A stretch of 64,000 bases of DNA from Candidatus Rifleibacterium amylolyticum (GTDB taxonomy: Bacteria > Muiribacteriota > Ozemobacteria > Ozemobacterales > Ozemobacteraceae): NCBI GenBank assembly GCA_009917695.1, contig JAACJG010000006.1:186001-250000 (forward strand), in the 5' to 3' direction. Below the pieces are notes generated by a model. It saw only the letters and a program-made list of their open reading frames with translations, did not search any database and was not told where the DNA came from. Both the position numbers and the translations under genes were made by a program. Position 1 is the first letter of the stretch. The number at the start of each line of letters is the position of its first letter. Below are positions 1 through 64,000 of the stretch, in pieces.

Positions 1-865
1 CCGAAAGGTATTCGCCTTCATCGAAAAATCTGACGCCGCGTTGCAGGTTTTCCTGTGAGGCGACCGGGCGAGCGTTATCGAGCAGAGTCGCTTTGACGAA
101 ATCCTGCGCATACTGGTTCATAACCTCTTCGGTCAGCCCGTTAAAGCATACCGCCAGCTCCTGCCTGACGTTTCCCGACTGCATAAGCCGTTTAACAAAG
201 CGATGCAGAGCGCTGCTGCCGAAAGTTTTCAACAAAAACCTTATCTTAAGATAGTTTTCGACGTATTTTTCGAGCGAAATCGGGTTACCTTCGATGTTTT
301 CGTCTTCACCACCAATGGCGTTTATATCGAAGCCGCGCCGGGTGAGCGCACGAATGCGCGCCTGCCCCTGATCGGCTGCGTGCACAGCAGTACCTTCCTT
401 GATCCACATCGGCAGACTGTCGTATTCGCGCAAACCCATGATATCTGCCATTATCGCGTGGGTCATTTCGTGTGTCATCTCTTCGAGCAGGGTTGCCTGA
501 CCGTTGATGAGAAAATCGAGGTCGAGATGAATGTAATGAATGACAGTGCGGTTGGCCGTGCGAATCGACTGGCGTTTGCCGCGCAATCTGAAGCCTTTGT
601 AGGTCAGGTGGTCAGAAAACATCACCACCACATACATCTGCTCCCGCGCCGGAATCCCAAGAGAACGCTCGATTCTTTGAAAAGCTTCCTGATAAACGAA
701 TGGCAGATCGGCGATGATTTTGCCATAACCAGGCATATTTCGGAATTTTCCACTGTAACTGGTATCGATATGCAGAACGGCCAGAGTCTCGGCCGGCATT
801 CCCATAACCAGAAGAAAGGCAACGAGCGAAGCGCAGACAACGATTCTCAGTTCGTTAATCTTCAT
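1..865 (-). CDS. Exported gluzincin-type metallopeptidase (peptidase MA-like), 3' end cut by window edge
   Basis: The reading frame is open from the ATG at 865 to the left edge, so 288 codons are seen and the C-terminus is missing. Residues 1-30 form a signal peptide (charged start, hydrophobic core, cleavage likely near AETLA). A zinc-protease motif HEMTH lies at residues 132-136, and a likely third ligand is E157 in WIKEGTA. This spacing is typical of gluzincins of the peptidase-MA type, which cleave proteins outside the cytoplasm. The start overlaps the end of the upstream TPR gene by 11 nt, which suggests translational coupling and a shared function. The substrate is unknown. The motif and export signal are clear; the exact family is an inference. 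Confidence 0.8.
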   Translation of the reverse strand, partial: MKINELRIVVCASLVAFLLVMGMPAETLAVLHIDTSYSGKFRNMPGYGKIIADLPFVYQEAFQRIERSLGIPAREQMYVVVMFSDHLTYKGFRLRGKRQSIRTANRTVIHYIHLDLDFLINGQATLLEEMTHEMTHAIMADIMGLREYDSLPMWIKEGTAVHAADQGQARIRALTRRGFDINAIGGEDENIEGNPISLEKYVENYLKIRFLLKTFGSSALHRFVKRLMQSGNVRQELAVCFNGLTEEVMNQYAQDFVKATLLDNARPVASQENLQRGVRFFDEGEYLS

Positions 866-2432
866 CGAGTGCTTCTCCCGGTGGATTGATGGGCGATGAG
901 TCAGGCTCTGCCTGTTCAGGCGTTTTATCGGCAGTTATCTCATCTTTGTTAAGCTCTGGCAAAGATTCTGTCGAACCAACATCTTCTGTGGCAGTGGCGA
1001 TTGTCTGCTGCTGCTTTTCGGCAGCCGCTTTTTCAGCGGCCACCCGTGCCTGATATACCTGTTGAAAGAGATGATGATCAGCGGCAACCTCTGGTCGGGC
1101 CAGCAGTTTGTCGAAGGTTTCGAGCGGGCTGTTGAGCATACCCATAGCATGAAGAATGCTGGCATAATGAAAATCGATTTCTGGCGTGATTTCAGTGCGC
1201 CCGGCAAAAATTGCATTCATGATTTCGAGCGCCTCTGGATATTGTGCATTCTTGTAATAAGCCCAGGCCAGCGTATCAAGATTAAAAACCCGATCCGGCA
1301 TCAGCTCTACTGACATTCGCGCCATTTCAAGCGCCTGCGGCATTTCCATTTCGAGCTCCAGCATGGTATAGGCCAGGTTGTTCAGCAGAAGCGGATCATT
1401 CGGGGTCAGTTCGAGAGCCTTTTTATAGGCAGAAACCGACGCCGGCCCGCGCTTGTATTTCATGTTGAGATCGCCAAGATATTGCCAGAGAAAAGCATCC
1501 TCCGGCAGCAGGCCGGTAGCCTCGATGGCGGTGGCAATGGCCCCCGCCCCATTCTTTTCACGATCATAAGCCATACTCAGACGATAGAGCCGGGCCGGAA
1601 CTTTTGGCTGCAGCTCATTCGCGCGCTCCAGATGCCGGACTGCATCCTCGCTCGTGTATTTTTCGACAGGGTAATCGAGAATGGTTATACCCTTGAGATA
1701 ATGCAGCGGCGCAAATGTCTCATCGCTGGCAAGTGCCTCATCGACGACCTGCAGGGCAAGATCAGCCGCCTGCAATTCATACAACACCCGCGCCCGAACC
1801 ATGGCCTGTCTGGGTGCCGGCTGGGCGGCATCAACAACAAACACCAGCAGAGCCATGAAAACAGGAATAAAGACGAGTGCGTAACGGTAAAAAACTTTGA
1901 ACAGAGGACTTGGTGCACTTTCCGGAAATCTGCTTATACGAGCCCGCGCTGAAACCGCGAGCATACCGACCAAAAAAACCGGCAGATAAATCACCGCCAG
2001 CGTTTCGAGAACGGCAAAATGGTATTGAACCGGGCCGACGGCCATGATGGTATCGTTGCCGAACAGCTCGCCAAGCTGGAATGCCAGCAAAACAGAAACA
2101 ACAAAGTTTACCGTCGAAACAAGACCGGCCTGCCAGAAACTCTGAGCCAGAGCCGGCAGCTTGAAGACTTTTGCGAACAGCCAGAAAACCAGCGCTGAAA
2201 ACAAATAGATCATGGCCAGGCCGCCACCAAAAGCCATGCCATTATCGACAGCGTCAATAATTCCGGCTTCTACGCTGAGGGCTATTGCCAGAAGTATCAG
2301 AAAAAATGGAGTCAGCACGAGCAGAATGCGCTCACGCTTCGCTTTTGCCGGCTGACTGAGATCGGCACCGCAGGTAGTACAGTAAAGCAGCGATACCGTA
2401 ACCGGCTTATGACATTCCGGGCATGTTTTCAA
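855..2432 (-). CDS. Zinc-ribbon, multi-pass membrane protein with TPR domain
   Basis: A 525-residue protein if read from the TTG at 2432. That codon lies 2 nt after the asparaginase stop and has GAGG about 10 nt upstream. An ATG at 2522 in the same frame would add 30 residues inside the asparaginase gene and looks less likely. The N-terminus is a zinc ribbon (CPEC, then YCTTCG about 10 residues later). About five hydrophobic helices follow, then roughly residues 215-450 carry TPR-like helical repeats (for example LNNLAYTMLELEMEMPQALE). The tail is Glu/Pro/Thr-rich and low complexity. It probably scaffolds other proteins at the inner membrane. No enzymatic motif is visible. It sits between asparaginase and an exported peptidase that overlaps its 3' end. 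Confidence 0.8.
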   Translation of the reverse strand: MKTCPECHKPVTVSLLYCTTCGADLSQPAKAKRERILLVLTPFFLILLAIALSVEAGIIDAVDNGMAFGGGLAMIYLFSALVFWLFAKVFKLPALAQSFWQAGLVSTVNFVVSVLLAFQLGELFGNDTIMAVGPVQYHFAVLETLAVIYLPVFLVGMLAVSARARISRFPESAPSPLFKVFYRYALVFIPVFMALLVFVVDAAQPAPRQAMVRARVLYELQAADLALQVVDEALASDETFAPLHYLKGITILDYPVEKYTSEDAVRHLERANELQPKVPARLYRLSMAYDREKNGAGAIATAIEATGLLPEDAFLWQYLGDLNMKYKRGPASVSAYKKALELTPNDPLLLNNLAYTMLELEMEMPQALEMARMSVELMPDRVFNLDTLAWAYYKNAQYPEALEIMNAIFAGRTEITPEIDFHYASILHAMGMLNSPLETFDKLLARPEVAADHHLFQQVYQARVAAEKAAAEKQQQTIATATEDVGSTESLPELNKDEITADKTPEQAEPDSSPINPPGEALDED

Positions 2433-2434
2433 AT

Positions 2435-3457
2435 TCAGCTGACCTCGTGAAGTTCGCCAACAAAGCACTTCTGCATCATTGAGTCGATCGAACCCATGTC
2501 GTCTGTCTGCCCCAGCACCCACATCAGCTTGACCAGGGTCGCTTCCGGGGTCATATCCATTGCCGGAATCGCGCCGGCTTCAAGCGCAGCCCGACCCACC
2601 TGGTAAAGTTCCATCTCGGTCGAACCGACAATACACTGAGTGCAGACTACGACCGGTACATTCCGATCGACTGCCGCACTGATAGACGGAATCAATGACT
2701 TCTCGCCAGTCGGGATATTCCCGGCTCCATAGCCTTCAAGCACTATGCCATCATGACAGCCTGCGATATACTCGATGATTTCGGGCTTCATGCCGGGATA
2801 AACCGGGATGAGCGCCACGTTTTCATTGAGGGAAGTGCGCAGCAGAGGCTTGCGACGACTGCGGGTCTTTGCGAAACTGCTGAACTTTATCGCCAGGCCG
2901 ATTGTGCCAAGAGGCACGTCGTTAACCGAAATAAAGGCCTGCATGTCGAATACAGATGTTTTTTTAGCGCGAGTGCCCCTGATGATCAAAGAACCAAAGA
3001 CAACAGCCACTTCTGCCAGATCTGAAATAGCGACGCGCACCGCATTGATGAGGTTGGCACGCCCATCTGAACCGATTTCTTCAAGCGGCACCTGCGAACC
3101 GGTTATAATCACGGGTTTGCTGAGTTCCTGCAACATGAACGATAGCGCAGAAGCTGTATAGCAAAGAGTATCGGTGCCATGCGTCACCACAAAGCCATCG
3201 TATTCTTTTATGCGTTGAAATATGGCGCGCGCTATCGTCAGCCAGACAGTCGGCGTAATGTCACTTGAATCAACGCTGGTCAGTGGCAGAATATCTATTT
3301 CGGCCAGAGTGTTGAGTTCAGGTATGCGTTCGAGAAGCTTGCCGGCGTCTTCGCATGGATAAAGGCTGCCATTGGCTCCACGCAGCATGGTGATGGTGCC
3401 GCCAGTTGTCACCAGCAGCACACGTGGCTTTTGCAACACCACGTCACGCACGTGCAT
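2435..3457 (-). CDS. ansA: L-asparaginase, cytoplasmic type I-like
   Basis: Hydrolyses L-asparagine to aspartate and ammonia. Hallmarks are the nucleophile motif TTGGTI near residue 17, DSSDITP for substrate binding, and the second active-site motif VTHGTDTL carrying the Thr/Asp pair. The length of about 340 residues fits the family. No signal peptide is present, so the enzyme should be cytoplasmic. I chose the first ATG (3457); a TTG at 3490 would add 11 residues and overlap the MCE gene by 17 nt, and neither start has a strong ribosome site. It may share a transcript with the upstream mla-like genes, as gaps are under 20 nt. Family assignment is firm; the type I label is less so. Confidence 0.9.
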   Translation of the reverse strand: MHVRDVVLQKPRVLLVTTGGTITMLRGANGSLYPCEDAGKLLERIPELNTLAEIDILPLTSVDSSDITPTVWLTIARAIFQRIKEYDGFVVTHGTDTLCYTASALSFMLQELSKPVIITGSQVPLEEIGSDGRANLINAVRVAISDLAEVAVVFGSLIIRGTRAKKTSVFDMQAFISVNDVPLGTIGLAIKFSSFAKTRSRRKPLLRTSLNENVALIPVYPGMKPEIIEYIAGCHDGIVLEGYGAGNIPTGEKSLIPSISAAVDRNVPVVVCTQCIVGSTEMELYQVGRAALEAGAIPAMDMTPEATLVKLMWVLGQTDDMGSIDSMMQKCFVGELHEVS

Positions 3458-3473
3458 GTATTTTACTGAGAAG

Positions 3474-4856
3474 TTAGAATTTATATTCAATGCCGAAGTT
3501 CACATCCCTCTTATCCATGGCATCGTCGATTCGCAGTTCGAACCTGATGTTCTCAGTCATCAGATAGCCAGCCTTGAGTCTGATCTCAGAATCGGTAGTA
3601 TCGATAAAGTCAGCAGTAAGCTGTATGACATCAGCAAGATAATAGTCAAAGCCAAGACCAACCTTAGAACTGATGATACCGCCGCGCTTGACGAAGTTGG
3701 TGTCAGCGCTGCGAGCCACCATGAGACTGAAGGCGTCGGCGCCGCCGATATCTTCGACACCGAAACGATAGAAGGTCTTATCGCTCGGATAGAGATCGAC
3801 AGTAAGATCGGAGAAGAAGGATTCGGTATCATCATGATATCTGAGCAGATATTTGAAGTCGATGCGGGTCTGACGGATATTGAGGAAAACCTTGTCAACA
3901 GCCTGAGCGAGCTTGTGGGCGTCGTCGAGACCGGTATTGATTTTCTTGCGAATTTCTTTATCGGCAACGATTTCCTTAACTTCCTGAGTGATGACGCGCG
4001 CGTTATCGGAAGCATCCTTGAGCGAATCGATCATGTTGCGCAGGTCGTCGGTCATCTTGTTGTTGCGATTGAGTTCTTCGATCATGCTGTCAAGCTTGTC
4101 AGTAGCGCTGCGAACGTTGCCGACAATCTCGCGAATATCGGTGCGCGAATCTTCCGTCATACTTGAGAGACGGTCACTGAGCAGCCTGAAGTTGGCAACC
4201 ACCGCGCGAATATCGTCGCGGTTCTTGATGATTTCGTCATCGACACGCTTGAGAATGTTATCGAGACTTTCAACTATGCTGTCAGAACGTTTCTGCACCG
4301 AGCTGATGATGTCGTTCATCTTGTCGGAAGCATTTCTGGCGTTTCTGAACATTATGCGGGTGTTTTCCTTGAGTTCGGGGTCGCCGATGATATCCTTGGC
4401 AGAAGCCGTGAGTTCCTGCAGCTTTTGAATCAGCACGTTACCCTGTTCGAAAAGTTCATCCATGCGGGTCGGGTCAGTGCCAGGGACGATGTCGCCATTA
4501 ACGACGTAAGGCGAAGAGTAATCGCGCGTCGGCATGATTTCGACAAACTTTTCCCCCATCAGACCGGCGGTTGAAATAGTAAAAGTGCTTTTACGCCTGA
4601 TGCGCATATTTTTATCTTGAATGTAAACGCGTACGTAAACCTGGTCGTCGCGAATTTCGATGCTGGTGACCTTACCGATCTTGACGCCGGACATCGACAC
4701 GGTAGAACCTTTACTCAGCCCGTTGACAGAATAAAAGCTGACAATGAATTCATAGCCCTGCTCGGTGAAACTGAGATCTCCGATGACAAACACCATATAT
4801 GAAAGCAGTGCAACTGCTATCAGAGTCATAATTCCAACTTTGGTTGTCGATTTCAT
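3474..4856 (-). CDS. mlaD: MCE/MlaD-family lipid-binding protein
   Basis: A 460-residue periplasmic protein anchored by one N-terminal membrane helix (residues 9-27). It is followed by an MCE domain (about residues 35-115) with the usual pattern around GLSKGSTVSMSGVKIGKV and STAGLMGEKFVEI. Residues 130-330 are a long alpha-helical, coiled-coil-rich stretch. The last 130 residues are rich in beta-strand patterns ending in GIEYKF, which resembles an outer-membrane beta-barrel strand, as in other long MCE proteins. In Mla systems this subunit carries phospholipids between the membranes with the MlaE/MlaF transporter. AGGAG lies 6 nt before the ATG. It follows mlaF by 17 nt. Confidence 0.9.
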   Translation of the reverse strand: MKSTTKVGIMTLIAVALLSYMVFVIGDLSFTEQGYEFIVSFYSVNGLSKGSTVSMSGVKIGKVTSIEIRDDQVYVRVYIQDKNMRIRRKSTFTISTAGLMGEKFVEIMPTRDYSSPYVVNGDIVPGTDPTRMDELFEQGNVLIQKLQELTASAKDIIGDPELKENTRIMFRNARNASDKMNDIISSVQKRSDSIVESLDNILKRVDDEIIKNRDDIRAVVANFRLLSDRLSSMTEDSRTDIREIVGNVRSATDKLDSMIEELNRNNKMTDDLRNMIDSLKDASDNARVITQEVKEIVADKEIRKKINTGLDDAHKLAQAVDKVFLNIRQTRIDFKYLLRYHDDTESFFSDLTVDLYPSDKTFYRFGVEDIGGADAFSLMVARSADTNFVKRGGIISSKVGLGFDYYLADVIQLTADFIDTTDSEIRLKAGYLMTENIRFELRIDDAMDKRDVNFGIEYKF

Positions 4857-4873
4857 TCGCTTCTCCTGTGTTT

Positions 4874-5620
4874 CTACAGCAGCGTCATCGGGCCCTGGGC
4901 CTCGCCACGTATAAACTGCTGCACAACTGGGTTGGGTGAGTTGATAATTTCTTCACGGGTTCCGATTTCGACGATCTGGCCGCCGTAATGCAGGGCTATA
5001 CGGTCGCAGACGCGATAAGCGGATTTAAGGTCATGGGTAACAACGATCGAGGTCACACCAAGGCGCTCTTTGAGACTGAGATGCAGCTCATCTATCGCCG
5101 AGGTCATTATCGGATCGAGGCCTGTCGTCGGCTCGTCATAAAGTATGATTTCGGGCTCCATGGCGATGGCGCGGGCAAGCCCGACACGTTTGCGCATGCC
5201 GCCTGAAAGCTCTGAAGGCATCAGATAATTTGTGCCTGGCAAACCCACCAGCTCGAGTTTTTCTGAGACGAGGTGATGAATGGCGCGGTTCGATAACTTG
5301 GTGTGACGACGCAGACCGAAAGCGATGTTCTCTTCGACGTTGAGTGAATCGAAAAGAGCCGCCGATTGAAACAACATGCCCATGCGCATACGCAGCGCAT
5401 CGAGGCGTTTCTGATCGAAGCGGGTGATGTCTTCGCCGTCAATAATTACCTGACCGCTGTCGGGCTTCATAAGACCGATTATGTTCTTCAGCAGCACACT
5501 TTTGCCGCAGCCGGAAGGCCCGAGGATGACAAGTGATTCACCATCGTAAATTTTGAGGTTCACACCTTTGAGAACCTTTTTCGGGCCGAAGCTTTTATGG
5601 ACGTTTGATACAATAATCAT
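4874..5620 (-). CDS. mlaF: Mla-type ABC transporter ATPase
   Basis: A 248-residue ATPase that would power phospholipid movement by the MlaE permease. Walker A is GPSGCGKS (about residues 34-41), the ABC signature is LSGGM, Walker B is IILYDEPTTGLDP, and the switch histidine is in VVTHD. The LSGGMRKRVGLARA segment is typical of the MlaF branch. The start overlaps the permease stop by 4 nt (ATGA), so the two are translationally coupled. All three core parts (permease, ATPase, MCE protein) are present; no MlaB STAS protein or MlaC shuttle is found in this operon, as is common outside Proteobacteria. Confidence 0.93.
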   Translation of the reverse strand: MIIVSNVHKSFGPKKVLKGVNLKIYDGESLVILGPSGCGKSVLLKNIIGLMKPDSGQVIIDGEDITRFDQKRLDALRMRMGMLFQSAALFDSLNVEENIAFGLRRHTKLSNRAIHHLVSEKLELVGLPGTNYLMPSELSGGMRKRVGLARAIAMEPEIILYDEPTTGLDPIMTSAIDELHLSLKERLGVTSIVVTHDLKSAYRVCDRIALHYGGQIVEIGTREEIINSPNPVVQQFIRGEAQGPMTLL

Positions 5621-6414
5621 TGCAGATAAGCCACGCAGAAATTGTTGATACCGACGGTCAAAAAGTAGTTGACCGCAAGAATCAGCATGATCGAAACGAC
5701 AACCGCGCTGGTAGTGCTCTGACCGACGCCTTCGGCGCCACCCTCAGTTGTAAAGCCTTTGTAACAACCGATAACCCCGATAATACTGCCAAAAACGGTT
5801 GCCTTGATCAGACCACCCATCAGATCCTGAATCTGCAACATGTGCAGAATCGAGTCTTTGAAGGAAATCAGCGTCAGCCCGATCTGATTGACCGCAACGA
5901 TAGAACCGCCGATCATACCAACGACATTGGTAAAAATCGTCAGCATGAAAAGCATTATGGTGCAGCCCCAGAACCTTGGCACAACCAGATATTCGACCGG
6001 GTTGGTAGCCATGGTTTCGAGAGCGTCTATCTGCTCAGTAATCTTCATGGTGCCGAGTTCGGCGGCAATGGCACTGCCAACACGACCGGCGACAACGATA
6101 GAAGTCAGAATCGGAGCTAGTTCACGTGCCATTGAAAGCGCAACAACACCGCCAACATAACTCTGGGCGCCCATCTGAGCGAACTGATATCCGATCTGTA
6201 CGACCAGAACCGCTCCGGTTGAAACCCCGGTAATGGCTACCATCAGCAGCGAATCGACACCTATGCGCGACATCTGCTCGATCAGATTGCCAAAAGCAAA
6301 ACGACCGGTTCTGAGGTTGTGAAATGTCCAGTAAATCGTCTGCAGAAACAGGATGCTGACGTTACCGACTGCATCCAGCGTATCCTTAACCATCTTTTCC
6401 AGATAACTTATCAT
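5617..6414 (-). CDS. mlaE: MlaE-family ABC transporter permease
   Basis: A 265-residue inner-membrane permease with five to six hydrophobic segments. The family signature ELAPILTSIVVAGRVGSAIA followed by ELGTMKITEQIDAL is clear. It forms the membrane core of a phospholipid transporter with the ATPase encoded immediately downstream (4-nt overlap) and the MCE protein. The ATG has AGG nine nt upstream. It starts 14 nt after the stop of the S55 peptidase gene, so that peptidase may be part of the same transcript and envelope function. Confidence 0.93.
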   Translation of the reverse strand: MISYLEKMVKDTLDAVGNVSILFLQTIYWTFHNLRTGRFAFGNLIEQMSRIGVDSLLMVAITGVSTGAVLVVQIGYQFAQMGAQSYVGGVVALSMARELAPILTSIVVAGRVGSAIAAELGTMKITEQIDALETMATNPVEYLVVPRFWGCTIMLFMLTIFTNVVGMIGGSIVAVNQIGLTLISFKDSILHMLQIQDLMGGLIKATVFGSIIGVIGCYKGFTTEGGAEGVGQSTTSAVVVSIMLILAVNYFLTVGINNFCVAYLQ

Positions 6415-6428
6415 TTCATTCTGCCTGG

Positions 6429-8276
6429 CTATTCTTCGCTAAGAGTAAGGGTTGTGTCTACCCTTCCGGTGACCACCAGATTGGTTGGCTGGATCTCGAG
6501 ATCCTTGCCATTGAGTTTGATCTTCTTCATTTCATCGCCTTCGACTGTAAGCTGGAACAGCAGGTCTGAATTTTTTGGCGAACTTGCCCAGCTGCGGATA
6601 ACCGAGTCAAAGTCTGCGGGCTGGCTGTCTTCACTGCGCGAATCACGCGAGACGCGGCTATCTCTTGGTTCAGCTCCGCCGTCAGCGTCATCGACCCGCA
6701 TATTCAGACCAAAAACCGACAAGATCAGATTTTCCTTACCGATATCCTGAGGAATCGGAATCTTGACCTTTCGAATGAATTTTTCTTCGCGGAACGGGCG
6801 CAGGGTTATCTCGACATCGAGCACCCCACCGCCGGCAACCTGAGCGTTCTTAATCTCAACCTTTTCTATTGAAAGCGTCCGACGCCGCTTTTCGACCTCA
6901 ATTTTGAGCAGCAGCCGTGTCGGCATGACTTCTTCGATGTCGCTTTCGGTAACCATCTCGATCAGACTACTGACTTCAGCAATAAGTGACTGCACTATAT
7001 CAGAGCGTGAATAAAACATGTTCTCGCGTCTGAAACTGTATTGCTCACCTGAAGTGTTGGCGCAGTCGAGAGAAATCCCCATCAGAGCAGTGCCGGCGCC
7101 AGCACGGTCGATAACGCCTTCGAGAGCCTGAACGAGAGTGGATTCGAGTACCATGGTAAAAACAGAGGGGTCTCGAACAATCTGATAGTTGATACTGCGC
7201 GTTACCTGAAGGTTCTTGTCAAGCACATCGATCTGCACGGGCACCATTTCGGGGAAACGCCCGATTTCTCCACTGACACCCTTTTCGCGGTCCTGGGTTA
7301 TGATGCCGAGCATTTCGGTAGGCACACCGATCTTAAACGGCATTTCGACGCTGGAGAAAGAATGATGGATGTAAGCGCCCGTCATCAGAAATGAAACCCC
7401 GCCTTTCTTCATGAAAGGATGGGCAAGAGCAAGAACGCGATGATCGCTGCGATGCGTAAGTGTGCCGAGAGTAGTAATGTTTATATCGCCACGCGCAAGT
7501 TGAATACCAATAGAAGAGCCCGGCTCATAACTTGCCGGTTCCATCTTTTCGTCAGGAACATCACTGGTTTTGGCCGGCAAATCCTTCTGAGCGATTTTTA
7601 TGTTTCCCCGTTTCATCCTGCTTTTGAGAACTTCGGCAGCACGCGCCTGCAGACCATCGACATAGACTTCGGCAGCAGCCTGACGCACAACAAGTTCATC
7701 AGCAGCGGGTTTTATCACGCTCGCAGGCTGATCGCAGGCAATTTCCCATACAGCCGAAAAAGTTCTTTCGCCAAGAGTTACCGGCTCAGCAAGTTGCCAG
7801 TGGCGGGGACCGGCGGGCAGACAGGCAAGTTCAGGATAACTCCAGATTTCGAGCATTTCTTCGATCGGCGTGACCAGACCAACCGTGTGATCGGTCATGA
7901 TCCAGCCCGAACTTATGCCACCAGCCAGCTTGTTGTCAATATATACCGGACTGCCACTCATACCGGCGGCAATCCCGCCAGCACGACGAATTACATCGCC
8001 GCTGACCTTTACCAGAATCGACTTGCCATTGATCAGCAGATTTTCGTTAACCTTGTTGTTGGAAAGGATACCGAGCACTTCGACTTCGAAAGTCTCGATG
8101 CGGCGACCCTGCACCACTGTTTTGCCGATGCCTCGCATGCCAACCTTGATGTCTTTAAGGCGCAGAATGTCAGTGTTGTCGGCAAAAGACTGACAACTGA
8201 CAAAAACGAGCAGCAGCAGAAGCAGCAAAAGCTGTCTGTTCAAACTTTTTTCAGCACATTTCACAGCGAGCTTCAT
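6429..8276 (-). CDS. Exported SpoIVB-like (peptidase S55) serine protease
   Basis: Read from the ATG at 8276 (615 residues). The longer frame upstream lacks a signal peptide at its start, whereas this ATG opens directly into one: basic residues, an eight-Leu core, and a likely cut after SFA (residue 32). The S55 domain is seen in GMRGIGKTVVQG (about residue 46) and the catalytic serine motif GIAAGMSGSPVY near residue 107, with SSGWIM and DHTVGLVTPIEEM after it. SpoIVB cleaves a sporulation regulator in Firmicutes; no sporulation gene is seen here, so the substrate must differ. The C-terminal half has no motif I recognise. It lies directly upstream of mlaE. Confidence 0.85.
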   Translation of the reverse strand: MKLAVKCAEKSLNRQLLLLLLLLVFVSCQSFADNTDILRLKDIKVGMRGIGKTVVQGRRIETFEVEVLGILSNNKVNENLLINGKSILVKVSGDVIRRAGGIAAGMSGSPVYIDNKLAGGISSGWIMTDHTVGLVTPIEEMLEIWSYPELACLPAGPRHWQLAEPVTLGERTFSAVWEIACDQPASVIKPAADELVVRQAAAEVYVDGLQARAAEVLKSRMKRGNIKIAQKDLPAKTSDVPDEKMEPASYEPGSSIGIQLARGDINITTLGTLTHRSDHRVLALAHPFMKKGGVSFLMTGAYIHHSFSSVEMPFKIGVPTEMLGIITQDREKGVSGEIGRFPEMVPVQIDVLDKNLQVTRSINYQIVRDPSVFTMVLESTLVQALEGVIDRAGAGTALMGISLDCANTSGEQYSFRRENMFYSRSDIVQSLIAEVSSLIEMVTESDIEEVMPTRLLLKIEVEKRRRTLSIEKVEIKNAQVAGGGVLDVEITLRPFREEKFIRKVKIPIPQDIGKENLILSVFGLNMRVDDADGGAEPRDSRVSRDSRSEDSQPADFDSVIRSWASSPKNSDLLFQLTVEGDEMKKIKLNGKDLEIQPTNLVVTGRVDTTLTLSEE

Positions 8277-8473
8277 TTGTACACCAGAACCCTTCAACCT
8301 TGCACATTCGTCAGCTACCTTCAGATAACCCGGCCATAGAGATGGTAATGACCAAAAAACAACATCAGCCAGAGTGTCAAAAAACACCTGGTCGGTAATG
8401 TATCGGCATGATACAGCCTAACATAAAGACGGGCAACAGCAATTTGTCAGAATATTGTTCTGAATGTAATTTT

Positions 8474-10015
8474 TCAACGGCTGGTTATAAGAATGCCGTT
8501 GGAAATCCGGCGTTCATTACCATCTGAAGGCGAGTTAACAGTGCGGCCTTTGACTATCATAGAAGATGAGCCGCCACCATCAAGGTTTATCGCGTGTCTG
8601 GCACCGAGAAGTCTAAGATAATCTGCCAGCTCGTCAAGTTTCATTCCTGAGTTTCGCTTTGATCTGCCGTCAACAACTATCATCAAAAGATCGCCGTCAA
8701 AGGTAAGCGCTACCGCGGTTCGCGGATGCCGGCCATTGATGATCGAGTTGTCGAATTTTTCTGCGCGACCGTTGATGTCTTTGCGGCCATCACTCACCAG
8801 ACGAGGCCCACCACATACCGCGTGTCTGATCGTATCCCAGGGCTTGTCGATCGAGTAATCGAGAGTTACCGTCTGCCCGAGTTTGAGCGACTTGAGCAGT
8901 TCAGCTTTTTCCCCGCCGGCTGAGACGACAACTCCATCAGGCGGAATCAAAGCATCATTGGCATGTATGCCCACGATCTTACCCTTAACCAGTACGATTT
9001 CGACACCACGCTCAGGCGTCAAGGTACTGCGCGCATATTCTGGCGTATAGACAACGAGCTGTTCGCCGCGGCGCGGCTGATTAACCGCGTCGATGGCTAC
9101 AGACAGGGTGCCGCTGCGAAGAATACCGGTAAAATCAGGATTACCGAATATGAGAGTATCGTCTTCACTTACTCCGAACACAGATCGCTTATAGAGAGGA
9201 GAGCTTATGAGACGTCGATTAATGATCAGAGTACCGATCGGATCACCACGTGGTGTGAAGTACGCACCATTGATTCCGGCAATGGCTTCATAACGTTTGG
9301 CCATTGACGACAAAGTTTCTTTCTGAGCGATACCCTCATGTGCAAGTACAGGAAATATCCTGGTCAGAGTCGAAAAAGGTTCGACCCTGAGAATATGCAC
9401 ATCTGAACAACCAGCGCCGGTTTTGGCTCGATCACGGTAATAGGTGACACCATCGACGACCTTTTCTCCAACCGTTAACGCAAACTTCGCTTTTTCAAGC
9501 TGATATGGCACACAAACCCTGAATATTCCAGAAGTCTCGGAAGCCGTATAAGGTTCACCAATACGACCGCGGGCCGAGAACACCATTTCTGAATACTTAT
9601 TGGTCTGATGCAGAGAAAACTTGTTGAACTTCTGCTGAAGCTGCTCGATAAACTCCGGGTTCATCTTGCGCAATCCTGGCATTATCCGCATTCGCAAAAG
9701 CTTGCCGCCTTGTGAACGCCTGAGCACTCTCACATTTTGCGAGAACTCAAACTCAACAACTTCAAATGCCTCTTCGCTTCTGAACTTTACCGAAAGAACT
9801 TCCGGCTGAATAACCGTGTCTTCCGGAGCACTCTCCGGTTCCGGCATCTGGTCTTCTTCAAGCTGATCGAGAACAGCATCTTTTCCCGTGCCGGAAGGCC
9901 CACGCATATCGAGCTGGCGAGTGTTTTCTTCGTCCCATTCCTCGACATCATTATAAACAACCTGTTCGGTCTGCATAACAGCACCCACCAGAAAAATCTG
10001 GCCGATGATCAGCAA
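8474..10015 (-). CDS. Exported phosphodiester glycosidase-family (NAGPA-like) protein
   Basis: At least 513 residues. The C-terminal 280 residues carry the family pattern: NGAYFTPRGDPIGTLIINRR, RHPRTAVALTFDGDLLMIVVDGR, AINLDGGGSSSMIVKG and ERRISNGI. Members remove sugars linked through phosphodiesters, as in the human uncovering enzyme, and many bacterial forms sit at the cell surface. The N-terminal part (residues 60-180) looks like an AMIN-type beta domain. The start is a problem: the TTG at 10015 begins mid-way in a signal peptide with no basic residues. An upstream ATT at 10045 would give MRRNLRQ before the Leu core. An ATG at 10067 would be in frame if the G7 tract had six Gs. Both are discussed in the findings. 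Confidence 0.82.
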   Translation of the reverse strand: MLIIGQIFLVGAVMQTEQVVYNDVEEWDEENTRQLDMRGPSGTGKDAVLDQLEEDQMPEPESAPEDTVIQPEVLSVKFRSEEAFEVVEFEFSQNVRVLRRSQGGKLLRMRIMPGLRKMNPEFIEQLQQKFNKFSLHQTNKYSEMVFSARGRIGEPYTASETSGIFRVCVPYQLEKAKFALTVGEKVVDGVTYYRDRAKTGAGCSDVHILRVEPFSTLTRIFPVLAHEGIAQKETLSSMAKRYEAIAGINGAYFTPRGDPIGTLIINRRLISSPLYKRSVFGVSEDDTLIFGNPDFTGILRSGTLSVAIDAVNQPRRGEQLVVYTPEYARSTLTPERGVEIVLVKGKIVGIHANDALIPPDGVVVSAGGEKAELLKSLKLGQTVTLDYSIDKPWDTIRHAVCGGPRLVSDGRKDINGRAEKFDNSIINGRHPRTAVALTFDGDLLMIVVDGRSKRNSGMKLDELADYLRLLGARHAINLDGGGSSSMIVKGRTVNSPSDGNERRISNGILITSR

Positions 10016-10051
10016 CAGCAGCAGTTGTCTTAGATTTCTTCTAATGTTATG

Positions 10052-10058
10052 CCCCCCC
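10052..10058 (-). repeat. G7 homopolymer at the 5' end of the phosphodiester glycosidase gene
   Basis: Seven consecutive Gs on the coding strand. They lie between an ATG at 10067 (with AGG four nt before it) and the signal-peptide codons. With seven Gs that ATG frame stops at once (TAA). With six, or nine, it joins the downstream frame and gives a basic signal-peptide start. The tract may be a slippage site, or a read error, or only a G-rich ribosome site for the ATT at 10045. Confidence 0.6.
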
Positions 10059-10160
10059 GAAAAACATCTTACCTGGAAATACTATCGGCACTCTGCACCT
10101 TGTATTTAACAGCAAATGCCAGGTTCATTCCGGGCAATGCTGCAAGCACGCTCATGTCGG

Positions 10161-10190
10161 TTGACAATATGGAACAGCAGTGCTAATTAT
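10161..10190 (+). promoter_or_regulatory. Candidate sigma-70 promoter for the ABC exporter operon
   Basis: A consensus -35 TTGACA (10161-10166) is followed after 18 nt by AATTAT (10185-10190), a four-of-six match to the -10. Transcription would begin near 10197, some 29 nt before the ATG at 10226. No terminator is seen nearby. Confidence 0.5.
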
Positions 10191-10225
10191 GAGGTAATAC
10201 TTTGTGACAATAGTTGGTGATGTTT

Positions 10226-11005
10226 ATGACGCAGACAGTTTTAGAGCTCAAGAATGTCTCCAAGAGTTACGCGCCTGCCCCGGGTTCGTCAAAAGAAGCG
10301 CAGGGCCGGCGGGCCGCTATCGACAACGTCAGCCTGACTCTTTGCGCCGGCCAGATATACGGTTTCGCCGGGTTGAACGGCGCCGGCAAAACCACCTCGA
10401 TCAAGGCAGCACTTGGCCTGATTCAACCGGACTCTGGTTCGATCGAGCTTTTTGGGGCTCCAATCGATGCGGCTGCTTTTAACAATATCGGATTCTGCCC
10501 GGAGAAGCCGGTCTTTTACGAAACGCTCACCGCCAGCGAAATCGTTGATTTTTCAGGCAAACTGCTCAACGTCAATGCCGAAGAATCCCGTAAGAAGCAG
10601 ATACTCGACAAAGTCGGACTTTACGACGACCGCCACAAAAGAGTTGGCGCCTTTTCTAAAGGCATGCAGCAGAGGCTGGGCATAGCCTGCGCCATGCTGC
10701 ACGACCCGGCGCTTTATATTCTCGACGAACCCGCCAGTGGTCTCGATCCGCTCGGTCGCCGGCTGATCAAGGACATTCTCAAGGAACTCAAACAGGCAGG
10801 AAAAACAGTTTTTTTCAGCACCCATATTATCTCCGACATCACCGAGATATGTGACAAAATTGCAATCATTCACAAGGGCCATATTTTGTATGAAGGGAGG
10901 GTTGATGAGTTCTGCCCCGAACATAAAAACGGCGAAGAGCGTTTTGTAAAAATCATTCAGGATTACGACAACAAAAACTCTGTGCCAGCGGCAGCAACTG
11001 CCTGA
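10226..11005 (+). CDS. ABC transporter ATPase (ABC-2 exporter type)
   Basis: A 259-residue ATP-binding subunit. Walker A is GLNGAGKTT, the signature is FSKGMQQRLG, Walker B is LYILDEPASGLDP, and the switch histidine is in FFSTH. The GAFSKGM form and the GLNGAGKTT loop are typical of ABC-2 exporters. The ATG at 10226 is preferred over in-frame starts at 10214, 10217 and 10220 because GGTGA lies 5 nt before it. It is followed after 1 nt by a permease and then by a TPR membrane protein, so the three probably form one complex. The transported substrate cannot be read from the sequence. Confidence 0.9.
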   Translation: MTQTVLELKNVSKSYAPAPGSSKEAQGRRAAIDNVSLTLCAGQIYGFAGLNGAGKTTSIKAALGLIQPDSGSIELFGAPIDAAAFNNIGFCPEKPVFYETLTASEIVDFSGKLLNVNAEESRKKQILDKVGLYDDRHKRVGAFSKGMQQRLGIACAMLHDPALYILDEPASGLDPLGRRLIKDILKELKQAGKTVFFSTHIISDITEICDKIAIIHKGHILYEGRVDEFCPEHKNGEERFVKIIQDYDNKNSVPAAATA

Positions 11006-11006
11006 T

Positions 11007-11798
11007 ATGAACTTCTCAGCAATCAGATCGCGAATTTCATGTATAACCGCCATAGCCTGGTATGCATTTATTGAAGCACTGCGTAACCGGCTGTTTCTAG
11101 GAGTTTTTCTGCTGGCCCTGCCCTTTGCGGCAGCAGCCTGGACAGTAGACGTTTATCAACTCGGCTTCCAGACCAGGCTGGTTTCAGATGCCGGACTGAC
11201 TCTGATTTCAACCCTCGGCCTGCTTGTCGTATTGTTCTTCTCACTCGACCAGATCATACCCGACATTGAAAAACGTACGGTATATTTTATCTTTACCCGC
11301 ATGCCAAGCCGCCATACCTACATGATCGGGCGTTTCTTCGGCATAGTCGCCACGCTGTTCTGTCTCCACCTTTTTCTGGCCGGCCTGCTGGTAATGATCA
11401 TAAAATTGCGCACCGGGGCCTGGTTTAACGAGATTCCGGTAGCAGGCCTGATAATATTCCTCAAGCAGTCACTGCTGGTATCGATAGTAATGCTGCTCGC
11501 TGCCTGCACATCAAAGATCATCACAGTCAGCCTCAGCGTTCTGATCTACGTAATCGGGCATGGTCTCGATATTTTCAGAATGCTGGCTGAGCAGAGCGGA
11601 AATACCATAGTCGCCTTTCTGCTCGACCTGACCGGGATAATTCTGCCTGATTTTTCGCTTTACGAAACGCGAATAATGGTAATGCATGAGATTCCGGCCC
11701 AGACTTCAGCTCTTCTGATTCTGGCGTTTTACACCTTTACCGCGATTTTCTTCTATCTTGCCGTTGGTGGCGCAATATTGAAGCGCAGAGACCTATGA
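11007..11798 (+). CDS. ABC-2 type transporter permease
   Basis: A 263-residue membrane protein with about six hydrophobic helices. It begins after a short basic N-terminus with the pattern AFIEALRNRLFLGVFLLALP that is common to ABC-2 permeases. A cytoplasmic loop contains EKRTVYFIFTRMPSRHTYMIGRF, a region that in related permeases contacts the ATPase. It pairs with the ATPase encoded just upstream. The stop overlaps the start of the next gene by 4 nt (ATGA), so the TPR protein with the His-rich loop is probably made in step with the permease. Confidence 0.87.
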   Translation: MNFSAIRSRISCITAIAWYAFIEALRNRLFLGVFLLALPFAAAAWTVDVYQLGFQTRLVSDAGLTLISTLGLLVVLFFSLDQIIPDIEKRTVYFIFTRMPSRHTYMIGRFFGIVATLFCLHLFLAGLLVMIIKLRTGAWFNEIPVAGLIIFLKQSLLVSIVMLLAACTSKIITVSLSVLIYVIGHGLDIFRMLAEQSGNTIVAFLLDLTGIILPDFSLYETRIMVMHEIPAQTSALLILAFYTFTAIFFYLAVGGAILKRRDL

Positions 11799-13072
11799 GC
11801 AGGCAGCTGAAAAAATCGTCACGGGGTACGGCGAGATTGTCGGTTCTCAGTGCAATTTTGCTGTTGGCAATGGCACTTTCAGCCCAGCAATATATCAAAT
11901 CGCGCTACTGGAACTATTATTATCCTGACGTACAGGTGGCCGACTTTACAGATATTGTTTTGCAGACAATTCCGACGCAAATTAAAGGCTTCGTAGCCGG
12001 AATTTTCAGAATCACTGCTGACGAGTACATGCACATAGGCCCGACCAAGAAGGTAAAGCAGAATTTCGTCGCCGGCAGTTTTGCCGGAAACACAGAGATA
12101 ATGTCGTTGCTTGAGCTTTCGGTTATTCTTGAACCAACCAACATGGAAATGTATGCGGTTATGAGCCATAATCTCGCCCTTTATCTCAACCGCTTCAAAG
12201 ATGCCATAAGACTGCTTCATCGCGGTATTCGCGCAAACAGGAATTCGCCTGACCTGCACAAGCTTTACGGTGCAGCAGCATACTGCTACGGTTTCGTGAA
12301 AAAGCCATCTTTCGCTTCACATGCCGAAGTAGAAAAGAATCGCGAAATCGCGGTTAACTACCTTAATGCCGCGATACAATCCTATCTGAAAAATGAGCAC
12401 CGCCTGACTCCTGAAATGCAGGACGATTTTGCCAATCTGCAAAATTACTATGTCATGAAAAGCCGCTTTTTGTCAGATATTGGCAAAAAGCAGGAAGCCC
12501 TGGCAACCTGGCAGAAGGTCTCTGAAGACCGGAAGGAAAGCTTTCTCGGGCACTATTTTACCATGCTGCAACAGAAGGAAACTGCCCTGCCCGATTTTCC
12601 GGATGATCTGTTGACGCCCGAATACACGGCACTTTTTCAGGTCAGCACGATCAAACCGCCATATGGAGCTTCAGCCGCATACCGTTTCTGGCTGATCGAC
12701 CCTGCCAGCTTATACTATCTCGCGCTTTATGCCAGAGGTTTCGGGGCGCCAAGCCTGCTGGCAGAAGACTGCCCGCAGCATCAGACAGCAATGTCAGCCG
12801 GTGCTGCCGACAAACCCTTTTCAGAAATCAGCGACTGCGGACACGATCATTCAAAGCAGCCGGTTCAGCACCACGTAACGGTCCAGCATCAACACTCGCA
12901 CGATCACCAGCATGATCATGGCGAACATGAAGATCATGCTCATCAGCACGAACATGGCGAGGAGTGCCCGCATTGTGCCAGCGCCAAATCCTGGAAGCAG
13001 GCCGGCACTTCAGTAATGTTACAGGCTCTTCTCATGCTGGCCGCCGCCATCGTCATCCGCCGTCTCATCTGA
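11795..13072 (+). CDS. TPR membrane protein with histidine-rich loop
   Basis: A 425-residue protein with one N-terminal membrane helix (about residues 15-32) and a second at the extreme C-terminus (about 404-423). Helical repeats resembling TPRs occupy residues 95-260 (for example SHNLALYLNRFKDAIRLLHR). Residues 348-393 are strongly enriched in His with Asp/Glu (HQHSHDHQHDHGEHEDHAHQ) and end in ECPHC. Such stretches bind Zn, Ni or Co in metal chaperones and transporters. The C-terminal helix after this loop anchors it at the membrane. It is translationally coupled to an ABC-2 permease. A metal-sensing or metal-buffering part of the exporter is a reasonable inference; no homolog is recognised. 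Confidence 0.75.
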   Translation: MSRQLKKSSRGTARLSVLSAILLLAMALSAQQYIKSRYWNYYYPDVQVADFTDIVLQTIPTQIKGFVAGIFRITADEYMHIGPTKKVKQNFVAGSFAGNTEIMSLLELSVILEPTNMEMYAVMSHNLALYLNRFKDAIRLLHRGIRANRNSPDLHKLYGAAAYCYGFVKKPSFASHAEVEKNREIAVNYLNAAIQSYLKNEHRLTPEMQDDFANLQNYYVMKSRFLSDIGKKQEALATWQKVSEDRKESFLGHYFTMLQQKETALPDFPDDLLTPEYTALFQVSTIKPPYGASAAYRFWLIDPASLYYLALYARGFGAPSLLAEDCPQHQTAMSAGAADKPFSEISDCGHDHSKQPVQHHVTVQHQHSHDHQHDHGEHEDHAHQHEHGEECPHCASAKSWKQAGTSVMLQALLMLAAAIVIRRLI

Positions 13073-13094
13073 CCCTGAAACCTGCCGTATCTGC

Positions 13095-13123
13095 TTGTTA
13101 ATAGCTGCTTCTTGCAGTAATAT
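13095..13123 (+). promoter_or_regulatory. Candidate sigma-70 promoter for the polysaccharide cluster
   Basis: TTGTTA (13095-13100), a 17-nt spacer and TAATAT (13118-13123) match the -35/-10 pattern. The predicted start of transcription is near 13130, just upstream of the ATG at 13153. It would drive the run of closely spaced genes to 22896. Confidence 0.5.
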
Positions 13124-13152
13124 GACACAAGCTCAATCTGTCTGGAGTGGCG

Positions 13153-14454
13153 ATGCTTAAGTCTGTACTGCTTGCGCTGACTACGTTTTTGTTCATTTTT
13201 GGCTGGAAAGTAACGCCAATAGCCGACATTATTCTGTTCATTTCAGCGGTTCTTATTTTATACAGCTTTTTTCATGGTTATGTTTATGCAGATCGTGTCA
13301 GCATCCAGGTTATTATCTGCCTTGGCATTCTCAGCATCTATTCGCTGGTCATTGTCTTATTGCATGGCGCGCTCGATGTACAGGTAGCGATGCGGTCATT
13401 GCGAGCTCTGATAAACTTTCTGGGAGCCATGTCGCTTGCCGGAATTTATTACGAACGCTTTGGCAGAAGCTTTTTTAATCGTGTCATTCGTGATATTTAT
13501 CTGGCACTGGTTGCGCACGCCGGCATTATGCTGGCAATGTTTTATTCAACTCCTTTTCGTGAGATGATTTATCAGGCTACCAGTGCGCACGACTATGTTA
13601 ATCTGGCCAGCCCATTTCTCGATGGTCTGCGTATATGCGGTCTTACCTACGGCTTATCGCAAACTTCTGTTCTACAAATGCTGGGATTGCTGATGTTACC
13701 TGTCGTTGCCGGCGGCTGTCAGACCCTTATCGGTAAGATCCTGTCTATCACAGGTGCGCCGCTCCTGGTATTATCAATTTTGATAAGCGGGCGCAGCGGG
13801 CTGATGATGAGCCTGTTCTTTGTTCCGGTCTATCTGATTGGACTCTTACTCTTAAAAACTGCCGATCACTCGCCGGCGAAACTCGCAGGCAAACTGATGA
13901 CCAATGTTCTTGTGATACTTGTCATCTGCCTGCTGGTCTGGTCGAGTATCGGTTATCTGCCACAAAAGTTTGCCGAATATTCGCTCAATCATGCGCAGGA
14001 AATTTTCGCAGCCCTGCAGCTCTATGGTCCTACTGTTGAAAACATATCTGAAATGTTTTTTCTGCCAGACAGCTGGCTGGAAGTCTTCTTTGGTTCATCT
14101 AATCTTAATCACGGCGACTTCGAAAGTGTGCAATCTGATGTTGGCTGGGTCAAAACCATCTTTGCTGTTGGCCTGCTTGGCAGCTTATTAATGGTCGCGC
14201 CTTATATCCTGGCCTTGCTTCAGACCTGGCGCTGCCGATTTTACAGCCAGGAGATAACGCTGATGAGTTTACTGGTATTCGTGTCTGCCCTGCTTCTGAA
14301 CAGCAAAGAAATGGCCCTGCTGACCAGAAATCAATGGTCGGTACAATCTTTATTACTGTCGGCAATCTGCATACAGTTGTATTTTCAGACAGAACAGCAA
14401 CTGCCGGCTTCTCGGAAAGTCAAAACCGAGGCTGGAAGTGAGAGAGCCCGATGA
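13153..14454 (+). CDS. O-antigen polymerase/ligase-like membrane protein
   Basis: A 433-residue protein with about ten hydrophobic helices and one longer loop between the later helices (about residues 275-325), the layout of Wzy polymerases and WaaL ligases. The ATG at 13153 has GGAG 5 nt upstream; a GTG at 13147 is the alternative. It is the first gene of a cluster that includes a flippase and a Wzz-like protein, which supports polymerase as its role. Sequence alone does not separate polymerase from ligase. It overlaps the aminotransferase gene by 4 nt. Confidence 0.75.
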   Translation: MLKSVLLALTTFLFIFGWKVTPIADIILFISAVLILYSFFHGYVYADRVSIQVIICLGILSIYSLVIVLLHGALDVQVAMRSLRALINFLGAMSLAGIYYERFGRSFFNRVIRDIYLALVAHAGIMLAMFYSTPFREMIYQATSAHDYVNLASPFLDGLRICGLTYGLSQTSVLQMLGLLMLPVVAGGCQTLIGKILSITGAPLLVLSILISGRSGLMMSLFFVPVYLIGLLLLKTADHSPAKLAGKLMTNVLVILVICLLVWSSIGYLPQKFAEYSLNHAQEIFAALQLYGPTVENISEMFFLPDSWLEVFFGSSNLNHGDFESVQSDVGWVKTIFAVGLLGSLLMVAPYILALLQTWRCRFYSQEITLMSLLVFVSALLLNSKEMALLTRNQWSVQSLLLSAICIQLYFQTEQQLPASRKVKTEAGSERAR

Positions 14455-15530
14455 CGATCAATGTTACCAGAACCTATCTTCCAGACAGGCAGAAGCTGGA
14501 TGGTTACATCGACAAAATCTATGAAAGCGCATGGGTAACCAACAACAGTCGGTTCTGTCAGGAACTTGAAGCGCGCCTTAAAGACTATCTTGGCGTCAAG
14601 AATCTGATTCTGGTCGCTAATGGCACATTGGCTTTACAGGTTCTTTATAAGGCGATGGCTATAAAGGGCAGCGTCATCACAACACCCTTCAGCTTTATCG
14701 CCACCACCAGTTCGTTGCTCTGGGAAGGCCTGAGACCGGTCTTTGCCGATATAAATGCTGCAAGCTGGAACATCGATACCGACAAGATCAGCGATCAAAT
14801 TACCTCAGACTGCTCGGCTATTGTGCCGGTACATGTGTTTGGCAACCCGTGCGAGATTGAGAAAATCGATCGAATTGCGCAAAAGCACTCTCTGAAGGTT
14901 ATTTATGATGGTGCCCATGCCTTTGGTGTTAATTACAAAGGTGAATCGGTGTTAAATCGAGGGCAGGCATCGATCTTAAGCTTTCACGCGACCAAGATGT
15001 TTCACACGATTGAGGGAGGAGCAATCGTCACCTCAGACGATGATCTGGCCAAACAAATCAGACTGATGATCAATTTTGGTATTACTGGCCCGGAAACAAT
15101 AGAATGTATCGGCATCAACTGCAAGATGAACGAATTTCAGGCAGCCATGGGGCTTTGCATTCTGGACGACATGCCTGCTATTGAAAATTCAAGACGAAAA
15201 GTCTGGGAATACTACAAAAACAACCTGTCAACCAGACTTTTGTGGCAGCAATGGAATGACAACAGCAATCAGAATTTTCACTATGCCCCTGTGCTTTTTC
15301 CTTGTGAAGCTGCTCTAAAAAAAGCGCAAAGCGCTTTAACCGCCAGTAATATCTTTCCCCGGCGCTACTTTTACCCATCACTGAATACGCTGGCGTTCAC
15401 CGGAAATCTTTCATCCATGCCTGTTTCTGAAGATATTGCCAGCCGCATTCTGTGTCTGCCGATTTTTTCTGAACTTGCAATTGAGCAGCAGCAAAGGATT
15501 GTAGAGATAATTAACCAGAACGCTTTTTGA
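14451..15530 (+). CDS. DegT/DnrJ/EryC1/StrS-family sugar aminotransferase
   Basis: A 359-residue PLP enzyme that transfers an amino group to a nucleotide-linked keto-sugar. The PLP lysine is in FHATKMFHTIEGGA, and the cofactor Asp/His region is in IYDGAHAFG. The N-terminal pattern around LILVANGTLALQ is usual for the family. The next gene encodes a left-handed beta-helix acyltransferase, and the pair resembles aminotransferase/acetyltransferase pairs (FdtB/FdtC, VioA/VioB) that make N-acyl amino-deoxy sugars such as dTDP-Fuc3NAc or dTDP-Qui4NAc. Which sugar is made here is not decided by the sequence. It is coupled to the upstream gene by a 4-nt overlap. Confidence 0.88.
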   Translation: MTINVTRTYLPDRQKLDGYIDKIYESAWVTNNSRFCQELEARLKDYLGVKNLILVANGTLALQVLYKAMAIKGSVITTPFSFIATTSSLLWEGLRPVFADINAASWNIDTDKISDQITSDCSAIVPVHVFGNPCEIEKIDRIAQKHSLKVIYDGAHAFGVNYKGESVLNRGQASILSFHATKMFHTIEGGAIVTSDDDLAKQIRLMINFGITGPETIECIGINCKMNEFQAAMGLCILDDMPAIENSRRKVWEYYKNNLSTRLLWQQWNDNSNQNFHYAPVLFPCEAALKKAQSALTASNIFPRRYFYPSLNTLAFTGNLSSMPVSEDIASRILCLPIFSELAIEQQQRIVEIINQNAF

Positions 15531-15597
15531 AAGCATTGTTATACCATGGCAAAAGCTGTTAAGTTGATTCAGCATTATGCAGAGGAGATATCTGAGC

Positions 15598-16179
15598 ATG
15601 AATTCCTTTTGTTCACCTGAAGAGCTTTCTCTTATCGGTTTTGGCAGCCTGGGCAAAAACGTCAAAATCAGCAGAAAAGCCAGCTTCTATAGCCCCGAAA
15701 GGATTTTTATTGCCGACAATGTTCGCATCGACGACTTCTGCATGCTCTCTGGAGGCAGCGGACTGACAATCGACAGCTTTGTCCATGTGTCAGCGTTTGT
15801 TGCGATGTATGCCGGATCAGGCATTGCAATTGGGCACGGCTGTTCGATTTCTCCATTCACAGCAATATTTTCTGAATGTGACGATTTTTCCGGCGAATCA
15901 TTGGTCAATCCCTGGTATTCGAGAGATTTCAAACCCGGATATAAAGCCGGCAAAGTCATTCTCAAAGATTATGTGAGCGTGGGTTCGCATTGTGTTATTG
16001 TTCCCAAAGTAACGCTGCATGAAGGCGCGGCCGTATTGGCCAATTCTCTGGTGCTTTCAGATTGCGAGGAATGGTCGATTTTTTGTGGCACTCCGGCCAA
16101 AAAAATCAAAACCCGGTCAAAAGCGCTGCTCGAGCTCGAACGAGAGTGTCTCCTGAAACAGCATTCCAGGCAAAGATAA
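15598..16179 (+). CDS. Left-handed beta-helix (hexapeptide) acyltransferase
   Basis: A 193-residue protein read from the ATG at 15598, which has AGGAG ten nt upstream; a frame extension to 15577 lacks support. Hexapeptide repeats run from about residue 30 to 160, for example IFIADNVRIDDFCML and VILKDYVSVGSHCVIVPKVT. The GTPAKKIK ending is standard for this fold. It probably acetylates or acylates the amino group put on a nucleotide sugar by the aminotransferase encoded just upstream. The acyl donor is presumably acetyl-CoA. Confidence 0.85.
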   Translation: MNSFCSPEELSLIGFGSLGKNVKISRKASFYSPERIFIADNVRIDDFCMLSGGSGLTIDSFVHVSAFVAMYAGSGIAIGHGCSISPFTAIFSECDDFSGESLVNPWYSRDFKPGYKAGKVILKDYVSVGSHCVIVPKVTLHEGAAVLANSLVLSDCEEWSIFCGTPAKKIKTRSKALLELERECLLKQHSRQR

Positions 16180-16185
16180 GAGTGA

Positions 16186-17706
16186 ATGAGTCTTAAAAAG
16201 AATACTGCTGCAAATTGCCTGGGTTCTTTTTATCTGACCATTGCCAATATTCTAGTAATACCGTTTTACATCAGTTATCTCGGTGCCGAAGCCTATGGAC
16301 TGGTTGGTTTCTTTACACTGCTGCAGCAATGGCTGCGCATGTTTGACCTCGGCCTGACGCCAACTCTATCGCGTGAAGCAGCCAGACAAAAATCAGACAG
16401 TGTCAGCGTCGAAGCGTTCAAAAATCTGACAAAAAGCCTCGAGTATTTTTACTTTGCCATTGCCTTTGTCGTTTCGGTCTTCATGATTTTTTCAAGCCGA
16501 TGGGTTGCCATGTTCTGGCTGAAAAAGGAAGCCATATCTGTTGAGATAATCTGGCAGTCGCTTTTATTGATGGGCATAACAGTGCCTCTGCGCTGGGTCT
16601 TATCATTGTATCGCGGCGGTTTGACCGGCATGGAAAAGCACGTATGGCTAAGTGCATTCACTGTTATATCAGCTACGATGCGAACTTTTGGCGTCATTCT
16701 GGTGTTTGAGACGGCAGGCGCATCTCTGCCCGTGTTTTTCATGTATCAGGTAATTCTTGCGGTTATTGAAGTCATAACTATCATTGTCTACTTTCACAGT
16801 AACCTGCCAGACACTGGCCGGACTGCAAAATTTTCCTGGGCAGCCCTGAAAGGCGTCGGCCTGTTTGCCGGCAGTATCGCAGTGACTTCCGGCTTATGGC
16901 TGCTGATTACCCAGGCAGACAGATTTGTCTTATCGAGCACCTTATTGTTGAGTGATTTTGCCGTCTATAATCTGGCTATCACAGCCGCCTTTGTCGTCGG
17001 CCTTTTCAGCGAGCCGGTAAGCCGTGTAATTATGCCGAGAATGACCAGCCTGTTTTCACAAAATCGTAATCAGGAAATGATTCAACTCTATCGCCAGGCC
17101 ACTCAATGCGTAGTTGTCTTAACAACGGCAATAACCGGGACTCTGGTGGTTTATTCTGAACCGGTTGTTTATGCCTGGACAGGTCGTCAGGACCTGGCCG
17201 CAGCAGCCAGCCCGATCTTGCGATGGTATGCACTTGGCAATGGAATTTTGAATCTGCTGGCATTTCAATATTACCTGCAATTTGCCTGCGGCCAGCTCAA
17301 ATACCACCTCAGATTTCACATTGCTGCCGCAATTTTATGGTTGCCGGCAGTGTCTTTTGTAGCAGTCAGATACGGCGCCATCGGAACCGGAAAACTATGG
17401 TCTCTGTTGCAACTGATAACATTTGTCTGCTGGACATGGTATATTCACCAGAAATTCGTTCCGGGGTTGCATGGCAGGTGGTTGAAAGAAGATGTTCTGC
17501 CGGTAGTTTTTACCAGCTCTGCAGTTCTTGCCGGGCTGCAATATCTGTTGCCTGATTTTGTCAAATTCTCAAGATTACAATGTTTATCAGCCTCTGCAAT
17601 CATATTTACCGTGCTTTTTCTAACCGGCGCTTTAACTTCAAGGTTTTGCCGGGAACAACTGCTGATGTATGCCTGTAAAAGGAAAATGACCAATGGCCCG
17701 ACCTGA
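16186..17706 (+). CDS. Wzx-like polysaccharide flippase (MOP superfamily)
   Basis: A 506-residue membrane protein with about 12-14 hydrophobic helices. The start NCLGSFYLTIANILVIPFYI and the segment YLGAEAYGLVGFF are typical of Wzx/MOP exporters, which turn lipid-linked sugar repeats across the inner membrane. It begins 6 nt after the acyltransferase and its end overlaps the next glycosyltransferase gene by 14 nt. It would work between the glycosyltransferases and the polymerase-like protein of this cluster. Confidence 0.87.
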   Translation: MSLKKNTAANCLGSFYLTIANILVIPFYISYLGAEAYGLVGFFTLLQQWLRMFDLGLTPTLSREAARQKSDSVSVEAFKNLTKSLEYFYFAIAFVVSVFMIFSSRWVAMFWLKKEAISVEIIWQSLLLMGITVPLRWVLSLYRGGLTGMEKHVWLSAFTVISATMRTFGVILVFETAGASLPVFFMYQVILAVIEVITIIVYFHSNLPDTGRTAKFSWAALKGVGLFAGSIAVTSGLWLLITQADRFVLSSTLLLSDFAVYNLAITAAFVVGLFSEPVSRVIMPRMTSLFSQNRNQEMIQLYRQATQCVVVLTTAITGTLVVYSEPVVYAWTGRQDLAAAASPILRWYALGNGILNLLAFQYYLQFACGQLKYHLRFHIAAAILWLPAVSFVAVRYGAIGTGKLWSLLQLITFVCWTWYIHQKFVPGLHGRWLKEDVLPVVFTSSAVLAGLQYLLPDFVKFSRLQCLSASAIIFTVLFLTGALTSRFCREQLLMYACKRKMTNGPT

Positions 17707-18631
17707 AAGCGAACTGACAAAAAAGTGGCAGAACAGCACACAGCCACTGGTAAGCGTCGTTTGCATAACCTACAACCATGAACGCTTTATTCGCGATGCC
17801 ATAGAAAGCTTTCTGGCGCAGGAAACTGATTTTGCCTTCAGCATTGTAATTGCCGAGGATTGCAGCAGCGACAACACTTTGGCCATCGTTGACGAATACT
17901 GCCGCTTATATCCACGAGTGATCAAGCTGATCAAAAATGAAAAAAATCTCGGTGTTATCGAGAATTTTTTCAGAACGATTGATTCGGTTACAACAAAGTA
18001 CGCTGCAGTATGCGAAGGTGATGATTACTGGACTAATCCGCATAAGCTGCAAACCCAGATCGACTTTTTACAGGAGAACCCTGAATATTCGATGGTTTGC
18101 CACCCGGTAACAATTCTGAATGAGACGCAAAACTGCGCGGCAGTAAAAAAGGCATACGAAAAGTTTGTCAGCGGTCATTTCACCACCAGAGACATTTTAC
18201 GTGGTCATTTCATTCCCACCCCCAGCCTTACCTTCAAAACTGATGCATTTCACCTCTATGACTGGATGCTGGCCTGTCGAAGCGGCGATATCGCTCTCGA
18301 GATTATTCTCTCATTGTCAGGTCCTGGCTATTTCATGCCTGAACCAATGGCTGTTTACAGGCAGCACGATGATGGAATTACCAAAAAAGGCAGGCTGCCG
18401 CCGGCTGAAATGCTCGAGAAAAGCCTGTTTCTGTTTCGCGCGTTTGATATGTTGACCAAAGGTATTTATACATACGGTGTTAATCGCAGGCTGGCAAAAA
18501 TTCATTTTATATACGCAGTCGGAAGGCTGAAGAAGTTTGAGATATGCCTCTTCATGTTTCATTGCTGGTCAGCTATGAAATACGCGGTTAAGGGTATAAT
18601 GTGTCGGTCAAAAGCAGATGTCAGACTATAA
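17693..18631 (+). CDS. Family 2 glycosyltransferase
   Basis: A 312-residue GT-A fold enzyme that adds a sugar from a nucleotide donor. The N-terminal pattern PLVSVVCITYNHERFIRDAI and IVIAEDCSSDNT are hallmarks, and the metal-binding DxD-like motif is in CEGDDYW. The C-terminal 70 residues have basic and hydrophobic patches that may rest on the membrane. Its start lies inside the flippase gene (14-nt overlap). The donor and acceptor sugars are not known. Confidence 0.88.
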   Translation: MARPESELTKKWQNSTQPLVSVVCITYNHERFIRDAIESFLAQETDFAFSIVIAEDCSSDNTLAIVDEYCRLYPRVIKLIKNEKNLGVIENFFRTIDSVTTKYAAVCEGDDYWTNPHKLQTQIDFLQENPEYSMVCHPVTILNETQNCAAVKKAYEKFVSGHFTTRDILRGHFIPTPSLTFKTDAFHLYDWMLACRSGDIALEIILSLSGPGYFMPEPMAVYRQHDDGITKKGRLPPAEMLEKSLFLFRAFDMLTKGIYTYGVNRRLAKIHFIYAVGRLKKFEICLFMFHCWSAMKYAVKGIMCRSKADVRL

Positions 18632-18644
18632 ATGGAAACAGTAA

Positions 18645-20603
18645 ATGTGCGGGATATGCGGCTTCATTGAAAGAAACCATAAATCAAGTGCCGACCTGTT
18701 AGCAGACAGAGTGCGCAGGATGTCAGAAAAAATCAGACATCGCGGGCCTGATGCTGATGGAATTTGGGTTAAGCCCGAGACAGGTCTGGCACTTGCTCAT
18801 CGCCGGCTGGCCGTTCTCGATCTCAGCCCGGCCGGAAATCAGCCGATGATCTCTCCTTCAGGACGATATGTACTGATTCTGAACGGCGAAATCTATAATT
18901 TTGCTGACATTAACCGGCGAATCATCGCTGATTCTCAGATTGAGCCGATTCGCAAAGGGCATTCAGACACAGAAATTCTATTACTTGCCATCGAGCTCTA
19001 TGGTGCAGTCGCTGCGATTAAAATGATTTCTGGCATGTTCGCTCTGGCTTTATGGGATCAAAAAGAAAAAGAATTGACTCTGGCGCGCGACAACATGGGG
19101 CAGAAGCCACTTTATTATGGGCTCTGCCAGGAAGGCCTGGTATTTGCCTCAGAATTGAGCTGCTTTAAAGCTTTTACACGCAACAGCTGGCAGATCGATA
19201 ATGAAGCGCTGCTGCTCTATTTCCGTCATAACTACATTCCGGCGCCCTGGTCGATTTTAAAAAATGTTTATAAACTTGAGCCCGGGCATCTTATCAACAT
19301 CAGGGCAGCAGATATACATTCTGGCGCAGTTTCCAGAATTGTGGCAAAACCATATTGGCAACTGACAACCGGGGGTAACGACAATTCCAGCGCCAGCACG
19401 CAGGCATCGCTGGCCGAGAATGAGAATGAGCTTGAACAGCTTCTGACCAGAGCCATATCGATGCAGATGGTCGCAGATGTTCCGCTTGGCGTGTTTTTAT
19501 CTGGGGGCATCGACTCATCGCTGGTAACGGCTATCATGCAAAATCTGGCTCCAGAGCCGGTAAAGACTTACACAATCGCCTTTTCAGAAGAGAGCTATAA
19601 TGAGGCAAATTTTGCCCGACAGGTCGCCGACCAGCTTAAAACAGACCATCACGAGTTTCTGCTGACACCGCGAATGGCACTTGATATCATACCTGACCTG
19701 AGCAGGTTTTACTCAGAGCCATTTGCTGATGCCTCGCAGATTCCAAGCCTGCTGCTCTGTCGTCTGGCACGACAAAAGACAACAGTAGCTCTGACCGGAG
19801 ATGGCGGCGATGAACTTTTTGGCGGATACGAGCGCTATTTTCAGGCTGAGAAATTATATCAGCTGTTAAGTATTCTGCCGTTGTCATGGCGTCAGCTGCT
19901 GACGACAGCTATCGATCGGCCAAAACTCAGACAGCTGCTGGCAAATACGACTTTGCCCGGTGGTCCGCAAACCGCGCGGCAGATAGTCAAAATGCTTGAG
20001 CTTCTGCCCTCAGCTGATTTTGCCACTTTGTACAAAACTCTGGTGTCTCACACCAACAGACCGTCAGCGTTGTTGAGCGATTCGCCCCGCGAACCGGAAA
20101 CACTTTTTGACCGGCTCAATGCTGATAAAAAGCAGCCTTCGCACTTCGCCAGGATGATGTATTGTGATTTAAAAACTTATCTGCCCGACGACATTCTGAC
20201 AAAAGTCGACAGAGCCGCCATGGGTGCAAGTCTTGAGACAAGATTGCCGTTTCTCGATCAGAATGTTGTAAATTTTGCCATGCATTTGCCAGTAAATCAC
20301 AAGATTCAAGGTGCTACCGGCAAAATACTTCTGCGCCGCCTGTTGTGCAAATATCTGCCTGAATCATTGTTGAAACGCCCTAAAAAAGGTTTTGCCGTAC
20401 CAATGGCAGCCTGGCTGCGCAACGAATTGAAAGAATGGGGCGCTGACCTGCTCGATAAGCAAAGGCTTCAGCGAGAAGGCTTGTTAAATCATAATCTGAC
20501 AGCAAAAATCTGGTATGATCATCAGCATGGCAAACAAAGTTGTGAACGCATGCTCTGGAACATCCTCATGTTTCAAAGCTGGTATGAAAGCTGGAGATCC
20601 TGA
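18645..20603 (+). CDS. asnB: Glutamine-dependent asparagine synthase-family amidotransferase
   Basis: A 652-residue two-domain enzyme. The N-terminal glutaminase starts MCGICGF with the catalytic Cys2, and the synthetase domain has the ATP-binding loop LSGGIDSS (about residue 286). LTGDGGDELFGGYERY and DRAAMGASLETRLPFLD are further family signatures. Classic AsnB makes asparagine from aspartate. Within polysaccharide clusters, members of this family often amidate uronic acids or other sugar carboxylates, and the position between two glycosyltransferase genes favours that role here. The sequence does not exclude plain asparagine synthesis. Confidence 0.88.
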   Translation: MCGICGFIERNHKSSADLLADRVRRMSEKIRHRGPDADGIWVKPETGLALAHRRLAVLDLSPAGNQPMISPSGRYVLILNGEIYNFADINRRIIADSQIEPIRKGHSDTEILLLAIELYGAVAAIKMISGMFALALWDQKEKELTLARDNMGQKPLYYGLCQEGLVFASELSCFKAFTRNSWQIDNEALLLYFRHNYIPAPWSILKNVYKLEPGHLINIRAADIHSGAVSRIVAKPYWQLTTGGNDNSSASTQASLAENENELEQLLTRAISMQMVADVPLGVFLSGGIDSSLVTAIMQNLAPEPVKTYTIAFSEESYNEANFARQVADQLKTDHHEFLLTPRMALDIIPDLSRFYSEPFADASQIPSLLLCRLARQKTTVALTGDGGDELFGGYERYFQAEKLYQLLSILPLSWRQLLTTAIDRPKLRQLLANTTLPGGPQTARQIVKMLELLPSADFATLYKTLVSHTNRPSALLSDSPREPETLFDRLNADKKQPSHFARMMYCDLKTYLPDDILTKVDRAAMGASLETRLPFLDQNVVNFAMHLPVNHKIQGATGKILLRRLLCKYLPESLLKRPKKGFAVPMAAWLRNELKEWGADLLDKQRLQREGLLNHNLTAKIWYDHQHGKQSCERMLWNILMFQSWYESWRS

Positions 20604-20630
20604 TGTCAGGCGAGAGAGCAGAATAACATC

Positions 20631-21794
20631 ATGACCGGTCGTTCTGAACCACGCAATCGACGATTGCTCTGTCTGCACATTATTGGCAGTCTCGAAATCG
20701 GCGGCGCCGAAATGACGCTGTGCAAGCTGATTGAGACGACAGATCCAAAAATCATCAATCATGTTGTCATATCTCTACTGCCGCCAGAATCACTACAGCA
20801 CAGAATAAAAGCAACCGGCGCCAGAATTGTCAGCCTCAACATGGCGCGCAATCGCCTGACTCTAACCGACATTTGCCGCCTCGCAAAGCTGATAAAGAAG
20901 ATAAATCCAGATCTCGTGCATACCTGGATGTATATTTCAGACATCATCGGCGGACTGGCCACCAGACTGGCCGGCACATTTCCAGTCATTTTCAGTATCA
21001 GACATGGCAGCTTCAAAGGCGACAAAGCGCGAACCGTGCTTCTGGCAAAAATTACCGCATGGCTCTCGCACTTGATACCTCAGCGTATCATCGCCTGTTC
21101 GACCGCCTCAGCCAAACTGCACATTAAAACCGGCTATGCCGCCGATCGCGTACAGATCATTCCTAATGGTTTTACAATAAAGGACATTTCTTCGCTGCGG
21201 GGAAAACTGCGCGCCCATCTTGGCGTCAATCAATCTGCCATACTTATTGGCATGATAGGTCGTTATGTTCCCGCCAAAGACCATAACTGCTTTATCAAAG
21301 CTGCGGCGCTTGTTAAAAAGCAGTTTTCTCAGGCCGAGTTTGTGCTGTGCGGCGCCGGAGTCGAAAAAAACAACCACTCCCTTGTCTCTGTAATCGATGC
21401 AGCAGGGCTGGCAAACTGCTGCCACCTGCTGGGAAATCAGGCTGAGATCGACTGGATTCTTGCCGATCTCAATTTTCTCGTTTCTTCATCTTCATCAGAA
21501 GCCTTCGCCAACGTAATCGGCGAAGCGATGGCTGCCGGTATTCCATGCGTTGCAACCAATGTCGGCGATTCCGCGCATATTGTTGGCAATACTGGTATAA
21601 TTGTTCCGCCGGATGAGCATGAACCTCTGGCGCAGGGAATGCTGCAGATGCTCCAGAAAACTTCCGCAGAGCTTGCAGAAATGGGAATGCAGGCACAGAA
21701 AAGAATTGTGCAGATGTTCAGCCTGCCGGCAGTTGCCAGATGTTATGAAAAAATGTATTTCGAGGTAGCCAATGTCAGACGATCAAAACGTTGA
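20631..21794 (+). CDS. Family 4 glycosyltransferase
   Basis: A 387-residue GT-B fold enzyme that retains anomeric configuration. The N-terminal acceptor domain begins LHIIGSLEIGGAEMTLCKL, and the donor domain carries RYVPAKDHNCFIKA and the ExxxxxxxE-type stretch SSSSEAFANVIGEAMAAGIP. PNG after VQII is another usual mark. It overlaps the chain-length gene by 23 nt. It would add one sugar of the repeat unit; the specificity is unknown. Confidence 0.9.
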   Translation: MTGRSEPRNRRLLCLHIIGSLEIGGAEMTLCKLIETTDPKIINHVVISLLPPESLQHRIKATGARIVSLNMARNRLTLTDICRLAKLIKKINPDLVHTWMYISDIIGGLATRLAGTFPVIFSIRHGSFKGDKARTVLLAKITAWLSHLIPQRIIACSTASAKLHIKTGYAADRVQIIPNGFTIKDISSLRGKLRAHLGVNQSAILIGMIGRYVPAKDHNCFIKAAALVKKQFSQAEFVLCGAGVEKNNHSLVSVIDAAGLANCCHLLGNQAEIDWILADLNFLVSSSSSEAFANVIGEAMAAGIPCVATNVGDSAHIVGNTGIIVPPDEHEPLAQGMLQMLQKTSAELAEMGMQAQKRIVQMFSLPAVARCYEKMYFEVANVRRSKR

Positions 21795-22896
21795 GGGCAA
21801 AGCACCGCCCCGGCTTTTTAAAATAAATCTCGATGTGCTGCTGTGGCAAATAATCAGCCATCGCGCCCTGCTGGCAAAATATGCCGTAATTTCAGGCATT
21901 CTGGCGATCTTTGTCAGCTTTTTGTTTACCAACCTTTATACCGCTGAAGTTGCCTTTTTGCCGGTCGGATCAAAGCCGCTGGGCGTATTTTTAAAGAGCC
22001 GATCGACTGCCATGCTTGTATTAGAAGCCTTGCCAGAAGTGAAGTCTCTTCTCAATCCAAAAAAACCGACACTCGAAAATTACGCGAATGAACTCGGTCA
22101 GTGTCTCAGCATCAAGCATTCCACTCATAGAGATGATCCTTTTAAACTTAGGATTGAACTGAGCAATGCCACAATGGCAGCCAATATTGCCAACACCTAC
22201 ATGAATCTGGTTGCGTCTTTCGTCAACAGTCCGGAGTTCGACATGGCACAGCGCAACACCAGGTTTATCAAAGAACAGTATGACTTTTACGCGGCCGGTT
22301 TGAGCAAGGCAGAAGATGCCTTAAGAAGCTTTCAGGAAAAACATGGCATAATTCTGCTCGACAGCCAGACTGCTGCCACTGTTGGCCTGGTAGCGCAAAT
22401 AGAAGCCCGCCTGCTCAAAAAGGAAATCGAGCTTCAGGCTCTACAGTCATCGCCCGAAAACCCCATGACCAAAAAGCGCGCCAATGAAATTGCAGCATTA
22501 AAAGACACTCTTAACGAGCTGAAAGGCGAACAGGAGGGGTTGATAATAACCGGCAGTTCAAGTATCGGTGACGCAAGAACAGGACTTAACCATGGATTAG
22601 CCGAAGCGCCCCGCCTCAGAATGGAACATCAGCGTCTGCGCCGCGAAGTTGCCCTGGCTGAACAGACCTGCATGCACCTGCAAAGCCAGCTCACCAGCGC
22701 CAGAATTCAAGAAGAAAAAGAAGCTGTTTCCTTCATGATCATCGATGCCGCCATTGCTCCAGACAAACCATCGCATCCCAGGCGTCTGGTTTTTGCTTTA
22801 CTGGGCGCCCTGCTCGGAATTCTACTGGCAATAATTAAAGTCCTCTACCACAACGGTCACCAATGCCTGACAACCCTTGAGATAAAAAATGACTGA
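21772..22896 (+). CDS. Wzz-like polysaccharide chain-length determinant
   Basis: A 374-residue protein with membrane helices near residues 36-55 and 343-363 that bracket a long periplasmic region with coiled-coil character (residues 165-240). The segment IAPDKPSHPRRLVFALLGAL before the second helix is the proline-rich Wzz signature. It would set the length of the polymer made by the polymerase-like protein at the start of this cluster. No tyrosine-kinase domain is attached. It is the last gene of the operon. No T-rich terminator follows directly. Confidence 0.85.
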   Translation: MSDDQNVEGKAPPRLFKINLDVLLWQIISHRALLAKYAVISGILAIFVSFLFTNLYTAEVAFLPVGSKPLGVFLKSRSTAMLVLEALPEVKSLLNPKKPTLENYANELGQCLSIKHSTHRDDPFKLRIELSNATMAANIANTYMNLVASFVNSPEFDMAQRNTRFIKEQYDFYAAGLSKAEDALRSFQEKHGIILLDSQTAATVGLVAQIEARLLKKEIELQALQSSPENPMTKKRANEIAALKDTLNELKGEQEGLIITGSSSIGDARTGLNHGLAEAPRLRMEHQRLRREVALAEQTCMHLQSQLTSARIQEEKEAVSFMIIDAAIAPDKPSHPRRLVFALLGALLGILLAIIKVLYHNGHQCLTTLEIKND

Positions 22897-22899
22897 AAA

Positions 22900-22950
22900 G
22901 CGTCAAAAATTTGACGCGGTGTCAGATTTTGAAGCGTCAATTTTTTGACG
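22900..22950. promoter_or_regulatory. Two palindromes, probable activator (UAS) sites
   Basis: A perfect 8-2-8 palindrome GCGTCAAAAATTTGACGC (22900-22917) is followed 34 nt centre to centre by CGTCAATTTTTTGACG (22935-22950), a 6-4-6 palindrome with the same half-site CGTCAA. They lie about 215 and 180 nt before the predicted start from the sigma-54 promoter at 23098. That is the position and form of enhancer sites for NtrC-family activators, and one such activator is encoded at 23753-25156. Neither palindrome has a following T tract, so they are not ordinary terminators. Confidence 0.6.
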
Positions 22951-23097
22951 AAATTGAGCTGACAAGCTTGCCCGAACTCACTAAAACTCAAATTTAAAAA
23001 GCACCACAGCCGCCTCACAAGCAGAAACAGGCTGATACAAAAGCTCTCGCAACAAACAACACGAGCGAACTCGCTCATAAAAAGCATACAAGAAATG

Positions 23098-23113
23098 TGG
23101 CACGCGCTTTGCA
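23098..23113 (+). promoter_or_regulatory. Sigma-54 (-24/-12) promoter
   Basis: TGGCAC, five nt, then TTGCA matches the RpoN consensus (TGGCAC-N5-TTGCW) at every fixed base. The -12 GC is at 23111-23112, so transcription should begin near 23124, 26 nt before the ATG at 23150. The only gene downstream on this strand is the exported coiled-coil protein. Confidence 0.8.
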
Positions 23114-23149
23114 GTATGATTGTCAGGTTCAAATTAACAGGAGGAAATC

Positions 23150-23746
23150 ATGAAAAAGTTTCTTACAACTCTCGCAATAGTATTGGCAATCAGCGTTGTT
23201 TCACCAGTGTTCGCACAGACAGAAGGCGCGCCCAAAGCAAAACGTGAACGGGTCGGCAAAATGGGTCGCGAAGTCAACGCCGAGCAGATGATCAAAAACA
23301 TCGAAGAACGCAAGGCCGGCATTCTCGAAAACATCGCTTTGCGCAACACCAAGCTCAACGAACGCCTTGCCAAATTCGGAGAAAGAATAGACCAGCTCTC
23401 TGCCCGTATGGAAAAAGCCAGAAGCGAAAAGCCAACCGAAAAAGCCGGAACTGAAAAGCCGACCATGAGCGAAGAGCAGCTTAAAGAACGCAAAGAAAAG
23501 GTCACCACGCGCTACAATGAATTTAAAAAGAATTTAGAACAGCGAAAAACCCAAGTGTTTGAGCGCATCGAAAATGTGCGCAGCAATGTTCTCAAACGCA
23601 TAGAACAACTGCCGGAAGCTGACCGCGACAGAGTAAAAACCGCTCTCGAAAATGCAATCAGCGAAGTCAAAAGCGAAGCGGAAAAACTCGAAAAAGAAGC
23701 AAAAGAAAAAATCGAAGCAACCTATCAGAAGCTTATGGCGATCTGA
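23150..23746 (+). CDS. Exported coiled-coil protein, sigma-54 controlled
   Basis: A 198-residue protein with a clear signal peptide (cut after VFA, residue 22). The mature part is highly charged and almost wholly alpha-helical, with heptad patterns at about residues 45-95 and 110-195. A Lys/Glu/Pro-rich linker (TEKAGTEKP) lies between. AGGAGG stands 6 nt before the ATG. Size, export, helical make-up and sigma-54 control recall the ZraP/CpxP/Spy group of periplasmic stress proteins, although no LTxxQ motif is visible. It is convergent with the NtrC-type regulator gene, 6 nt away. A role in envelope stress is an inference. Confidence 0.8.
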   Translation: MKKFLTTLAIVLAISVVSPVFAQTEGAPKAKRERVGKMGREVNAEQMIKNIEERKAGILENIALRNTKLNERLAKFGERIDQLSARMEKARSEKPTEKAGTEKPTMSEEQLKERKEKVTTRYNEFKKNLEQRKTQVFERIENVRSNVLKRIEQLPEADRDRVKTALENAISEVKSEAEKLEKEAKEKIEATYQKLMAI

Positions 23747-23752
23747 GCGCTT

Positions 23753-25156
23753 TCAGTCCTCGCCAATAGCAAGTTTCTTCATTCGATACAAAAGCTGGGT
23801 TCGCGGAATCTTAAGGATTTCTGCGGCCCGGCTTTTTACTCCGGCACTTTCGCTGAGCGCCGCCAGAATCAATTGTTTTTCAAGATTCTCAAGCGCAGCA
23901 TTAAGGCCGGCACCGCTATCAACAGACGTGGTTAAGGACTCTTCGCGTAATCTGCCATGATCAGCTATCGAATCAGCAATAAGAAAATCAGCCGGTTCAA
24001 GAATACTGCCTTCAGACATTACCACTGCGCGTTCAAGCGCATTTTTGAGCTGCCGGATGTTGCCTGGCCAGTCCTGTTTCTGCAAGATTTCGAGCGCGGC
24101 CTGGCTCAACTTAAGTTCAGGCCGAGCAAGTTCATCACCTATCCTTTTCAACAAAGTTCGACAGAGAATCGGCAAATCGCCTCTTCTCTGCCGCAAAGGC
24201 GGCAGATGAATGTTAACGACACTGAGCCGATACAGCAGATCTTCACGAAAGTGCCCGGCAGAGACCATTTCGCTGAGGTTCCGATTAGTTGCTGCAATAA
24301 TGCGGACATCGACGTCTACCGGCTTAGAATTGCCGAGCCGGGTAATTTCTTTCTCCTGCAATACCCGCAAAAGCTTTGCCTGCATAGCAATAGGAACTTC
24401 CCCTACCTCATCGAGAAAAACCGTGCCGCCGTCAGCCGCTTCAAAACTACCAATACGGCGTTGTCTGGCATCAGTAAAAGCACCTTTTTCGTGCCCGAAC
24501 AACTCAGACTCAAATAGCGTTTCAGGAATCGAGGCGCAGTTTACTCTAACAAATGGCGCATTCTGCCGCGGCGATAAATTATGAATTGCCTTGGCGGCAA
24601 CTTCTTTGCCAACACCGGTTTCGCCGGTAATCAGCACAGTGGTCGGGTAAGCAGCCACCTTTGCGATCATCTGCTTAATCTCGGCAATTTCCGGGCTTGT
24701 GCCAGCAATATCATCGAGAGCCCGGTCAAAACCGGCTGCGACGAACAGGCTTTCGCAGCGACGCTCAAGGCGCACATTCTCACTACCAAGCTGCCTGATC
24801 TTTTCAATTTTTTTGATGCGAAAAGAAAACTCTTCGAGCGAAACCGGCTTGGTCAGATAATCAGAAGCACCCAGCTGCATCGCTTTAACCGCTGACTCTA
24901 CTGAACCAAAAGCCGTCATCAGAATAACCTCAGGCATCGGCTCACTGCTGCCATCACGCGCCTTTTCCATAATCTGCAGGCCTTCGCCGTCGGGAAGACG
25001 CAGATCGGTAATGATCAGGTCAAAATCATGTGCCGCCAACTGTTCGAGACCACTCTTTACAGTATGCGCGATCTCAGCCTGATGTCCCTCGCCGATTAAA
25101 AAGGTTTTAAGACCTCTTGCCAGAGAAGCGTTGTCATCGACCACCAGAATCTTCAT
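23753..25156 (-). CDS. NtrC-family sigma-54-dependent response regulator
   Basis: A 467-residue activator with receiver domain (phosphoacceptor D51 in IITDLRLPDG, acidic pocket D7/D8), AAA+ domain with Walker A GETGVGKE and the sigma-54-binding loop GAFTDA, and a C-terminal Fis-type helix-turn-helix (SRAAEILKIPRTQLLYRMKK). Phosphorylation by the kinase encoded upstream should let it open sigma-54 promoters. The ATG at 25156 lies inside the end of the kinase gene (23-nt overlap) with GAGG nine nt before it. The convergent sigma-54 promoter at 23098 and the palindromes at 22900-22950 are its likely target. Confidence 0.93.
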   Translation of the reverse strand: MKILVVDDNASLARGLKTFLIGEGHQAEIAHTVKSGLEQLAAHDFDLIITDLRLPDGEGLQIMEKARDGSSEPMPEVILMTAFGSVESAVKAMQLGASDYLTKPVSLEEFSFRIKKIEKIRQLGSENVRLERRCESLFVAAGFDRALDDIAGTSPEIAEIKQMIAKVAAYPTTVLITGETGVGKEVAAKAIHNLSPRQNAPFVRVNCASIPETLFESELFGHEKGAFTDARQRRIGSFEAADGGTVFLDEVGEVPIAMQAKLLRVLQEKEITRLGNSKPVDVDVRIIAATNRNLSEMVSAGHFREDLLYRLSVVNIHLPPLRQRRGDLPILCRTLLKRIGDELARPELKLSQAALEILQKQDWPGNIRQLKNALERAVVMSEGSILEPADFLIADSIADHGRLREESLTTSVDSGAGLNAALENLEKQLILAALSESAGVKSRAAEILKIPRTQLLYRMKKLAIGED

Positions 25157-26642
25157 GCTGAGCAACCTCGATCAAAAATATGGCGCCGCCGCCTTCGTCA
25201 CCAATATAACTTATTTCGCCGCCATGTGCTTCGACAAGTTTTCTGATCAGTGCCAGGCCAAAACCGCTGCCACCTTCGCGACCGCTGACGAATGGCGTAA
25301 AAAGCTTTTCACGCAGGTCCGCGGCAATGCCCGGGCCATTGTCGGCAAACCTGATGGTAAGCTGCGAGCCATGCAGCTCGATTGCAATTTTCAACTGCAA
25401 CGGTTTGCCGGCAGCCGCCTGAACCGAATTGTTGATGAGGTTTTCAAAAACCTGCTGCAGCAAAGTTGGGTCAAACCAGGCATGTGTTACGCTGCCAAAA
25501 TCTATTTCGCAGGCAAAATCAGTTAAAACCGCACGACGTGAGGTCAGCAGACGGTCGAAAAACTCTTTAAGATCAACGCGCTGACTTTTTGGCTGAACCT
25601 TTCGTGAATACGTCAGATAATTCTCGATCAGAGTGCGAAGATGAGCGAGCTGCCCGCTTATTTCAGCAAGAGCGGTCGCGGCGGCATCCGCCTGAGTTCC
25701 GGCAAGTCCGGTCAGCTGGCGCTTGAGCAGGCCAAAATGCATTTCGATTGCCGATAGCGGGTTGCGTATTTCGTGCGCGATAGCTCCACCGGTGAAAGCC
25801 AGCTCATCGAGCTTTTGTTCATAAAGACGTTGCACCTGCAGGCGCTGGCGCGCAATTTCATGCGACAGCTTTTCGATGCCGCGCCCGAGCAGATCGAGCT
25901 CGTTAACGCCCATCGGTTGATGTTTCGGGCACTGCTCGAGTTCTACCGCTTCGAGACTCTGGTTGAGATGGGTAATTTTGCGCGAAAAACTGCGGGCAAG
26001 CAGCCAGGCAACCAGAAGGCTGAGAATCAGCGCCGCCAGAACAGTTTCGGCAAGCAGCCTTCTGAAATCGCTGACCAGCTTGAGATATTCCATATCTGCT
26101 TCAATGCCGATAACGCTTGCGAGCATTCCGAGCTCATCGAGAACAGGACAAAGCACAATCTTGAAACGCCGCGATATGCCGTAGGCATAAGGATCTGGGA
26201 ATACCATCTCGCCGCGGTCAAGTTCGTTGATATAGTCAAAAGCAAGATCTTCAGCCTCTTCTGCCGTCGGCGGCAACATTGATAAAGCCCGGTTACCCGG
26301 CAGGGAATGCGAGGCAATGAAAGCCGGCGGTTCAGCCGACATATCGAGAAGATACATATTCTGTATCAGTCCGCCGCTCTTTTCGAGCTGCCAGAAACTC
26401 TGCATAACCCGAGAATATCTGTCTTCAGCGTCTTCAGCTTCAGAGATCTCTATTCTCAGGGCATCGGCGATACGCTGTAAACGCTGGTCAGCCTCACGAT
26501 CGAGCGACTGGTAAAAGCGCTGATAGAACCAACCCCAGATAAGTGCCAAAACAAGCACAGCCACCATCAGAACCGATAAAAACAGCCGGCCAAAAAGACT
26601 GGCCGGCAGTATTGACCGAAATAGAAAAGACAGATGCTTCAA
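25134..26642 (-). CDS. Membrane sensor histidine kinase, partner of the NtrC-type regulator
   Basis: A 502-residue kinase. Two membrane helices (about residues 21-42 and 196-215) bracket a 150-residue periplasmic sensor domain. A HAMP-like linker follows, then the H-box AHEIRNPLSAIE, N-box NLINNSVQAA, and G-boxes DNGPGIA and GSGFGLAL. The arrangement resembles ZraS/NtrB-type kinases. It is translationally coupled on both sides: its start overlaps the PilX-like gene by 4 nt and its end overlaps the regulator gene. The stimulus is unknown; the sensor region has no Cys/His-rich metal site. Confidence 0.92.
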   Translation of the reverse strand: MKHLSFLFRSILPASLFGRLFLSVLMVAVLVLALIWGWFYQRFYQSLDREADQRLQRIADALRIEISEAEDAEDRYSRVMQSFWQLEKSGGLIQNMYLLDMSAEPPAFIASHSLPGNRALSMLPPTAEEAEDLAFDYINELDRGEMVFPDPYAYGISRRFKIVLCPVLDELGMLASVIGIEADMEYLKLVSDFRRLLAETVLAALILSLLVAWLLARSFSRKITHLNQSLEAVELEQCPKHQPMGVNELDLLGRGIEKLSHEIARQRLQVQRLYEQKLDELAFTGGAIAHEIRNPLSAIEMHFGLLKRQLTGLAGTQADAAATALAEISGQLAHLRTLIENYLTYSRKVQPKSQRVDLKEFFDRLLTSRRAVLTDFACEIDFGSVTHAWFDPTLLQQVFENLINNSVQAAAGKPLQLKIAIELHGSQLTIRFADNGPGIAADLREKLFTPFVSGREGGSGFGLALIRKLVEAHGGEISYIGDEGGGAIFLIEVAQHEDSGGR

Positions 26643-28378
26643 AGCGTGGCTTCAACCTCACGCCAGCTCAGAAGCTCTTTCTGAATAGCAAGTTCATAAA
26701 GACTCGTGTAATCAATCTTCTTATCGACTGTGTAGTCGTAACTGGATCTTTCGAGAACTTCCTGCCAGTTGTAATAGGTAACTCTTATATCATTAGGCAT
26801 TTTGCGGCGATCAAAGTGATCTACCGAAAGATTTCCGACTATGTCCATGTTGGTCAGCTTGCGCATTGATGAGTCGGTATCGAGCTCGAGGCCACCTTCG
26901 GCATGAAAGCTGCCTTCGAGTCGCGGACTGAGGTTTCTGAACGGGTGGGTAATTCCAAATTTTGACCAGTCACTGTCATGATGAGGCTTATAAATGATCT
27001 TGCCGGTTGTCGGATTTTCGCTCGAGGTATCTCGTGATTTGTCGCGCAGCGCAATTACCCCGACACAGGAATCGAGCCCTGAATCATCTGGCAAAGTCAG
27101 CACATCACCGCCGACATAGATATTGCCTTCGACGACCAGCAGGCCTTTTCCTTTTACCCAGCCTTCAAGAAACACATCGCCTTTGATATAGGTGAGACCA
27201 TTGATTTCAACGGCACGGCTGGTATCGTGCGCCTTGGTAGGATTGCCAAAATAACGGCTGAATTTATTCGACACATCGCGCCAGTCGCCCCAACCATAGA
27301 GAGGAATGACGTTACGATAGTTGACTTCGTTTCGGCCAAAGGCTTCCTGGAAGTTAATATCGGTAAAATACTGACCGTGCGAGGGTTTTTGATCAGGATC
27401 GATCAGGCGATTCGCCAGCCGGCGATAGACTTCGGCCGGATAAAGGTTTATCTGCTTGTCGTCATACTCTTCGACCTTGCGGGTCTGCGAATGATACAGC
27501 TCTCCGCTCGATTTTTCCCACCATGGCCAGGAAAAGAGGCCCTGCCATTTGTAATACTGACGGGTAATCGGGTCATCGCTGAATTCAAGCTGAGTTTCAC
27601 TGAAATCGCCGCCGCCGTTCCAGCCGGTCCAGCCAATACCCATGTCAAGCCAGGGATGATCGAGCTCGTTGCGCATCTTCGTGAGCATCAGCCACTTTGG
27701 CAGATCGATCTTAACGCCTTCTTTCATGTAGACCTTGCCGCCTTTGACTATAAAGCCCCATGGATCCCAGAAGTCGAAGGTTTCGATCTTGAATGAATCG
27801 TGTCGTGAGCGATTCAGGTAGAGGCCGTGACTCGGCGCCACCATGCCAACGGCATTAGCATTCAGAGGCCCTTTGATCAGCATGGCCTTGAGAGTCTTCT
27901 TGACCTCGACCTGCTTGCGGGTGCGCTGAAACGAGCCGAGAGAGTTTATGGTAATAATGCCCTGACGAGCTATTTCACGTGGAACTCCCTGAGCGACAAG
28001 ATCTTCGAAAGCTTTGCGGTCAAGCTGCCAGGTCAATCTGGCCTTGACCGAACCGCCCTGCACCAAGGGCGCTACCGAGCTGTTTCCGGATGATAGTCGC
28101 GACAGGTCGATATCGACACTTCCTTCATCCTGTTTGGTTATCAGGTTGTAAAAGGGATTTTCAGGCGTGTTCATCTGACTTTTAACAGTAAACAGAGTTT
28201 CTTCGACGCCGGCTTCGGCCAGCAGCAACGAAACCGTTGCATCGACGTAGTTCTCTGACAGATAGACTTCGCCGCGCATGAAATAGATCATGCCGTAAAC
28301 TATAATGCTGATCACAGCAATTGTACATATAGTAAAAAACAGGGCGATACCCGACTTGCGGTTCTTTTTGTTTCTCAT
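26639..28378 (-). CDS. PilX-like protein with single N-terminal membrane helix
   Basis: Read from the ATG at 28378 (579 residues); AGGA lies ten nt upstream, and an ATG at 28411 would add 11 residues. The N-terminus is basic, then one hydrophobic helix (GIALFFTICTIAVISIIVYG), then the LLLAEAGVEETLF segment found in PilX-type minor pilin proteins. The remaining 500 residues are extracytoplasmic, Trp- and Gly-rich, with a strand-rich part (GLTYIKGDVFLEGWVKGKGL) resembling a beta-helix. No prepilin cleavage site is clear. It is coupled by a 4-nt overlap to the histidine kinase, an unusual partnership. Confidence 0.68.
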   Translation of the reverse strand: MRNKKNRKSGIALFFTICTIAVISIIVYGMIYFMRGEVYLSENYVDATVSLLLAEAGVEETLFTVKSQMNTPENPFYNLITKQDEGSVDIDLSRLSSGNSSVAPLVQGGSVKARLTWQLDRKAFEDLVAQGVPREIARQGIITINSLGSFQRTRKQVEVKKTLKAMLIKGPLNANAVGMVAPSHGLYLNRSRHDSFKIETFDFWDPWGFIVKGGKVYMKEGVKIDLPKWLMLTKMRNELDHPWLDMGIGWTGWNGGGDFSETQLEFSDDPITRQYYKWQGLFSWPWWEKSSGELYHSQTRKVEEYDDKQINLYPAEVYRRLANRLIDPDQKPSHGQYFTDINFQEAFGRNEVNYRNVIPLYGWGDWRDVSNKFSRYFGNPTKAHDTSRAVEINGLTYIKGDVFLEGWVKGKGLLVVEGNIYVGGDVLTLPDDSGLDSCVGVIALRDKSRDTSSENPTTGKIIYKPHHDSDWSKFGITHPFRNLSPRLEGSFHAEGGLELDTDSSMRKLTNMDIVGNLSVDHFDRRKMPNDIRVTYYNWQEVLERSSYDYTVDKKIDYTSLYELAIQKELLSWREVEATL

Positions 28379-28529
28379 AAAATCAGCTTCCTTACACGAA
28401 TCTGAGTACATTAATCATACCAGTTACCCAGCTTTAACGCAAGGTAAAGAAGTTTTAAGAATGCTGCTCAGCACTCCTGTAAATGCGGCTTTTGCCGCAT
28501 GCAGACACACAAATGCCACAACACCTCAA

Positions 28530-30155
28530 TCAGTCATGAGTGCACGGCCCTTCATGACTGCACTGGCCTTCTTGCTCCAGCTTTTGCTCAGACTCAGGCA
28601 ACGCCAGCGATTCAGAAGCGTTAACGGCGGGCGGCGCCGATAGTGTTGTCGGAGCGCTGGCATTCGCAAGCGAAGGTTTGAGCTTGCCAATGTAGAAATT
28701 GCGCGAGGCCTGGATCCATTCGATTCCATCGACTCCAGGAATAAGTGAGCGCGTGATCAGGCGATCCTGCGGGCGCATCTTTTTAACCCAGGGCGCGAAC
28801 TCTTTGCCATAGCTGTAATTGTAATGCAGATTGCGCAGAACCTGCAGATCATCTTCAGGCATCAGTGAAGACTCGAAACCAACCACATATTTCCAGGTGG
28901 CATGCGGGTAGGCAAAATAATGCATATAAAAAACCAGCATGGTATTGCTGTATATAAGGCTGTCAGGTCGCGGAACCCAGTCGGCAAGGCGCGGGTCATT
29001 GAAATGTATGGCTTCATCCATAACCCTTTCAGAATATCTGCCGCGCTCATCATGCGTGCTTAAAAATACCAGTGCCACGCAGACAAAAAGCGCCAGACAA
29101 TAGCGCACCCGAGGCAGGCGCAGCGAAGCCGACATATCGATAAGATCAGAAATGCGCAATGCCAGCCAAAAAGTGATAGCAACACGACCCCATTCACCCC
29201 AGAAACGGTTAACCATTATGCCGAGCAACCAGCCGGTTACAGCCAGCATAAAAACAGGGTCCGTGGCCAGGTCAGCCAGCTTGAAGCGGCCTTTTCTCTG
29301 CAAAAGAATCGCTATGACCGCACAGAACAGCACGAGAACCACCACTGTATTGCCAGGCTGGAATTCGCTTACCAGCTGGCGGTTAACCCGCATTTCACTG
29401 AAAATTTCAAGTGGAGCCTGAACATGAAAGCGCAGGAAATCGAGAGGATGACCCGACATCAGCGCACCCAGGAGAGTAGCAGCGACGAGACAAACGACTA
29501 AAGCGCCGGCCCGGCGCCCCTGCCCGGCCAGAAAGAAAGCCAGCGGCATCAGCAGAAAAAGATACCAGCTGCCATGAATCCATACGGCAAGCGTTAATAC
29601 TGCGATAGAGGCGACCCAGGGTCGCCACGATTTCAGATCCAGCTTCTGGCGCGTCCAGAGAGCGAGAAGGATGAGTGCGACACTGCATGAAACCAGATAT
29701 GGTCGGCCTATTATCACGCGATAGGTCGCAGCCAGATCAGAAACAGCCAGAACAGCCAGCGCGGCGACCCATGCCAGTGGCCGGGGCGAGAGTATCGCTC
29801 CGGTAATATTGAACAACAGATATAGACCGATAATCGAAAGAAGCAGAAGGTCGTCCTGATTCAGATCGAATGATCGGTGCAGGAAGCGCAAAATACTGTG
29901 CCAGCCCGGGTTGTGATCAACATCAAACTCAGGCCTGACCAGAATTACCTCACCCCATGTCTTCTCGTTTACACCATGGGCAGCATGTCTGAGAGCGTCA
30001 TCCTGCGGCATCCAGCCATAGCTTGTGATTTTGACCGGTATATAAAATAGACAGATCAGCACCAGCAACCATGCCAGGCTTTTTTCACGACCGCCGAGAG
30101 CGGCTTCGATTTTTGTCCAGAAATTGTCGGTATCTACGGCGGTCTGGTCGTTCAT
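28530..30155 (-). CDS. Multi-pass membrane protein of unknown function (GT-C-like layout)
   Basis: A 541-residue protein with about ten to eleven hydrophobic helices followed by a hydrophilic C-terminal region of about 170 residues. The first loop has GWMPQDDALRHAAHG with an Asp pair after the first helix, a position where GT-C glycosyltransferases carry catalytic acids, so a lipid-linked-sugar transferase is possible but not shown. The tail is Ala/Ser/Glu-rich and ends in SHEGPCTHD. The ATG at 30155 has AGGA close upstream; a TTG at 30173 is the alternative. It overlaps the GNAT gene only if that TTG is used. Confidence 0.7.
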   Translation of the reverse strand: MNDQTAVDTDNFWTKIEAALGGREKSLAWLLVLICLFYIPVKITSYGWMPQDDALRHAAHGVNEKTWGEVILVRPEFDVDHNPGWHSILRFLHRSFDLNQDDLLLLSIIGLYLLFNITGAILSPRPLAWVAALAVLAVSDLAATYRVIIGRPYLVSCSVALILLALWTRQKLDLKSWRPWVASIAVLTLAVWIHGSWYLFLLMPLAFFLAGQGRRAGALVVCLVAATLLGALMSGHPLDFLRFHVQAPLEIFSEMRVNRQLVSEFQPGNTVVVLVLFCAVIAILLQRKGRFKLADLATDPVFMLAVTGWLLGIMVNRFWGEWGRVAITFWLALRISDLIDMSASLRLPRVRYCLALFVCVALVFLSTHDERGRYSERVMDEAIHFNDPRLADWVPRPDSLIYSNTMLVFYMHYFAYPHATWKYVVGFESSLMPEDDLQVLRNLHYNYSYGKEFAPWVKKMRPQDRLITRSLIPGVDGIEWIQASRNFYIGKLKPSLANASAPTTLSAPPAVNASESLALPESEQKLEQEGQCSHEGPCTHD

Positions 30156-30162
30156 CTTTTCC

Positions 30163-30639
30163 TCACTGTCCAACTTTGTCGCTTTGCAGATCGAGTCGTA
30201 ACAGCCAGCGCGGTTCGCCCTTCTGCGGGTGATCTGATAATTCTGCCTTCTTGTAAAAGCCTGCCTTTTCGAGATAAAGCTTTTTTGCCGCGATATTGTC
30301 CGGGTTTACCGTCAGTTCAAGATAAGCCAGACCAGCAGCACGGGCGGTTTTTACAAGATGCTGTATCATAATGGCTCCGAGACCCTGGCCATGCCGCGAA
30401 GTGTCAACGGCAAAACCAAAGACAACAGCGCCGTTATCGTGCAGGTTGCGCAATAAAACGGTTTCGGCCAGGACACAGTCGCCGTCGAGCAGGCAAAAAA
30501 CAGCTCCACTGCGGGTAAACTGCGATAAATTGAATACTGATATGCCATCGCTGCCGAAAGCCTGCGCATCGATATCAGCTATCTGCCTGAGAATGTGCCA
30601 GTCCTGAGGATCGGGACTGAAAAACCGATATTCGCTCAT
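30163..30639 (-). CDS. GNAT-family N-acetyltransferase
   Basis: A 158-residue acyl-CoA-dependent acetyltransferase. The CoA loop is RHGQGLGAIM, preceded by the strand VVFGFAVDT, and LELTVNPDNIAAKKLYLEKAGF is the usual C-terminal signature. The overall form resembles RimI-type protein or amino-acid acetyltransferases; the substrate is not known. It overlaps the upstream propeller gene by 4 nt, which suggests they work together. Confidence 0.85.
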   Translation of the reverse strand: MSEYRFFSPDPQDWHILRQIADIDAQAFGSDGISVFNLSQFTRSGAVFCLLDGDCVLAETVLLRNLHDNGAVVFGFAVDTSRHGQGLGAIMIQHLVKTARAAGLAYLELTVNPDNIAAKKLYLEKAGFYKKAELSDHPQKGEPRWLLRLDLQSDKVGQ

Positions 30640-32567
30640 TCTGTGCCCTTGCCGGTTCCCGATGACGTGACCGCTGCAATACAGGTAAGGGCTTCGTCTG
30701 CCAGCACAATCATGCTCATTTTACGATGACATGGCAGCATTTTTTTAAGCTTGTGCGGTGATGTGTAGCGCGCCAGAATCTGTCCCTCTGTGCTGATCAA
30801 GCCAAGCTGATCGAGATCGGTTCCGACCAGCACGCCGGCTTCATGAGCTGTCATCAAAGCTGGTCTACCAGTCAGTGAAACCTTGAACATTTCGCCGCGG
30901 CGCCGGTTCAAAACGATGACATCTTCATCTTCGCCGGCGACAAAAAGCGTTTCGAACTCGCGATTGTATTCAACCAGTGAAATTAAACCGCCAAGCTGAT
31001 AAGAAAAAATAACTTCAAGCTCAAGGTTGTAGATGATAACCTGGCCGGCGTTGTCGCCGAATAGAACGAATTCACCATTTGAACTCAAATTACAGCAACT
31101 GATGGTGTTTTCGAACTCAATCTGCTTTTCGACATTACCCTCTGAATTCAGCAGAAAAAGAGCTTTTTCGGAACGCAGCAGCAGCTTGTCACAAACGACA
31201 CTGAAGCTGGTAATGCGGGCATCGATGTCGATCTGATGCGAAAAGTGATCTGAAGACAGATAATATTTGCATTTGCCAAGACTGTCGAGCAATACCATGG
31301 CAGCGTCAGCAAAAAGATGAGCCCGCTTGAACTGGCCAAAGAACTTGAATATTTCGCACCCGGACAAATCGAAACCAATTACACCGGAAGACGTAACAAC
31401 TATCGCCATATCAGCTTCTGAAGATACGGCGAGATCGTTGACCCGGGTACCTGACAATCTGTAATTCCAGACCTCTTCGCCAAGATCGTTGATACAAAAA
31501 AGTTTTTCGCCGCCATCCCAGACAAGGCAGTATTCAACTCCATCCTGCCCTTTCCAGGTGTATACACGCGACTGCTGCTCAGCGCTGCCAACCAGGTCGA
31601 TGTTCCAGACCTTCATGAAAGATGATTTAACCGTTGCCGGAACCGCTTTGGCAATCGTCTCCTTGAAGACCAGGCAGTTGCTGGTCTGTCCGAGATTCTG
31701 GCCAAGCATGCCAATTTCGCCACGTTCTGTCGCATAGAAAATGGCGGAGCCATCGTCAGTAATGCATGCTTTCAGCAAACGATCGGGCATGTAATGTTCC
31801 CAGACCGGAAGACCGTTATGATCGAGCTTCACCAGCTGGCCGCCGGCACTGTAGGCTAACGATTCGCCACTTTTTGATGCGTATGAGACCCCGGCCAGAT
31901 CGCTGCCGAACGCGCCTTTCCAGATGCCGGAACCGCGTTGCAGATTCATACAGAATATATGCCCACGAACCGATAAAGCCAAGGCAACATTGCCATCACT
32001 GCTCAGTGAAATCGAGACGATACGATCGAGGCCCATGAATGCATCGAGTGGTCTGCCAGACTGATTTACAGCTCCCAGACCTTCTCCGCGGTCATCTGCG
32101 CATGGAAATGCCACGCACTCGCCACCACTGGAGATAGCCAGATCGGATGGGCGTTTCATCAGGTTGCGATACGCCCATTTGACCCGCAGGCTTCTGTCTG
32201 TTCCAATTATGGCCGGATCGGTCGTGACAAAACTGAATATCTCGCCACTGGCGCTGATGCGGCCCATTACCGCCGGAAACGGCCTCTTTCGCCAGAGCGT
32301 CGCGCCTTCCTGACCAAAAAGCACCGAATGTTTATCGCTGTCTATTCCAAGCACTTCAAGCGTGTCAGACAGAGCAATACTGACAAGATCATAGCCGGTT
32401 TTGCGGTGCCAGAGTTCCTTACCGCTGTGGTTGAACAAGCGCAGCTCGCTGTCTTTGTCGTAAACAACAAAGCTGCTATGATCGCTGGTAAATTCGACCA
32501 GGCGAAGGCCAGGAACCTGTATCTGCCAGGCCTTCTGATAACTTGTCAGGTCACTTTTTTCAGACAT
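30636..32567 (-). CDS. Beta-propeller (WD40/PQQ-like) repeat protein
   Basis: A 643-residue protein read from the ATG at 32567 (AGG four nt upstream). Repeats of about 40 residues with patterns such as GKELWHRKTGYDLVSIALSD, GLPVWEHY and GEEVWNYRLSGTRVNDLAVS occur through the whole length and indicate two beta-propellers. There is no signal peptide or membrane helix, so it is probably cytoplasmic. Such proteins are usually binding platforms. It is the first gene of a three-gene run with the GNAT and the membrane protein. Confidence 0.78.
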   Translation of the reverse strand: MSEKSDLTSYQKAWQIQVPGLRLVEFTSDHSSFVVYDKDSELRLFNHSGKELWHRKTGYDLVSIALSDTLEVLGIDSDKHSVLFGQEGATLWRKRPFPAVMGRISASGEIFSFVTTDPAIIGTDRSLRVKWAYRNLMKRPSDLAISSGGECVAFPCADDRGEGLGAVNQSGRPLDAFMGLDRIVSISLSSDGNVALALSVRGHIFCMNLQRGSGIWKGAFGSDLAGVSYASKSGESLAYSAGGQLVKLDHNGLPVWEHYMPDRLLKACITDDGSAIFYATERGEIGMLGQNLGQTSNCLVFKETIAKAVPATVKSSFMKVWNIDLVGSAEQQSRVYTWKGQDGVEYCLVWDGGEKLFCINDLGEEVWNYRLSGTRVNDLAVSSEADMAIVVTSSGVIGFDLSGCEIFKFFGQFKRAHLFADAAMVLLDSLGKCKYYLSSDHFSHQIDIDARITSFSVVCDKLLLRSEKALFLLNSEGNVEKQIEFENTISCCNLSSNGEFVLFGDNAGQVIIYNLELEVIFSYQLGGLISLVEYNREFETLFVAGEDEDVIVLNRRRGEMFKVSLTGRPALMTAHEAGVLVGTDLDQLGLISTEGQILARYTSPHKLKKMLPCHRKMSMIVLADEALTCIAAVTSSGTGKGTE

Positions 32568-32650
32568 GCTACCTAATTTACAAAGTTTCAATATTTATGC
32601 AAGATACCACATGCCGCACCTCAATTCGATTTATTTGTGCAGCAATCTTC

Positions 32651-32659
32651 TGGTATACT
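32651..32659 (+). promoter_or_regulatory. Candidate extended -10 promoter
   Basis: TGGTATACT (TGn plus TATACT, five of six to the -10 consensus) ends 27 nt before the ATG at 32687. No good -35 is seen at 17 nt, as is usual for extended -10 promoters. Confidence 0.45.
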
Positions 32660-32686
32660 CTTAAAAAATCGTAAGGCGGAGTTGCC

Positions 32687-34048
32687 ATGAAAACACGAAA
32701 AAACTATCTGAGAATAATCCTGGCCATAATTTTCCCATTGGGTATTTATGCTGCCGCAATGTCGCAGCTTGGCCCGACCATAGCGACCAACGGCATCTGG
32801 CAAGGCATCAGTTCATTCCAGGTCATCCAGGCAAAAATTGATGACAAACTTGAACGCGTCTGCCTCCCCAAAATCGAGTTCGAAGACGACATTGACCAGC
32901 AGATGCTAAAGCAGACAGTCAGCGAAGGCATTCCCACGCAAAATGCGGTTTTCCAGCTTTATCATGACGGGCTTGGCCGACCGAAAAAAGAGAATGGCAT
33001 GTATTACGCCTCGGACGTCTTTCTTAAAGACCTCAAAATGACCTATACCGCCTATCTGCGCCGCGCCGGCTACAGATTCACCGTCAGCCGGACACCTGCC
33101 TATGAAGATAAGGAACTGCTGCGTGGCGTTCTCTACAGCGACCATATAACTACCCGTATGGCCGAACTCGATAAGCAGGAAAAGGAAGATAAAGAAAAAA
33201 AAGACAAGAAACCTGAATCGCCGCGCAATCTTTCGACCATGCGCGTCACCACTATTTATGATGTGCTGCCCAAGGGAGTTATCCCCCCACGCATCCGCAA
33301 ACAGCAGGAAGAAATCGCGCGACGCATCGCCGAGCTCAAAAATCGACCCTATGAAACCGAGATTGTACAGATCGACCCCTTGCGCTGGGCCAGCGGACGC
33401 ATGGGTTTGATCCGTGAAGACGGTGTAATAAGCGGTGCCAACGTCGAAGGGCAGAAACCCGAGCTTATCATATTGCCGCCAGAGCAGCCGGGCTGGCTGA
33501 CGCCCAAAATGATCGGTGAACTCGACGGGCAACCCTGTGAATTCGTTCTGCACCGCTACGCCAATGGTCTTGAAGTGATGCAAAACTCCCGCTATCTTGT
33601 GCGGGACATCTATTTTTCGAAATGGAAACTCAGCTGGGAAGAATGGCTGGCAAAGCATGGCATCAAATATGTCGAGCCCGATCTGCTGCCAGATTTTGCC
33701 AGTGGTACCATCGCACTCGAGGTCAAACTGGTGTCAGGCAAATTCAACAGTTTGCGGGCGCCGGTTCTCTGTGAGATCGATTTTGCCAAACCCAACAAGC
33801 TGGTCGGTATGAACGAATGTTTCCGAGTTTTTCCGCCCGACCCGCGCCCCAATAATTTTGTACAATTCGCCAATAAGTTCAATGAGCTTTTCAAGGGCAA
33901 AGAAGCTGATGTCTCGATTCTTGTCTGCCCTGATGGACAGCCTTACACTGAGATCGGTCAGCGACGAGCCCGGCGCATCTACTTTCCAGAGTTGAAAGCC
34001 ACGCTTGACATGGCTCAGAATCAGGTTTTAACCGGGAAACTCAGATAA
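32687..34048 (+). CDS. Exported or membrane-anchored protein of unknown function
   Basis: A 453-residue protein whose first 25 residues are a basic start and hydrophobic helix (IILAIIFPLGIYAAA), either a signal peptide or an anchor. The rest is hydrophilic. A Lys/Glu-rich run at about residues 163-178 (DKQEKEDKEKKDKKPE) separates two parts, and both parts share similar pieces (QLYHDGLGRPKKENGMYYAS and HRYANGLEVMQNSRYLVRD), which points to an internal duplication. GGCGGAG lies before the ATG. I do not recognise a family. Confidence 0.72.
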   Translation: MKTRKNYLRIILAIIFPLGIYAAAMSQLGPTIATNGIWQGISSFQVIQAKIDDKLERVCLPKIEFEDDIDQQMLKQTVSEGIPTQNAVFQLYHDGLGRPKKENGMYYASDVFLKDLKMTYTAYLRRAGYRFTVSRTPAYEDKELLRGVLYSDHITTRMAELDKQEKEDKEKKDKKPESPRNLSTMRVTTIYDVLPKGVIPPRIRKQQEEIARRIAELKNRPYETEIVQIDPLRWASGRMGLIREDGVISGANVEGQKPELIILPPEQPGWLTPKMIGELDGQPCEFVLHRYANGLEVMQNSRYLVRDIYFSKWKLSWEEWLAKHGIKYVEPDLLPDFASGTIALEVKLVSGKFNSLRAPVLCEIDFAKPNKLVGMNECFRVFPPDPRPNNFVQFANKFNELFKGKEADVSILVCPDGQPYTEIGQRRARRIYFPELKATLDMAQNQVLTGKLR

Positions 34049-34108
34049 TTTGACTTGTACTGTATTGATGCAGTAGTTTTAGCAACAATCAAATCTGTGG
34101 AGGGAATG

Positions 34109-35737
34109 ATGAATAACGCGATTTTTAAAATGGCTGCCCCTGCCAACGAACCAATTTACGGTTACCTTAAAGGTTCTAAAGAAGAGAAACTGCTGACCGC
34201 AGAACTCCAGAGGCAATCAGAAAATGTCATCGAAATTCCGCTGATTATCGACGGAAAAGAAATTAAAACCGGCAAGACAGGCGAATTCAGAAACCCCTGC
34301 GACCATAAACAGGTGCTCGCCCGCTATCACATGGCTACTGAAAAAGAAGTCAAAATGGCTATCGATGCCGCCTGCAAGGCACAGAAGGTCTGGGAAAACG
34401 TGCCCTGGCAGGATCGCGCCGCCATCGCCATGAAAATTGCCCGGCTGATCGCCGAAAAGTATCGCTATAAAATCAACGCAGCCACCATGTTGGGCCAGGG
34501 CAAGAACATCTATCAGGCCGAAATCGACTCGGCCTGTGAAACCATTGATTTTTTGCGATTCAACGCCAGTTTTATGACGCAGATTTATTCAGAACAGCCA
34601 AACTCAGATGTCAGTCAGATGAACCGCCTCGAATACCGCCCACTCGAAGGCTTCGTCTTCGCCATTTCGCCGTTCAACTTCACAGCTATCGCTTCAAATC
34701 TCAGTATGTCACCAGTGATCATGGGCAATGTAGTTGTCTGGAAACCTGCTACTACAGCAATTCTATCGAATTATTACCTGATGCAGGTATACCGCGAAGC
34801 CGGCCTGCCCGATGGCGTAATCAACTTTCTGCCAGGTTCGGGCGCAACCATCGGCGGCGCTGTATTTGCCGACCCGCGCCTTGCCGGCATACACTTCACC
34901 GGCTCGACCTGGACATTCAACTCTCTCTGGAACAGCATTTCACAAAACCTCGCCAATTATCGTTCTTACCCAAAAATCGTCGGCGAAACCGGCGGCAAAG
35001 ACTTTATCTTCATTCATGAGTCAGCCGATATCGAAGCGGCAGCCGTCGGCGTTGTCAGAGGCGGTTTTGAGTTCCAGGGGCAAAAGTGTTCCGCCTGCTC
35101 ACGCGTTTATGCGCCGGCATCAAAATGGCCCGACCTTAAGAACCGAATTCTCAACATCATTGCCGATATAAAAATGGGCGATGTTCGTGATTACAAAAAC
35201 TTCGTCAATGCCGTTATCGACGAGAACTCTTTCGACTCGATCATGGGTTATATCGAAAAGGCCAAAGCCGACAAGTCCTGCAAGATTCTGGCCGGCGGCA
35301 AAGGTGACAAATCAAAGGGCTATTTCATCGAGCCGACCGTTATCGAAACCACCGACCCGAATGCGCTGACCATGCGCGAAGAAATCTTCGGGCCGGTAGT
35401 AACCATCTATGTTTACGAAGACAGTAAATACGAAGAAACCTTGCAGCTGTGCGACCAGACCTCACCTTACGCTCTTACGGGCGCAGTGTTCGCACGCGAT
35501 CGCCTGGCCGTTCTCAAGGCCTGCGAAATGCTCAAATATGCGGCTGGCAATTTCTACATTAACGACAAATGCTCTGGCGCTGTTGTCGGCATGCAGCCAT
35601 TCGGCGGCGCCCGCGGCTCGGGCACCAACGACAAAGCCGGTTGCCTGCTCAACCTCATCCGCTGGACATCGCCACGCGCCATCAAAGAAAACTACATGCC
35701 ACCGACAGAATACGGTTACCCATACATGAAAGACTGA
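34109..35737 (+). CDS. pruA: L-glutamate gamma-semialdehyde (P5C) dehydrogenase
   Basis: A 542-residue NAD-dependent aldehyde dehydrogenase that oxidises glutamate semialdehyde to glutamate, the last step of proline and arginine breakdown. Features are the catalytic Cys in FQGQKCSACSRVY, the general-base Glu in VGETGGKDF, the cofactor motif ISPFNFTAI and the ending GGARGSGTNDKAG. The length and C-terminal signature fit PruA rather than the bifunctional PutA. The second ATG of an ATGATG pair (34109) is chosen because GGAGG sits 5 nt before it. No proline dehydrogenase is seen in the window. A strong terminator follows. Confidence 0.93.
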   Translation: MNNAIFKMAAPANEPIYGYLKGSKEEKLLTAELQRQSENVIEIPLIIDGKEIKTGKTGEFRNPCDHKQVLARYHMATEKEVKMAIDAACKAQKVWENVPWQDRAAIAMKIARLIAEKYRYKINAATMLGQGKNIYQAEIDSACETIDFLRFNASFMTQIYSEQPNSDVSQMNRLEYRPLEGFVFAISPFNFTAIASNLSMSPVIMGNVVVWKPATTAILSNYYLMQVYREAGLPDGVINFLPGSGATIGGAVFADPRLAGIHFTGSTWTFNSLWNSISQNLANYRSYPKIVGETGGKDFIFIHESADIEAAAVGVVRGGFEFQGQKCSACSRVYAPASKWPDLKNRILNIIADIKMGDVRDYKNFVNAVIDENSFDSIMGYIEKAKADKSCKILAGGKGDKSKGYFIEPTVIETTDPNALTMREEIFGPVVTIYVYEDSKYEETLQLCDQTSPYALTGAVFARDRLAVLKACEMLKYAAGNFYINDKCSGAVVGMQPFGGARGSGTNDKAGCLLNLIRWTSPRAIKENYMPPTEYGYPYMKD

Positions 35738-35748
35738 GCTCAGCAAAA

Positions 35749-35784
35749 ATCCCCGCTGCCAGGATCTGGCAGCGGGGATTTTTT
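35749..35784. terminator. Bidirectional rho-independent terminator
   Basis: A perfect 13-bp stem (ATCCCCGCTGCCA paired with TGGCAGCGGGGAT) with a 5-nt loop is followed by TTTTTT and preceded by AAAAA. It stands between two converging genes and should stop transcription from both sides. Confidence 0.92.
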
Positions 35785-35795
35785 ATTGGCGGATC

Positions 35796-37097
35796 TTATT
35801 TATATGCCAGGCTGAGACCTTCTTCTATGGCGTTCCAGAGAGTTTCAACGCCTTCCAGCCCAACCGATATGCGCACCAGACCTTCTGTAATACCACGTTT
35901 GAGGCGATCGGCCTCAGGTACCGCAGCATGTGTCATCGAGGCCGGGTGCTGAAAGTAGGTAACAGCGCTGCCCAGACTGACTGCCAGTTCACCCGGCGTA
36001 GTATAAGAAGCAAAATAATCCATCAATCGGCAACCCGGCGTATAACCATCTTTGAGCTCAAGTGCAATCATGCCGCCAAACAGGCGCATCTGTCTCTTTG
36101 CCAGCTCGTAATGAGGATGTGACGACAAACCAGGGTAATGAACATGCTCGACTTTGGGGTGCCCTTCGAGGCGGCGGGCAAGCTCAAGTGCCGATTCACA
36201 AGCTCTTTCCATGCGCAGATGCAGTGTCTGCAGCCCCTGACTGTTCAACCACGAATCGAACGGACTGGGCGTTGGCCCGAAATCTTTGTAAATATGAAAC
36301 AGGTGATCGCTCATGAATTCATAAGGCCCGATTACCACGCCGGCAACACATGTCGAATGACCGTTTACGTATTTGGTGAGGCTCTGAATCACTATGTCAG
36401 CACCGAGCCTGAAAGGTTGCTGTAAATATGGCGTAGCAAAAGTATTGTCAACAATCAACGGAATTCCGCGTGGTTGCGTAAGTTTGCTGATTGCTTCGAT
36501 ATCAGAAAGACGCAAAGTCGGGTTATCGGGCGTTTCAAGAAACACCATGGCAACTTTCGGATTTTCTTCGAGTGTCTTTTTGACCAGCTCAGTATCAGCT
36601 GTATCGATGAAATGCGTTTTGATATTGAATTTTTCCAGGGTTCTGAAAAAACTGTCAGTACAACCATACACACTGCCACTGATTATTTCGTCACCGCTCT
36701 TTACCAGTGCCAGTGTCGTGCATGAGATCGCACCCATTCCAGATGAACATACCAGTGATGCAATTGTTGGCCTGCGCTCGTCAGCAGCAAGAGCAGCATC
36801 GATTATGTGCTGACAGTCAAGCTGAAACAGTGCCTTTTCAAGATATTCGGTAGTCGGATTGCCAAGTCGCGTATAAATTCTGGCAAAGGGCTTCTCTCCA
36901 CTCTTGGAAACACCGAGAAAACGATCAGCACCATCCTTTACATTGCGAAAGCTGAATGTAGACTTCTGTACAATGGAAGGCAGACCGATACCAACACCAA
37001 TCGAGCCAAAACGGTCGGCCGAAAGGAACTTCTCGTCAGTACGGGCATACTTTTCCTTGCGTTCTACCCAGCCAGCAAACCATGAATGATCAGGCAT
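35796..37097 (-). CDS. Trans-sulfuration-family PLP enzyme (methionine gamma-lyase/cystathionine gamma-synthase-like)
   Basis: A 433-residue PLP enzyme of the Cys/Met metabolism family. The PLP lysine is in IQSLTKYVNGHS, with the phosphate-binding SSGMGAI and the cofactor Asp in VDNTFATPYLQQP. Family members either make cystathionine or O-acetylhomoserine products or split methionine and cystathionine. The sequence LVRISVGLEG near the end is shared by all. A long N-terminal extension of about 25 residues precedes the fold. In a window with other amino-acid breakdown enzymes a gamma-lyase role is plausible, but the motif set does not settle it. Confidence 0.88.
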   Translation of the reverse strand: MPDHSWFAGWVERKEKYARTDEKFLSADRFGSIGVGIGLPSIVQKSTFSFRNVKDGADRFLGVSKSGEKPFARIYTRLGNPTTEYLEKALFQLDCQHIIDAALAADERRPTIASLVCSSGMGAISCTTLALVKSGDEIISGSVYGCTDSFFRTLEKFNIKTHFIDTADTELVKKTLEENPKVAMVFLETPDNPTLRLSDIEAISKLTQPRGIPLIVDNTFATPYLQQPFRLGADIVIQSLTKYVNGHSTCVAGVVIGPYEFMSDHLFHIYKDFGPTPSPFDSWLNSQGLQTLHLRMERACESALELARRLEGHPKVEHVHYPGLSSHPHYELAKRQMRLFGGMIALELKDGYTPGCRLMDYFASYTTPGELAVSLGSAVTYFQHPASMTHAAVPEADRLKRGITEGLVRISVGLEGVETLWNAIEEGLSLAYK

Positions 37098-37264
37098 TTC
37101 TCTACTCCTTCAATTAGTCTTTCCTTATCGTTTCAGTCTATTCGTATTCAACGTTCTGGTCAACCTGTTGATAAGCAGGGTGCCGGGCGCGGCAAAAAAA
37201 GATGGCAATCGGCTGCTTTAAAGAGTATTATCTCAACATCAAAAAACAGGAAGGAGCGCTCAAG

Positions 37265-37345
37265 ATGAATCAGGATATCGACGATCATGAACGTAAAAAC
37301 AGGCAAATACCATCTTTCGGCGCTCCTCAACTCGCCGGTTCATAA
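37265..37345 (+). CDS. Possible leader peptide before mgtE (26 codons)
   Basis: An ATG at 37265 has an excellent ribosome site (GGAAGGAG, 8 nt away) and opens a 26-residue frame that runs across the start of the mgtE reading frame in another phase. The mgtE ATG at 37287 has no site of its own. The peptide starts MNQDIDDHER, acidic like the E. coli MgtL leader, where acidic and proline residues make ribosomes unstable at low magnesium. It may be a real regulator, or simply show that translation enters here. No homolog is known to me. A candidate -10 TATTAT lies at 37226-37231. Confidence 0.3.
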   Translation: MNQDIDDHERKNRQIPSFGAPQLAGS

Positions 37346-37781
37346 CGAAGCTGGTCGCCAGTGCGGACAGATAACTGATTTTACCCTGACCCTCCGCAAA
37401 AACTGGCCCTGTTTCGATCAGGCAGTAATATTCGATTTCAACAGAAACTGCCAGCGACTTGCTGCCCGCAAATGCTTCAAGGAATTCGCTCCAGCCAGCT
37501 TTGTGCTGAGCACACCGATCAATGATCTGCCGCTGCTGCCGTCAGATTTCAGCAAGCCAACCGCAACTCAGCTCTGGGACAAATCGGTCATCGATACGAT
37601 TAACGTCCGAACCGTTCAGATAAACGATCTTGAAATCCTGTTCGACGAAAGCGGAGAAATCTGGGTAAATGGCATCGACATCAGCTTTCGCGCTGCGTTG
37701 CGACGTCTGAAGCTTGACGGACTTCTCGGTGGAATCCTTGAACGCTTCGGCATGAGCAGCAGCGGCGAAATCATCGAATGA
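37287..37781 (+). CDS. mgtE: MgtE magnesium transporter, N-terminal PRC-barrel-like part (ends at in-frame UGA)
   Basis: A 164-codon frame that ends at TGA (37779-37781) and then continues open in the same phase into the MgtE body: 32 sense codons separate the TGA from the ATG at 37878. The N-terminal segment KYHLSALLNSPVHNEAGRQC and a second copy near INDLEILFDESGEIWVNG are PRC-barrel-like, as found in long MgtE proteins. At the stop, the family normally has a Trp followed by an acidic/hydrophobic stretch (ISW-D-V-like), so the lost codon is probably TGG changed to TGA. By itself this fragment cannot transport ions. Confidence 0.75.
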   Translation: MNVKTGKYHLSALLNSPVHNEAGRQCGQITDFTLTLRKNWPCFDQAVIFDFNRNCQRLAARKCFKEFAPASFVLSTPINDLPLLPSDFSKPTATQLWDKSVIDTINVRTVQINDLEILFDESGEIWVNGIDISFRAALRRLKLDGLLGGILERFGMSSSGEIIE

Positions 37782-37877
37782 GACAAGATAATCGGCTTTG
37801 GTGAAGAATTCGAAGCCCTGACTCCTGATTCTACCAGCGACAACTTTCAAAACCTGCATCCGGCCGATCTGGCAGAG

Positions 37878-39143
37878 ATGCTCGAAGATCTCGACGAATC
37901 AGAGCAGATCTCGATTATCGAAAACCTAGATGAAGACCTTGCCGCCGAAACACTCGCCGAAGCTGATGTCGAAACTCAGCAGCAGATCATCGAAAAACTC
38001 GATACTGAGACAGCTTCTGAAATCATCGAGGAAATGGATCCGGACGAGGCGGCCGACCTTCTTCAGGAAATGGATCAGGATCGTGCCAGGGCTATTCTTG
38101 CGCACATGGATCTCGATGAGGCCAGCGATGTAAGAAAACTGCTCGAACACGACGAATACACCGCCGGTGGTATCATGACCACCGAATACGCAGCGATCTT
38201 CGAAGACTTCACGGTCGCGCACGCTTTTTCCCACCTGCGACTGGTCGCTGCCGACATCGAGATCATCTACTATCTATACGTAATCGACAGCCAGGAGCGC
38301 CTTAAAGGCGTGGTATCGATAAGAGACCTGCTTTCTGCCAATCCGGCCGCGCCTGTAACAGAGGTGATGGACGATGATCTCGTCTATGTCTATGCCAACA
38401 CGCCCCAGGAAGAAGTCGCCAACCTGATCAGCAAATACGACTATATGGCGATTCCGGTTGTTAACGACGATCAGCAGATTCTCGGCGTTGTCACCGTCGA
38501 TGACGTAATGGACGTCATGGAAGAAGAGGCCACAGAAGACCTTTTTAAATTCGCCGGAACGACCGACGAAGAACTCAGCTATAACTCGCCGTTGCAGGCC
38601 TGCCGGGCTCGATTGCCATGGCTGTTGATAACCCTCGGCACCGGTTTTATCTCAAGCACAATTCTCAAATACTTCATGGCAGAATTCAAAGATGTCATAG
38701 CGCTCGTATTCTTCGTGCCGGTGGTTATGGCGATGGGCGGCAATACCGGCATCCAGTCTTCAACTCTGGTGATCCGCGGTATGGCGCTCAACTCGTTTTC
38801 TGGTTCTGATCTGTTTAAACGTTTGATGCGAGAGATTACAGCCGGCGCAATCATGGGGCTGGCCTGTGGCCTGATCGTAGGCCTCTGGGCCGAATACCTC
38901 ATCAGAAGTGGCGAAGCCAGTCCTCTCAGCTTTTCATCAACATATCTGGCGCTGACGGTTGGTCTTGCCATGATGGGTGCAATGACCTTCGCCGCCATGT
39001 TCGGAGCATTCATACCGATACTCTTCAGCCGCCTCAATATCGATCCGGCTGTAGCTTCCGGACCATTTGTAACCTCTTCCAACGACATCTTCGCTCTGTT
39101 GATTTACTACGGCGTCTCTATCACCCTGCTGGCTGCCGTTTAA
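37878..39143 (+). CDS. mgtE: MgtE magnesium transporter, N-domain, CBS and membrane part
   Basis: The remaining part of a magnesium channel/transporter. The MgtE N-domain of Asp/Glu-rich helices (LDTETASEIIEEMDPDEAAD) is followed by two CBS domains (about residues 80-200) and a five-helix membrane domain with the family motif MGGNTGIQSSTL. If translation began at this ATG the first helix of the N-domain (LHPADLAE, encoded just upstream in the same phase) would be missing, and only a weak GCAGAG precedes it. The natural product is most likely one polypeptide of about 618 residues from 37287. Whether it is made by read-through, restored by a read error, or lost is open. Confidence 0.85.
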   Translation: MLEDLDESEQISIIENLDEDLAAETLAEADVETQQQIIEKLDTETASEIIEEMDPDEAADLLQEMDQDRARAILAHMDLDEASDVRKLLEHDEYTAGGIMTTEYAAIFEDFTVAHAFSHLRLVAADIEIIYYLYVIDSQERLKGVVSIRDLLSANPAAPVTEVMDDDLVYVYANTPQEEVANLISKYDYMAIPVVNDDQQILGVVTVDDVMDVMEEEATEDLFKFAGTTDEELSYNSPLQACRARLPWLLITLGTGFISSTILKYFMAEFKDVIALVFFVPVVMAMGGNTGIQSSTLVIRGMALNSFSGSDLFKRLMREITAGAIMGLACGLIVGLWAEYLIRSGEASPLSFSSTYLALTVGLAMMGAMTFAAMFGAFIPILFSRLNIDPAVASGPFVTSSNDIFALLIYYGVSITLLAAV

Positions 39144-39164
39144 CCCGACAGTAAAACCATAAGG

Positions 39165-39198
39165 CAAGAGGCTGTTCATTGTCTGAAACAGCCTCTTG
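39165..39198 (+). terminator. Hairpin terminator after mgtE
   Basis: A 12-bp perfect stem (CAAGAGGCTGTT with AACAGCCTCTTG) and a 10-nt loop begins 21 nt after the mgtE stop. The following bases (TACTATTT) are only moderately T-rich. Confidence 0.7.
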
Positions 39199-39238
39199 TA
39201 CTATTTGAATCTTCGTGATCAGCGCTTTTCGGTCAAAA

Positions 39239-39305
39239 ATCGTCATTGCGAAGGGCGAAGCCCTGAAGCAATCTCATTGCCTGTGGGATTGCTTCGGCGC
39301 TGTGC
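39239..39305. repeat. Dispersed palindromic repeat (CATTGCGA...GAAGCAATC type)
   Basis: The stretch TCATTGCGAAGGGCGAAGCC followed by CTGAAGCAATC is the pattern of a palindromic repeat family seen in intergenic regions of many bacteria. It includes AGGGCGAAGCCCT (39252-39264) as a small hairpin and the pair GAAGCAATC (39265-39273)/GATTGCTTC (39287-39295). Short translations of it are a common source of false proteins. I saw one copy in this window. Confidence 0.6.
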
Positions 39306-39307
39306 AG

Positions 39308-40399
39308 TCAGAGCTTTTCTTTTGCTTCCGCGGCTTTGCCGTCTTTTACCAGTGCCGGGTTGGGCAACATATAATCAGTGCGCTCATCCAGCATCAGCGG
39401 TTTTTGCCAGGTTGCATCCTTGAGCATCTTTCTGAACTTCTTGCCAAATATTGCACCATAGCGGTTTATATAATCTTCCTGTTTGTCGGCACCTTCAAGA
39501 AAAAGCGAACCCAGGCTCTCGATTTCCGCAACTGAGCGGCTTACCATGCCAGTTCTGACTATCGCATACATTCCGATACCAAAAAAGTGATACCAGGCGC
39601 CGTAGTTATCTCCCATCTGCACGGTGTCGTGACGCAGATAAGCAAGCTTTTTCTGAATCGGGTCATTCTCGCGATCGACGCGATAAGGGTCGCCGGCGAG
39701 AACATTCTCAGCCGTCAGCATTGTCAGATAAATATTGCCGCGGTTGAGAACGTAGCTTTCCATAAACATGTGATGCAGTTGCAGCTTTCCGTCAGGATAC
39801 CGCATGATCCGCTCGGTTAAAGCCTTCTCCTGCCCGGTAACCGCATAGCGCGAAGTCCAGCCACAGGCAAGCAGCAAAAACAATTTGGAGCGCAAAAACA
39901 ACGGACTGGGAAATTCTTTCTGTTTGCGGAAAACATGGCGACCAAGACGATGCCAGAAACCGTATAGCAGATAACGCTTCGCCTCTGGCGACCAGCGGTG
40001 TTCTTCACCCAGTGTCGGAGTGATGTGCGGGTAATAGCGCAAAATTATCTCCCGGCACTTGTTGATCAGACGATCTACATCTATCGGAACTGTTTTGCCA
40101 ATTTTGAAACCAGCTTCCTCTTTTTTGCCTTCTTCGAGGGCTTTGAGTTCTTTCTCTTTCTGAATTTCTGCCTGGGGATAAGAACTCTTCACCAGTGCCT
40201 GCAACAACTTCATTGGCACCTGATCGAGCTTTCGAATCAAAAAAGCGTCGCCTTTCGGATCTTCGAGAGCAAACGTATCCTGCTGATAATGCGTCGCTTC
40301 ATACTGTGACTTGAGCCACTGCTTGAATTCACCGGCTGTCGCCGGTAATGAAGCCGCCGTCATAATCAGAACCAGTATTATCAGAGTTTTTCTTTTCAC
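39308..40399 (-). CDS. Exported protein of unknown function
   Basis: A 363-residue protein starting at a GTG (40399) with GAGGTG five nt upstream. The first 22 residues are a signal peptide (cut near ATA, residue 22). The mature protein is rich in aromatic and basic residues and mostly helical, with a Lys/Glu-rich stretch (QKEKELKALEEGKKEE, about residues 78-95). The YHFFGIGMYAIVRTGMVSRS segment is hydrophobic but too polar to be a sure membrane helix. I recognise no domain. The stop codon lies within a few nt of the palindromic repeat. Confidence 0.72.
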   Translation of the reverse strand: MKRKTLIILVLIMTAASLPATAGEFKQWLKSQYEATHYQQDTFALEDPKGDAFLIRKLDQVPMKLLQALVKSSYPQAEIQKEKELKALEEGKKEEAGFKIGKTVPIDVDRLINKCREIILRYYPHITPTLGEEHRWSPEAKRYLLYGFWHRLGRHVFRKQKEFPSPLFLRSKLFLLLACGWTSRYAVTGQEKALTERIMRYPDGKLQLHHMFMESYVLNRGNIYLTMLTAENVLAGDPYRVDRENDPIQKKLAYLRHDTVQMGDNYGAWYHFFGIGMYAIVRTGMVSRSVAEIESLGSLFLEGADKQEDYINRYGAIFGKKFRKMLKDATWQKPLMLDERTDYMLPNPALVKDGKAAEAKEKL

Positions 40400-40466
40400 T
40401 GAAACACCTCATCCGACAAACTATGTACATATTATAATGATTTTCTCACGGCAAGGAAGGCCAAAA

Positions 40467-40547
40467 ATGAAGATCTGGCTCTGTCTGGTTTCGTCTATCT
40501 TTTCTGGCTCTTCACGACAGGATTTTTTGGGCAATGATATGGACTGA
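40467..40547 (+). CDS. Possible 26-residue peptide; region 40400-40711 otherwise without genes
   Basis: An ATG at 40467 with AAGGAAGG upstream opens a short frame MKIWLCLVSSIFSGSSRQDF... ending at TGA. The start looks like a short signal or hydrophobic peptide with one Cys, but nothing else supports it. The rest of the 312-nt gap holds only the promoter listed at 40661-40688. Confidence 0.2.
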   Translation: MKIWLCLVSSIFSGSSRQDFLGNDMD

Positions 40548-40660
40548 CGGATACAACACCAGTATAATGCAAACACAGATGCCACAACTTACTCTCAGAT
40601 AAAGCTATAAAACTAGTCCTCTGTCAAACTTGAATTGCATGTTCAAAGAATCTTGAACTC

Positions 40661-40688
40661 TTGTGTGACAAAGGTATAGAGATATTAT
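40661..40688 (+). promoter_or_regulatory. Candidate sigma-70 promoter for the GT41-FkbM gene
   Basis: TTGTGT (40661-40666), 16 nt, then TATTAT (40683-40688). Transcription would begin near 40695 and leave a 17-nt leader with GAGGAG before the ATG at 40712. A second possible -35, TTGAAC, lies at 40653. Confidence 0.45.
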
Positions 40689-40711
40689 CTGTCGATAATT
40701 GAGGAGAACCC

Positions 40712-43700
40712 ATGTTTTCACTACTGGATATGCTTGATAATTTTGTAGCAGATTCTCAGAAGCCCGCTAAAATAGGCATTCTTGATATAGGCGCTATGCT
40801 CATTGATGGTTCTCCTGCTGAATACCGGGTTCTTCTCGAGCGAGGTTACGCAAAAGTCACTGGATTTGAACCGGTTCTTGAAGAATGTCAGCGTCTTAAC
40901 AGTCTTAACCAGAGCGCTGACACCCATTTTCTGCCTTATTTCATCGGAGATGGAACCCGACAAAAATTTTATCACACGACCAGCCCGATGACCGGATCAC
41001 TTTATGAACCAAACACGCAACTGCTCAACATGTTCCAGAATCTTGGCGAACTCGTCGGAATCGTATCAGAAGAAATGGTCGATACCAGACGTCTCGATGA
41101 TATAGAAGAACTTAACTTTCCAGTCGATTACATCAAGATAGACGTTCAGGGCGCCGAATTGCAGGCTCTTAATGGAGCCAGAAACAGAGTCCTTAAAGAC
41201 GTTCTGGTCATCCAGACTGAGGCAGAATGGCTGCCTCTGTATAAAAATCAGCCACTGTTTTCAGAACTCGAGATGTTTCTCAGAAGTCAGGGCTTTGTAG
41301 TTCATCGAACCATGGGCTTTGGCACTCGTGCATTCAAACCCATCATAATGAATGGAAACATCAACCTCGGGCTACAGCATCTGTGGTCTGATGTTATTTT
41401 CGTCAGGGACTTTACTCGACTCGATCGTTTAAAGCCTTATCAACTGCTGAAAATGGCGATTATTCTGCACGAGGTGTATCATTCTTTCGACCTTGCCCTG
41501 ATTCTGTTGCAGGAATACGATCGCCACGAAAAAAGCGGCCTTGCGCAAGCCTACCTGGGCCGAATTACCAGCATTCCATCAGAAAATGAAGCAGCAGCTA
41601 AGACAACACCAACCGACATCCCGAAAAATTTTGTCGCCTTCTATACATCGGGAGTTGAAGCCTATCAAAGGGAAAACTTTACTGCTGCCCTCAAATATTT
41701 TGAACAGGCAAAGTCCGTCAAATCAGATTTTCCACCACTATGGCATAATCTTGGACTCACTCAGGCTCGACTGGGTAAATTTCAGGATGCAATGGCAAGC
41801 CTCGATAAAGCGCTAATCCTGGATCCGAGCTACCATGATGCCAGTGACCTGAAAAAGCTGATTGCTACTTTCAAAAAAACTCAGCAGCCACTGAAGCCTT
41901 CAAATCCCGCTAATGGCAGTGATAAATCGCATAAACTGCTGAAAGCAATCGAATTACAGCAGGAAAACAGAATCGCCGAAGCTGAGAAAGCATTTCTCGA
42001 AATCCTCGCAGAAAACCCGAACAGCGTTCCAGCTTTGTTTTCACTTGGAGGAATCGAGCATTCGCGCAAGAATCTGGCAGGGGCAATTGCCTGTTTCGAG
42101 CGCGCAATAGCAATCAAACCCGATTTTCCACCCTTATGGTTCAATCTTGGCACAACACTACAGGCACAAAAGCAACTCGACAGAGCTCTTACCAGCTATG
42201 ATCGGGCTCTCGAACTCGACCCTTCATATATTGAAGCTCTGATGAACCGGGGAACAGTTCTGGTCGATATGAAACGTCACAAAGACGCACTGCTCAATTA
42301 CGAAGACCTGCTCAAGCTCGACCCTGACAACGATAAGGCTTTATGTAATCGCGGCATTATTCTCACAGATTTTAAAATGAATGACCTCGCAATTCAGACT
42401 TTCGAAAGATTGCTTGCCATATCTCCCGATTATCAGTATGCCGCAGGACTGCTTTGTTTCGCCAAATTACACGCCTGTGACTGGAAAAATCTGGAGACGC
42501 TGCAACAGCATATTATCGATGGAGTTCGCGCAAAAAAGCGCGTCTGCAAGTCTATGGCATTTACAGCAATCGCACCTGAACCAAAAGATCATCTGCAGTG
42601 CGCCAGCATATTCGCCGAGCATTTCTGCCCGCCTCATCAACCATTGTGGCAGGGCGAAAAGTATCATCACGCGAAAATCAAAATCGCCTATGTCTCGCCT
42701 GATTTTAGAGAACATCCGGTCGGACACCTGATTGCCAGAGTCTTTGAGCAACATGATCGTAACAAATTCGAAACAATTGCCGTATCGCTGGGAATAGACG
42801 ACAACAGTCAGCAGCGCCAGAGAATGATCGCAGCCTTCGATGAATTTATCGATGTCCGCCAGATGACTTCGTATGACATTGCAAAAATGCTGCGCAAAAA
42901 AGAGGTTGATATACTGATCGATCTTGCCGGATTTACTGCTGACTCACGCCCAGACATTTTTGCCTGGCGACCTGCACCGGTTCAAATCAATTATCTGGGC
43001 TATTCCAGCACAATGGGAACCAGCTATCACGATTATATAATCGCCGACCGCCATATTATTCCTGAAGAATACCGCAATTGTTACAGCGAAAAAATTGTTT
43101 ATCTGCCCGACACTTATCTGCCAACAGATTCTACGCTACAAATTGCTGCCACAACTCCGCCCCGCCAGGTTTATGGCTTGCCAGACAAAGGCTTCGTTTT
43201 CTGTTCATTCAATCATGATTACAAGATCAATCCGTCAGTTTTCGATATCTGGATGCGCCTGTTAAAACAGGTACCCCAAAGCGTTCTCTGGCTGATGAAA
43301 CTCAACGAATCCGCTCAAAACAACCTGCTTGCTGAAGCAGCAGAAAGAGGAATAGAGCCTTCGCGCATTATCTTTGCCACAAGAGTTCCGCACATAGAAG
43401 ACCACCTGGCGCGCTACCGCATGGCCGACCTTTTCCTCGACACATTCCCCTGCAACGCTCATTCAACCGCCAGCGATGTCCTGCGTGCGGGTCTGCCGAT
43501 AGTAACCTGTCGCGGCAAAGCTTTTGCAGGCCGAGTCGCCTCTGGTCTGCTGGAGACAGCAGGAATGCCAGAACTCATAACCACAACACTGGCTGATTAC
43601 GAACAGCTTGCGCTCAAACTTGCCACCGACAAAAAAGCTCTCGACAAGATCAGAAAAAAACTCAAAAAGAACCTGCTGAATACGCCACTATTCGACACCA

Positions 43701-45313
43701 GTCTCTACTGCCATAATCTTGAAGCCGCCTTCACGGCAATGTGGAAGCGCTGTCAGCAGGGACTGGCACCTGATCATATTGTCGTTGCAGACAATGCAGA
43801 CAATTTCCGCAAGGCTGGTAAAAAATCAGGCAGGCACAGAGCAGAAAAGCAGAATGAATCATTCTGGCAGATCAATATAAGCGACGGAGTCAGGGTCTGT
43901 GTCCAGCCAAACATTGCACAGATGACCAGCTACATCCTGCTCGAACAGGAAGATTGGATGGAAGACGAAATCGCTTTTGTCAGACAATTTGTAACACCTG
44001 AGATGAATGTCTTCGATATAGGCGCAAATCATGGCGTTTATGCTCTCAGCATCGCGTCCAAACTCGATTCTGGTCATGTATGGGCATTTGAGCCTACCGT
44101 TGCGCCCGGAAGAATGCTTGCAAAAAGCATAGAACTGAATGGCTTCTCAAAAAAAGTAACCTGGGTACATGCCGGCCTGTCGAACCACAATGGCACAGCC
44201 GATATAGCAACATCACTGAACAGTGAACTCAACTCTCTACACGCCGCTCACACCTGTCGAGAAAAAATAAGCCTGACTACTATTGACGAATATATTAAAA
44301 GTAATTCCATAAATCAGCTGTTAAACTTCGTTAAACTCGATGCCGAGGGCGAAGAGATCAATATTCTACGCGGCGGCCAGGACTTCTTTAGCAGACAGTC
44401 ACCCCTCATAATGTTTGAACTCAAACATGGCAGCAAGGTTAACCATGGTTTGATACAGGCTCTGAATGAGCTTGGATACGACATTTACCGCCTGCTCGTC
44501 GATCTTAACATACTGGTTAAATATGATAACTCGTCTCAGGGCGATATTCTCAACCTGTTTGCCTGCAAATCTGATACGGCAGCAGAAATGAACTTACGTG
44601 GACTGCTTGCCCGAAAACAGGATGTGGCAAAAATAGAACCGCACAAATATTTTTCCAATAATGACTGGCAGGCTATCATCAAATGCTATCCTTATGGCAT
44701 GAAGTGCGCACAGCAATGGTTGTCCGTTCTTTCTGACGTTCCCGATGACTATCTTACCGCCCTTTCAGCAATCATCAAAGCTCATGACAAAACCTTACCA
44801 GCAGCGGCAAGAGTATCGCTGCTTCATACAGCCGAAACTCTGCTTGATAAATTCATTGAAAATCCTGATGGAGCCCATTACTCTCTCTGGCTTCTGAAAA
44901 TTCATCTGTTACATCTTCAGAATCGCCGCCTCGATTCCGTCAATCTCTGCAGACAGGTATCAGCAGCCTATAAAACTGCACCAATGCCAGGCTGGCCATT
45001 CATTCCTCCCAGGCAAAGTCTTTTCTGCGAAGAAATCGTTGATGAAGTTGGTAAATGGGTTATTGGCACGCTTGCAGAGTTCGTCGAATGTCGGCAAAGC
45101 TATTCATCATACTTTGTAGCAGACCCGATTGCCGGTCTTCAAAATATCATCAACAACGAAAATCACAGCATAGCCATTGAAAGAAGGCTGTTTCTTGCTT
45201 CCAGAAAAATCGGCAGATTTTCAATTGCTGATTCAGTCATAACACAGCTGAAGTCGCAAACCGGCCCAAACAAACATATCTGGAACCAGATACTGCAAAA
45301 CAGCAGCGTTTAG
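40712..45313 (+). CDS. FkbM methyltransferase - TPR - GT41 (O-GlcNAc transferase-like) - FkbM methyltransferase fusion
   Basis: A 1533-residue multidomain enzyme. Residues 20-230: FkbM-type SAM methyltransferase (motif ILDIGA at 23-28; FPVDYIKIDVQGAELQAL). Residues 305-595: at least six TPRs (for example SLGGIEHSRKNLAGAIACFE). Residues 650-1030: SPINDLY/O-GlcNAc-transferase catalytic region (AYVSPDFREHPVGHL, DILIDLAGFTADSRPDIFAW, LGYSSTMG, DTFPCNAHSTASDVLRAGLP). Residues 1095-1286: second FkbM domain (VFDIGANHGVYAL, FVKLDAEGEEINIL). Residues 1290-1533: helical, unknown. Such proteins place a sugar on Ser/Thr of proteins and methylate glycan hydroxyls. There is no signal peptide, so it acts in the cytoplasm. 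It converges with a Ser/Thr-rich repeat protein gene that is a possible acceptor. Confidence 0.9.
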   Translation: MFSLLDMLDNFVADSQKPAKIGILDIGAMLIDGSPAEYRVLLERGYAKVTGFEPVLEECQRLNSLNQSADTHFLPYFIGDGTRQKFYHTTSPMTGSLYEPNTQLLNMFQNLGELVGIVSEEMVDTRRLDDIEELNFPVDYIKIDVQGAELQALNGARNRVLKDVLVIQTEAEWLPLYKNQPLFSELEMFLRSQGFVVHRTMGFGTRAFKPIIMNGNINLGLQHLWSDVIFVRDFTRLDRLKPYQLLKMAIILHEVYHSFDLALILLQEYDRHEKSGLAQAYLGRITSIPSENEAAAKTTPTDIPKNFVAFYTSGVEAYQRENFTAALKYFEQAKSVKSDFPPLWHNLGLTQARLGKFQDAMASLDKALILDPSYHDASDLKKLIATFKKTQQPLKPSNPANGSDKSHKLLKAIELQQENRIAEAEKAFLEILAENPNSVPALFSLGGIEHSRKNLAGAIACFERAIAIKPDFPPLWFNLGTTLQAQKQLDRALTSYDRALELDPSYIEALMNRGTVLVDMKRHKDALLNYEDLLKLDPDNDKALCNRGIILTDFKMNDLAIQTFERLLAISPDYQYAAGLLCFAKLHACDWKNLETLQQHIIDGVRAKKRVCKSMAFTAIAPEPKDHLQCASIFAEHFCPPHQPLWQGEKYHHAKIKIAYVSPDFREHPVGHLIARVFEQHDRNKFETIAVSLGIDDNSQQRQRMIAAFDEFIDVRQMTSYDIAKMLRKKEVDILIDLAGFTADSRPDIFAWRPAPVQINYLGYSSTMGTSYHDYIIADRHIIPEEYRNCYSEKIVYLPDTYLPTDSTLQIAATTPPRQVYGLPDKGFVFCSFNHDYKINPSVFDIWMRLLKQVPQSVLWLMKLNESAQNNLLAEAAERGIEPSRIIFATRVPHIEDHLARYRMADLFLDTFPCNAHSTASDVLRAGLPIVTCRGKAFAGRVASGLLETAGMPELITTTLADYEQLALKLATDKKALDKIRKKLKKNLLNTPLFDTSLYCHNLEAAFTAMWKRCQQGLAPDHIVVADNADNFRKAGKKSGRHRAEKQNESFWQINISDGVRVCVQPNIAQMTSYILLEQEDWMEDEIAFVRQFVTPEMNVFDIGANHGVYALSIASKLDSGHVWAFEPTVAPGRMLAKSIELNGFSKKVTWVHAGLSNHNGTADIATSLNSELNSLHAAHTCREKISLTTIDEYIKSNSINQLLNFVKLDAEGEEINILRGGQDFFSRQSPLIMFELKHGSKVNHGLIQALNELGYDIYRLLVDLNILVKYDNSSQGDILNLFACKSDTAAEMNLRGLLARKQDVAKIEPHKYFSNNDWQAIIKCYPYGMKCAQQWLSVLSDVPDDYLTALSAIIKAHDKTLPAAARVSLLHTAETLLDKFIENPDGAHYSLWLLKIHLLHLQNRRLDSVNLCRQVSAAYKTAPMPGWPFIPPRQSLFCEEIVDEVGKWVIGTLAEFVECRQSYSSYFVADPIAGLQNIINNENHSIAIERRLFLASRKIGRFSIADSVITQLKSQTGPNKHIWNQILQNSSV

Positions 45314-45359
45314 AGGTCTACAGCTGCCTGGCAACCGCTGCCGACCCGTTCATAAAAAA

Positions 45360-45389
45360 CCTCAGACTGGCATAAAAACCAGCCTGAGG
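45360..45389. terminator. Bidirectional hairpin terminator between converging genes
   Basis: CCTCAGACTGG pairs with CCAGCCTGAGG (one A/C mismatch) around an 8-nt loop. TTTT follows within 8 nt on the plus strand, and a run of A precedes it for the other direction. Confidence 0.75.
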
Positions 45390-45418
45390 CAGTTTTAATT
45401 TCTGATAGTCAAGCCAGG

Positions 45419-46054
45419 TCAGGCAAAGTTGAGTGCCTGAATCTGATCTGTCGTCATAACAGCCACCTGATCGGGAGTCAGTGCACTGATTTGAGATGTA
45501 GTCAAAGCTGCTATCTGATCGGTCGACAACCCTGTGATCTGGGTCGTAGTAAGCTTCGATATCTGAACGTTGGTCAACGCCTGAATATCGTCAGATGTGA
45601 AGTTATCAATCTGCGCATTGCTAAGTGACGTTATCTGAGCAGTTGTGAGAGCCTTGATCTGAGTTGCAGACAGAGCATTTATCTGGTCCGATGTCAAAGC
45701 TGGAATCTGAGTAGTAGTGAAAGCCGCGATCTGTGTCGCAGTAAACTGCTGAATATCTACTGCTTCAATTTCAGCAACCTGATCAGTAGACAGAGCTTTG
45801 ATCTGAATTGCCGTCAGCGCTTTGGCCTGAGTCGTGGTCAGATCAGCGATCTGGTCGGTTGACAGGCTGGCGATCTGAGCTGTGGTCATCGCAGCAATCT
45901 GCGCCGAAGTCAGCTGTTCGAAGTCTTCGGTTTCGAACACGTCGAGCTGGGTCGGTGTGAAAGCCTTGATCTGCGCGGCGGTCAGCGCCTTAACCTGGCT
46001 GGTTGTCCAGACCGGCACCTGATCACTGGTCAGATTGGAAATCTGGATGGTCAA
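45419..46054 (-). pseudogene. Octapeptide-repeat protein, C-terminal part, out of frame with its N-terminal part
   Basis: An open frame of 211 residues built of 8-residue repeats (consensus L-[ST]-T-x-Q-[IV]-x-A). It continues the upstream repeat protein, but in another phase. Inserting one G on the plus strand after 46076 joins the frames and keeps the 8-residue register exactly (QMQA-LTTSQIPA-SLTIQISN-LTSDQ). It ends with IQALNFA and no anchor. It could be a separately translated gene only if the ATG at 46054 is used; that ATG has no clear ribosome site and falls mid-repeat, so a broken 3' half is more likely. Confidence 0.75.
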
Positions 46055-47520
46055 TGACGCTGGAATCTGAGAAGTATCAAAGCCTGCATCTGATCTGTCG
46101 TCAAGCTGGCGATCTGTGTCGTGCTCAGCTTGGACAGCTGAGTGTTGGTCAGCGCCTGCATGTCATCAGATGCAAAGTTCGAAAGCTGGTCAGTATCCAT
46201 TGCCGCCAGCTGGGCTGTCGTCAGAGCCCTGATCTGAGTCGTCGACAGAGCGTTGATCTGATCAGATGTCAGTGCCGGTATCTGAGTGCTGGTGAAAGCT
46301 GCGATCTGTGCGGCCGAGAACTGCGCCAGATCAGCAGGTTCGATCTCAGCAACCTGATCGGTAGACAGGGCCTTGATCTGAAGTGCAGTCAGGCCCTTGG
46401 CCTGAGTCGTGGTCAGGTCAGCGATCTGGTCGGTTGACAGGCTGGCGATCTGAGCTGTGGTCATCGCAGCAATCTGCGCCGAAGTCAGCTGTTCGAAGTC
46501 TTCGGTTTCGAACACGTCGAGCTGGGTCGGTGTGAAAGCCTTGATCTGCGCGGCGGTCAGCGCCTTAACCTGACTGGTTGTCAGACCGGCCACCTGATCG
46601 CTGGTCAGATTGGAAATCTGACTGGTAGTAAGCGCCGGGATCTGTGCTGAGGTCAAAGCCTGCATCTGATCTGTCGTCAAGCTGGCGATCTGTGTCGTGC
46701 TCAGCTTGGACAGCTGAGTGTTGGTCAGCGCCTGCATGTCATCAGATGCAAAGTTCGAAAGCTGGTCAGTATCCATCGCCGCCAGCTGGGCTGTCGTCAG
46801 AGCCCTTATCTGAGTCGTCGACAGAGCGTTGATCTGATCAGATGTCAGTGCCGGTATCTGAGTGGACGTAAAAGCTGCAAGCTGTGTAGCCGAAAATTTG
46901 GCAAGATCTCCCGGCTCTATTTTGGAAACCTGATCGGTATCAAGAGCTTTGATCTGAGTGGCAGTGAGTCCTTTAACCTGGTCGGTAGAAAGGTTTTCGA
47001 TCTGAGTATCAGTCAATGCCTTGATCTGATTGGTTGTCAGGGCTGAAATCTGCGCTGAAGTCAAAGCTGCAAATTGACTGGTATCAAGACTTATAATCTG
47101 GTCATTGGTGAGCTGGGCAATCTGCTGATTAGTCATCGCCTGAAACTGTTCCGGCGAAAAAACAGCGGTCAGCGTGGCTGAAAGGTAGGTTAAATCCTGC
47201 GCATCTATCGATTTGATCTGAGTAGTTGATATTGCAGCAAAGTCATCGGTACCGAATGTGGCAAGCTGTTCACTTGTCAGGGCTTTCATCTGTAATGGTG
47301 TGAGAGCCTGAACCTGTGTATTCAGCAGGCCCTGATTGTTGTAAAGCTGCAAAGCCTGAATTTGGCCACTGCTGAGTATGACAAGATCACGTGTCTCTAT
47401 GGCGTCAATCTGGTCGGAATTCAAAGCCGCAATCTGTGTCGGCGTCATCGCTTTAAAATCTGCAGTACCAAGATCCTTGATCTGCTGAGTGGTCAGGGCT
47501 GCAATCTGGGTTGTAGACAT
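45425..47520 (-). repeat. 24-bp tandem repeats with a 576-bp higher-order repeat
   Basis: About 87 coding repeats of 24 bp. Above this a unit of 24 octads (192 residues, 576 bp) recurs: segments near 45866-46040 and 46441-46620 are almost identical at a distance of 575 bp (576 minus the lost base), and a third, less similar unit lies toward the N-terminus. The near-identity points to recent duplication or gene conversion. Confidence 0.85.
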
Positions 47521-47538
47521 TCCGATGACTATCGACAT
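46051..47538 (-). CDS. Ser/Thr-rich octapeptide-repeat protein (N-terminal 495 residues, frameshifted end)
   Basis: After six residues (MSIVIG) the whole protein is a run of 8-residue repeats with consensus L-[ST]-T-x-Q-[IV]-x-A, such as LTTDQIAA, LSTTQIRA and ALTSDQIN. Occasional Asp-rich octads (IEPADLAQ, VFETEDFE, NFASDDMQ) recur in fixed order. There is no signal peptide, Cys or membrane helix. The last eight residues (ILLRFQRH) are out-of-frame sequence. GAGGAG lies before the ATG. Repeats of this kind may form a solenoid and offer regularly spaced Ser/Thr; they could be glycosylated by the GT41-type enzyme encoded opposite. Function unknown. The intact protein would have about 706 residues. 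Confidence 0.82.
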   Translation of the reverse strand: MSIVIGMSTTQIAALTTQQIKDLGTADFKAMTPTQIAALNSDQIDAIETRDLVILSSGQIQALQLYNNQGLLNTQVQALTPLQMKALTSEQLATFGTDDFAAISTTQIKSIDAQDLTYLSATLTAVFSPEQFQAMTNQQIAQLTNDQIISLDTSQFAALTSAQISALTTNQIKALTDTQIENLSTDQVKGLTATQIKALDTDQVSKIEPGDLAKFSATQLAAFTSTQIPALTSDQINALSTTQIRALTTAQLAAMDTDQLSNFASDDMQALTNTQLSKLSTTQIASLTTDQMQALTSAQIPALTTSQISNLTSDQVAGLTTSQVKALTAAQIKAFTPTQLDVFETEDFEQLTSAQIAAMTTAQIASLSTDQIADLTTTQAKGLTALQIKALSTDQVAEIEPADLAQFSAAQIAAFTSTQIPALTSDQINALSTTQIRALTTAQLAAMDTDQLSNFASDDMQALTNTQLSKLSTTQIASLTTDQMQALILLRFQRH

Positions 47539-47610
47539 AGGTGCTCCTCAAAAATTCATATTTAACAAGATTCTCTCTCTGGCAGAAGGCACATCAAGAT
47601 AAAAAATCCT

Positions 47611-47638
47611 ATCATATCTGTCGGCTTCAGTACAGCAA
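47611..47638 (-). promoter_or_regulatory. Candidate promoter for the octapeptide-repeat gene
   Basis: On the minus strand TTGCTG (47638-47633), 16 nt, then TATGAT (47616-47611), five of six to the -10 consensus. It would leave an untranslated leader of about 65 nt before the ATG at 47538. Confidence 0.4.
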
Positions 47639-47766
47639 ATTTATATAGAGAAGAGACATTAGCAAGGGAAAATTTCCTTAAGCGCACTCGCCCTTATAAA
47701 GGTGCTCTGAGCGAGGCATCTCAGCAAGACAATGCTCAATGTTCACTAATTATTGTTATGCACAGA

Positions 47767-47794
47767 TTGTTGTTATATAGTGACTGTATATAAA
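47767..47794 (+). promoter_or_regulatory. Candidate promoter for the polyferredoxin-TPR gene
   Basis: TTGTTG (47767-47772), 16 nt, TATAAA (47789-47794). The stretch is very AT-rich. Transcription would begin near 47801, 36 nt before the ATG at 47837. The remaining gap (47539-47836) shows nothing else except the divergent promoter. Confidence 0.45.
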
Positions 47795-47836
47795 AATTTT
47801 GCGATTTCAAAAACACAGTCTTACAGTGAGGAAACA

Positions 47837-49816
47837 ATGTTCTGGGCGAAATACCGCAACTGGCTGCTAATGCTGGTCTATGTTCTTTTTTTTCTGCACA
47901 CTGCGCTTTGGCACCACTGGGGCTATGAAGGGGTCGGACATCTAGGTTTCGGTGAGTTTTTCGGGACCCTGCGCAATGGCGTTGTAACTGCCGGCACCAT
48001 TTTTACAATCATTGTATTTGTGCATGCCATGCTTTTTGGCGGCCTTTTCTGCGGCTGGCTATGTCACTGGGGAATCACCCAGGATCTTGCTGCCGGCATA
48101 ATGCGCCGTTTGGGCATAAAGCCATTAATGGCACAGCTCAACTCAAAAATTATTCCCTGGATATGGTTTCTGATAATCATTGCCCAGGTAGTGCTCTACT
48201 GGATCTACTCAGGCTTTCCCACAGAACTGTCGTTCAACCCTTCGGCAACGCCGGTCTGGTCTGGCGTTCCTCGTTCGATCATGTTGATTTGTATGACCAC
48301 GCTGGCCAGCGGCTTCATTCTGGTTTTTCTTTTTGGAGAAAGAGCCTTCTGTAGATGCATTTGCACGTTTCGACTCTGGTTCAGCTGGTTTGAGAAATTG
48401 GCTCCACACAAAGTCAGACAAACGAAAGCATGTGCCAGCTGCAGCAATGAATGCACAGATGCATGCCCGATGGGCCTGATGGTCGCTGAAGAAGTCAAAC
48501 AGCTTGGCCATGTAAAAAACCAGGAATGCATCAAGTGCCATATCTGCATCGGCGCCTGCCCGCATGGTGTTTTGCAGACTTCGCTGCGCAAAAATGAATT
48601 TCACAAAGACGGCCCGCAAATAGTTCCGCCGGCAGCTTTAAGCAATTCTATTTCATGGCTTCAGGCTGGATTTGCCGTTGTTATTCTTGTTCTGTTCGGA
48701 TTTGATCTCGGCGGCAATATTTCATTGTCGCTGGGTTTTATTACCGGGTTTCTGCTCATTCAAACCTGGCAGAGCCGGCGTATCAGCACTCTTGAAGCAG
48801 CCGTTATCGTCACACTGATAGTCGGCATGTATTTTCGGCATGATATGAATGATGCCAGCTCTCTGCTTAAAGGCCTGCTCGCCATCTCAGTATTTCTACT
48901 GACTGCTCGAAACCTTGACTACAACAAAGGCTTTGAATTTATCAGCAGCAAAGCCAAAGAAACCAGAGTTCCGGCGGGGATGCTTGCTGTCGTCATCATT
49001 CTGGCGATGGCTCTGGGAGCGAAGGAAACCCATAACAGCATACTGTTTCACCGTGCCAATGCTGCCAAAAGCAGCAATGACCTCAAAACCTTCGTAGCGA
49101 TAATGGAAGGCTGCGCCGGAGCTCATCTAAACCCGGCCAACGCTTATTTCGACCTCGGCAACGCACAGCTGGCAATCAACATGCCCGATAAAGCCGTTAA
49201 CAGCTTTATCAAAAGTCTCGAACTTGATTTTAACAAAAAAGCCGCCGACACTATGCTCGAAAGATTATTCACCGGTAAACTTTTTAACCAGTCTCTGATG
49301 CTAGCTGAATGGCTGGTTACCAGATCTCCGGAAACACCACGCTTCAGAATCGCTCTGGGAAATATTCTGATTCAGCTCAACCGGCTTGAAGAAGCTCAGA
49401 AAGTTTACGCTGAAACTACAGAACGTTTTCCAGAAAATCACGATGCACTTATAGCGCAGGGTGAAATTAAAGTCGCAATGGGCGACAGTGAAGAGGGTCT
49501 GAAATTCATGCTCACAGCATACGAGATAGCACCGGCCAGCGCTTCAATTCATCTCGCCGACTTTTACCGGCGCCTGGGTCGCCAGAATGAAGCAGAGCAA
49601 TATTTTGTTCAGGCAGTTACGGCCAACCCTGAAAACAGTGATTTGATGATCGATCAGGGCATGAATCTGTTCGAGCAGAAAAAATACCGCGAAGCCATAG
49701 AGATATGGCAAACCGCACTGGAAAAAGCACCGAACCTGGTCGTTGCCCGCGATTATATAACGATGGCCGAGCTTGAGATAAAAAAGCGACGCGATGCTAT
49801 TCTGGGTCGTCAGTAA
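47837..49816 (+). CDS. NapH/NosR-like membrane polyferredoxin fused to TPR domain
   Basis: A 659-residue protein read from the ATG at 47837 (AGGA five nt upstream). About five membrane helices are interspersed with Cys motifs FCGWLCHWG and FCRCICTFR, and a loop carries two 4Fe-4S sites (CASCSNECTDACP and CIKCHICIGACP), the plan of NapH/NosR/CcoG electron-transfer proteins. Three more hydrophobic helices follow (about residues 280-400), then TPRs from about 430 to 640. A TPR tail is unusual for this group and suggests that the protein also docks a partner. No nitrate, nitrous-oxide or cbb3-oxidase gene is nearby, so the electron path is unknown. Confidence 0.85.
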   Translation: MFWAKYRNWLLMLVYVLFFLHTALWHHWGYEGVGHLGFGEFFGTLRNGVVTAGTIFTIIVFVHAMLFGGLFCGWLCHWGITQDLAAGIMRRLGIKPLMAQLNSKIIPWIWFLIIIAQVVLYWIYSGFPTELSFNPSATPVWSGVPRSIMLICMTTLASGFILVFLFGERAFCRCICTFRLWFSWFEKLAPHKVRQTKACASCSNECTDACPMGLMVAEEVKQLGHVKNQECIKCHICIGACPHGVLQTSLRKNEFHKDGPQIVPPAALSNSISWLQAGFAVVILVLFGFDLGGNISLSLGFITGFLLIQTWQSRRISTLEAAVIVTLIVGMYFRHDMNDASSLLKGLLAISVFLLTARNLDYNKGFEFISSKAKETRVPAGMLAVVIILAMALGAKETHNSILFHRANAAKSSNDLKTFVAIMEGCAGAHLNPANAYFDLGNAQLAINMPDKAVNSFIKSLELDFNKKAADTMLERLFTGKLFNQSLMLAEWLVTRSPETPRFRIALGNILIQLNRLEEAQKVYAETTERFPENHDALIAQGEIKVAMGDSEEGLKFMLTAYEIAPASASIHLADFYRRLGRQNEAEQYFVQAVTANPENSDLMIDQGMNLFEQKKYREAIEIWQTALEKAPNLVVARDYITMAELEIKKRRDAILGRQ

Positions 49817-49818
49817 CT

Positions 49819-50850
49819 TCAGACCAGAGCTCTGCCCAGAGCTGCAGTGACCTTGCGGCCACGTTCTATAACCCGGCCAAAAGCTTCAGGGCTGATAGAT
49901 TGCGCTCCATCAGAGAACGCCGCCTCAGGCTGCTGGTGAACCTCAAGCATCAGACCATCAGCACCAGCCGCCAGAGCAGCCAGAGCCAGCGGTTCTACCA
50001 GACTGCTGCGACCACTTGCATGGCTTGGGTCAACTATTACCGGCAGATGCGAAAGTTCCTTCAGAGCAGGTACCGCACCGATATCGAGACTGAATCTGGT
50101 AAAGTGCTCAAAAGTTCTGATGCCGCGTTCACACAAAATTACGTCGGTATTGCCATGTGCAAGAAGATACTCGGCTGCGCATAGAAGTTCTTCGATGCTT
50201 GATCCCATGCCGCGTTTCAGCAATATCGGGCGCGGAATCTGCCCAAGATGTCGCAACAGCTGAAAGTTGCTCATATTGCGGGTGCCAACCTGGATAATAT
50301 CAGCATGATCAGCCACTATTTCGGCTTCCAGCTGATCGCGCACCTCAGTAAGAATTAACAGACCTGTTTCTGCTCTAATCTTGTCGAGAATGCCTATTCC
50401 AGCGCGGCCAAGGCCCTGAAAAGAGTATGGAGATGAGCGTGGTTTGAAAATCATGCCGCGAAACACGCGACAACCGGTCTCTCTGATCTTTCTGGCAATA
50501 CTGATTGCGCTCTCTTCGGTTTCGACAGCGCAGGGGCCACCGATCATCACCGCTTCATCGCCACCGAAAACCACTTCATTAACACCCGGCTGACCGGCCC
50601 GCACCAGTGAGTTTTTTCGATGACAACGCCGCGAAGCCAGATAATACGAATACCGGCCCGGAATAATCTCAACAACCCCATTAGCGCCACTCAGCTCACG
50701 GGCACAGTCTTCCTCACCAGGCCCGTCTATCGAAAGCACAAGTTGGCCATACTGGCTGACCAGCCTGGTATAGAAACCTTTTTTCTGTAGCTTAAGGCAT
50801 AGCTCCTGCTGCAGCTTTTCTTCCATTCCAGGATCCAATACCAGAATCAT
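49819..50850 (-). CDS. aroF: 3-deoxy-7-phosphoheptulonate (DAHP) synthase, type I-beta
   Basis: A 343-residue enzyme that joins phosphoenolpyruvate and erythrose 4-phosphate, the first step of aromatic amino-acid synthesis. Residues 1-75 are a ferredoxin-like regulatory domain of the type that binds Tyr or Phe. The barrel shows IGGPCAVET, FKPRSSPYSFQGLG, LLKRGMGS, CERGIRTFE and VDPSHASGRSSL. The Cys in GGPCAVE and the His in DPSHA are metal ligands. It follows hutI by 28 nt and may share its transcript. Confidence 0.93.
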   Translation of the reverse strand: MILVLDPGMEEKLQQELCLKLQKKGFYTRLVSQYGQLVLSIDGPGEEDCARELSGANGVVEIIPGRYSYYLASRRCHRKNSLVRAGQPGVNEVVFGGDEAVMIGGPCAVETEESAISIARKIRETGCRVFRGMIFKPRSSPYSFQGLGRAGIGILDKIRAETGLLILTEVRDQLEAEIVADHADIIQVGTRNMSNFQLLRHLGQIPRPILLKRGMGSSIEELLCAAEYLLAHGNTDVILCERGIRTFEHFTRFSLDIGAVPALKELSHLPVIVDPSHASGRSSLVEPLALAALAAGADGLMLEVHQQPEAAFSDGAQSISPEAFGRVIERGRKVTAALGRALV

Positions 50851-50878
50851 GCTTTGACTCCCTTGCTTTTACTGTGAT

Positions 50879-52159
50879 TCACACTCGGTCTATTACCACT
50901 ACGCCACCGACAATCAGAGCTTCAACCCGGCTGCTGCCTGCCTGATAACCAATCTGTCGGAACGAATCGCCAGCGAACAGAGCCAGATCCATGCGACGGC
51001 CGGCTTCTATGGCGCCGACCTGATCGCCAAGACCAAGTGCGTGGGCTGAGTGCAAAGTACCGGCAACAAGAGCCTCAGAAGCACTCAGTCGCAACTGCAG
51101 CATGGCAAGAGCCTGAACAATTGTAGCACCCAAAAACTGACAACTGCCAGGATTATGATCTGAAGCTATTGCCAGCGGCAGACCGGCTTCGATCATCTTG
51201 CGGGCGGGTGCATGGTGCGATTCCATCAGATAGGTTGAAGTACCCGGCAGAACTGTAGGTATTACGCCACTGTCTTTGAGTTTTGCGATACCTTCGTCGC
51301 CAGTCATCAACAGGTGATCGGCACTGACGGCACCCAGCTCGACAGCCAGATCGACGCCACCAAGAACATTAACCTCGTCAGCATGAATTTTGGCACGCAA
51401 ACCATGTTCGATACCAGCTTTAAGTATGCGCCGCGACTGCTCTACCGAAAACGCTTTGCTCTCGGTGAAAACATCGTTGAAAATCGCAAGTTCCTGGCGG
51501 GCGACTTCAGGTATCCAGACGTTACATATCTCATCGACAAATGCTTCGGGGTCAGACCGCCGGTCGGCCGGTATCGCATGAGCGCCCATAAAAGTCGGTA
51601 TGATGCGAATCATCGATTCGTCACGCAGACGGTCGATAACGCGCAGCATCTTCAGCTCATTTTCAAGATCGAGACCATAACCGGTTTTTATCTCAACCGT
51701 GGTCACGCCGGTCTGCATGATCTGCTCGACCCGTTCGAGGGCTTCGACAAAAATCAGCTCTTCCGGCAGATTGCGAATTGCTTCAGTAGTGCGCAAAATG
51801 CCGCCACCAGCGGCGAGAATATCGAGATAAGGGCGGCCTTGAACGCGCATTTCAAATTCATCACTGCGATCGCCGGCATAAACCAGATGCGTATGCGAAT
51901 CGACAAAACCCGGCACGGCGGTTAGCCCGCAACCGTTAAAAAAACGAGCAGAAGCATCTATCTGCACCTCATCGCTGAGTTTTGCCGATGGCCCGACCCA
52001 GACGACAACTCCTTCTCGAGCGGCAATACTGGCATTTTTGAGCTCTTCTGTGCGCCAGCCCGGCTTTGTGCCCTGACCACGATAGGGTTCAGGAAACAGA
52101 ACAGCAGAAGCAAGGTTATGAATTATAAAATCAGCATTGACTTTGGCAGATGCAGACAT
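50879..52159 (-). CDS. hutI: Imidazolonepropionase
   Basis: A 426-residue amidohydrolase that opens imidazolone-propionate to N-formimino-glutamate in histidine breakdown. Metal ligands are in DSHTHLVYAGDRSDEFEMR, IHADEVN and ASDHNPGS, all typical of HutI. The ATG at 52159 lies 8 nt after AGGAG; an ATG three codons upstream is too close to that site. It follows hutH with a 12-nt gap. No urocanase (hutU) or formimino-glutamate hydrolase is found next to it. Confidence 0.94.
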   Translation of the reverse strand: MSASAKVNADFIIHNLASAVLFPEPYRGQGTKPGWRTEELKNASIAAREGVVVWVGPSAKLSDEVQIDASARFFNGCGLTAVPGFVDSHTHLVYAGDRSDEFEMRVQGRPYLDILAAGGGILRTTEAIRNLPEELIFVEALERVEQIMQTGVTTVEIKTGYGLDLENELKMLRVIDRLRDESMIRIIPTFMGAHAIPADRRSDPEAFVDEICNVWIPEVARQELAIFNDVFTESKAFSVEQSRRILKAGIEHGLRAKIHADEVNVLGGVDLAVELGAVSADHLLMTGDEGIAKLKDSGVIPTVLPGTSTYLMESHHAPARKMIEAGLPLAIASDHNPGSCQFLGATIVQALAMLQLRLSASEALVAGTLHSAHALGLGDQVGAIEAGRRMDLALFAGDSFRQIGYQAGSSRVEALIVGGVVVIDRV

Positions 52160-52171
52160 GTCATGCACTCC

Positions 52172-53692
52172 TTAAACGATATCGACAGCTTTGCTGACAT
52201 AATCGAGCAGACGGCTTTCCCAGAGAAGATCTTTAGCCACTCTCAGATCTGGAGCCAGTATGCGATCTTCGCCGAGAGCCGGCACGTGTTGTCGCAACAG
52301 CTCATAAGCCGCGGCGCTGCCTTTTCCAAGCTTAAGTGGAGAAACAAATTCATAAGCCTGCGCGGCGCTCAGCCATTCTATTGCCAGAACCTGGGCGGTG
52401 TGTTCGAGAATTTTACCAGCCTTGCGGGCGGCAATGGTGCCCATGCTGACGTGGTCTTCCTGGTAGGCTGAGGTCGGAATTGAGTCTACCGAGGCCGGGT
52501 GCGCCAGAATCTTGTTCTCGCTGACGAGCGAAGCTGCGGTATATTGAATGATCATCAGGCCTGAGTTAACACCGGGGTCTACCGACAAAAACGGCTTGGT
52601 CTCGTTAATAAGCGGGTTAAGCAGGCGATCGATACGGCGCTCACTGATATTGGCGAGTTCGGCAACGACGATGCCAAGGAAATCGCCGGCAAAAGCCATC
52701 GGCTGCCCATGAAAATGGCCGCCAGAGATAATTTTGTTGTCGTTTAGAATAATCGGGTTGTCGGTAACCGCATTGAGCTCGATGGTTACCTGGTCAACCA
52801 GATGGTTGAGGTTTTCGCGCGTGGCGCCATGCACCTGCGGAATGCAGCGCAGACTGTAGGCATCCTGCACCTTGGTGCAGCCAATATGACTGGCGCGCAC
52901 TTCTGAATCGCGCACGCATGAAAGTACGTTGGCGGCAACCTGCTTCATGCCCGGATATGGTCGCAAAGCGATAAAATCAGGATCGAACGGACTGGTAGAG
53001 CCTTTGACCATTTCGAGGGTCATGCTGGCAATGATGTCTGCTGACTTCGAAACGTGCAACGAACGATAAAGCGCCAGAGCGAGCACACCGGTCATTACCG
53101 AAGTTCCATTTATCAGCGCCAGACCTTCTTTAGCCTGCAGCTGCAGCGGTTTTAAACCGGCTTTTTCGAGAGCTGGCAGAGCCGGATGACGCTGGCAGCA
53201 TTCGCCGCCAAGCACTTCTCCTTCACCCATGAGAACCAGCATGATATGCGAAAGCGGCGCCAGATCGCCTGAGCAACCGACGGAACCCTGTTGTGGCACC
53301 CACGGAACGACATCTTTATTGAGAAGATCGACAAGTGCCAGTATGAGTTCTGGCCGAACACCACTGACGCCATGCAGAAGCGAATTTATACGAACCGCAA
53401 TCATGGCGCGCACAGCATCACGGGCAAAGGGTTCACCTACACCGGTTGCATGACTGCGAACCAGGTTAGTCTGCAGTCTTTCAAGATCTGCATGATTGAT
53501 ACGGGTATTACATAAATGACCGAATCCTGTGGTAATGCCGTAGACAACCCGGTCATCAACGATGAGCTTTTCGACTATGGCGCGTGAGGCCTTTACTCTG
53601 TCCATGGCAGCGGCAGAAATTTCGACTTCCTCGCCTTGGGCGATACGCCAGACTTTTTCGAGATTAAGATCATTACCACTAAGTTCAATCAT
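52172..53692 (-). CDS. hutH: Histidine ammonia-lyase (MIO enzyme) with Cys-Ser-Gly triad
   Basis: A 506-residue enzyme that removes ammonia from histidine to give urocanate. Family marks include YGITTGFGHL, GSVGCSGDLAPLSH and QEDHVSMG. The cofactor triad is C140-S141-G142 where nearly all histidine ammonia-lyases have Ala-Ser-Gly. Cyclisation of the ring needs the Ser and Gly; the first residue is more tolerant. The ATG at 53692 overlaps the ferredoxin stop by 8 nt and has GGA seven nt upstream; a frame extension to 53728 is not needed. Together with hutI it indicates histidine use. Confidence 0.93.
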   Translation of the reverse strand: MIELSGNDLNLEKVWRIAQGEEVEISAAAMDRVKASRAIVEKLIVDDRVVYGITTGFGHLCNTRINHADLERLQTNLVRSHATGVGEPFARDAVRAMIAVRINSLLHGVSGVRPELILALVDLLNKDVVPWVPQQGSVGCSGDLAPLSHIMLVLMGEGEVLGGECCQRHPALPALEKAGLKPLQLQAKEGLALINGTSVMTGVLALALYRSLHVSKSADIIASMTLEMVKGSTSPFDPDFIALRPYPGMKQVAANVLSCVRDSEVRASHIGCTKVQDAYSLRCIPQVHGATRENLNHLVDQVTIELNAVTDNPIILNDNKIISGGHFHGQPMAFAGDFLGIVVAELANISERRIDRLLNPLINETKPFLSVDPGVNSGLMIIQYTAASLVSENKILAHPASVDSIPTSAYQEDHVSMGTIAARKAGKILEHTAQVLAIEWLSAAQAYEFVSPLKLGKGSAAAYELLRQHVPALGEDRILAPDLRVAKDLLWESRLLDYVSKAVDIV

Positions 53693-53972
53693 CTGCTTTT
53701 CCTTTTCTTTTTTCAGGAGTTTCGGCATCTACCGGTGCGACACAAGTTATTGCTCTGGTCGGACACTGCCGTTCACAAACTGTACAGCCAATACAGTTAT
53801 TGCGATTTACCGGCTCAACGCTGCCTTTGACCGTGCGTCTGAAAACCTGCGCCGGACAAAGCCTGACGCAGGTACAGCACTGGTTACAGCTCTTCTGATC
53901 GAGGCTGTTGATAAAACGCGGCACCCACTCGTCACCGCCCAGTCGGTAGTTGACATATCTGCGGCTGTGCAT
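53685..53972 (-). CDS. Two-cluster 4Fe-4S ferredoxin, first gene of the hut operon
   Basis: A 95-residue protein with two complete binding motifs, CNQCCTCVRLCP and CIGCTVCERQCP. Both have the CxxCxxCxxxCP spacing. A basic N-terminus of about 28 residues (MHSRRYVNYRLGG) and a charged tail surround the fold. It would carry electrons at low potential. Its stop overlaps the hutH start by 8 nt, which makes it part of the histidine operon. None of the hut reactions is a redox step, so the link is unexplained. The start has no ribosome site but lies 6 nt after an extended -10 box, which fits a leaderless message. Confidence 0.88.
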   Translation of the reverse strand: MHSRRYVNYRLGGDEWVPRFINSLDQKSCNQCCTCVRLCPAQVFRRTVKGSVEPVNRNNCIGCTVCERQCPTRAITCVAPVDAETPEKRKGKADD

Positions 53973-53978
53973 GCGCGC

Positions 53979-53987
53979 ATTATATCA
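53979..53987 (-). promoter_or_regulatory. Extended -10 promoter giving a probable leaderless mRNA
   Basis: On the minus strand TGATATAAT (53987-53979), a full TGn plus TATAAT. Six nt (GCGCGC) separate it from the ferredoxin ATG at 53972, so transcription would start at or beside the A of the ATG. A weak -35 (TTGCGG) lies 15 nt upstream of the TATAAT. Confidence 0.65.
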
Positions 53988-54011
53988 CAATTCGTCTGAC
54001 CGCAATCAGTC

Positions 54012-55949
54012 TTACGTCAACAGATGACCAAATTCCTTTTCAAGGTCATCAAAAGCATCGACAAGCAGCTTTAAAGAAAGCCGGCACACGTCGCCAATCG
54101 TCGGGAACCAGCGTTTCATAAGCTTCACAGCTTGAAGCTTGCAACGTTTCTTATCCTGGCACAGCGTTGGCAGTTCATTGAAATCCATTTCGAATTTGAC
54201 AATGATCATCTGCACTATATGCATGAGATAGAGATTAAAGTATTTGCCAAAGGTGATGATGTCACTCCGGGCGCGGGTCATCTCAGCATGAATCTTGTCG
54301 AGGTCCTTTTCGGGAAATCGCTCGAGAAAATCTTCGATCGCCTTGTAACCCTCTTCTTCCAGCCGCCGCTCAAAATCTTCAACAAGCGCAGTACCTTTGT
54401 CACAGTATTCGATAACGCCTTCAACTTCTTTGCGCGTATCGATCATCGTCTGCCTGAAGTTGCGCCATTCTCTGCGAATATCGCTTTCCTGCGGGTATTT
54501 TAGATGCTGCTTGATAATCGCATGGGCATCAAAAGTCTTCTGGCAGTATTTTTCGATAGCCTCGCGCAATGTCATCAACACAGTTCCTTCGATGTAGGCG
54601 CCGCCCTCGGTAGCATTGATACAGGTTCCTCTATAGGTTGCCAGATCGGTTACAAAGCCGCGGCGGAACATATCATAAATCTGGTTGGTGAAGACAAAAT
54701 CCTGGTAATTTCCCTTGACCTTGATAAGATCCTTTTCCTTGAGTTTAAGATTGGTTACTGCCGGGGCATCGTCCGCATGCGTTTTTTCGGCACTCTTGAA
54801 CGAGCAGTCCTGACCTACCAGAATTATCGGATCGCAACCCATCGCCTCGAGCACTTTGAAAGCCATATTCGAACATGACGGGCCTACCAGCAATGTTCCC
54901 TTCGGCATATTCAACCAGTCGAAATGGGCAAAAGCTCGATATATCATGAAGGTCGGCCCTGACCAGGCATCATACGCTTCTTTGCGAATAACTGGCGTCG
55001 CCGCCAGCCAGATTTTCTCTTTATAATCTTCGGGCAGCTCGCCAAACATTGTGGCGACATGCATGATGCGCTCGAGGCTGACTGCTGCATGCGGCGTTAT
55101 GTCATGCTTATGCAAGATCCTGAGAGCAGAGTCCGCGGCTATTACCACCGCACTGCCGAGAGCATTTTTCAGCTCATCTATGTTCTTATCGAGCGATGGC
55201 CCGGTCGAAACAATTATGCCCGGCCGACCCTTGAAAGCCCCGTAAAGGTCTTTAACGCCAGGGTTTCTGATGATTGTCGCCAGATTCTTCATGATGTTCT
55301 CAACACCGATCATCGAGTCCTGAGGGCAGTTTCCATAATTGAAGATGATTGCATGTGCCGCTTCACGGAAGCACTTGAGCATGTGCCGGTGATAATCGCC
55401 ATGCACCTTGTCGAGCACCGGATGATCGAATATCTGCAACGTCTTAAGAAACAACTGCAAGGTGACGCCGGCCTGCTTGACCATATCGTGCAATACGGCA
55501 TAGCCCTCTTCTTCAGGCACTCCGATTACCCACCTGATCTTTTCTGAATTCAGAAGGTCGCTCATATCGACGTTGGTCATCGCCGCCCGAAAAGCCTCGA
55601 CATCCTTCTCGATGACGACAATAAAAAGATTGCTATCCTTAAGCTCTTCAAGACAGGCCTGCACGTGATAACCAAGCCCCAGACCAAGAACGACAAGAAT
55701 CTTGGGGTTGACCAGCTTTTTACCAAGAACCTGCTGTTTAGCCTCGCGACGTGGGTCATATCGGCTGTGAATCTGATACACTTTATCATCCTGCTTGATT
55801 GCAAGAGTCATATCGCCATTCTTCGCCGGCTCCACAATGTATTCAAAATCCGAGCCACGGCTCAGTTCGAGCGCCTTTTCGAGCACGGGCATGCGCTTTC
55901 GCAGAATCTTCATGTTGCGTGAATAAAAATTAGACTTCATGTTAGGCAC
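54012..55949 (-). CDS. DUF115/Maf-like (motility accessory factor) protein, probable nonulosonate transferase
   Basis: A 645-residue protein of the MptE-like/DUF115 family. The central domain shows IIVSTGPSLDKNIDELK, VIAADSALRILHKHDI and LVGPSCSNMAFKVLEAMGCD with LVGQDCSF, all typical of Maf flagellin glycosyltransferases. An N-terminal part (residues 55-200) has a nucleotide-fold-like strand ILVVLGLGLGYHV. The GTG at 55949 has AAGGAT close before it; an ATG three codons later is the alternative. Maf proteins put pseudaminic or legionaminic acid on Ser/Thr of flagellin. It is the last gene after the pse pathway, which supports that role. No flagellin gene is in the window. Confidence 0.82.
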   Translation of the reverse strand: MPNMKSNFYSRNMKILRKRMPVLEKALELSRGSDFEYIVEPAKNGDMTLAIKQDDKVYQIHSRYDPRREAKQQVLGKKLVNPKILVVLGLGLGYHVQACLEELKDSNLFIVVIEKDVEAFRAAMTNVDMSDLLNSEKIRWVIGVPEEEGYAVLHDMVKQAGVTLQLFLKTLQIFDHPVLDKVHGDYHRHMLKCFREAAHAIIFNYGNCPQDSMIGVENIMKNLATIIRNPGVKDLYGAFKGRPGIIVSTGPSLDKNIDELKNALGSAVVIAADSALRILHKHDITPHAAVSLERIMHVATMFGELPEDYKEKIWLAATPVIRKEAYDAWSGPTFMIYRAFAHFDWLNMPKGTLLVGPSCSNMAFKVLEAMGCDPIILVGQDCSFKSAEKTHADDAPAVTNLKLKEKDLIKVKGNYQDFVFTNQIYDMFRRGFVTDLATYRGTCINATEGGAYIEGTVLMTLREAIEKYCQKTFDAHAIIKQHLKYPQESDIRREWRNFRQTMIDTRKEVEGVIEYCDKGTALVEDFERRLEEEGYKAIEDFLERFPEKDLDKIHAEMTRARSDIITFGKYFNLYLMHIVQMIIVKFEMDFNELPTLCQDKKRCKLQAVKLMKRWFPTIGDVCRLSLKLLVDAFDDLEKEFGHLLT

Positions 55950-56010
55950 ATATCCTTACTGCTTAATTAGTTTCAATCATATATCATATCGGCTACCGAC
56001 TGAAGTTTCA

Positions 56011-56799
56011 TCAGTTCTGCTGAAGATATAGAAGGGAAGCGGCTATCTGAGCCACAGCCAGCAGCGGGTTGTAGAATTCCACCGGCAGCTTGAGATCGGC
56101 CGGGAAACGAAGAGCGAGATCAAGCAGAGCGCTTTCGCCAATATTCAGATGAAGGAGCACACTTGAATAAAGCTCTTCATCACTCACGGCGGTACCCATA
56201 AAAATCTTGACGCGGGCTGTTGCATCGCCAGCCAAAGCCAGTCCGGTTGCCGACAGCATTCGCTCGATATCTTCCAGCCATGTCGGCTCAGCCAGAAACT
56301 GCAATAACACTGGCTGATGCACAACAGCCAGTGGCAGCAACCAGCAGATAAAATTGGCGCCATGACTGCGACCATGGCCAGCATTGAAAAAACCATTTCT
56401 CACAAATATTTTCTGCGATGGCAGATTGTCAGTCAAAGTCTCTGCCACCAGCAGAGTTGCGCAGTCGCGAATCTCTTCGCTCTGACAGGCAAGCCGCAAA
56501 ATGCTGCTGCCATAACCCTTGCCAGTTTTGCCAGGCGCAGCCGCGAGCGAAATACGATAACATCCGGGCAGTTCTGCCGGATCGAAACGAATCTGCGCAA
56601 CTGCTTCACCGGCGTCTTCGAGAATAAAGCCATATCGATTTGAATCTGCGAGAAACCCGAAAAACCAGCGCTTATGATCATCGTAAGGAAACATGCGCTG
56701 ATCGATACACCAGCGCATGACATCAGGATCTACCCGCCAGTCGTAGATTCTGCGGCAGTCGCTTTCCTGCCATCGTCGCAGCTTCAAATCATTTCCCAT
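56011..56799 (-). CDS. pseH: PseH-like GNAT acetyltransferase with C-terminal extension
   Basis: A 262-residue protein. The first 150 residues are a GNAT domain (WRVDPDVMRWCIDQRMFPYD near the start; GKGYGSSILRLA is the CoA loop; DNLPSQKIFVRNGF), as in PseH, which acetylates the 4-amino sugar in pseudaminic acid synthesis. The last 110 residues (after FICWLLPLAVV) have no domain I recognise and are mostly helical and hydrophobic in places; PseH enzymes are normally about 160-200 residues. The start overlaps pseI by 16 nt. The pathway context strongly supports the assignment. Confidence 0.82.
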   Translation of the reverse strand: MGNDLKLRRWQESDCRRIYDWRVDPDVMRWCIDQRMFPYDDHKRWFFGFLADSNRYGFILEDAGEAVAQIRFDPAELPGCYRISLAAAPGKTGKGYGSSILRLACQSEEIRDCATLLVAETLTDNLPSQKIFVRNGFFNAGHGRSHGANFICWLLPLAVVHQPVLLQFLAEPTWLEDIERMLSATGLALAGDATARVKIFMGTAVSDEELYSSVLLHLNIGESALLDLALRFPADLKLPVEFYNPLLAVAQIAASLLYLQQN

Positions 56800-57827
56800 G
56801 TCAGAATATCATCCTCTTCGATGTCACAACGGGCTGCACGGCCGATGACGATTTCCATATGTCTTACCGGAATCCCGAAACCGGGCCGCTTTACCGCCAG
56901 CATATCTTCTGTAATGACTGTTCCGGACGGAATATTTACCGCTGCTACCAGACTGCGTCGGGCAATACGATACAATTCGTTTTCAGCTGCCGTGTGCTGT
57001 TTGAGCGGCGAACCAAGAAGTTTTTCGGTCTGCCTGATCGCTTCGACCATTGCCTTGAGCTCGCCAGGTTCGAGTGAGAAAGGGTGATCCGGGCCTTCCT
57101 GCTGTCGCGACAGAGTAAAATGTTTTTCTATGATACAGGCCCCACGCGCTACGGCTGCCACATCTGTAACATGGCCCATAGTATGATCAGAAAAGCCGAC
57201 TGGCAGTCCAAAAGCCTGACGCATGGTATCCATTGCCCGCAGGTTGATGTCTTCGAATTTCGGCGGATAAGCAATGGCACAGTGCAAAAGCGCAACCTCA
57301 CTGCTGCCGCCTGATCGTATGGCAGCAAGAGCGATCTCGATGTCTTCAAGGCTGGCCATGCCGGTTGACAGAATAATCGGCTTGCCGGTAGCAGAAATCT
57401 TTTTGAGCATTGGCAGATGAGTAATTTCGAAGCTCGCCACCTTGTAAGCCTCTACACCAGCAGCCTCAAGCTCATCGACAGCATTGAGATCAAAAGGAGT
57501 CGAAAGAAAAATGATGCCTTTCTGCTGACAGTATGCCATGAGATCCGGAGTCCACTGCCGTGGAATCTCGATGCGCTTGATAATGTTCCAAAGTGATTCG
57601 CCATCTTTAACCAGTTTTTTGTCTTTGAGATAGCTTGCCATAGGCGTTTTCTTCGAATAGATTGCCTCGGCCGAAAAAATCTGGAACTTCACAGCATCGG
57701 CACCGGCTTCAACTGCAACATCTATGAGTTTTTTCGCATTTTCGAAGTCGCGGTTATGATTACTGCCGGCTTCGGCTATGATAAAACAACTTTGTTCATG
57801 CCCTATTTCACGCTGACCAATTTTCAA
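56784..57827 (-). CDS. pseI: Pseudaminic acid synthase
   Basis: A 347-residue NeuB-family enzyme that condenses phosphoenolpyruvate with 2,4-diacetamido-2,4,6-trideoxy-altrose. The barrel shows IAEAGSNHNRDFENAKKLID, ADAVKFQIFSAE, LSTGMASLEDIE, GFSDHTMG and IEKHFTLSRQQEGPDHPFSL. The C-terminal SAF (antifreeze-like) domain spans about residues 285-347. The DHPFSL form is frequent in PseI. It overlaps pseG by 20 nt and pseH by 16 nt. Confidence 0.93.
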   Translation of the reverse strand: MKIGQREIGHEQSCFIIAEAGSNHNRDFENAKKLIDVAVEAGADAVKFQIFSAEAIYSKKTPMASYLKDKKLVKDGESLWNIIKRIEIPRQWTPDLMAYCQQKGIIFLSTPFDLNAVDELEAAGVEAYKVASFEITHLPMLKKISATGKPIILSTGMASLEDIEIALAAIRSGGSSEVALLHCAIAYPPKFEDINLRAMDTMRQAFGLPVGFSDHTMGHVTDVAAVARGACIIEKHFTLSRQQEGPDHPFSLEPGELKAMVEAIRQTEKLLGSPLKQHTAAENELYRIARRSLVAAVNIPSGTVITEDMLAVKRPGFGIPVRHMEIVIGRAARCDIEEDDILTWEMI

Positions 57828-59109
57828 AGTCTTTTCTCCAGTCTGATGGCAGCAGATCGACCTGCTGCCATGTCAGTTTGTCCAACATATCGGCACAACG
57901 CGCAGCACCACCGCCATCGATAAGCGCGCGCTGCCGCCGCATCATTTCCTGCCACTGTTCCGGCATATTGCGAAACTCTTTCAGTATCCCGCTGACAAAC
58001 TCGTTGCCTGCACCAGCCTGATTATCGACAAGAAAACTTGTATTTTCACGCCGGATGACATCACTGGCACTCTGGTTCTGAAGCTCGCGCCGGCGAACTT
58101 CACTGTCAGGCTCAACGCCGCTCTTGAGCAAGCCGATACCACGTCCAAACAGCTCTGACTGCAATCCCTGATTGATCTGTTCAGCAAAATCGACGAGAAA
58201 GCTGGTTGCCTGCTGCCTGATCACGACCGAGGTCTGTCTCTGATTATCGACCCAGACCAGACAAAGGTTCGGCACGCCAAGACAGTATGTTTCCCATAGC
58301 GTCGTACCACCTCCGGTTATGGCAAAGGCACTGCTGGCAAGCAGTTCAGGAAAACGGTGGCTGTCGGTATTGAGAAAACGTCTTGTCGAGTCGTGACTGA
58401 TCCAGTCGTTGATTGCATCTAACGGACAGTTAGCCGAAACCGACACGCAGATTCTATTGGCGAGGCCATCGGGCACTGCCGACAAAACTCTCATCATTGG
58501 CTCAACCACATCACCGCCACCCAGAGTTATCATTATCAGCCCTTCATCGCTGTATGGCCGATCGCGCAAAGCAACGACTTCAGGCCTGATCAACGTATAT
58601 TCTTCTCCACACATGATAGAGGGGATCTTCTGGCGCTCGTAGGGCTCGCTTGAAAACAGCGGATTTGGGTTCAACACAGCCTGAGCTGGCGTATCGCGGC
58701 TGGCAAGATCATCGATAACCATAATCGGCAGCCTTTGTCGGCCAAATCGCTGCAAAAAAGCATAGTCTTCGCGATTGTAAAAGTAAGTGTCGATGACCAG
58801 GCAATCGATCCGCAGCTCGAATTCACGCGTCAACATGTCAAGAAGAGCTCGCGAATCTTCGGCTGCGGTCTTGAACGGCCCGAATTCGATCAGGTTGATG
58901 ATCTGATTAACTCGTCGCTTATCATTACCAGAAAGTTCTTTAGCCATGCCGGAGCCAACAAAAAACACGACCCATTTGCGCTTGACAAGTTCCAGTGCGA
59001 GCGTGCGGCAACGCATAAAATGTCCCATGCCAATACCAGGCCCGGCATCAACTCTAAATACTGCAGTTTTGCTGGGAGCAAGTCCTCTGCGATTCAATCC
59101 TATCGGCAT
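57808..59109 (-). CDS. pseG: UDP-2,4-diacetamido-2,4,6-trideoxy-altrose hydrolase
   Basis: A 433-residue GT-B-like enzyme that releases UDP from the sugar before condensation by PseI. The catalytic His is in GIGMGHFMRCRTLALELV, and MITLGGGDV, ITGGGTTLWETYCLGVP form the nucleotide pocket. The ATG at 59109 overlaps the preceding gene by 10 nt; a GTG at 59130 would add seven residues. It is longer than Campylobacter PseG (about 275 residues): an extra section follows the second domain, from about residue 300. Operon position between the cytidylyltransferase and pseI supports the call. Confidence 0.88.
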   Translation of the reverse strand: MPIGLNRRGLAPSKTAVFRVDAGPGIGMGHFMRCRTLALELVKRKWVVFFVGSGMAKELSGNDKRRVNQIINLIEFGPFKTAAEDSRALLDMLTREFELRIDCLVIDTYFYNREDYAFLQRFGRQRLPIMVIDDLASRDTPAQAVLNPNPLFSSEPYERQKIPSIMCGEEYTLIRPEVVALRDRPYSDEGLIMITLGGGDVVEPMMRVLSAVPDGLANRICVSVSANCPLDAINDWISHDSTRRFLNTDSHRFPELLASSAFAITGGGTTLWETYCLGVPNLCLVWVDNQRQTSVVIRQQATSFLVDFAEQINQGLQSELFGRGIGLLKSGVEPDSEVRRRELQNQSASDVIRRENTSFLVDNQAGAGNEFVSGILKEFRNMPEQWQEMMRRQRALIDGGGAARCADMLDKLTWQQVDLLPSDWRKDFENWSA

Positions 59110-59873
59110 AACAGACTGCTGCCCCCACACAAACCTGCTGGCAGATTAAATTGCACGCCAGCTGAATTGATTGCCAGTATTTCGGGGTGTTCATGCAAAT
59201 ACGCCAGGATTTCATAAATCGAGCAGAGTGGCTTGTGAATGACCAGTCCGTCAAAAATCTTCTGCAACGCCTGATAGTCTTCAGGTCGGTCGAGAGTCAG
59301 CCTGACATCGGGCATTTCAAGAGCGAACGACATGCTGGCAGACTTGAATTCGCCCGGGCGCTCTCTTATATAAAGAGTCACATGTTCGCGATGAGTTTGT
59401 AACTCTGCAATAGAATCAATATGTCGCAAAACCTCTGCTCTGACGACTTCTATATCGAAGCCCTTTGGAAAATCGGGTGGCCCGACATTCGAAGTATAGT
59501 CATTCTGCATGCTTGTGTGCATATAAAGAAGCGAATCAAGCAACCCCGGATCGACCAATGGACAGTCGGCGGTAATTCGCACCATATTCACACATGGAAA
59601 AGCGTTGAGCGCCTTGATATAGCGCGAAAGGACATCTTCGGTGCTTCCTCTGACACATGGCACATCATTAGCGACACACCAATGATAAAGACTGTCATCG
59701 ACAGTTGCGTCAGGCAGAGCCACAACCACGCGATCAACCGTAAGCGCGGCCCGGCAGCGCCGAACCACATGCTCGATTACCGGCCGACCAGCTAAATCCA
59801 TCAGCGTTTTACCTGGCAACCGGGTCGAACTCATACGCCCCTGAATTACGATCTGATTCTTTACGCTGTTCAA
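59100..59873 (-). CDS. pseF: SpsF-type cytidylyltransferase (PseF role)
   Basis: A 257-residue nucleotidyltransferase that should activate pseudaminic acid as the CMP-sugar. The N-terminal motif IVIQGRMSSTRLPGKTLMDL belongs to the SpsF branch, not the usual PseF/NeuA form; other marks are VRITADCPLVDP and HREHVTLYIRE. The start is a TTG at 59873 that shares bases with the pseC stop (TTGA), with GAGGT nine nt upstream; longer frames into pseC have no support. The function follows from the complete pathway around it. Confidence 0.83.
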   Translation of the reverse strand: MNSVKNQIVIQGRMSSTRLPGKTLMDLAGRPVIEHVVRRCRAALTVDRVVVALPDATVDDSLYHWCVANDVPCVRGSTEDVLSRYIKALNAFPCVNMVRITADCPLVDPGLLDSLLYMHTSMQNDYTSNVGPPDFPKGFDIEVVRAEVLRHIDSIAELQTHREHVTLYIRERPGEFKSASMSFALEMPDVRLTLDRPEDYQALQKIFDGLVIHKPLCSIYEILAYLHEHPEILAINSAGVQFNLPAGLCGGSSLLCR

Positions 59874-61072
59874 GCCAGAGCTACCTCGAGAACTGAACAG
59901 ATTCGCGCGACGTCGGCATCGGTCAGCTGCGGAAAACATGGCAGCGACAAGGCTTTGCGATAATAAACCAGAGCGCTCGGATAGTCCGCCGAATCCGACG
60001 CTGCCGCGTAAAACGGCATGAGCGGCACCGGAATATAATGCACCTGTGTGCCAATACCGGCTTCTCTGAGATGATTCATCACCGCTGCCCGGCTTTTACC
60101 GGCAGAGTCAAAATCGATAAGAGCCACTGCCAGATGATACGCATGCCAGACACCATCAGCCACCTTTGGGAAAGCAATATGCGGGTGTCTGCCAAGACGG
60201 GCTTCGTAGGCCGCGACAATTTCACGACGACGCACTATGCCCGCAGCCAGTCGATGCAGTTGCGATTCGCCAAGAGCTGCCTGAATGTCGGTCAGGCGAT
60301 AATTGAAACCAAGCTGCTGCATCTCGTAATACCATGGATTTACACTGCCATCAGCCGCTAACGCTTCAGATTTGTTTTCGAATTCAGCCGGATCACGCGT
60401 GATACCATGCGTGCGTAACAGCCTAAGCCTGTGAGCCAGTCTGTCGTCATGCGTCAGAATCATACCGCCTTCGCCGGTAGTAATATGCTTGACCGGGTGA
60501 AAACTCAAAACTGTCATATCAGGCGAAGGCCATTCTCCGACTTTCCAGCGAATGCCCTGGCTGTCTTCCCAGGTTGCACCGATTGAATGGCAGGCATCCT
60601 GTATCCAGACAAAGCCAAACTCTTTTTTTAACTGCGCAAAGGCCTGCATATCGCATGGGTGCCCGGCAAAATCTACAGTCACCACGACTTTTACCGGCCT
60701 GCCTTCGGATTGAGCCTTTTCAAGAATGCGGCGGCATGAGAGCGGCGATATAGTAAGAGTCTCCGGGTCGATGTCGGCGAATCTGACCTCAGCCCCGACA
60801 TAGCGCGCACAGTTGGCGCTGGCAACAAAGGTTATCGCAGAAGTTACCGCCATATCGCCAGCCTGCAGATCAGCAGCCAGACAGGCAAGATGCAGGGCGG
60901 CCGTGCCATTACTGCAGGCAATGGCATGACTGGCGCCAGCTTCGAGGCATACCGCCTTTTCAAAGCTCTCAATAGCCGGACCCTGAGTCAGATAATCAGA
61001 TTTTAATACAGCAACTACCGCTTCGATATCTTCCCGGCTGACATCCTGGCGCCCGTAAGGAATGAACTTCAT
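59870..61072 (-). CDS. pseC: UDP-4-amino-4,6-dideoxy-altrose transaminase
   Basis: A 400-residue PLP aminotransferase of the DegT/DnrJ family. The PLP lysine is in LSFHPVKHITTGEGG, and other marks are ACSNGTAALHLA, WIQDACHSIGATW and FNYRLTDIQAALG. This FHPVKHITTGEGG form is diagnostic of PseC, which aminates the 4-keto product of PseB. It overlaps pseB by 4 nt (ATGA) and pseF by 4 nt (TTGA). Confidence 0.94.
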   Translation of the reverse strand: MKFIPYGRQDVSREDIEAVVAVLKSDYLTQGPAIESFEKAVCLEAGASHAIACSNGTAALHLACLAADLQAGDMAVTSAITFVASANCARYVGAEVRFADIDPETLTISPLSCRRILEKAQSEGRPVKVVVTVDFAGHPCDMQAFAQLKKEFGFVWIQDACHSIGATWEDSQGIRWKVGEWPSPDMTVLSFHPVKHITTGEGGMILTHDDRLAHRLRLLRTHGITRDPAEFENKSEALAADGSVNPWYYEMQQLGFNYRLTDIQAALGESQLHRLAAGIVRRREIVAAYEARLGRHPHIAFPKVADGVWHAYHLAVALIDFDSAGKSRAAVMNHLREAGIGTQVHYIPVPLMPFYAAASDSADYPSALVYYRKALSLPCFPQLTDADVARICSVLEVALA

Positions 61073-62049
61073 TCAACCACGCCCTTCTGCTTCAACAGAT
61101 TTTTGAGGCCTTCGACATCCAGCCACTGGCTGTTGCTGTCGCTCGAGTATTCGAAGCCCTCAGGCACTGCAGTGGCACCTTCCGGCAAAACGACTTTCCA
61201 GAAAGGGAAATCTGGCAACTTGATATAGCGGTCGCCATATTCATAAAGATTGCGCGAATCATCACGGGAAATCATCATTTCGTGCAGTTTCTCGCCTGGG
61301 CGCACACCAATTATGCTATAGCGGCAACCTGGCGCAATCGCCTGTGCCAGATCAGTTAGACGCATACTGGGAATCTTGGGAATATAAAGCTCACCGCCAG
61401 TCATAATGTTGAACGAATCGACGACAAACTTGACTGCCTGCGGCAGCGTGATCCAGAATCTGGTCATGCGTTCATCCGTTATAGGTAGTTCGCCGGTTTC
61501 TGCAAGTTTCTGAAACAATGGCACAACGCTGCCACGACTGCCGATAACATTGCCATAGCGAACCACTGCGAATCTCGTCACCATTTTACCAGAATAGGCA
61601 TTGGCAGCGATGAAAAGCTTATCAGAACACAGTTTGGTGGCACCATAAAGATTGACCGGATTACAGGCCTTATCGGTGCTCAAGGCCACCACCTTCTGCA
61701 CGCCAGCTTCCAACGAGGCGTTGATAAGATTCTGCGCACCCATGATGTTGGTCTGTACCGCTTCAAACGGGTTGTATTCAGAGGCCGGAACCTGCTTTAT
61801 GGCGGCCGCGTGAATTACCAGATCGACTCCGCAAAGAGCACGGTAAAGCCTTTTTTCATCGCGAACGTCGCCTAGAAAGAATCTCAGGCGATCTGAAGCG
61901 AACATCTGTGACATCTGATACTGCTTGAATTCATCACGCGAATAAACGATTATCTTGCGCGGATCAAATTCTTCCAGAGCTCTTTTGACAAAAGCCTTGC
62001 CAAAAGAACCGGTGCCGCCGGTGACGAGAATGCTTTTGCCGTTCAGCAT
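61069..62049 (-). CDS. pseB: UDP-GlcNAc 4,6-dehydratase (inverting)
   Basis: A 326-residue short-chain dehydrogenase that begins pseudaminic acid synthesis. NADP motif VTGGTGSFGKAF, the region VIHAAAIKQVPASEYNP, and the catalytic set with STDKACNPVNLYGATK are as in FlaA1/PseB. The short length and cytosolic character distinguish it from the long membrane-bound LegB/PglF dehydratases. It is the first pathway gene; it lies 39 nt after the nucleotidyltransferase gene upstream. Confidence 0.95.
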   Translation of the reverse strand: MLNGKSILVTGGTGSFGKAFVKRALEEFDPRKIIVYSRDEFKQYQMSQMFASDRLRFFLGDVRDEKRLYRALCGVDLVIHAAAIKQVPASEYNPFEAVQTNIMGAQNLINASLEAGVQKVVALSTDKACNPVNLYGATKLCSDKLFIAANAYSGKMVTRFAVVRYGNVIGSRGSVVPLFQKLAETGELPITDERMTRFWITLPQAVKFVVDSFNIMTGGELYIPKIPSMRLTDLAQAIAPGCRYSIIGVRPGEKLHEMMISRDDSRNLYEYGDRYIKLPDFPFWKVVLPEGATAVPEGFEYSSDSNSQWLDVEGLKNLLKQKGVVE

Positions 62050-62088
62050 GCCTTTTCTCCCTCGATATTAAATGACCGCTGAAACAGA

Positions 62089-63102
62089 TTATTGATTCAG
62101 CAATGTCCTGGCACTAAGATCGATAATGCTGTTGTCGCCGATATTCATGCGTTGAAACTGGCCGGTGAGTTCTACCGAGTCTCCGATCAGTGACTTTTCA
62201 AGAACCGTGCTGCGAAGTATTGAATTCGGGTTGATTACCGAATCTTTAATTATTGAATCGTGTATGCGGCAGTTCTTGGCAATCGAAACATAAGGCCCGA
62301 TTACGCTGTGTTTCACTTCTGCACTCGGATGAATTGAAACCGGCGGAATTATCACACAGCCCTCGATGCAAACATGATTACCGCTGGCCCGTTCGAGCAG
62401 AAAGCGGTTAGTATAGAGAAGAGTTTCTGGCTTGCCACAATCGAGCCATTCTTCGATCTCAGGCGCACCCAGCTGTTTGCCATCTTTGATCATCAGCTTG
62501 AAAACTTCGGGCAGATAGAATTCACCCTTCACTCGCAGATTCTCACGAATGGCACGCGCGATATAGTCCATAAAACTTCGGCCATCCTTGAGATAGTAAA
62601 GGCCGACCTGCGCCAGTTTGCTTACCGGACTATCTGGCTTTTCGACCATATCGACGATGATGTTGTCACGCATGACATTGACGCCAAAACGCTGATAGTC
62701 TTCGACTTCTTTCGAATAAATCAGACCATCAAGACCATCACAGAGCTTGGGAATGCGGGTCAGGTCTGTTACAAACAAAGTATCGTTGAATACCACCAGA
62801 ACGTCGTCACCCGCCTGAATGCGTGGTGAAGCGAGAGAAACCGCGTGAGCCGGCCCAAGCAGTTCTGTCTGCTGAATGTAAACAGCATTCAGATTCGGAT
62901 AATGCTTTTCGACATAGCGCTGTATTACCGAACCATTCTCATCAGTTATAATGATAAATTCATCGATTTTCAGTTTTTTCAGACCATCGATGACGTGCTG
63001 CAGCACGGTTTTGCCAGCCACACGCACTAACGATTTAGGCTTGGTAAAAGTATGAGGTCTTAACCTGGTGCCTTTTCCGGCGACTGGCAAAATTAATTTC
63101 AT
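62089..63102 (-). CDS. Sugar-phosphate nucleotidyltransferase with beta-helix domain
   Basis: A 337-residue enzyme. The N-terminal nucleotidyltransferase domain shows [20 protein letters not shown] with the usual Lys, and [15 protein letters not shown]. From about residue 240 hexapeptide repeats ([20 protein letters not shown]) form a left-handed beta-helix. The plan matches long glucose-1-phosphate thymidylyl/uridylyl transferases. Which nucleotide it uses cannot be read here. It overlaps the UDP-glucose dehydrogenase gene by 4 nt, so the two may make UDP-glucuronate or a related donor together. Confidence 0.87.
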
Positions 63103-64000
63103 AGCCTTCTCCCGATTCCTTCATAATCAAACCCGAGCTCCTGCATCTTTTTTGGCTCAAACAGGTTGCGGCCGTCAAGTATGATCGGATTTTTGAGCAG
63201 ACTTTTGACCTTGTCGAGATCGGGGCGCCTGAATTCATTCCATTCGGTCACAATTACCAGCGCATCAGCACCTTCGAGAATATCATAAGACTTTTTGCCA
63301 TAGCTGATCCGTTCGGCAAAAATCTTGCGAGCCTCTTTGACCGCTTCCGGGTCATAAGCTCTTACTTTTGCGCCGGCCGCCAGAAGTTGCTCGATCAGCA
63401 CAATCGATGGAGCTTCGCGCATGTCATCGGTATTCGGCTTGAAAGCAAGACCCCATACCGCTATGGTTTTTCCCTTGAGATCTTCGCCAAAGCGGCGCAC
63501 GACCTTACTGAAAAGCACCTTTTTCTGACGATAATTAACCGCTTCGACCGCCTCGAGGATTTCGAGCTTATAAGAGTTCTGCGAAGCAGTTCGAACCAGC
63601 GCCTGAACATCTTTGGGAAAGCATGAACCACCATAGCCGGCACCCGGGAATATGAATGGATAGCCAATTCGAGAGTCTGAACCAATACCCTGGCGAACCT
63701 GCGAGATATCAACCCCAAGAATTTCGCAGAGATTGGCGATATCATTCATGAACGATATTTTGGTAGCCAGCATCGCATTGGCAGCATACTTTGTCATTTC
63801 AGCCGAAGCAATATCCATTACCAGAATCGGTTTGCCGGTTCTGACAAACGGTGAATAGAGTTCTTTCATCAGTTCGCCGGTGCGCACGTCGTCACAGCCG
63901 ATAACCACCCGGTCAGGCTTCATGAAGTCATCTATGGCATTGCCTTCTTTCAAAAATTCAGGATTGCTGACGACATCGAAGGGAATATTTTCGCCGCGTT
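63099..64000 (-). CDS. ugd: UDP-glucose 6-dehydrogenase, 5' end cut by window edge
   Basis: The frame is open to the right edge; only the C-terminal 299 codons are seen. The segment [20 protein letters not shown], then the catalytic Cys in [15 protein letters not shown], and [19 protein letters not shown] are diagnostic. The enzyme oxidises UDP-glucose to UDP-glucuronate with two NAD. The missing N-terminal part should hold the NAD-binding GxGxxG motif. It overlaps the downstream nucleotidyltransferase by 4 nt. Confidence 0.93.

Follow-up and report, generated by a model that had tools for sequence, protein, structure and literature searches.

Here, we ask whether two neighboring genes of Candidatus Rifleibacterium amylolyticum, which encode a multidomain GT41-FkbM protein and a protein built of Ser/Thr-rich octapeptides (ALTTAQ repeats), are an enzyme and its acceptor. 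Both genes lie in the stretch of 64,000 nucleotides analyzed here (the window), which is part of a 5.39 Mb assembly (Table 1). The initial annotation had proposed the pairing from adjacency; co-occurrence in relatives, adjacency, an empty site in a sister species, and the GT41 clades strongly support it. Because the two families adjoin in several phyla and vanish together at one site, we suggest that the two genes very probably stand in an enzyme-substrate relation with the repeat protein as the putative acceptor. The fuller reading, in which the GT41-FkbM protein is a dedicated cytoplasmic O-glycosyltransferase for the adjacent ALTTAQ protein, with methyl capping and later export, we consider likely.

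Table 1. Features of the GT41-FkbM/ALTTAQ locus and its surroundings in the window
Feature	Position	Strand	Reading or basis
Left flanking gene, 363 aa	39308..40399	-	Predicted exported protein, conserved in genus, no Pfam match
Two-gene cassette GT41-FkbM + ALTTAQ	40400..47752	.	Both genes missing together from this site in sister species G004
FkbM-TPR-GT41-FkbM multidomain protein, 1533 aa	40712..45313	+	Putative protein O-glycosyltransferase that includes methyltransferases of its own
N-terminal FkbM methyltransferase domain (PF05050)	40817..41299	+	Intact motifs DIGA, FEP, YIKIDVQGAEL
TPR region, residues ~318-576	41663..42439	+	Several TPR models match; presumed to bind the acceptor, as in FlmG and OGT
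GT41 catalytic region, both lobes (PF13844)	42665..43720	+	Equivalents of OGT H498, K842, H901, D925 kept
C-terminal FkbM methyltransferase domain (PF05050)	44015..44482	+	Pfam match
ALTTAQ repeat protein, C-terminal 211 aa, other frame, end TTDQIQALNFA	45419..46054	-	Pfam, ORF list
Frameshift zone, small-indel cluster	46000..46085	-	Comparison with near-identical intact upstream copy
ALTTAQ repeat protein, N-terminal 495 aa with conserved head MSIVIGMSTTQIAAL	46051..47538	-	Putative acceptor
Right flanking gene, 687 aa	47753..49816	+	Polyferredoxin-like membrane and 4Fe-4S modules, C-terminal TPRs; in 11/24 family genomes
Nonulosonic (pseudaminic-type) acid cluster	54012..62049	-	PseB and PseC over NCBIfam cut-offs, PseG just under; also NeuB/PseI, cytidylyltransferase, acetyltransferase-like gene, Maf/PseD-like flagellin-modification gene

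The 1533-residue protein matched PF13844 with an E value of 8e-95 (319 bits); both GT41 lobes are present, and the TPRs lie N-terminal to the GT41 core as in the OGT/SPINDLY type. In a PDB search, the closest solved structures were human O-GlcNAc transferase (OGT; E 1e-117) and Arabidopsis SPINDLY (E 2e-83). The PDB alignment revealed that the catalytic and nucleotide-binding positions are retained (FNHDYKIN/FNQLYKID, HSTASD/HTTGMD, FREHP/FGNHP, and IEDH/KEEH), the key positions of human OGT being those that we take to be numbered H498, K842, H901, and D925. By comparison, the N-glucosyltransferase model NF049992 gave only 38 bits against a cut-off of 1000, which places the enzyme outside the HMW1C-like proteins; the match to OGT/SPINDLY is far better than that to this model. 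Two stretches matched PF05050 and have motifs of the SAM-binding type, and TIGR01444 scored 120 bits (cut-off, 37.7). Pfam thus recovered the same succession of FkbM, TPR, OGT-like, and FkbM domains that the initial annotation had read from the 1533 residues, with the catalytic residues kept. This GT41 is the sole one that a profile search found in its genome, and GT41 flanked by FkbM on both sides was seen only in the window's genus. Judged by its sequence, the protein is a GT41 of the OGT/SPINDLY type with an unusual domain layout and a putative transfer to Ser/Thr.

The neighboring octapeptide array comprises 706 aa (~88 units) over two ORFs and matched PF20080 (ALTTAQ_rpt) with an E value of 6e-109 (356 bits; 19 tandem stretches above the gathering score); TRF did not detect the array at the DNA level. 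It had been described as a single gene of ~87 Ser/Thr octapeptides; the repeat stands, but 45419-47538 is divided into two ORFs, and the repeat is already a Pfam family. The frame breaks near 46,080. Because the indel cluster sits in a stretch that is otherwise almost identical to an intact copy ~570 bp upstream, the break could be an assembly or sequencing error, and we consider this and a real frameshift equally likely. As described earlier, Cys was absent from both ORFs and a hydrophobic segment from the 495-aa ORF (maximum 19-residue Kyte-Doolittle mean, 0.85); by eye, no obvious N-terminal export signal was seen in the ALTTAQ proteins examined. Chance low complexity was rejected as the origin of the repeat because the repeat, its head sequence, and the GT41 pairing recur across phyla; the tails are conserved within lineages. 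The array is the only PF20080 locus found in its genome. We know of no function for PF20080, and a literature search for ALTTAQ, HeliScrew, and the repeat strings, which covered subscription journals thinly, returned nothing in this context, the text matches to PF20080 being unrelated. In three arrays (L102, L092, and L165), we noticed EF-hand-like calcium-binding loops near the C-terminus, which are weak and under the Pfam cut-offs.

Using Fisher tests in three families, in which related genomes are non-independent samples, we found that ALTTAQ and GT41 co-occur. In the window's Riflebacteria family (24 genomes), GT41 was present in 8 of the 8 genomes with ALTTAQ and in 1 of the 16 without (p 1.2e-5). 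The corresponding fractions were 3/3 and 9/117 in Pseudomonadaceae (120 genomes; p 8e-4), where all three ALTTAQ genomes have the GT41 adjacent, and 13/17 and 19/104 in Rhizobiaceae (121 genomes; p 4e-6), where 12 of the 13 genomes with both carry them on one contig, mostly a few kb apart. Among the further ALTTAQ genomes from a scan of named genomes, 41 of 42 had a GT41. ALTTAQ without a detected GT41 was found in four Rhizobiaceae genomes and one Rhodoferax MAG; therefore, the repeat protein can exist unmodified or otherwise modified.

The named-genome scan yielded 79 ALTTAQ loci, mostly in Pseudomonadota, many of which are truncated, either at a contig end or by arrays that reach 5,000 aa. 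GT41 is their commonest conserved neighbor: it lies within 31 of the 79 loci, the flanks of which are often incomplete, with 30 within 2 kb and 23 directly downstream on the same strand. The spacing is usually 20–800 bp. For many loci without a local GT41, a second ALTTAQ array adjoins a GT41 elsewhere in the genome, and by our count, the pair is 6 kb apart or less in at least 25 of 42 genomes. The relative orientation varies between co-directional, convergent, and divergent; the pair is convergent in the window's genus and in G012, and co-directional in the other Riflebacteria genera and most Pseudomonadota. Because gene order varies, the ALTTAQ-GT41 linkage outlives rearrangement. The window's pair, being convergent, is not an operon, and this counts against the pairing.

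In the sister species (G004; locus L207), the homologues of the two flanking genes lie ~350 bp apart in the same order, with neither GT41 nor ALTTAQ between them, and the next genes are conserved too; a GT41-FkbM homologue is present on another, truncated contig. In G002, another member of the genus, the pair occupies the same site as in the window, and the array is interrupted by contig breaks. In the sister genome G001, the two flanks are also conserved, on two contigs, while GT41 and ALTTAQ are on different contigs and other genes follow the GT41. As read from these gene orders, GT41-FkbM and ALTTAQ are gained or lost jointly at this site. Co-occurrence and adjacency in relatives had been chosen beforehand as the test on which the pairing could fail, and the pairing came through it in three families, over the 79 loci, and at the empty site.

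One alternative is that the GT41-FkbM protein is an FlmG-like flagellin glycosyltransferase and that ALTTAQ is merely a neighbor in a motility/glycosylation region. FlmG, a TPR-glycosyltransferase, modifies the flagellin of Caulobacter (PMC7591256), and GT41s without ALTTAQ often directly adjoin flagellin genes in Rhizobiaceae and Pseudomonadaceae. Moreover, the window contains the nonulosonate and Maf-like cluster at 54–62 kb, flagellins are encoded on the same contig ~35 kb beyond the ALTTAQ gene, and ALTTAQ has flagellar genes as neighbors in Duganella, Rhodoferax, Accumulibacter, and Riflebacteria G010. However, flagellin is present in 24 of the 24 genomes of the window's family and GT41 in nine, which include every ALTTAQ genome. 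Because all 24 genomes have flagellin, a role in building flagella does not by itself account for the linked GT41. In addition, a Maf/PseD-like flagellin-modification gene is already present in the window, and what is missing from the empty site is precisely GT41 and ALTTAQ.

The GT41 tree bears on the same question. Among its 96 rows (quick method, long branches, SH-aLRT support only, and a few ALTTAQ-labelled rows several kb from the array), the ALTTAQ-linked GT41s fall mainly in three clades, in which they account for 35/36, 11/12, and 12/14 rows; the last clade contains the window. The flagellin-linked GT41s are mostly in other clades, one of them being the nearest outgroup of the window's clade, and Pseudomonas G082 has two GT41s, one beside flagellin and the other beside ALTTAQ. 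We did not assign the window enzyme to the FlmG type, since GT41 (9/24) does not track flagellin (24/24) and the enzyme stands apart from most flagellin-linked GT41s. Altogether, we consider it unlikely that flagellin is the acceptor. Two proteins picked up by a home-made GT41 model, both located across the array, were set aside: the L127 protein (2783-5845) has TPRs but lacks PF13844, and the L158 protein (5662-8958) pairs with it in the tree, on a very long branch. Tandem GT41 genes with neither flagellin nor ALTTAQ beside them occur in L187, L189, and L198 (Pseudomonadaceae/Rhizobiaceae). In six Oxalobacteraceae (Duganella and relatives; L095, L100, L111, L114, L133, and L139), ALTTAQ arrays of 2,600-3,200 aa are flanked by fliR and a flgL-like gene; for these arrays inside a flagellar cluster, a flagellum-linked role is possible.

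If the ALTTAQ protein is the acceptor, the fold of the repeat may indicate where sugars are attached. The AlphaFold2 model (495-aa ORF plus 19 relatives; pLDDT 93, pTM 0.78) has one helix of 5-6 residues per octapeptide. All 56 of the 56 predicted helices begin at repeat position 3, which is mostly Thr/Ser and forms the first helical residue, with position 2, also mostly Thr/Ser, as the N-cap. HeliScrew4 (PDB 9zem), which has repeats like LTPEQIAA and appears to be a designed protein, matched in sequence over 110 residues (E 8e-16); it differs in having Pro at the position where natural ALTTAQ repeats mostly carry Thr. Because the design has Pro there, a Thr at position 3 is not structurally required. 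Based on the model, Ser/Thr at position 2 would have a structural reason as the helix N-cap, and no such reason would call for the Thr at position 3. A Foldseek search of the PDB with the model returned generic helical repeats; the match to mesothelin (probability 1.0, E 1e-4, TM 0.46 at best) was set aside as structural similarity only.

In Rhizobiaceae, the median Ser/Thr fraction at position 3 is 0.90 in arrays beside a GT41 (n=19), 0.66 in arrays away from the GT41 in GT41-carrying genomes (n=10), and 0.48 in genomes without GT41 (n=4), while Ser/Thr at positions 2 and 4 does not differ with GT41 adjacency. Position 3 was chosen after seeing seven Rhizobiaceae arrays; in a retest that left out these and L093, which was seen in the same run, the contrast was 0.91 vs 0.66 (p 0.008). 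In pairs of arrays within one genome (seven Rhizobiaceae and seven Oxalobacteraceae), the GT41-adjacent array had the higher fraction in 11 of 14 (p 0.005), a trend that was clearer in Rhizobiaceae. Pooling the arrays from other families, however, reverses the direction (0.84 beside GT41 vs 0.95, p 0.03); nearly every genome in this pool carries a GT41 anyway. With related arrays being non-independent, we regard these data as suggestive that position 3 is the main glycosylation site. The regular acceptor array envisaged by the initial annotation thus agrees with the predicted helical repeat and the trend in Rhizobiaceae but not with the pooled comparison.

Several linked GT41s are fused to further domains, i.e., Methyltransf_23 and GT2 (Duganella), a GT4-like domain (L118), DUF5672 (G020), and Methyltransf_11 (G017). 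That of Oryzomonas (L110, 10735-13830) has a weak NodZ-like (fucosyltransferase) C-terminal match and is followed by GT8-like and FkbM genes. A small SAM methyltransferase gene follows the linked GT41 in L102, L128, and L164, and a UDP-galactopyranose mutase (GLF) gene does so in six rhizobial loci. Because such fused or following sugar-modifying domains recur, methylating or extending the attached sugar would be a recurring theme of linked GT41s. Glycosylation and then methylation of the repeats is a plausible, if putative, chemistry; that the sugar is GlcNAc (+203) is a guess.

In five loci (L092, L096, L099, L117, and L120), type I secretion genes either adjoin the array or are separated from it by a single gene, and in Pseudomonas alcaligenes (L142), a full ABC/HlyD/TolC set, all over the NCBIfam cut-offs, follows ALTTAQ-GT41. 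No type I secretion genes were seen beside the window's ALTTAQ gene, and models of C-terminal type I signals gave no match to the ALTTAQ proteins of three relatives. We suggest that the ALTTAQ protein probably leaves the cell after modification in the cytoplasm. Accordingly, the earlier placement of both proteins in the cytoplasm probably holds while the enzyme acts, but the type I secretion genes flanking ALTTAQ in several relatives speak against it as a final location.

A second alternative is that the enzyme acts on another acceptor, i.e., a glycan or other proteins, and that it is bound, scaffolded, or regulated by the ALTTAQ protein without modifying it. A helical screw of such length could associate with long TPR superhelices, some of the fused domains act on glycans, and four Rhizobiaceae genomes have ALTTAQ without GT41. 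However, the GT41 members of known function act on proteins, Ser/Thr at position 3 follows GT41 adjacency in Rhizobiaceae, and the type I secretion neighbors suggest that the protein leaves the cell, which would ill suit a cytoplasmic scaffold; we consider this reading very unlikely. Finally, it is highly improbable that the two genes are linked only by a shared genomic island with no functional relation: although both genes are either there or missing at one site, and islands often carry genes of this kind for surface proteins and sugars, the two families are neighbors in no fewer than three GT41 clades and in several phyla, with varied order and different flanks, and hitchhikers would separate over such distances.

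Returning to the GT41-FkbM protein as a dedicated O-glycosyltransferase for the ALTTAQ protein, we propose that the TPR region would grip the helical-screw array, while the GT41 domain would move sugar from a nucleotide-sugar donor onto Ser/Thr at regular positions. The best candidate site is the third residue of L-[ST]-T-x-Q-[IV]-x-A, the predicted first residue of each small helix. The fused FkbM domains may then O-methylate the attached sugar, and the heavily modified protein would probably leave the cell to serve at the surface or in the extracellular matrix, in relatives via type I secretion. More tentatively, we speculate that this could be a widespread, undescribed O-glycosylation system, in which a TPR-bound helical screw has a glycan started at nearly every eight-residue turn and extended or methylated by the enzyme's own fused domains, giving secreted rods with up to hundreds of regular glycans; we regard this broader picture as possible rather than probable.

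Acceptors are known for few bacterial GT41 (OGT/SPINDLY-like) enzymes; the pairing supplies a candidate substrate for them, together with a candidate function for the uncharacterized repeat family PF20080. With many like sites spaced regularly along a rigid scaffold, TPR-guided processive glycosylation would become directly measurable. The recurrent GT41 fusions to second glycosyltransferases or methyltransferases suggest that, in common soil and water bacteria, single proteins serve as glycan assembly lines.

By analogy, the system in the window may work like FlmG with flagellin or HMW1C with HMW1. In Caulobacter, the TPR part of FlmG binds the flagellin acceptor, and the donor is pseudaminic acid (PMC7591256). 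FlmG resembles the window enzyme as a cytoplasmic TPR-glycosyltransferase whose acceptor is exported later, as we infer for ALTTAQ; it differs in its flagellin acceptor, its pseudaminic acid donor, and the lack of fused methyltransferases, and we do not assume that FlmG of Caulobacter is a PF13844 protein. HMW1C and ApHMW1C are GT41 N-glycosyltransferases, and in Haemophilus influenzae, the HMW1C gene lies beside that of the giant exported HMW1 adhesin (PMC3012730). As in the window, where the acceptor role is putative, a GT41 gene here adjoins that of a large acceptor with many sites; unlike the window enzyme, HMW1C makes N-linkages and is without TPRs, and its acceptor leaves by two-partner secretion. 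OGT and SPINDLY share with the window enzyme the TPRs, the GT41 core, and the key residues; they differ in serving eukaryotic signaling with broad substrates, and have neither FkbM domains nor an adjacent repeat acceptor gene. In the serine-rich repeat adhesins, a dedicated cytoplasmic O-glycosyltransferase, GtfA/GtfB, has its gene next to that of a long Ser/Thr repeat protein destined for export; these adhesins differ in being Gram-positive, in using accessory Sec export and unrelated enzyme families, and in having repeats that are thought to be disordered and not helical.
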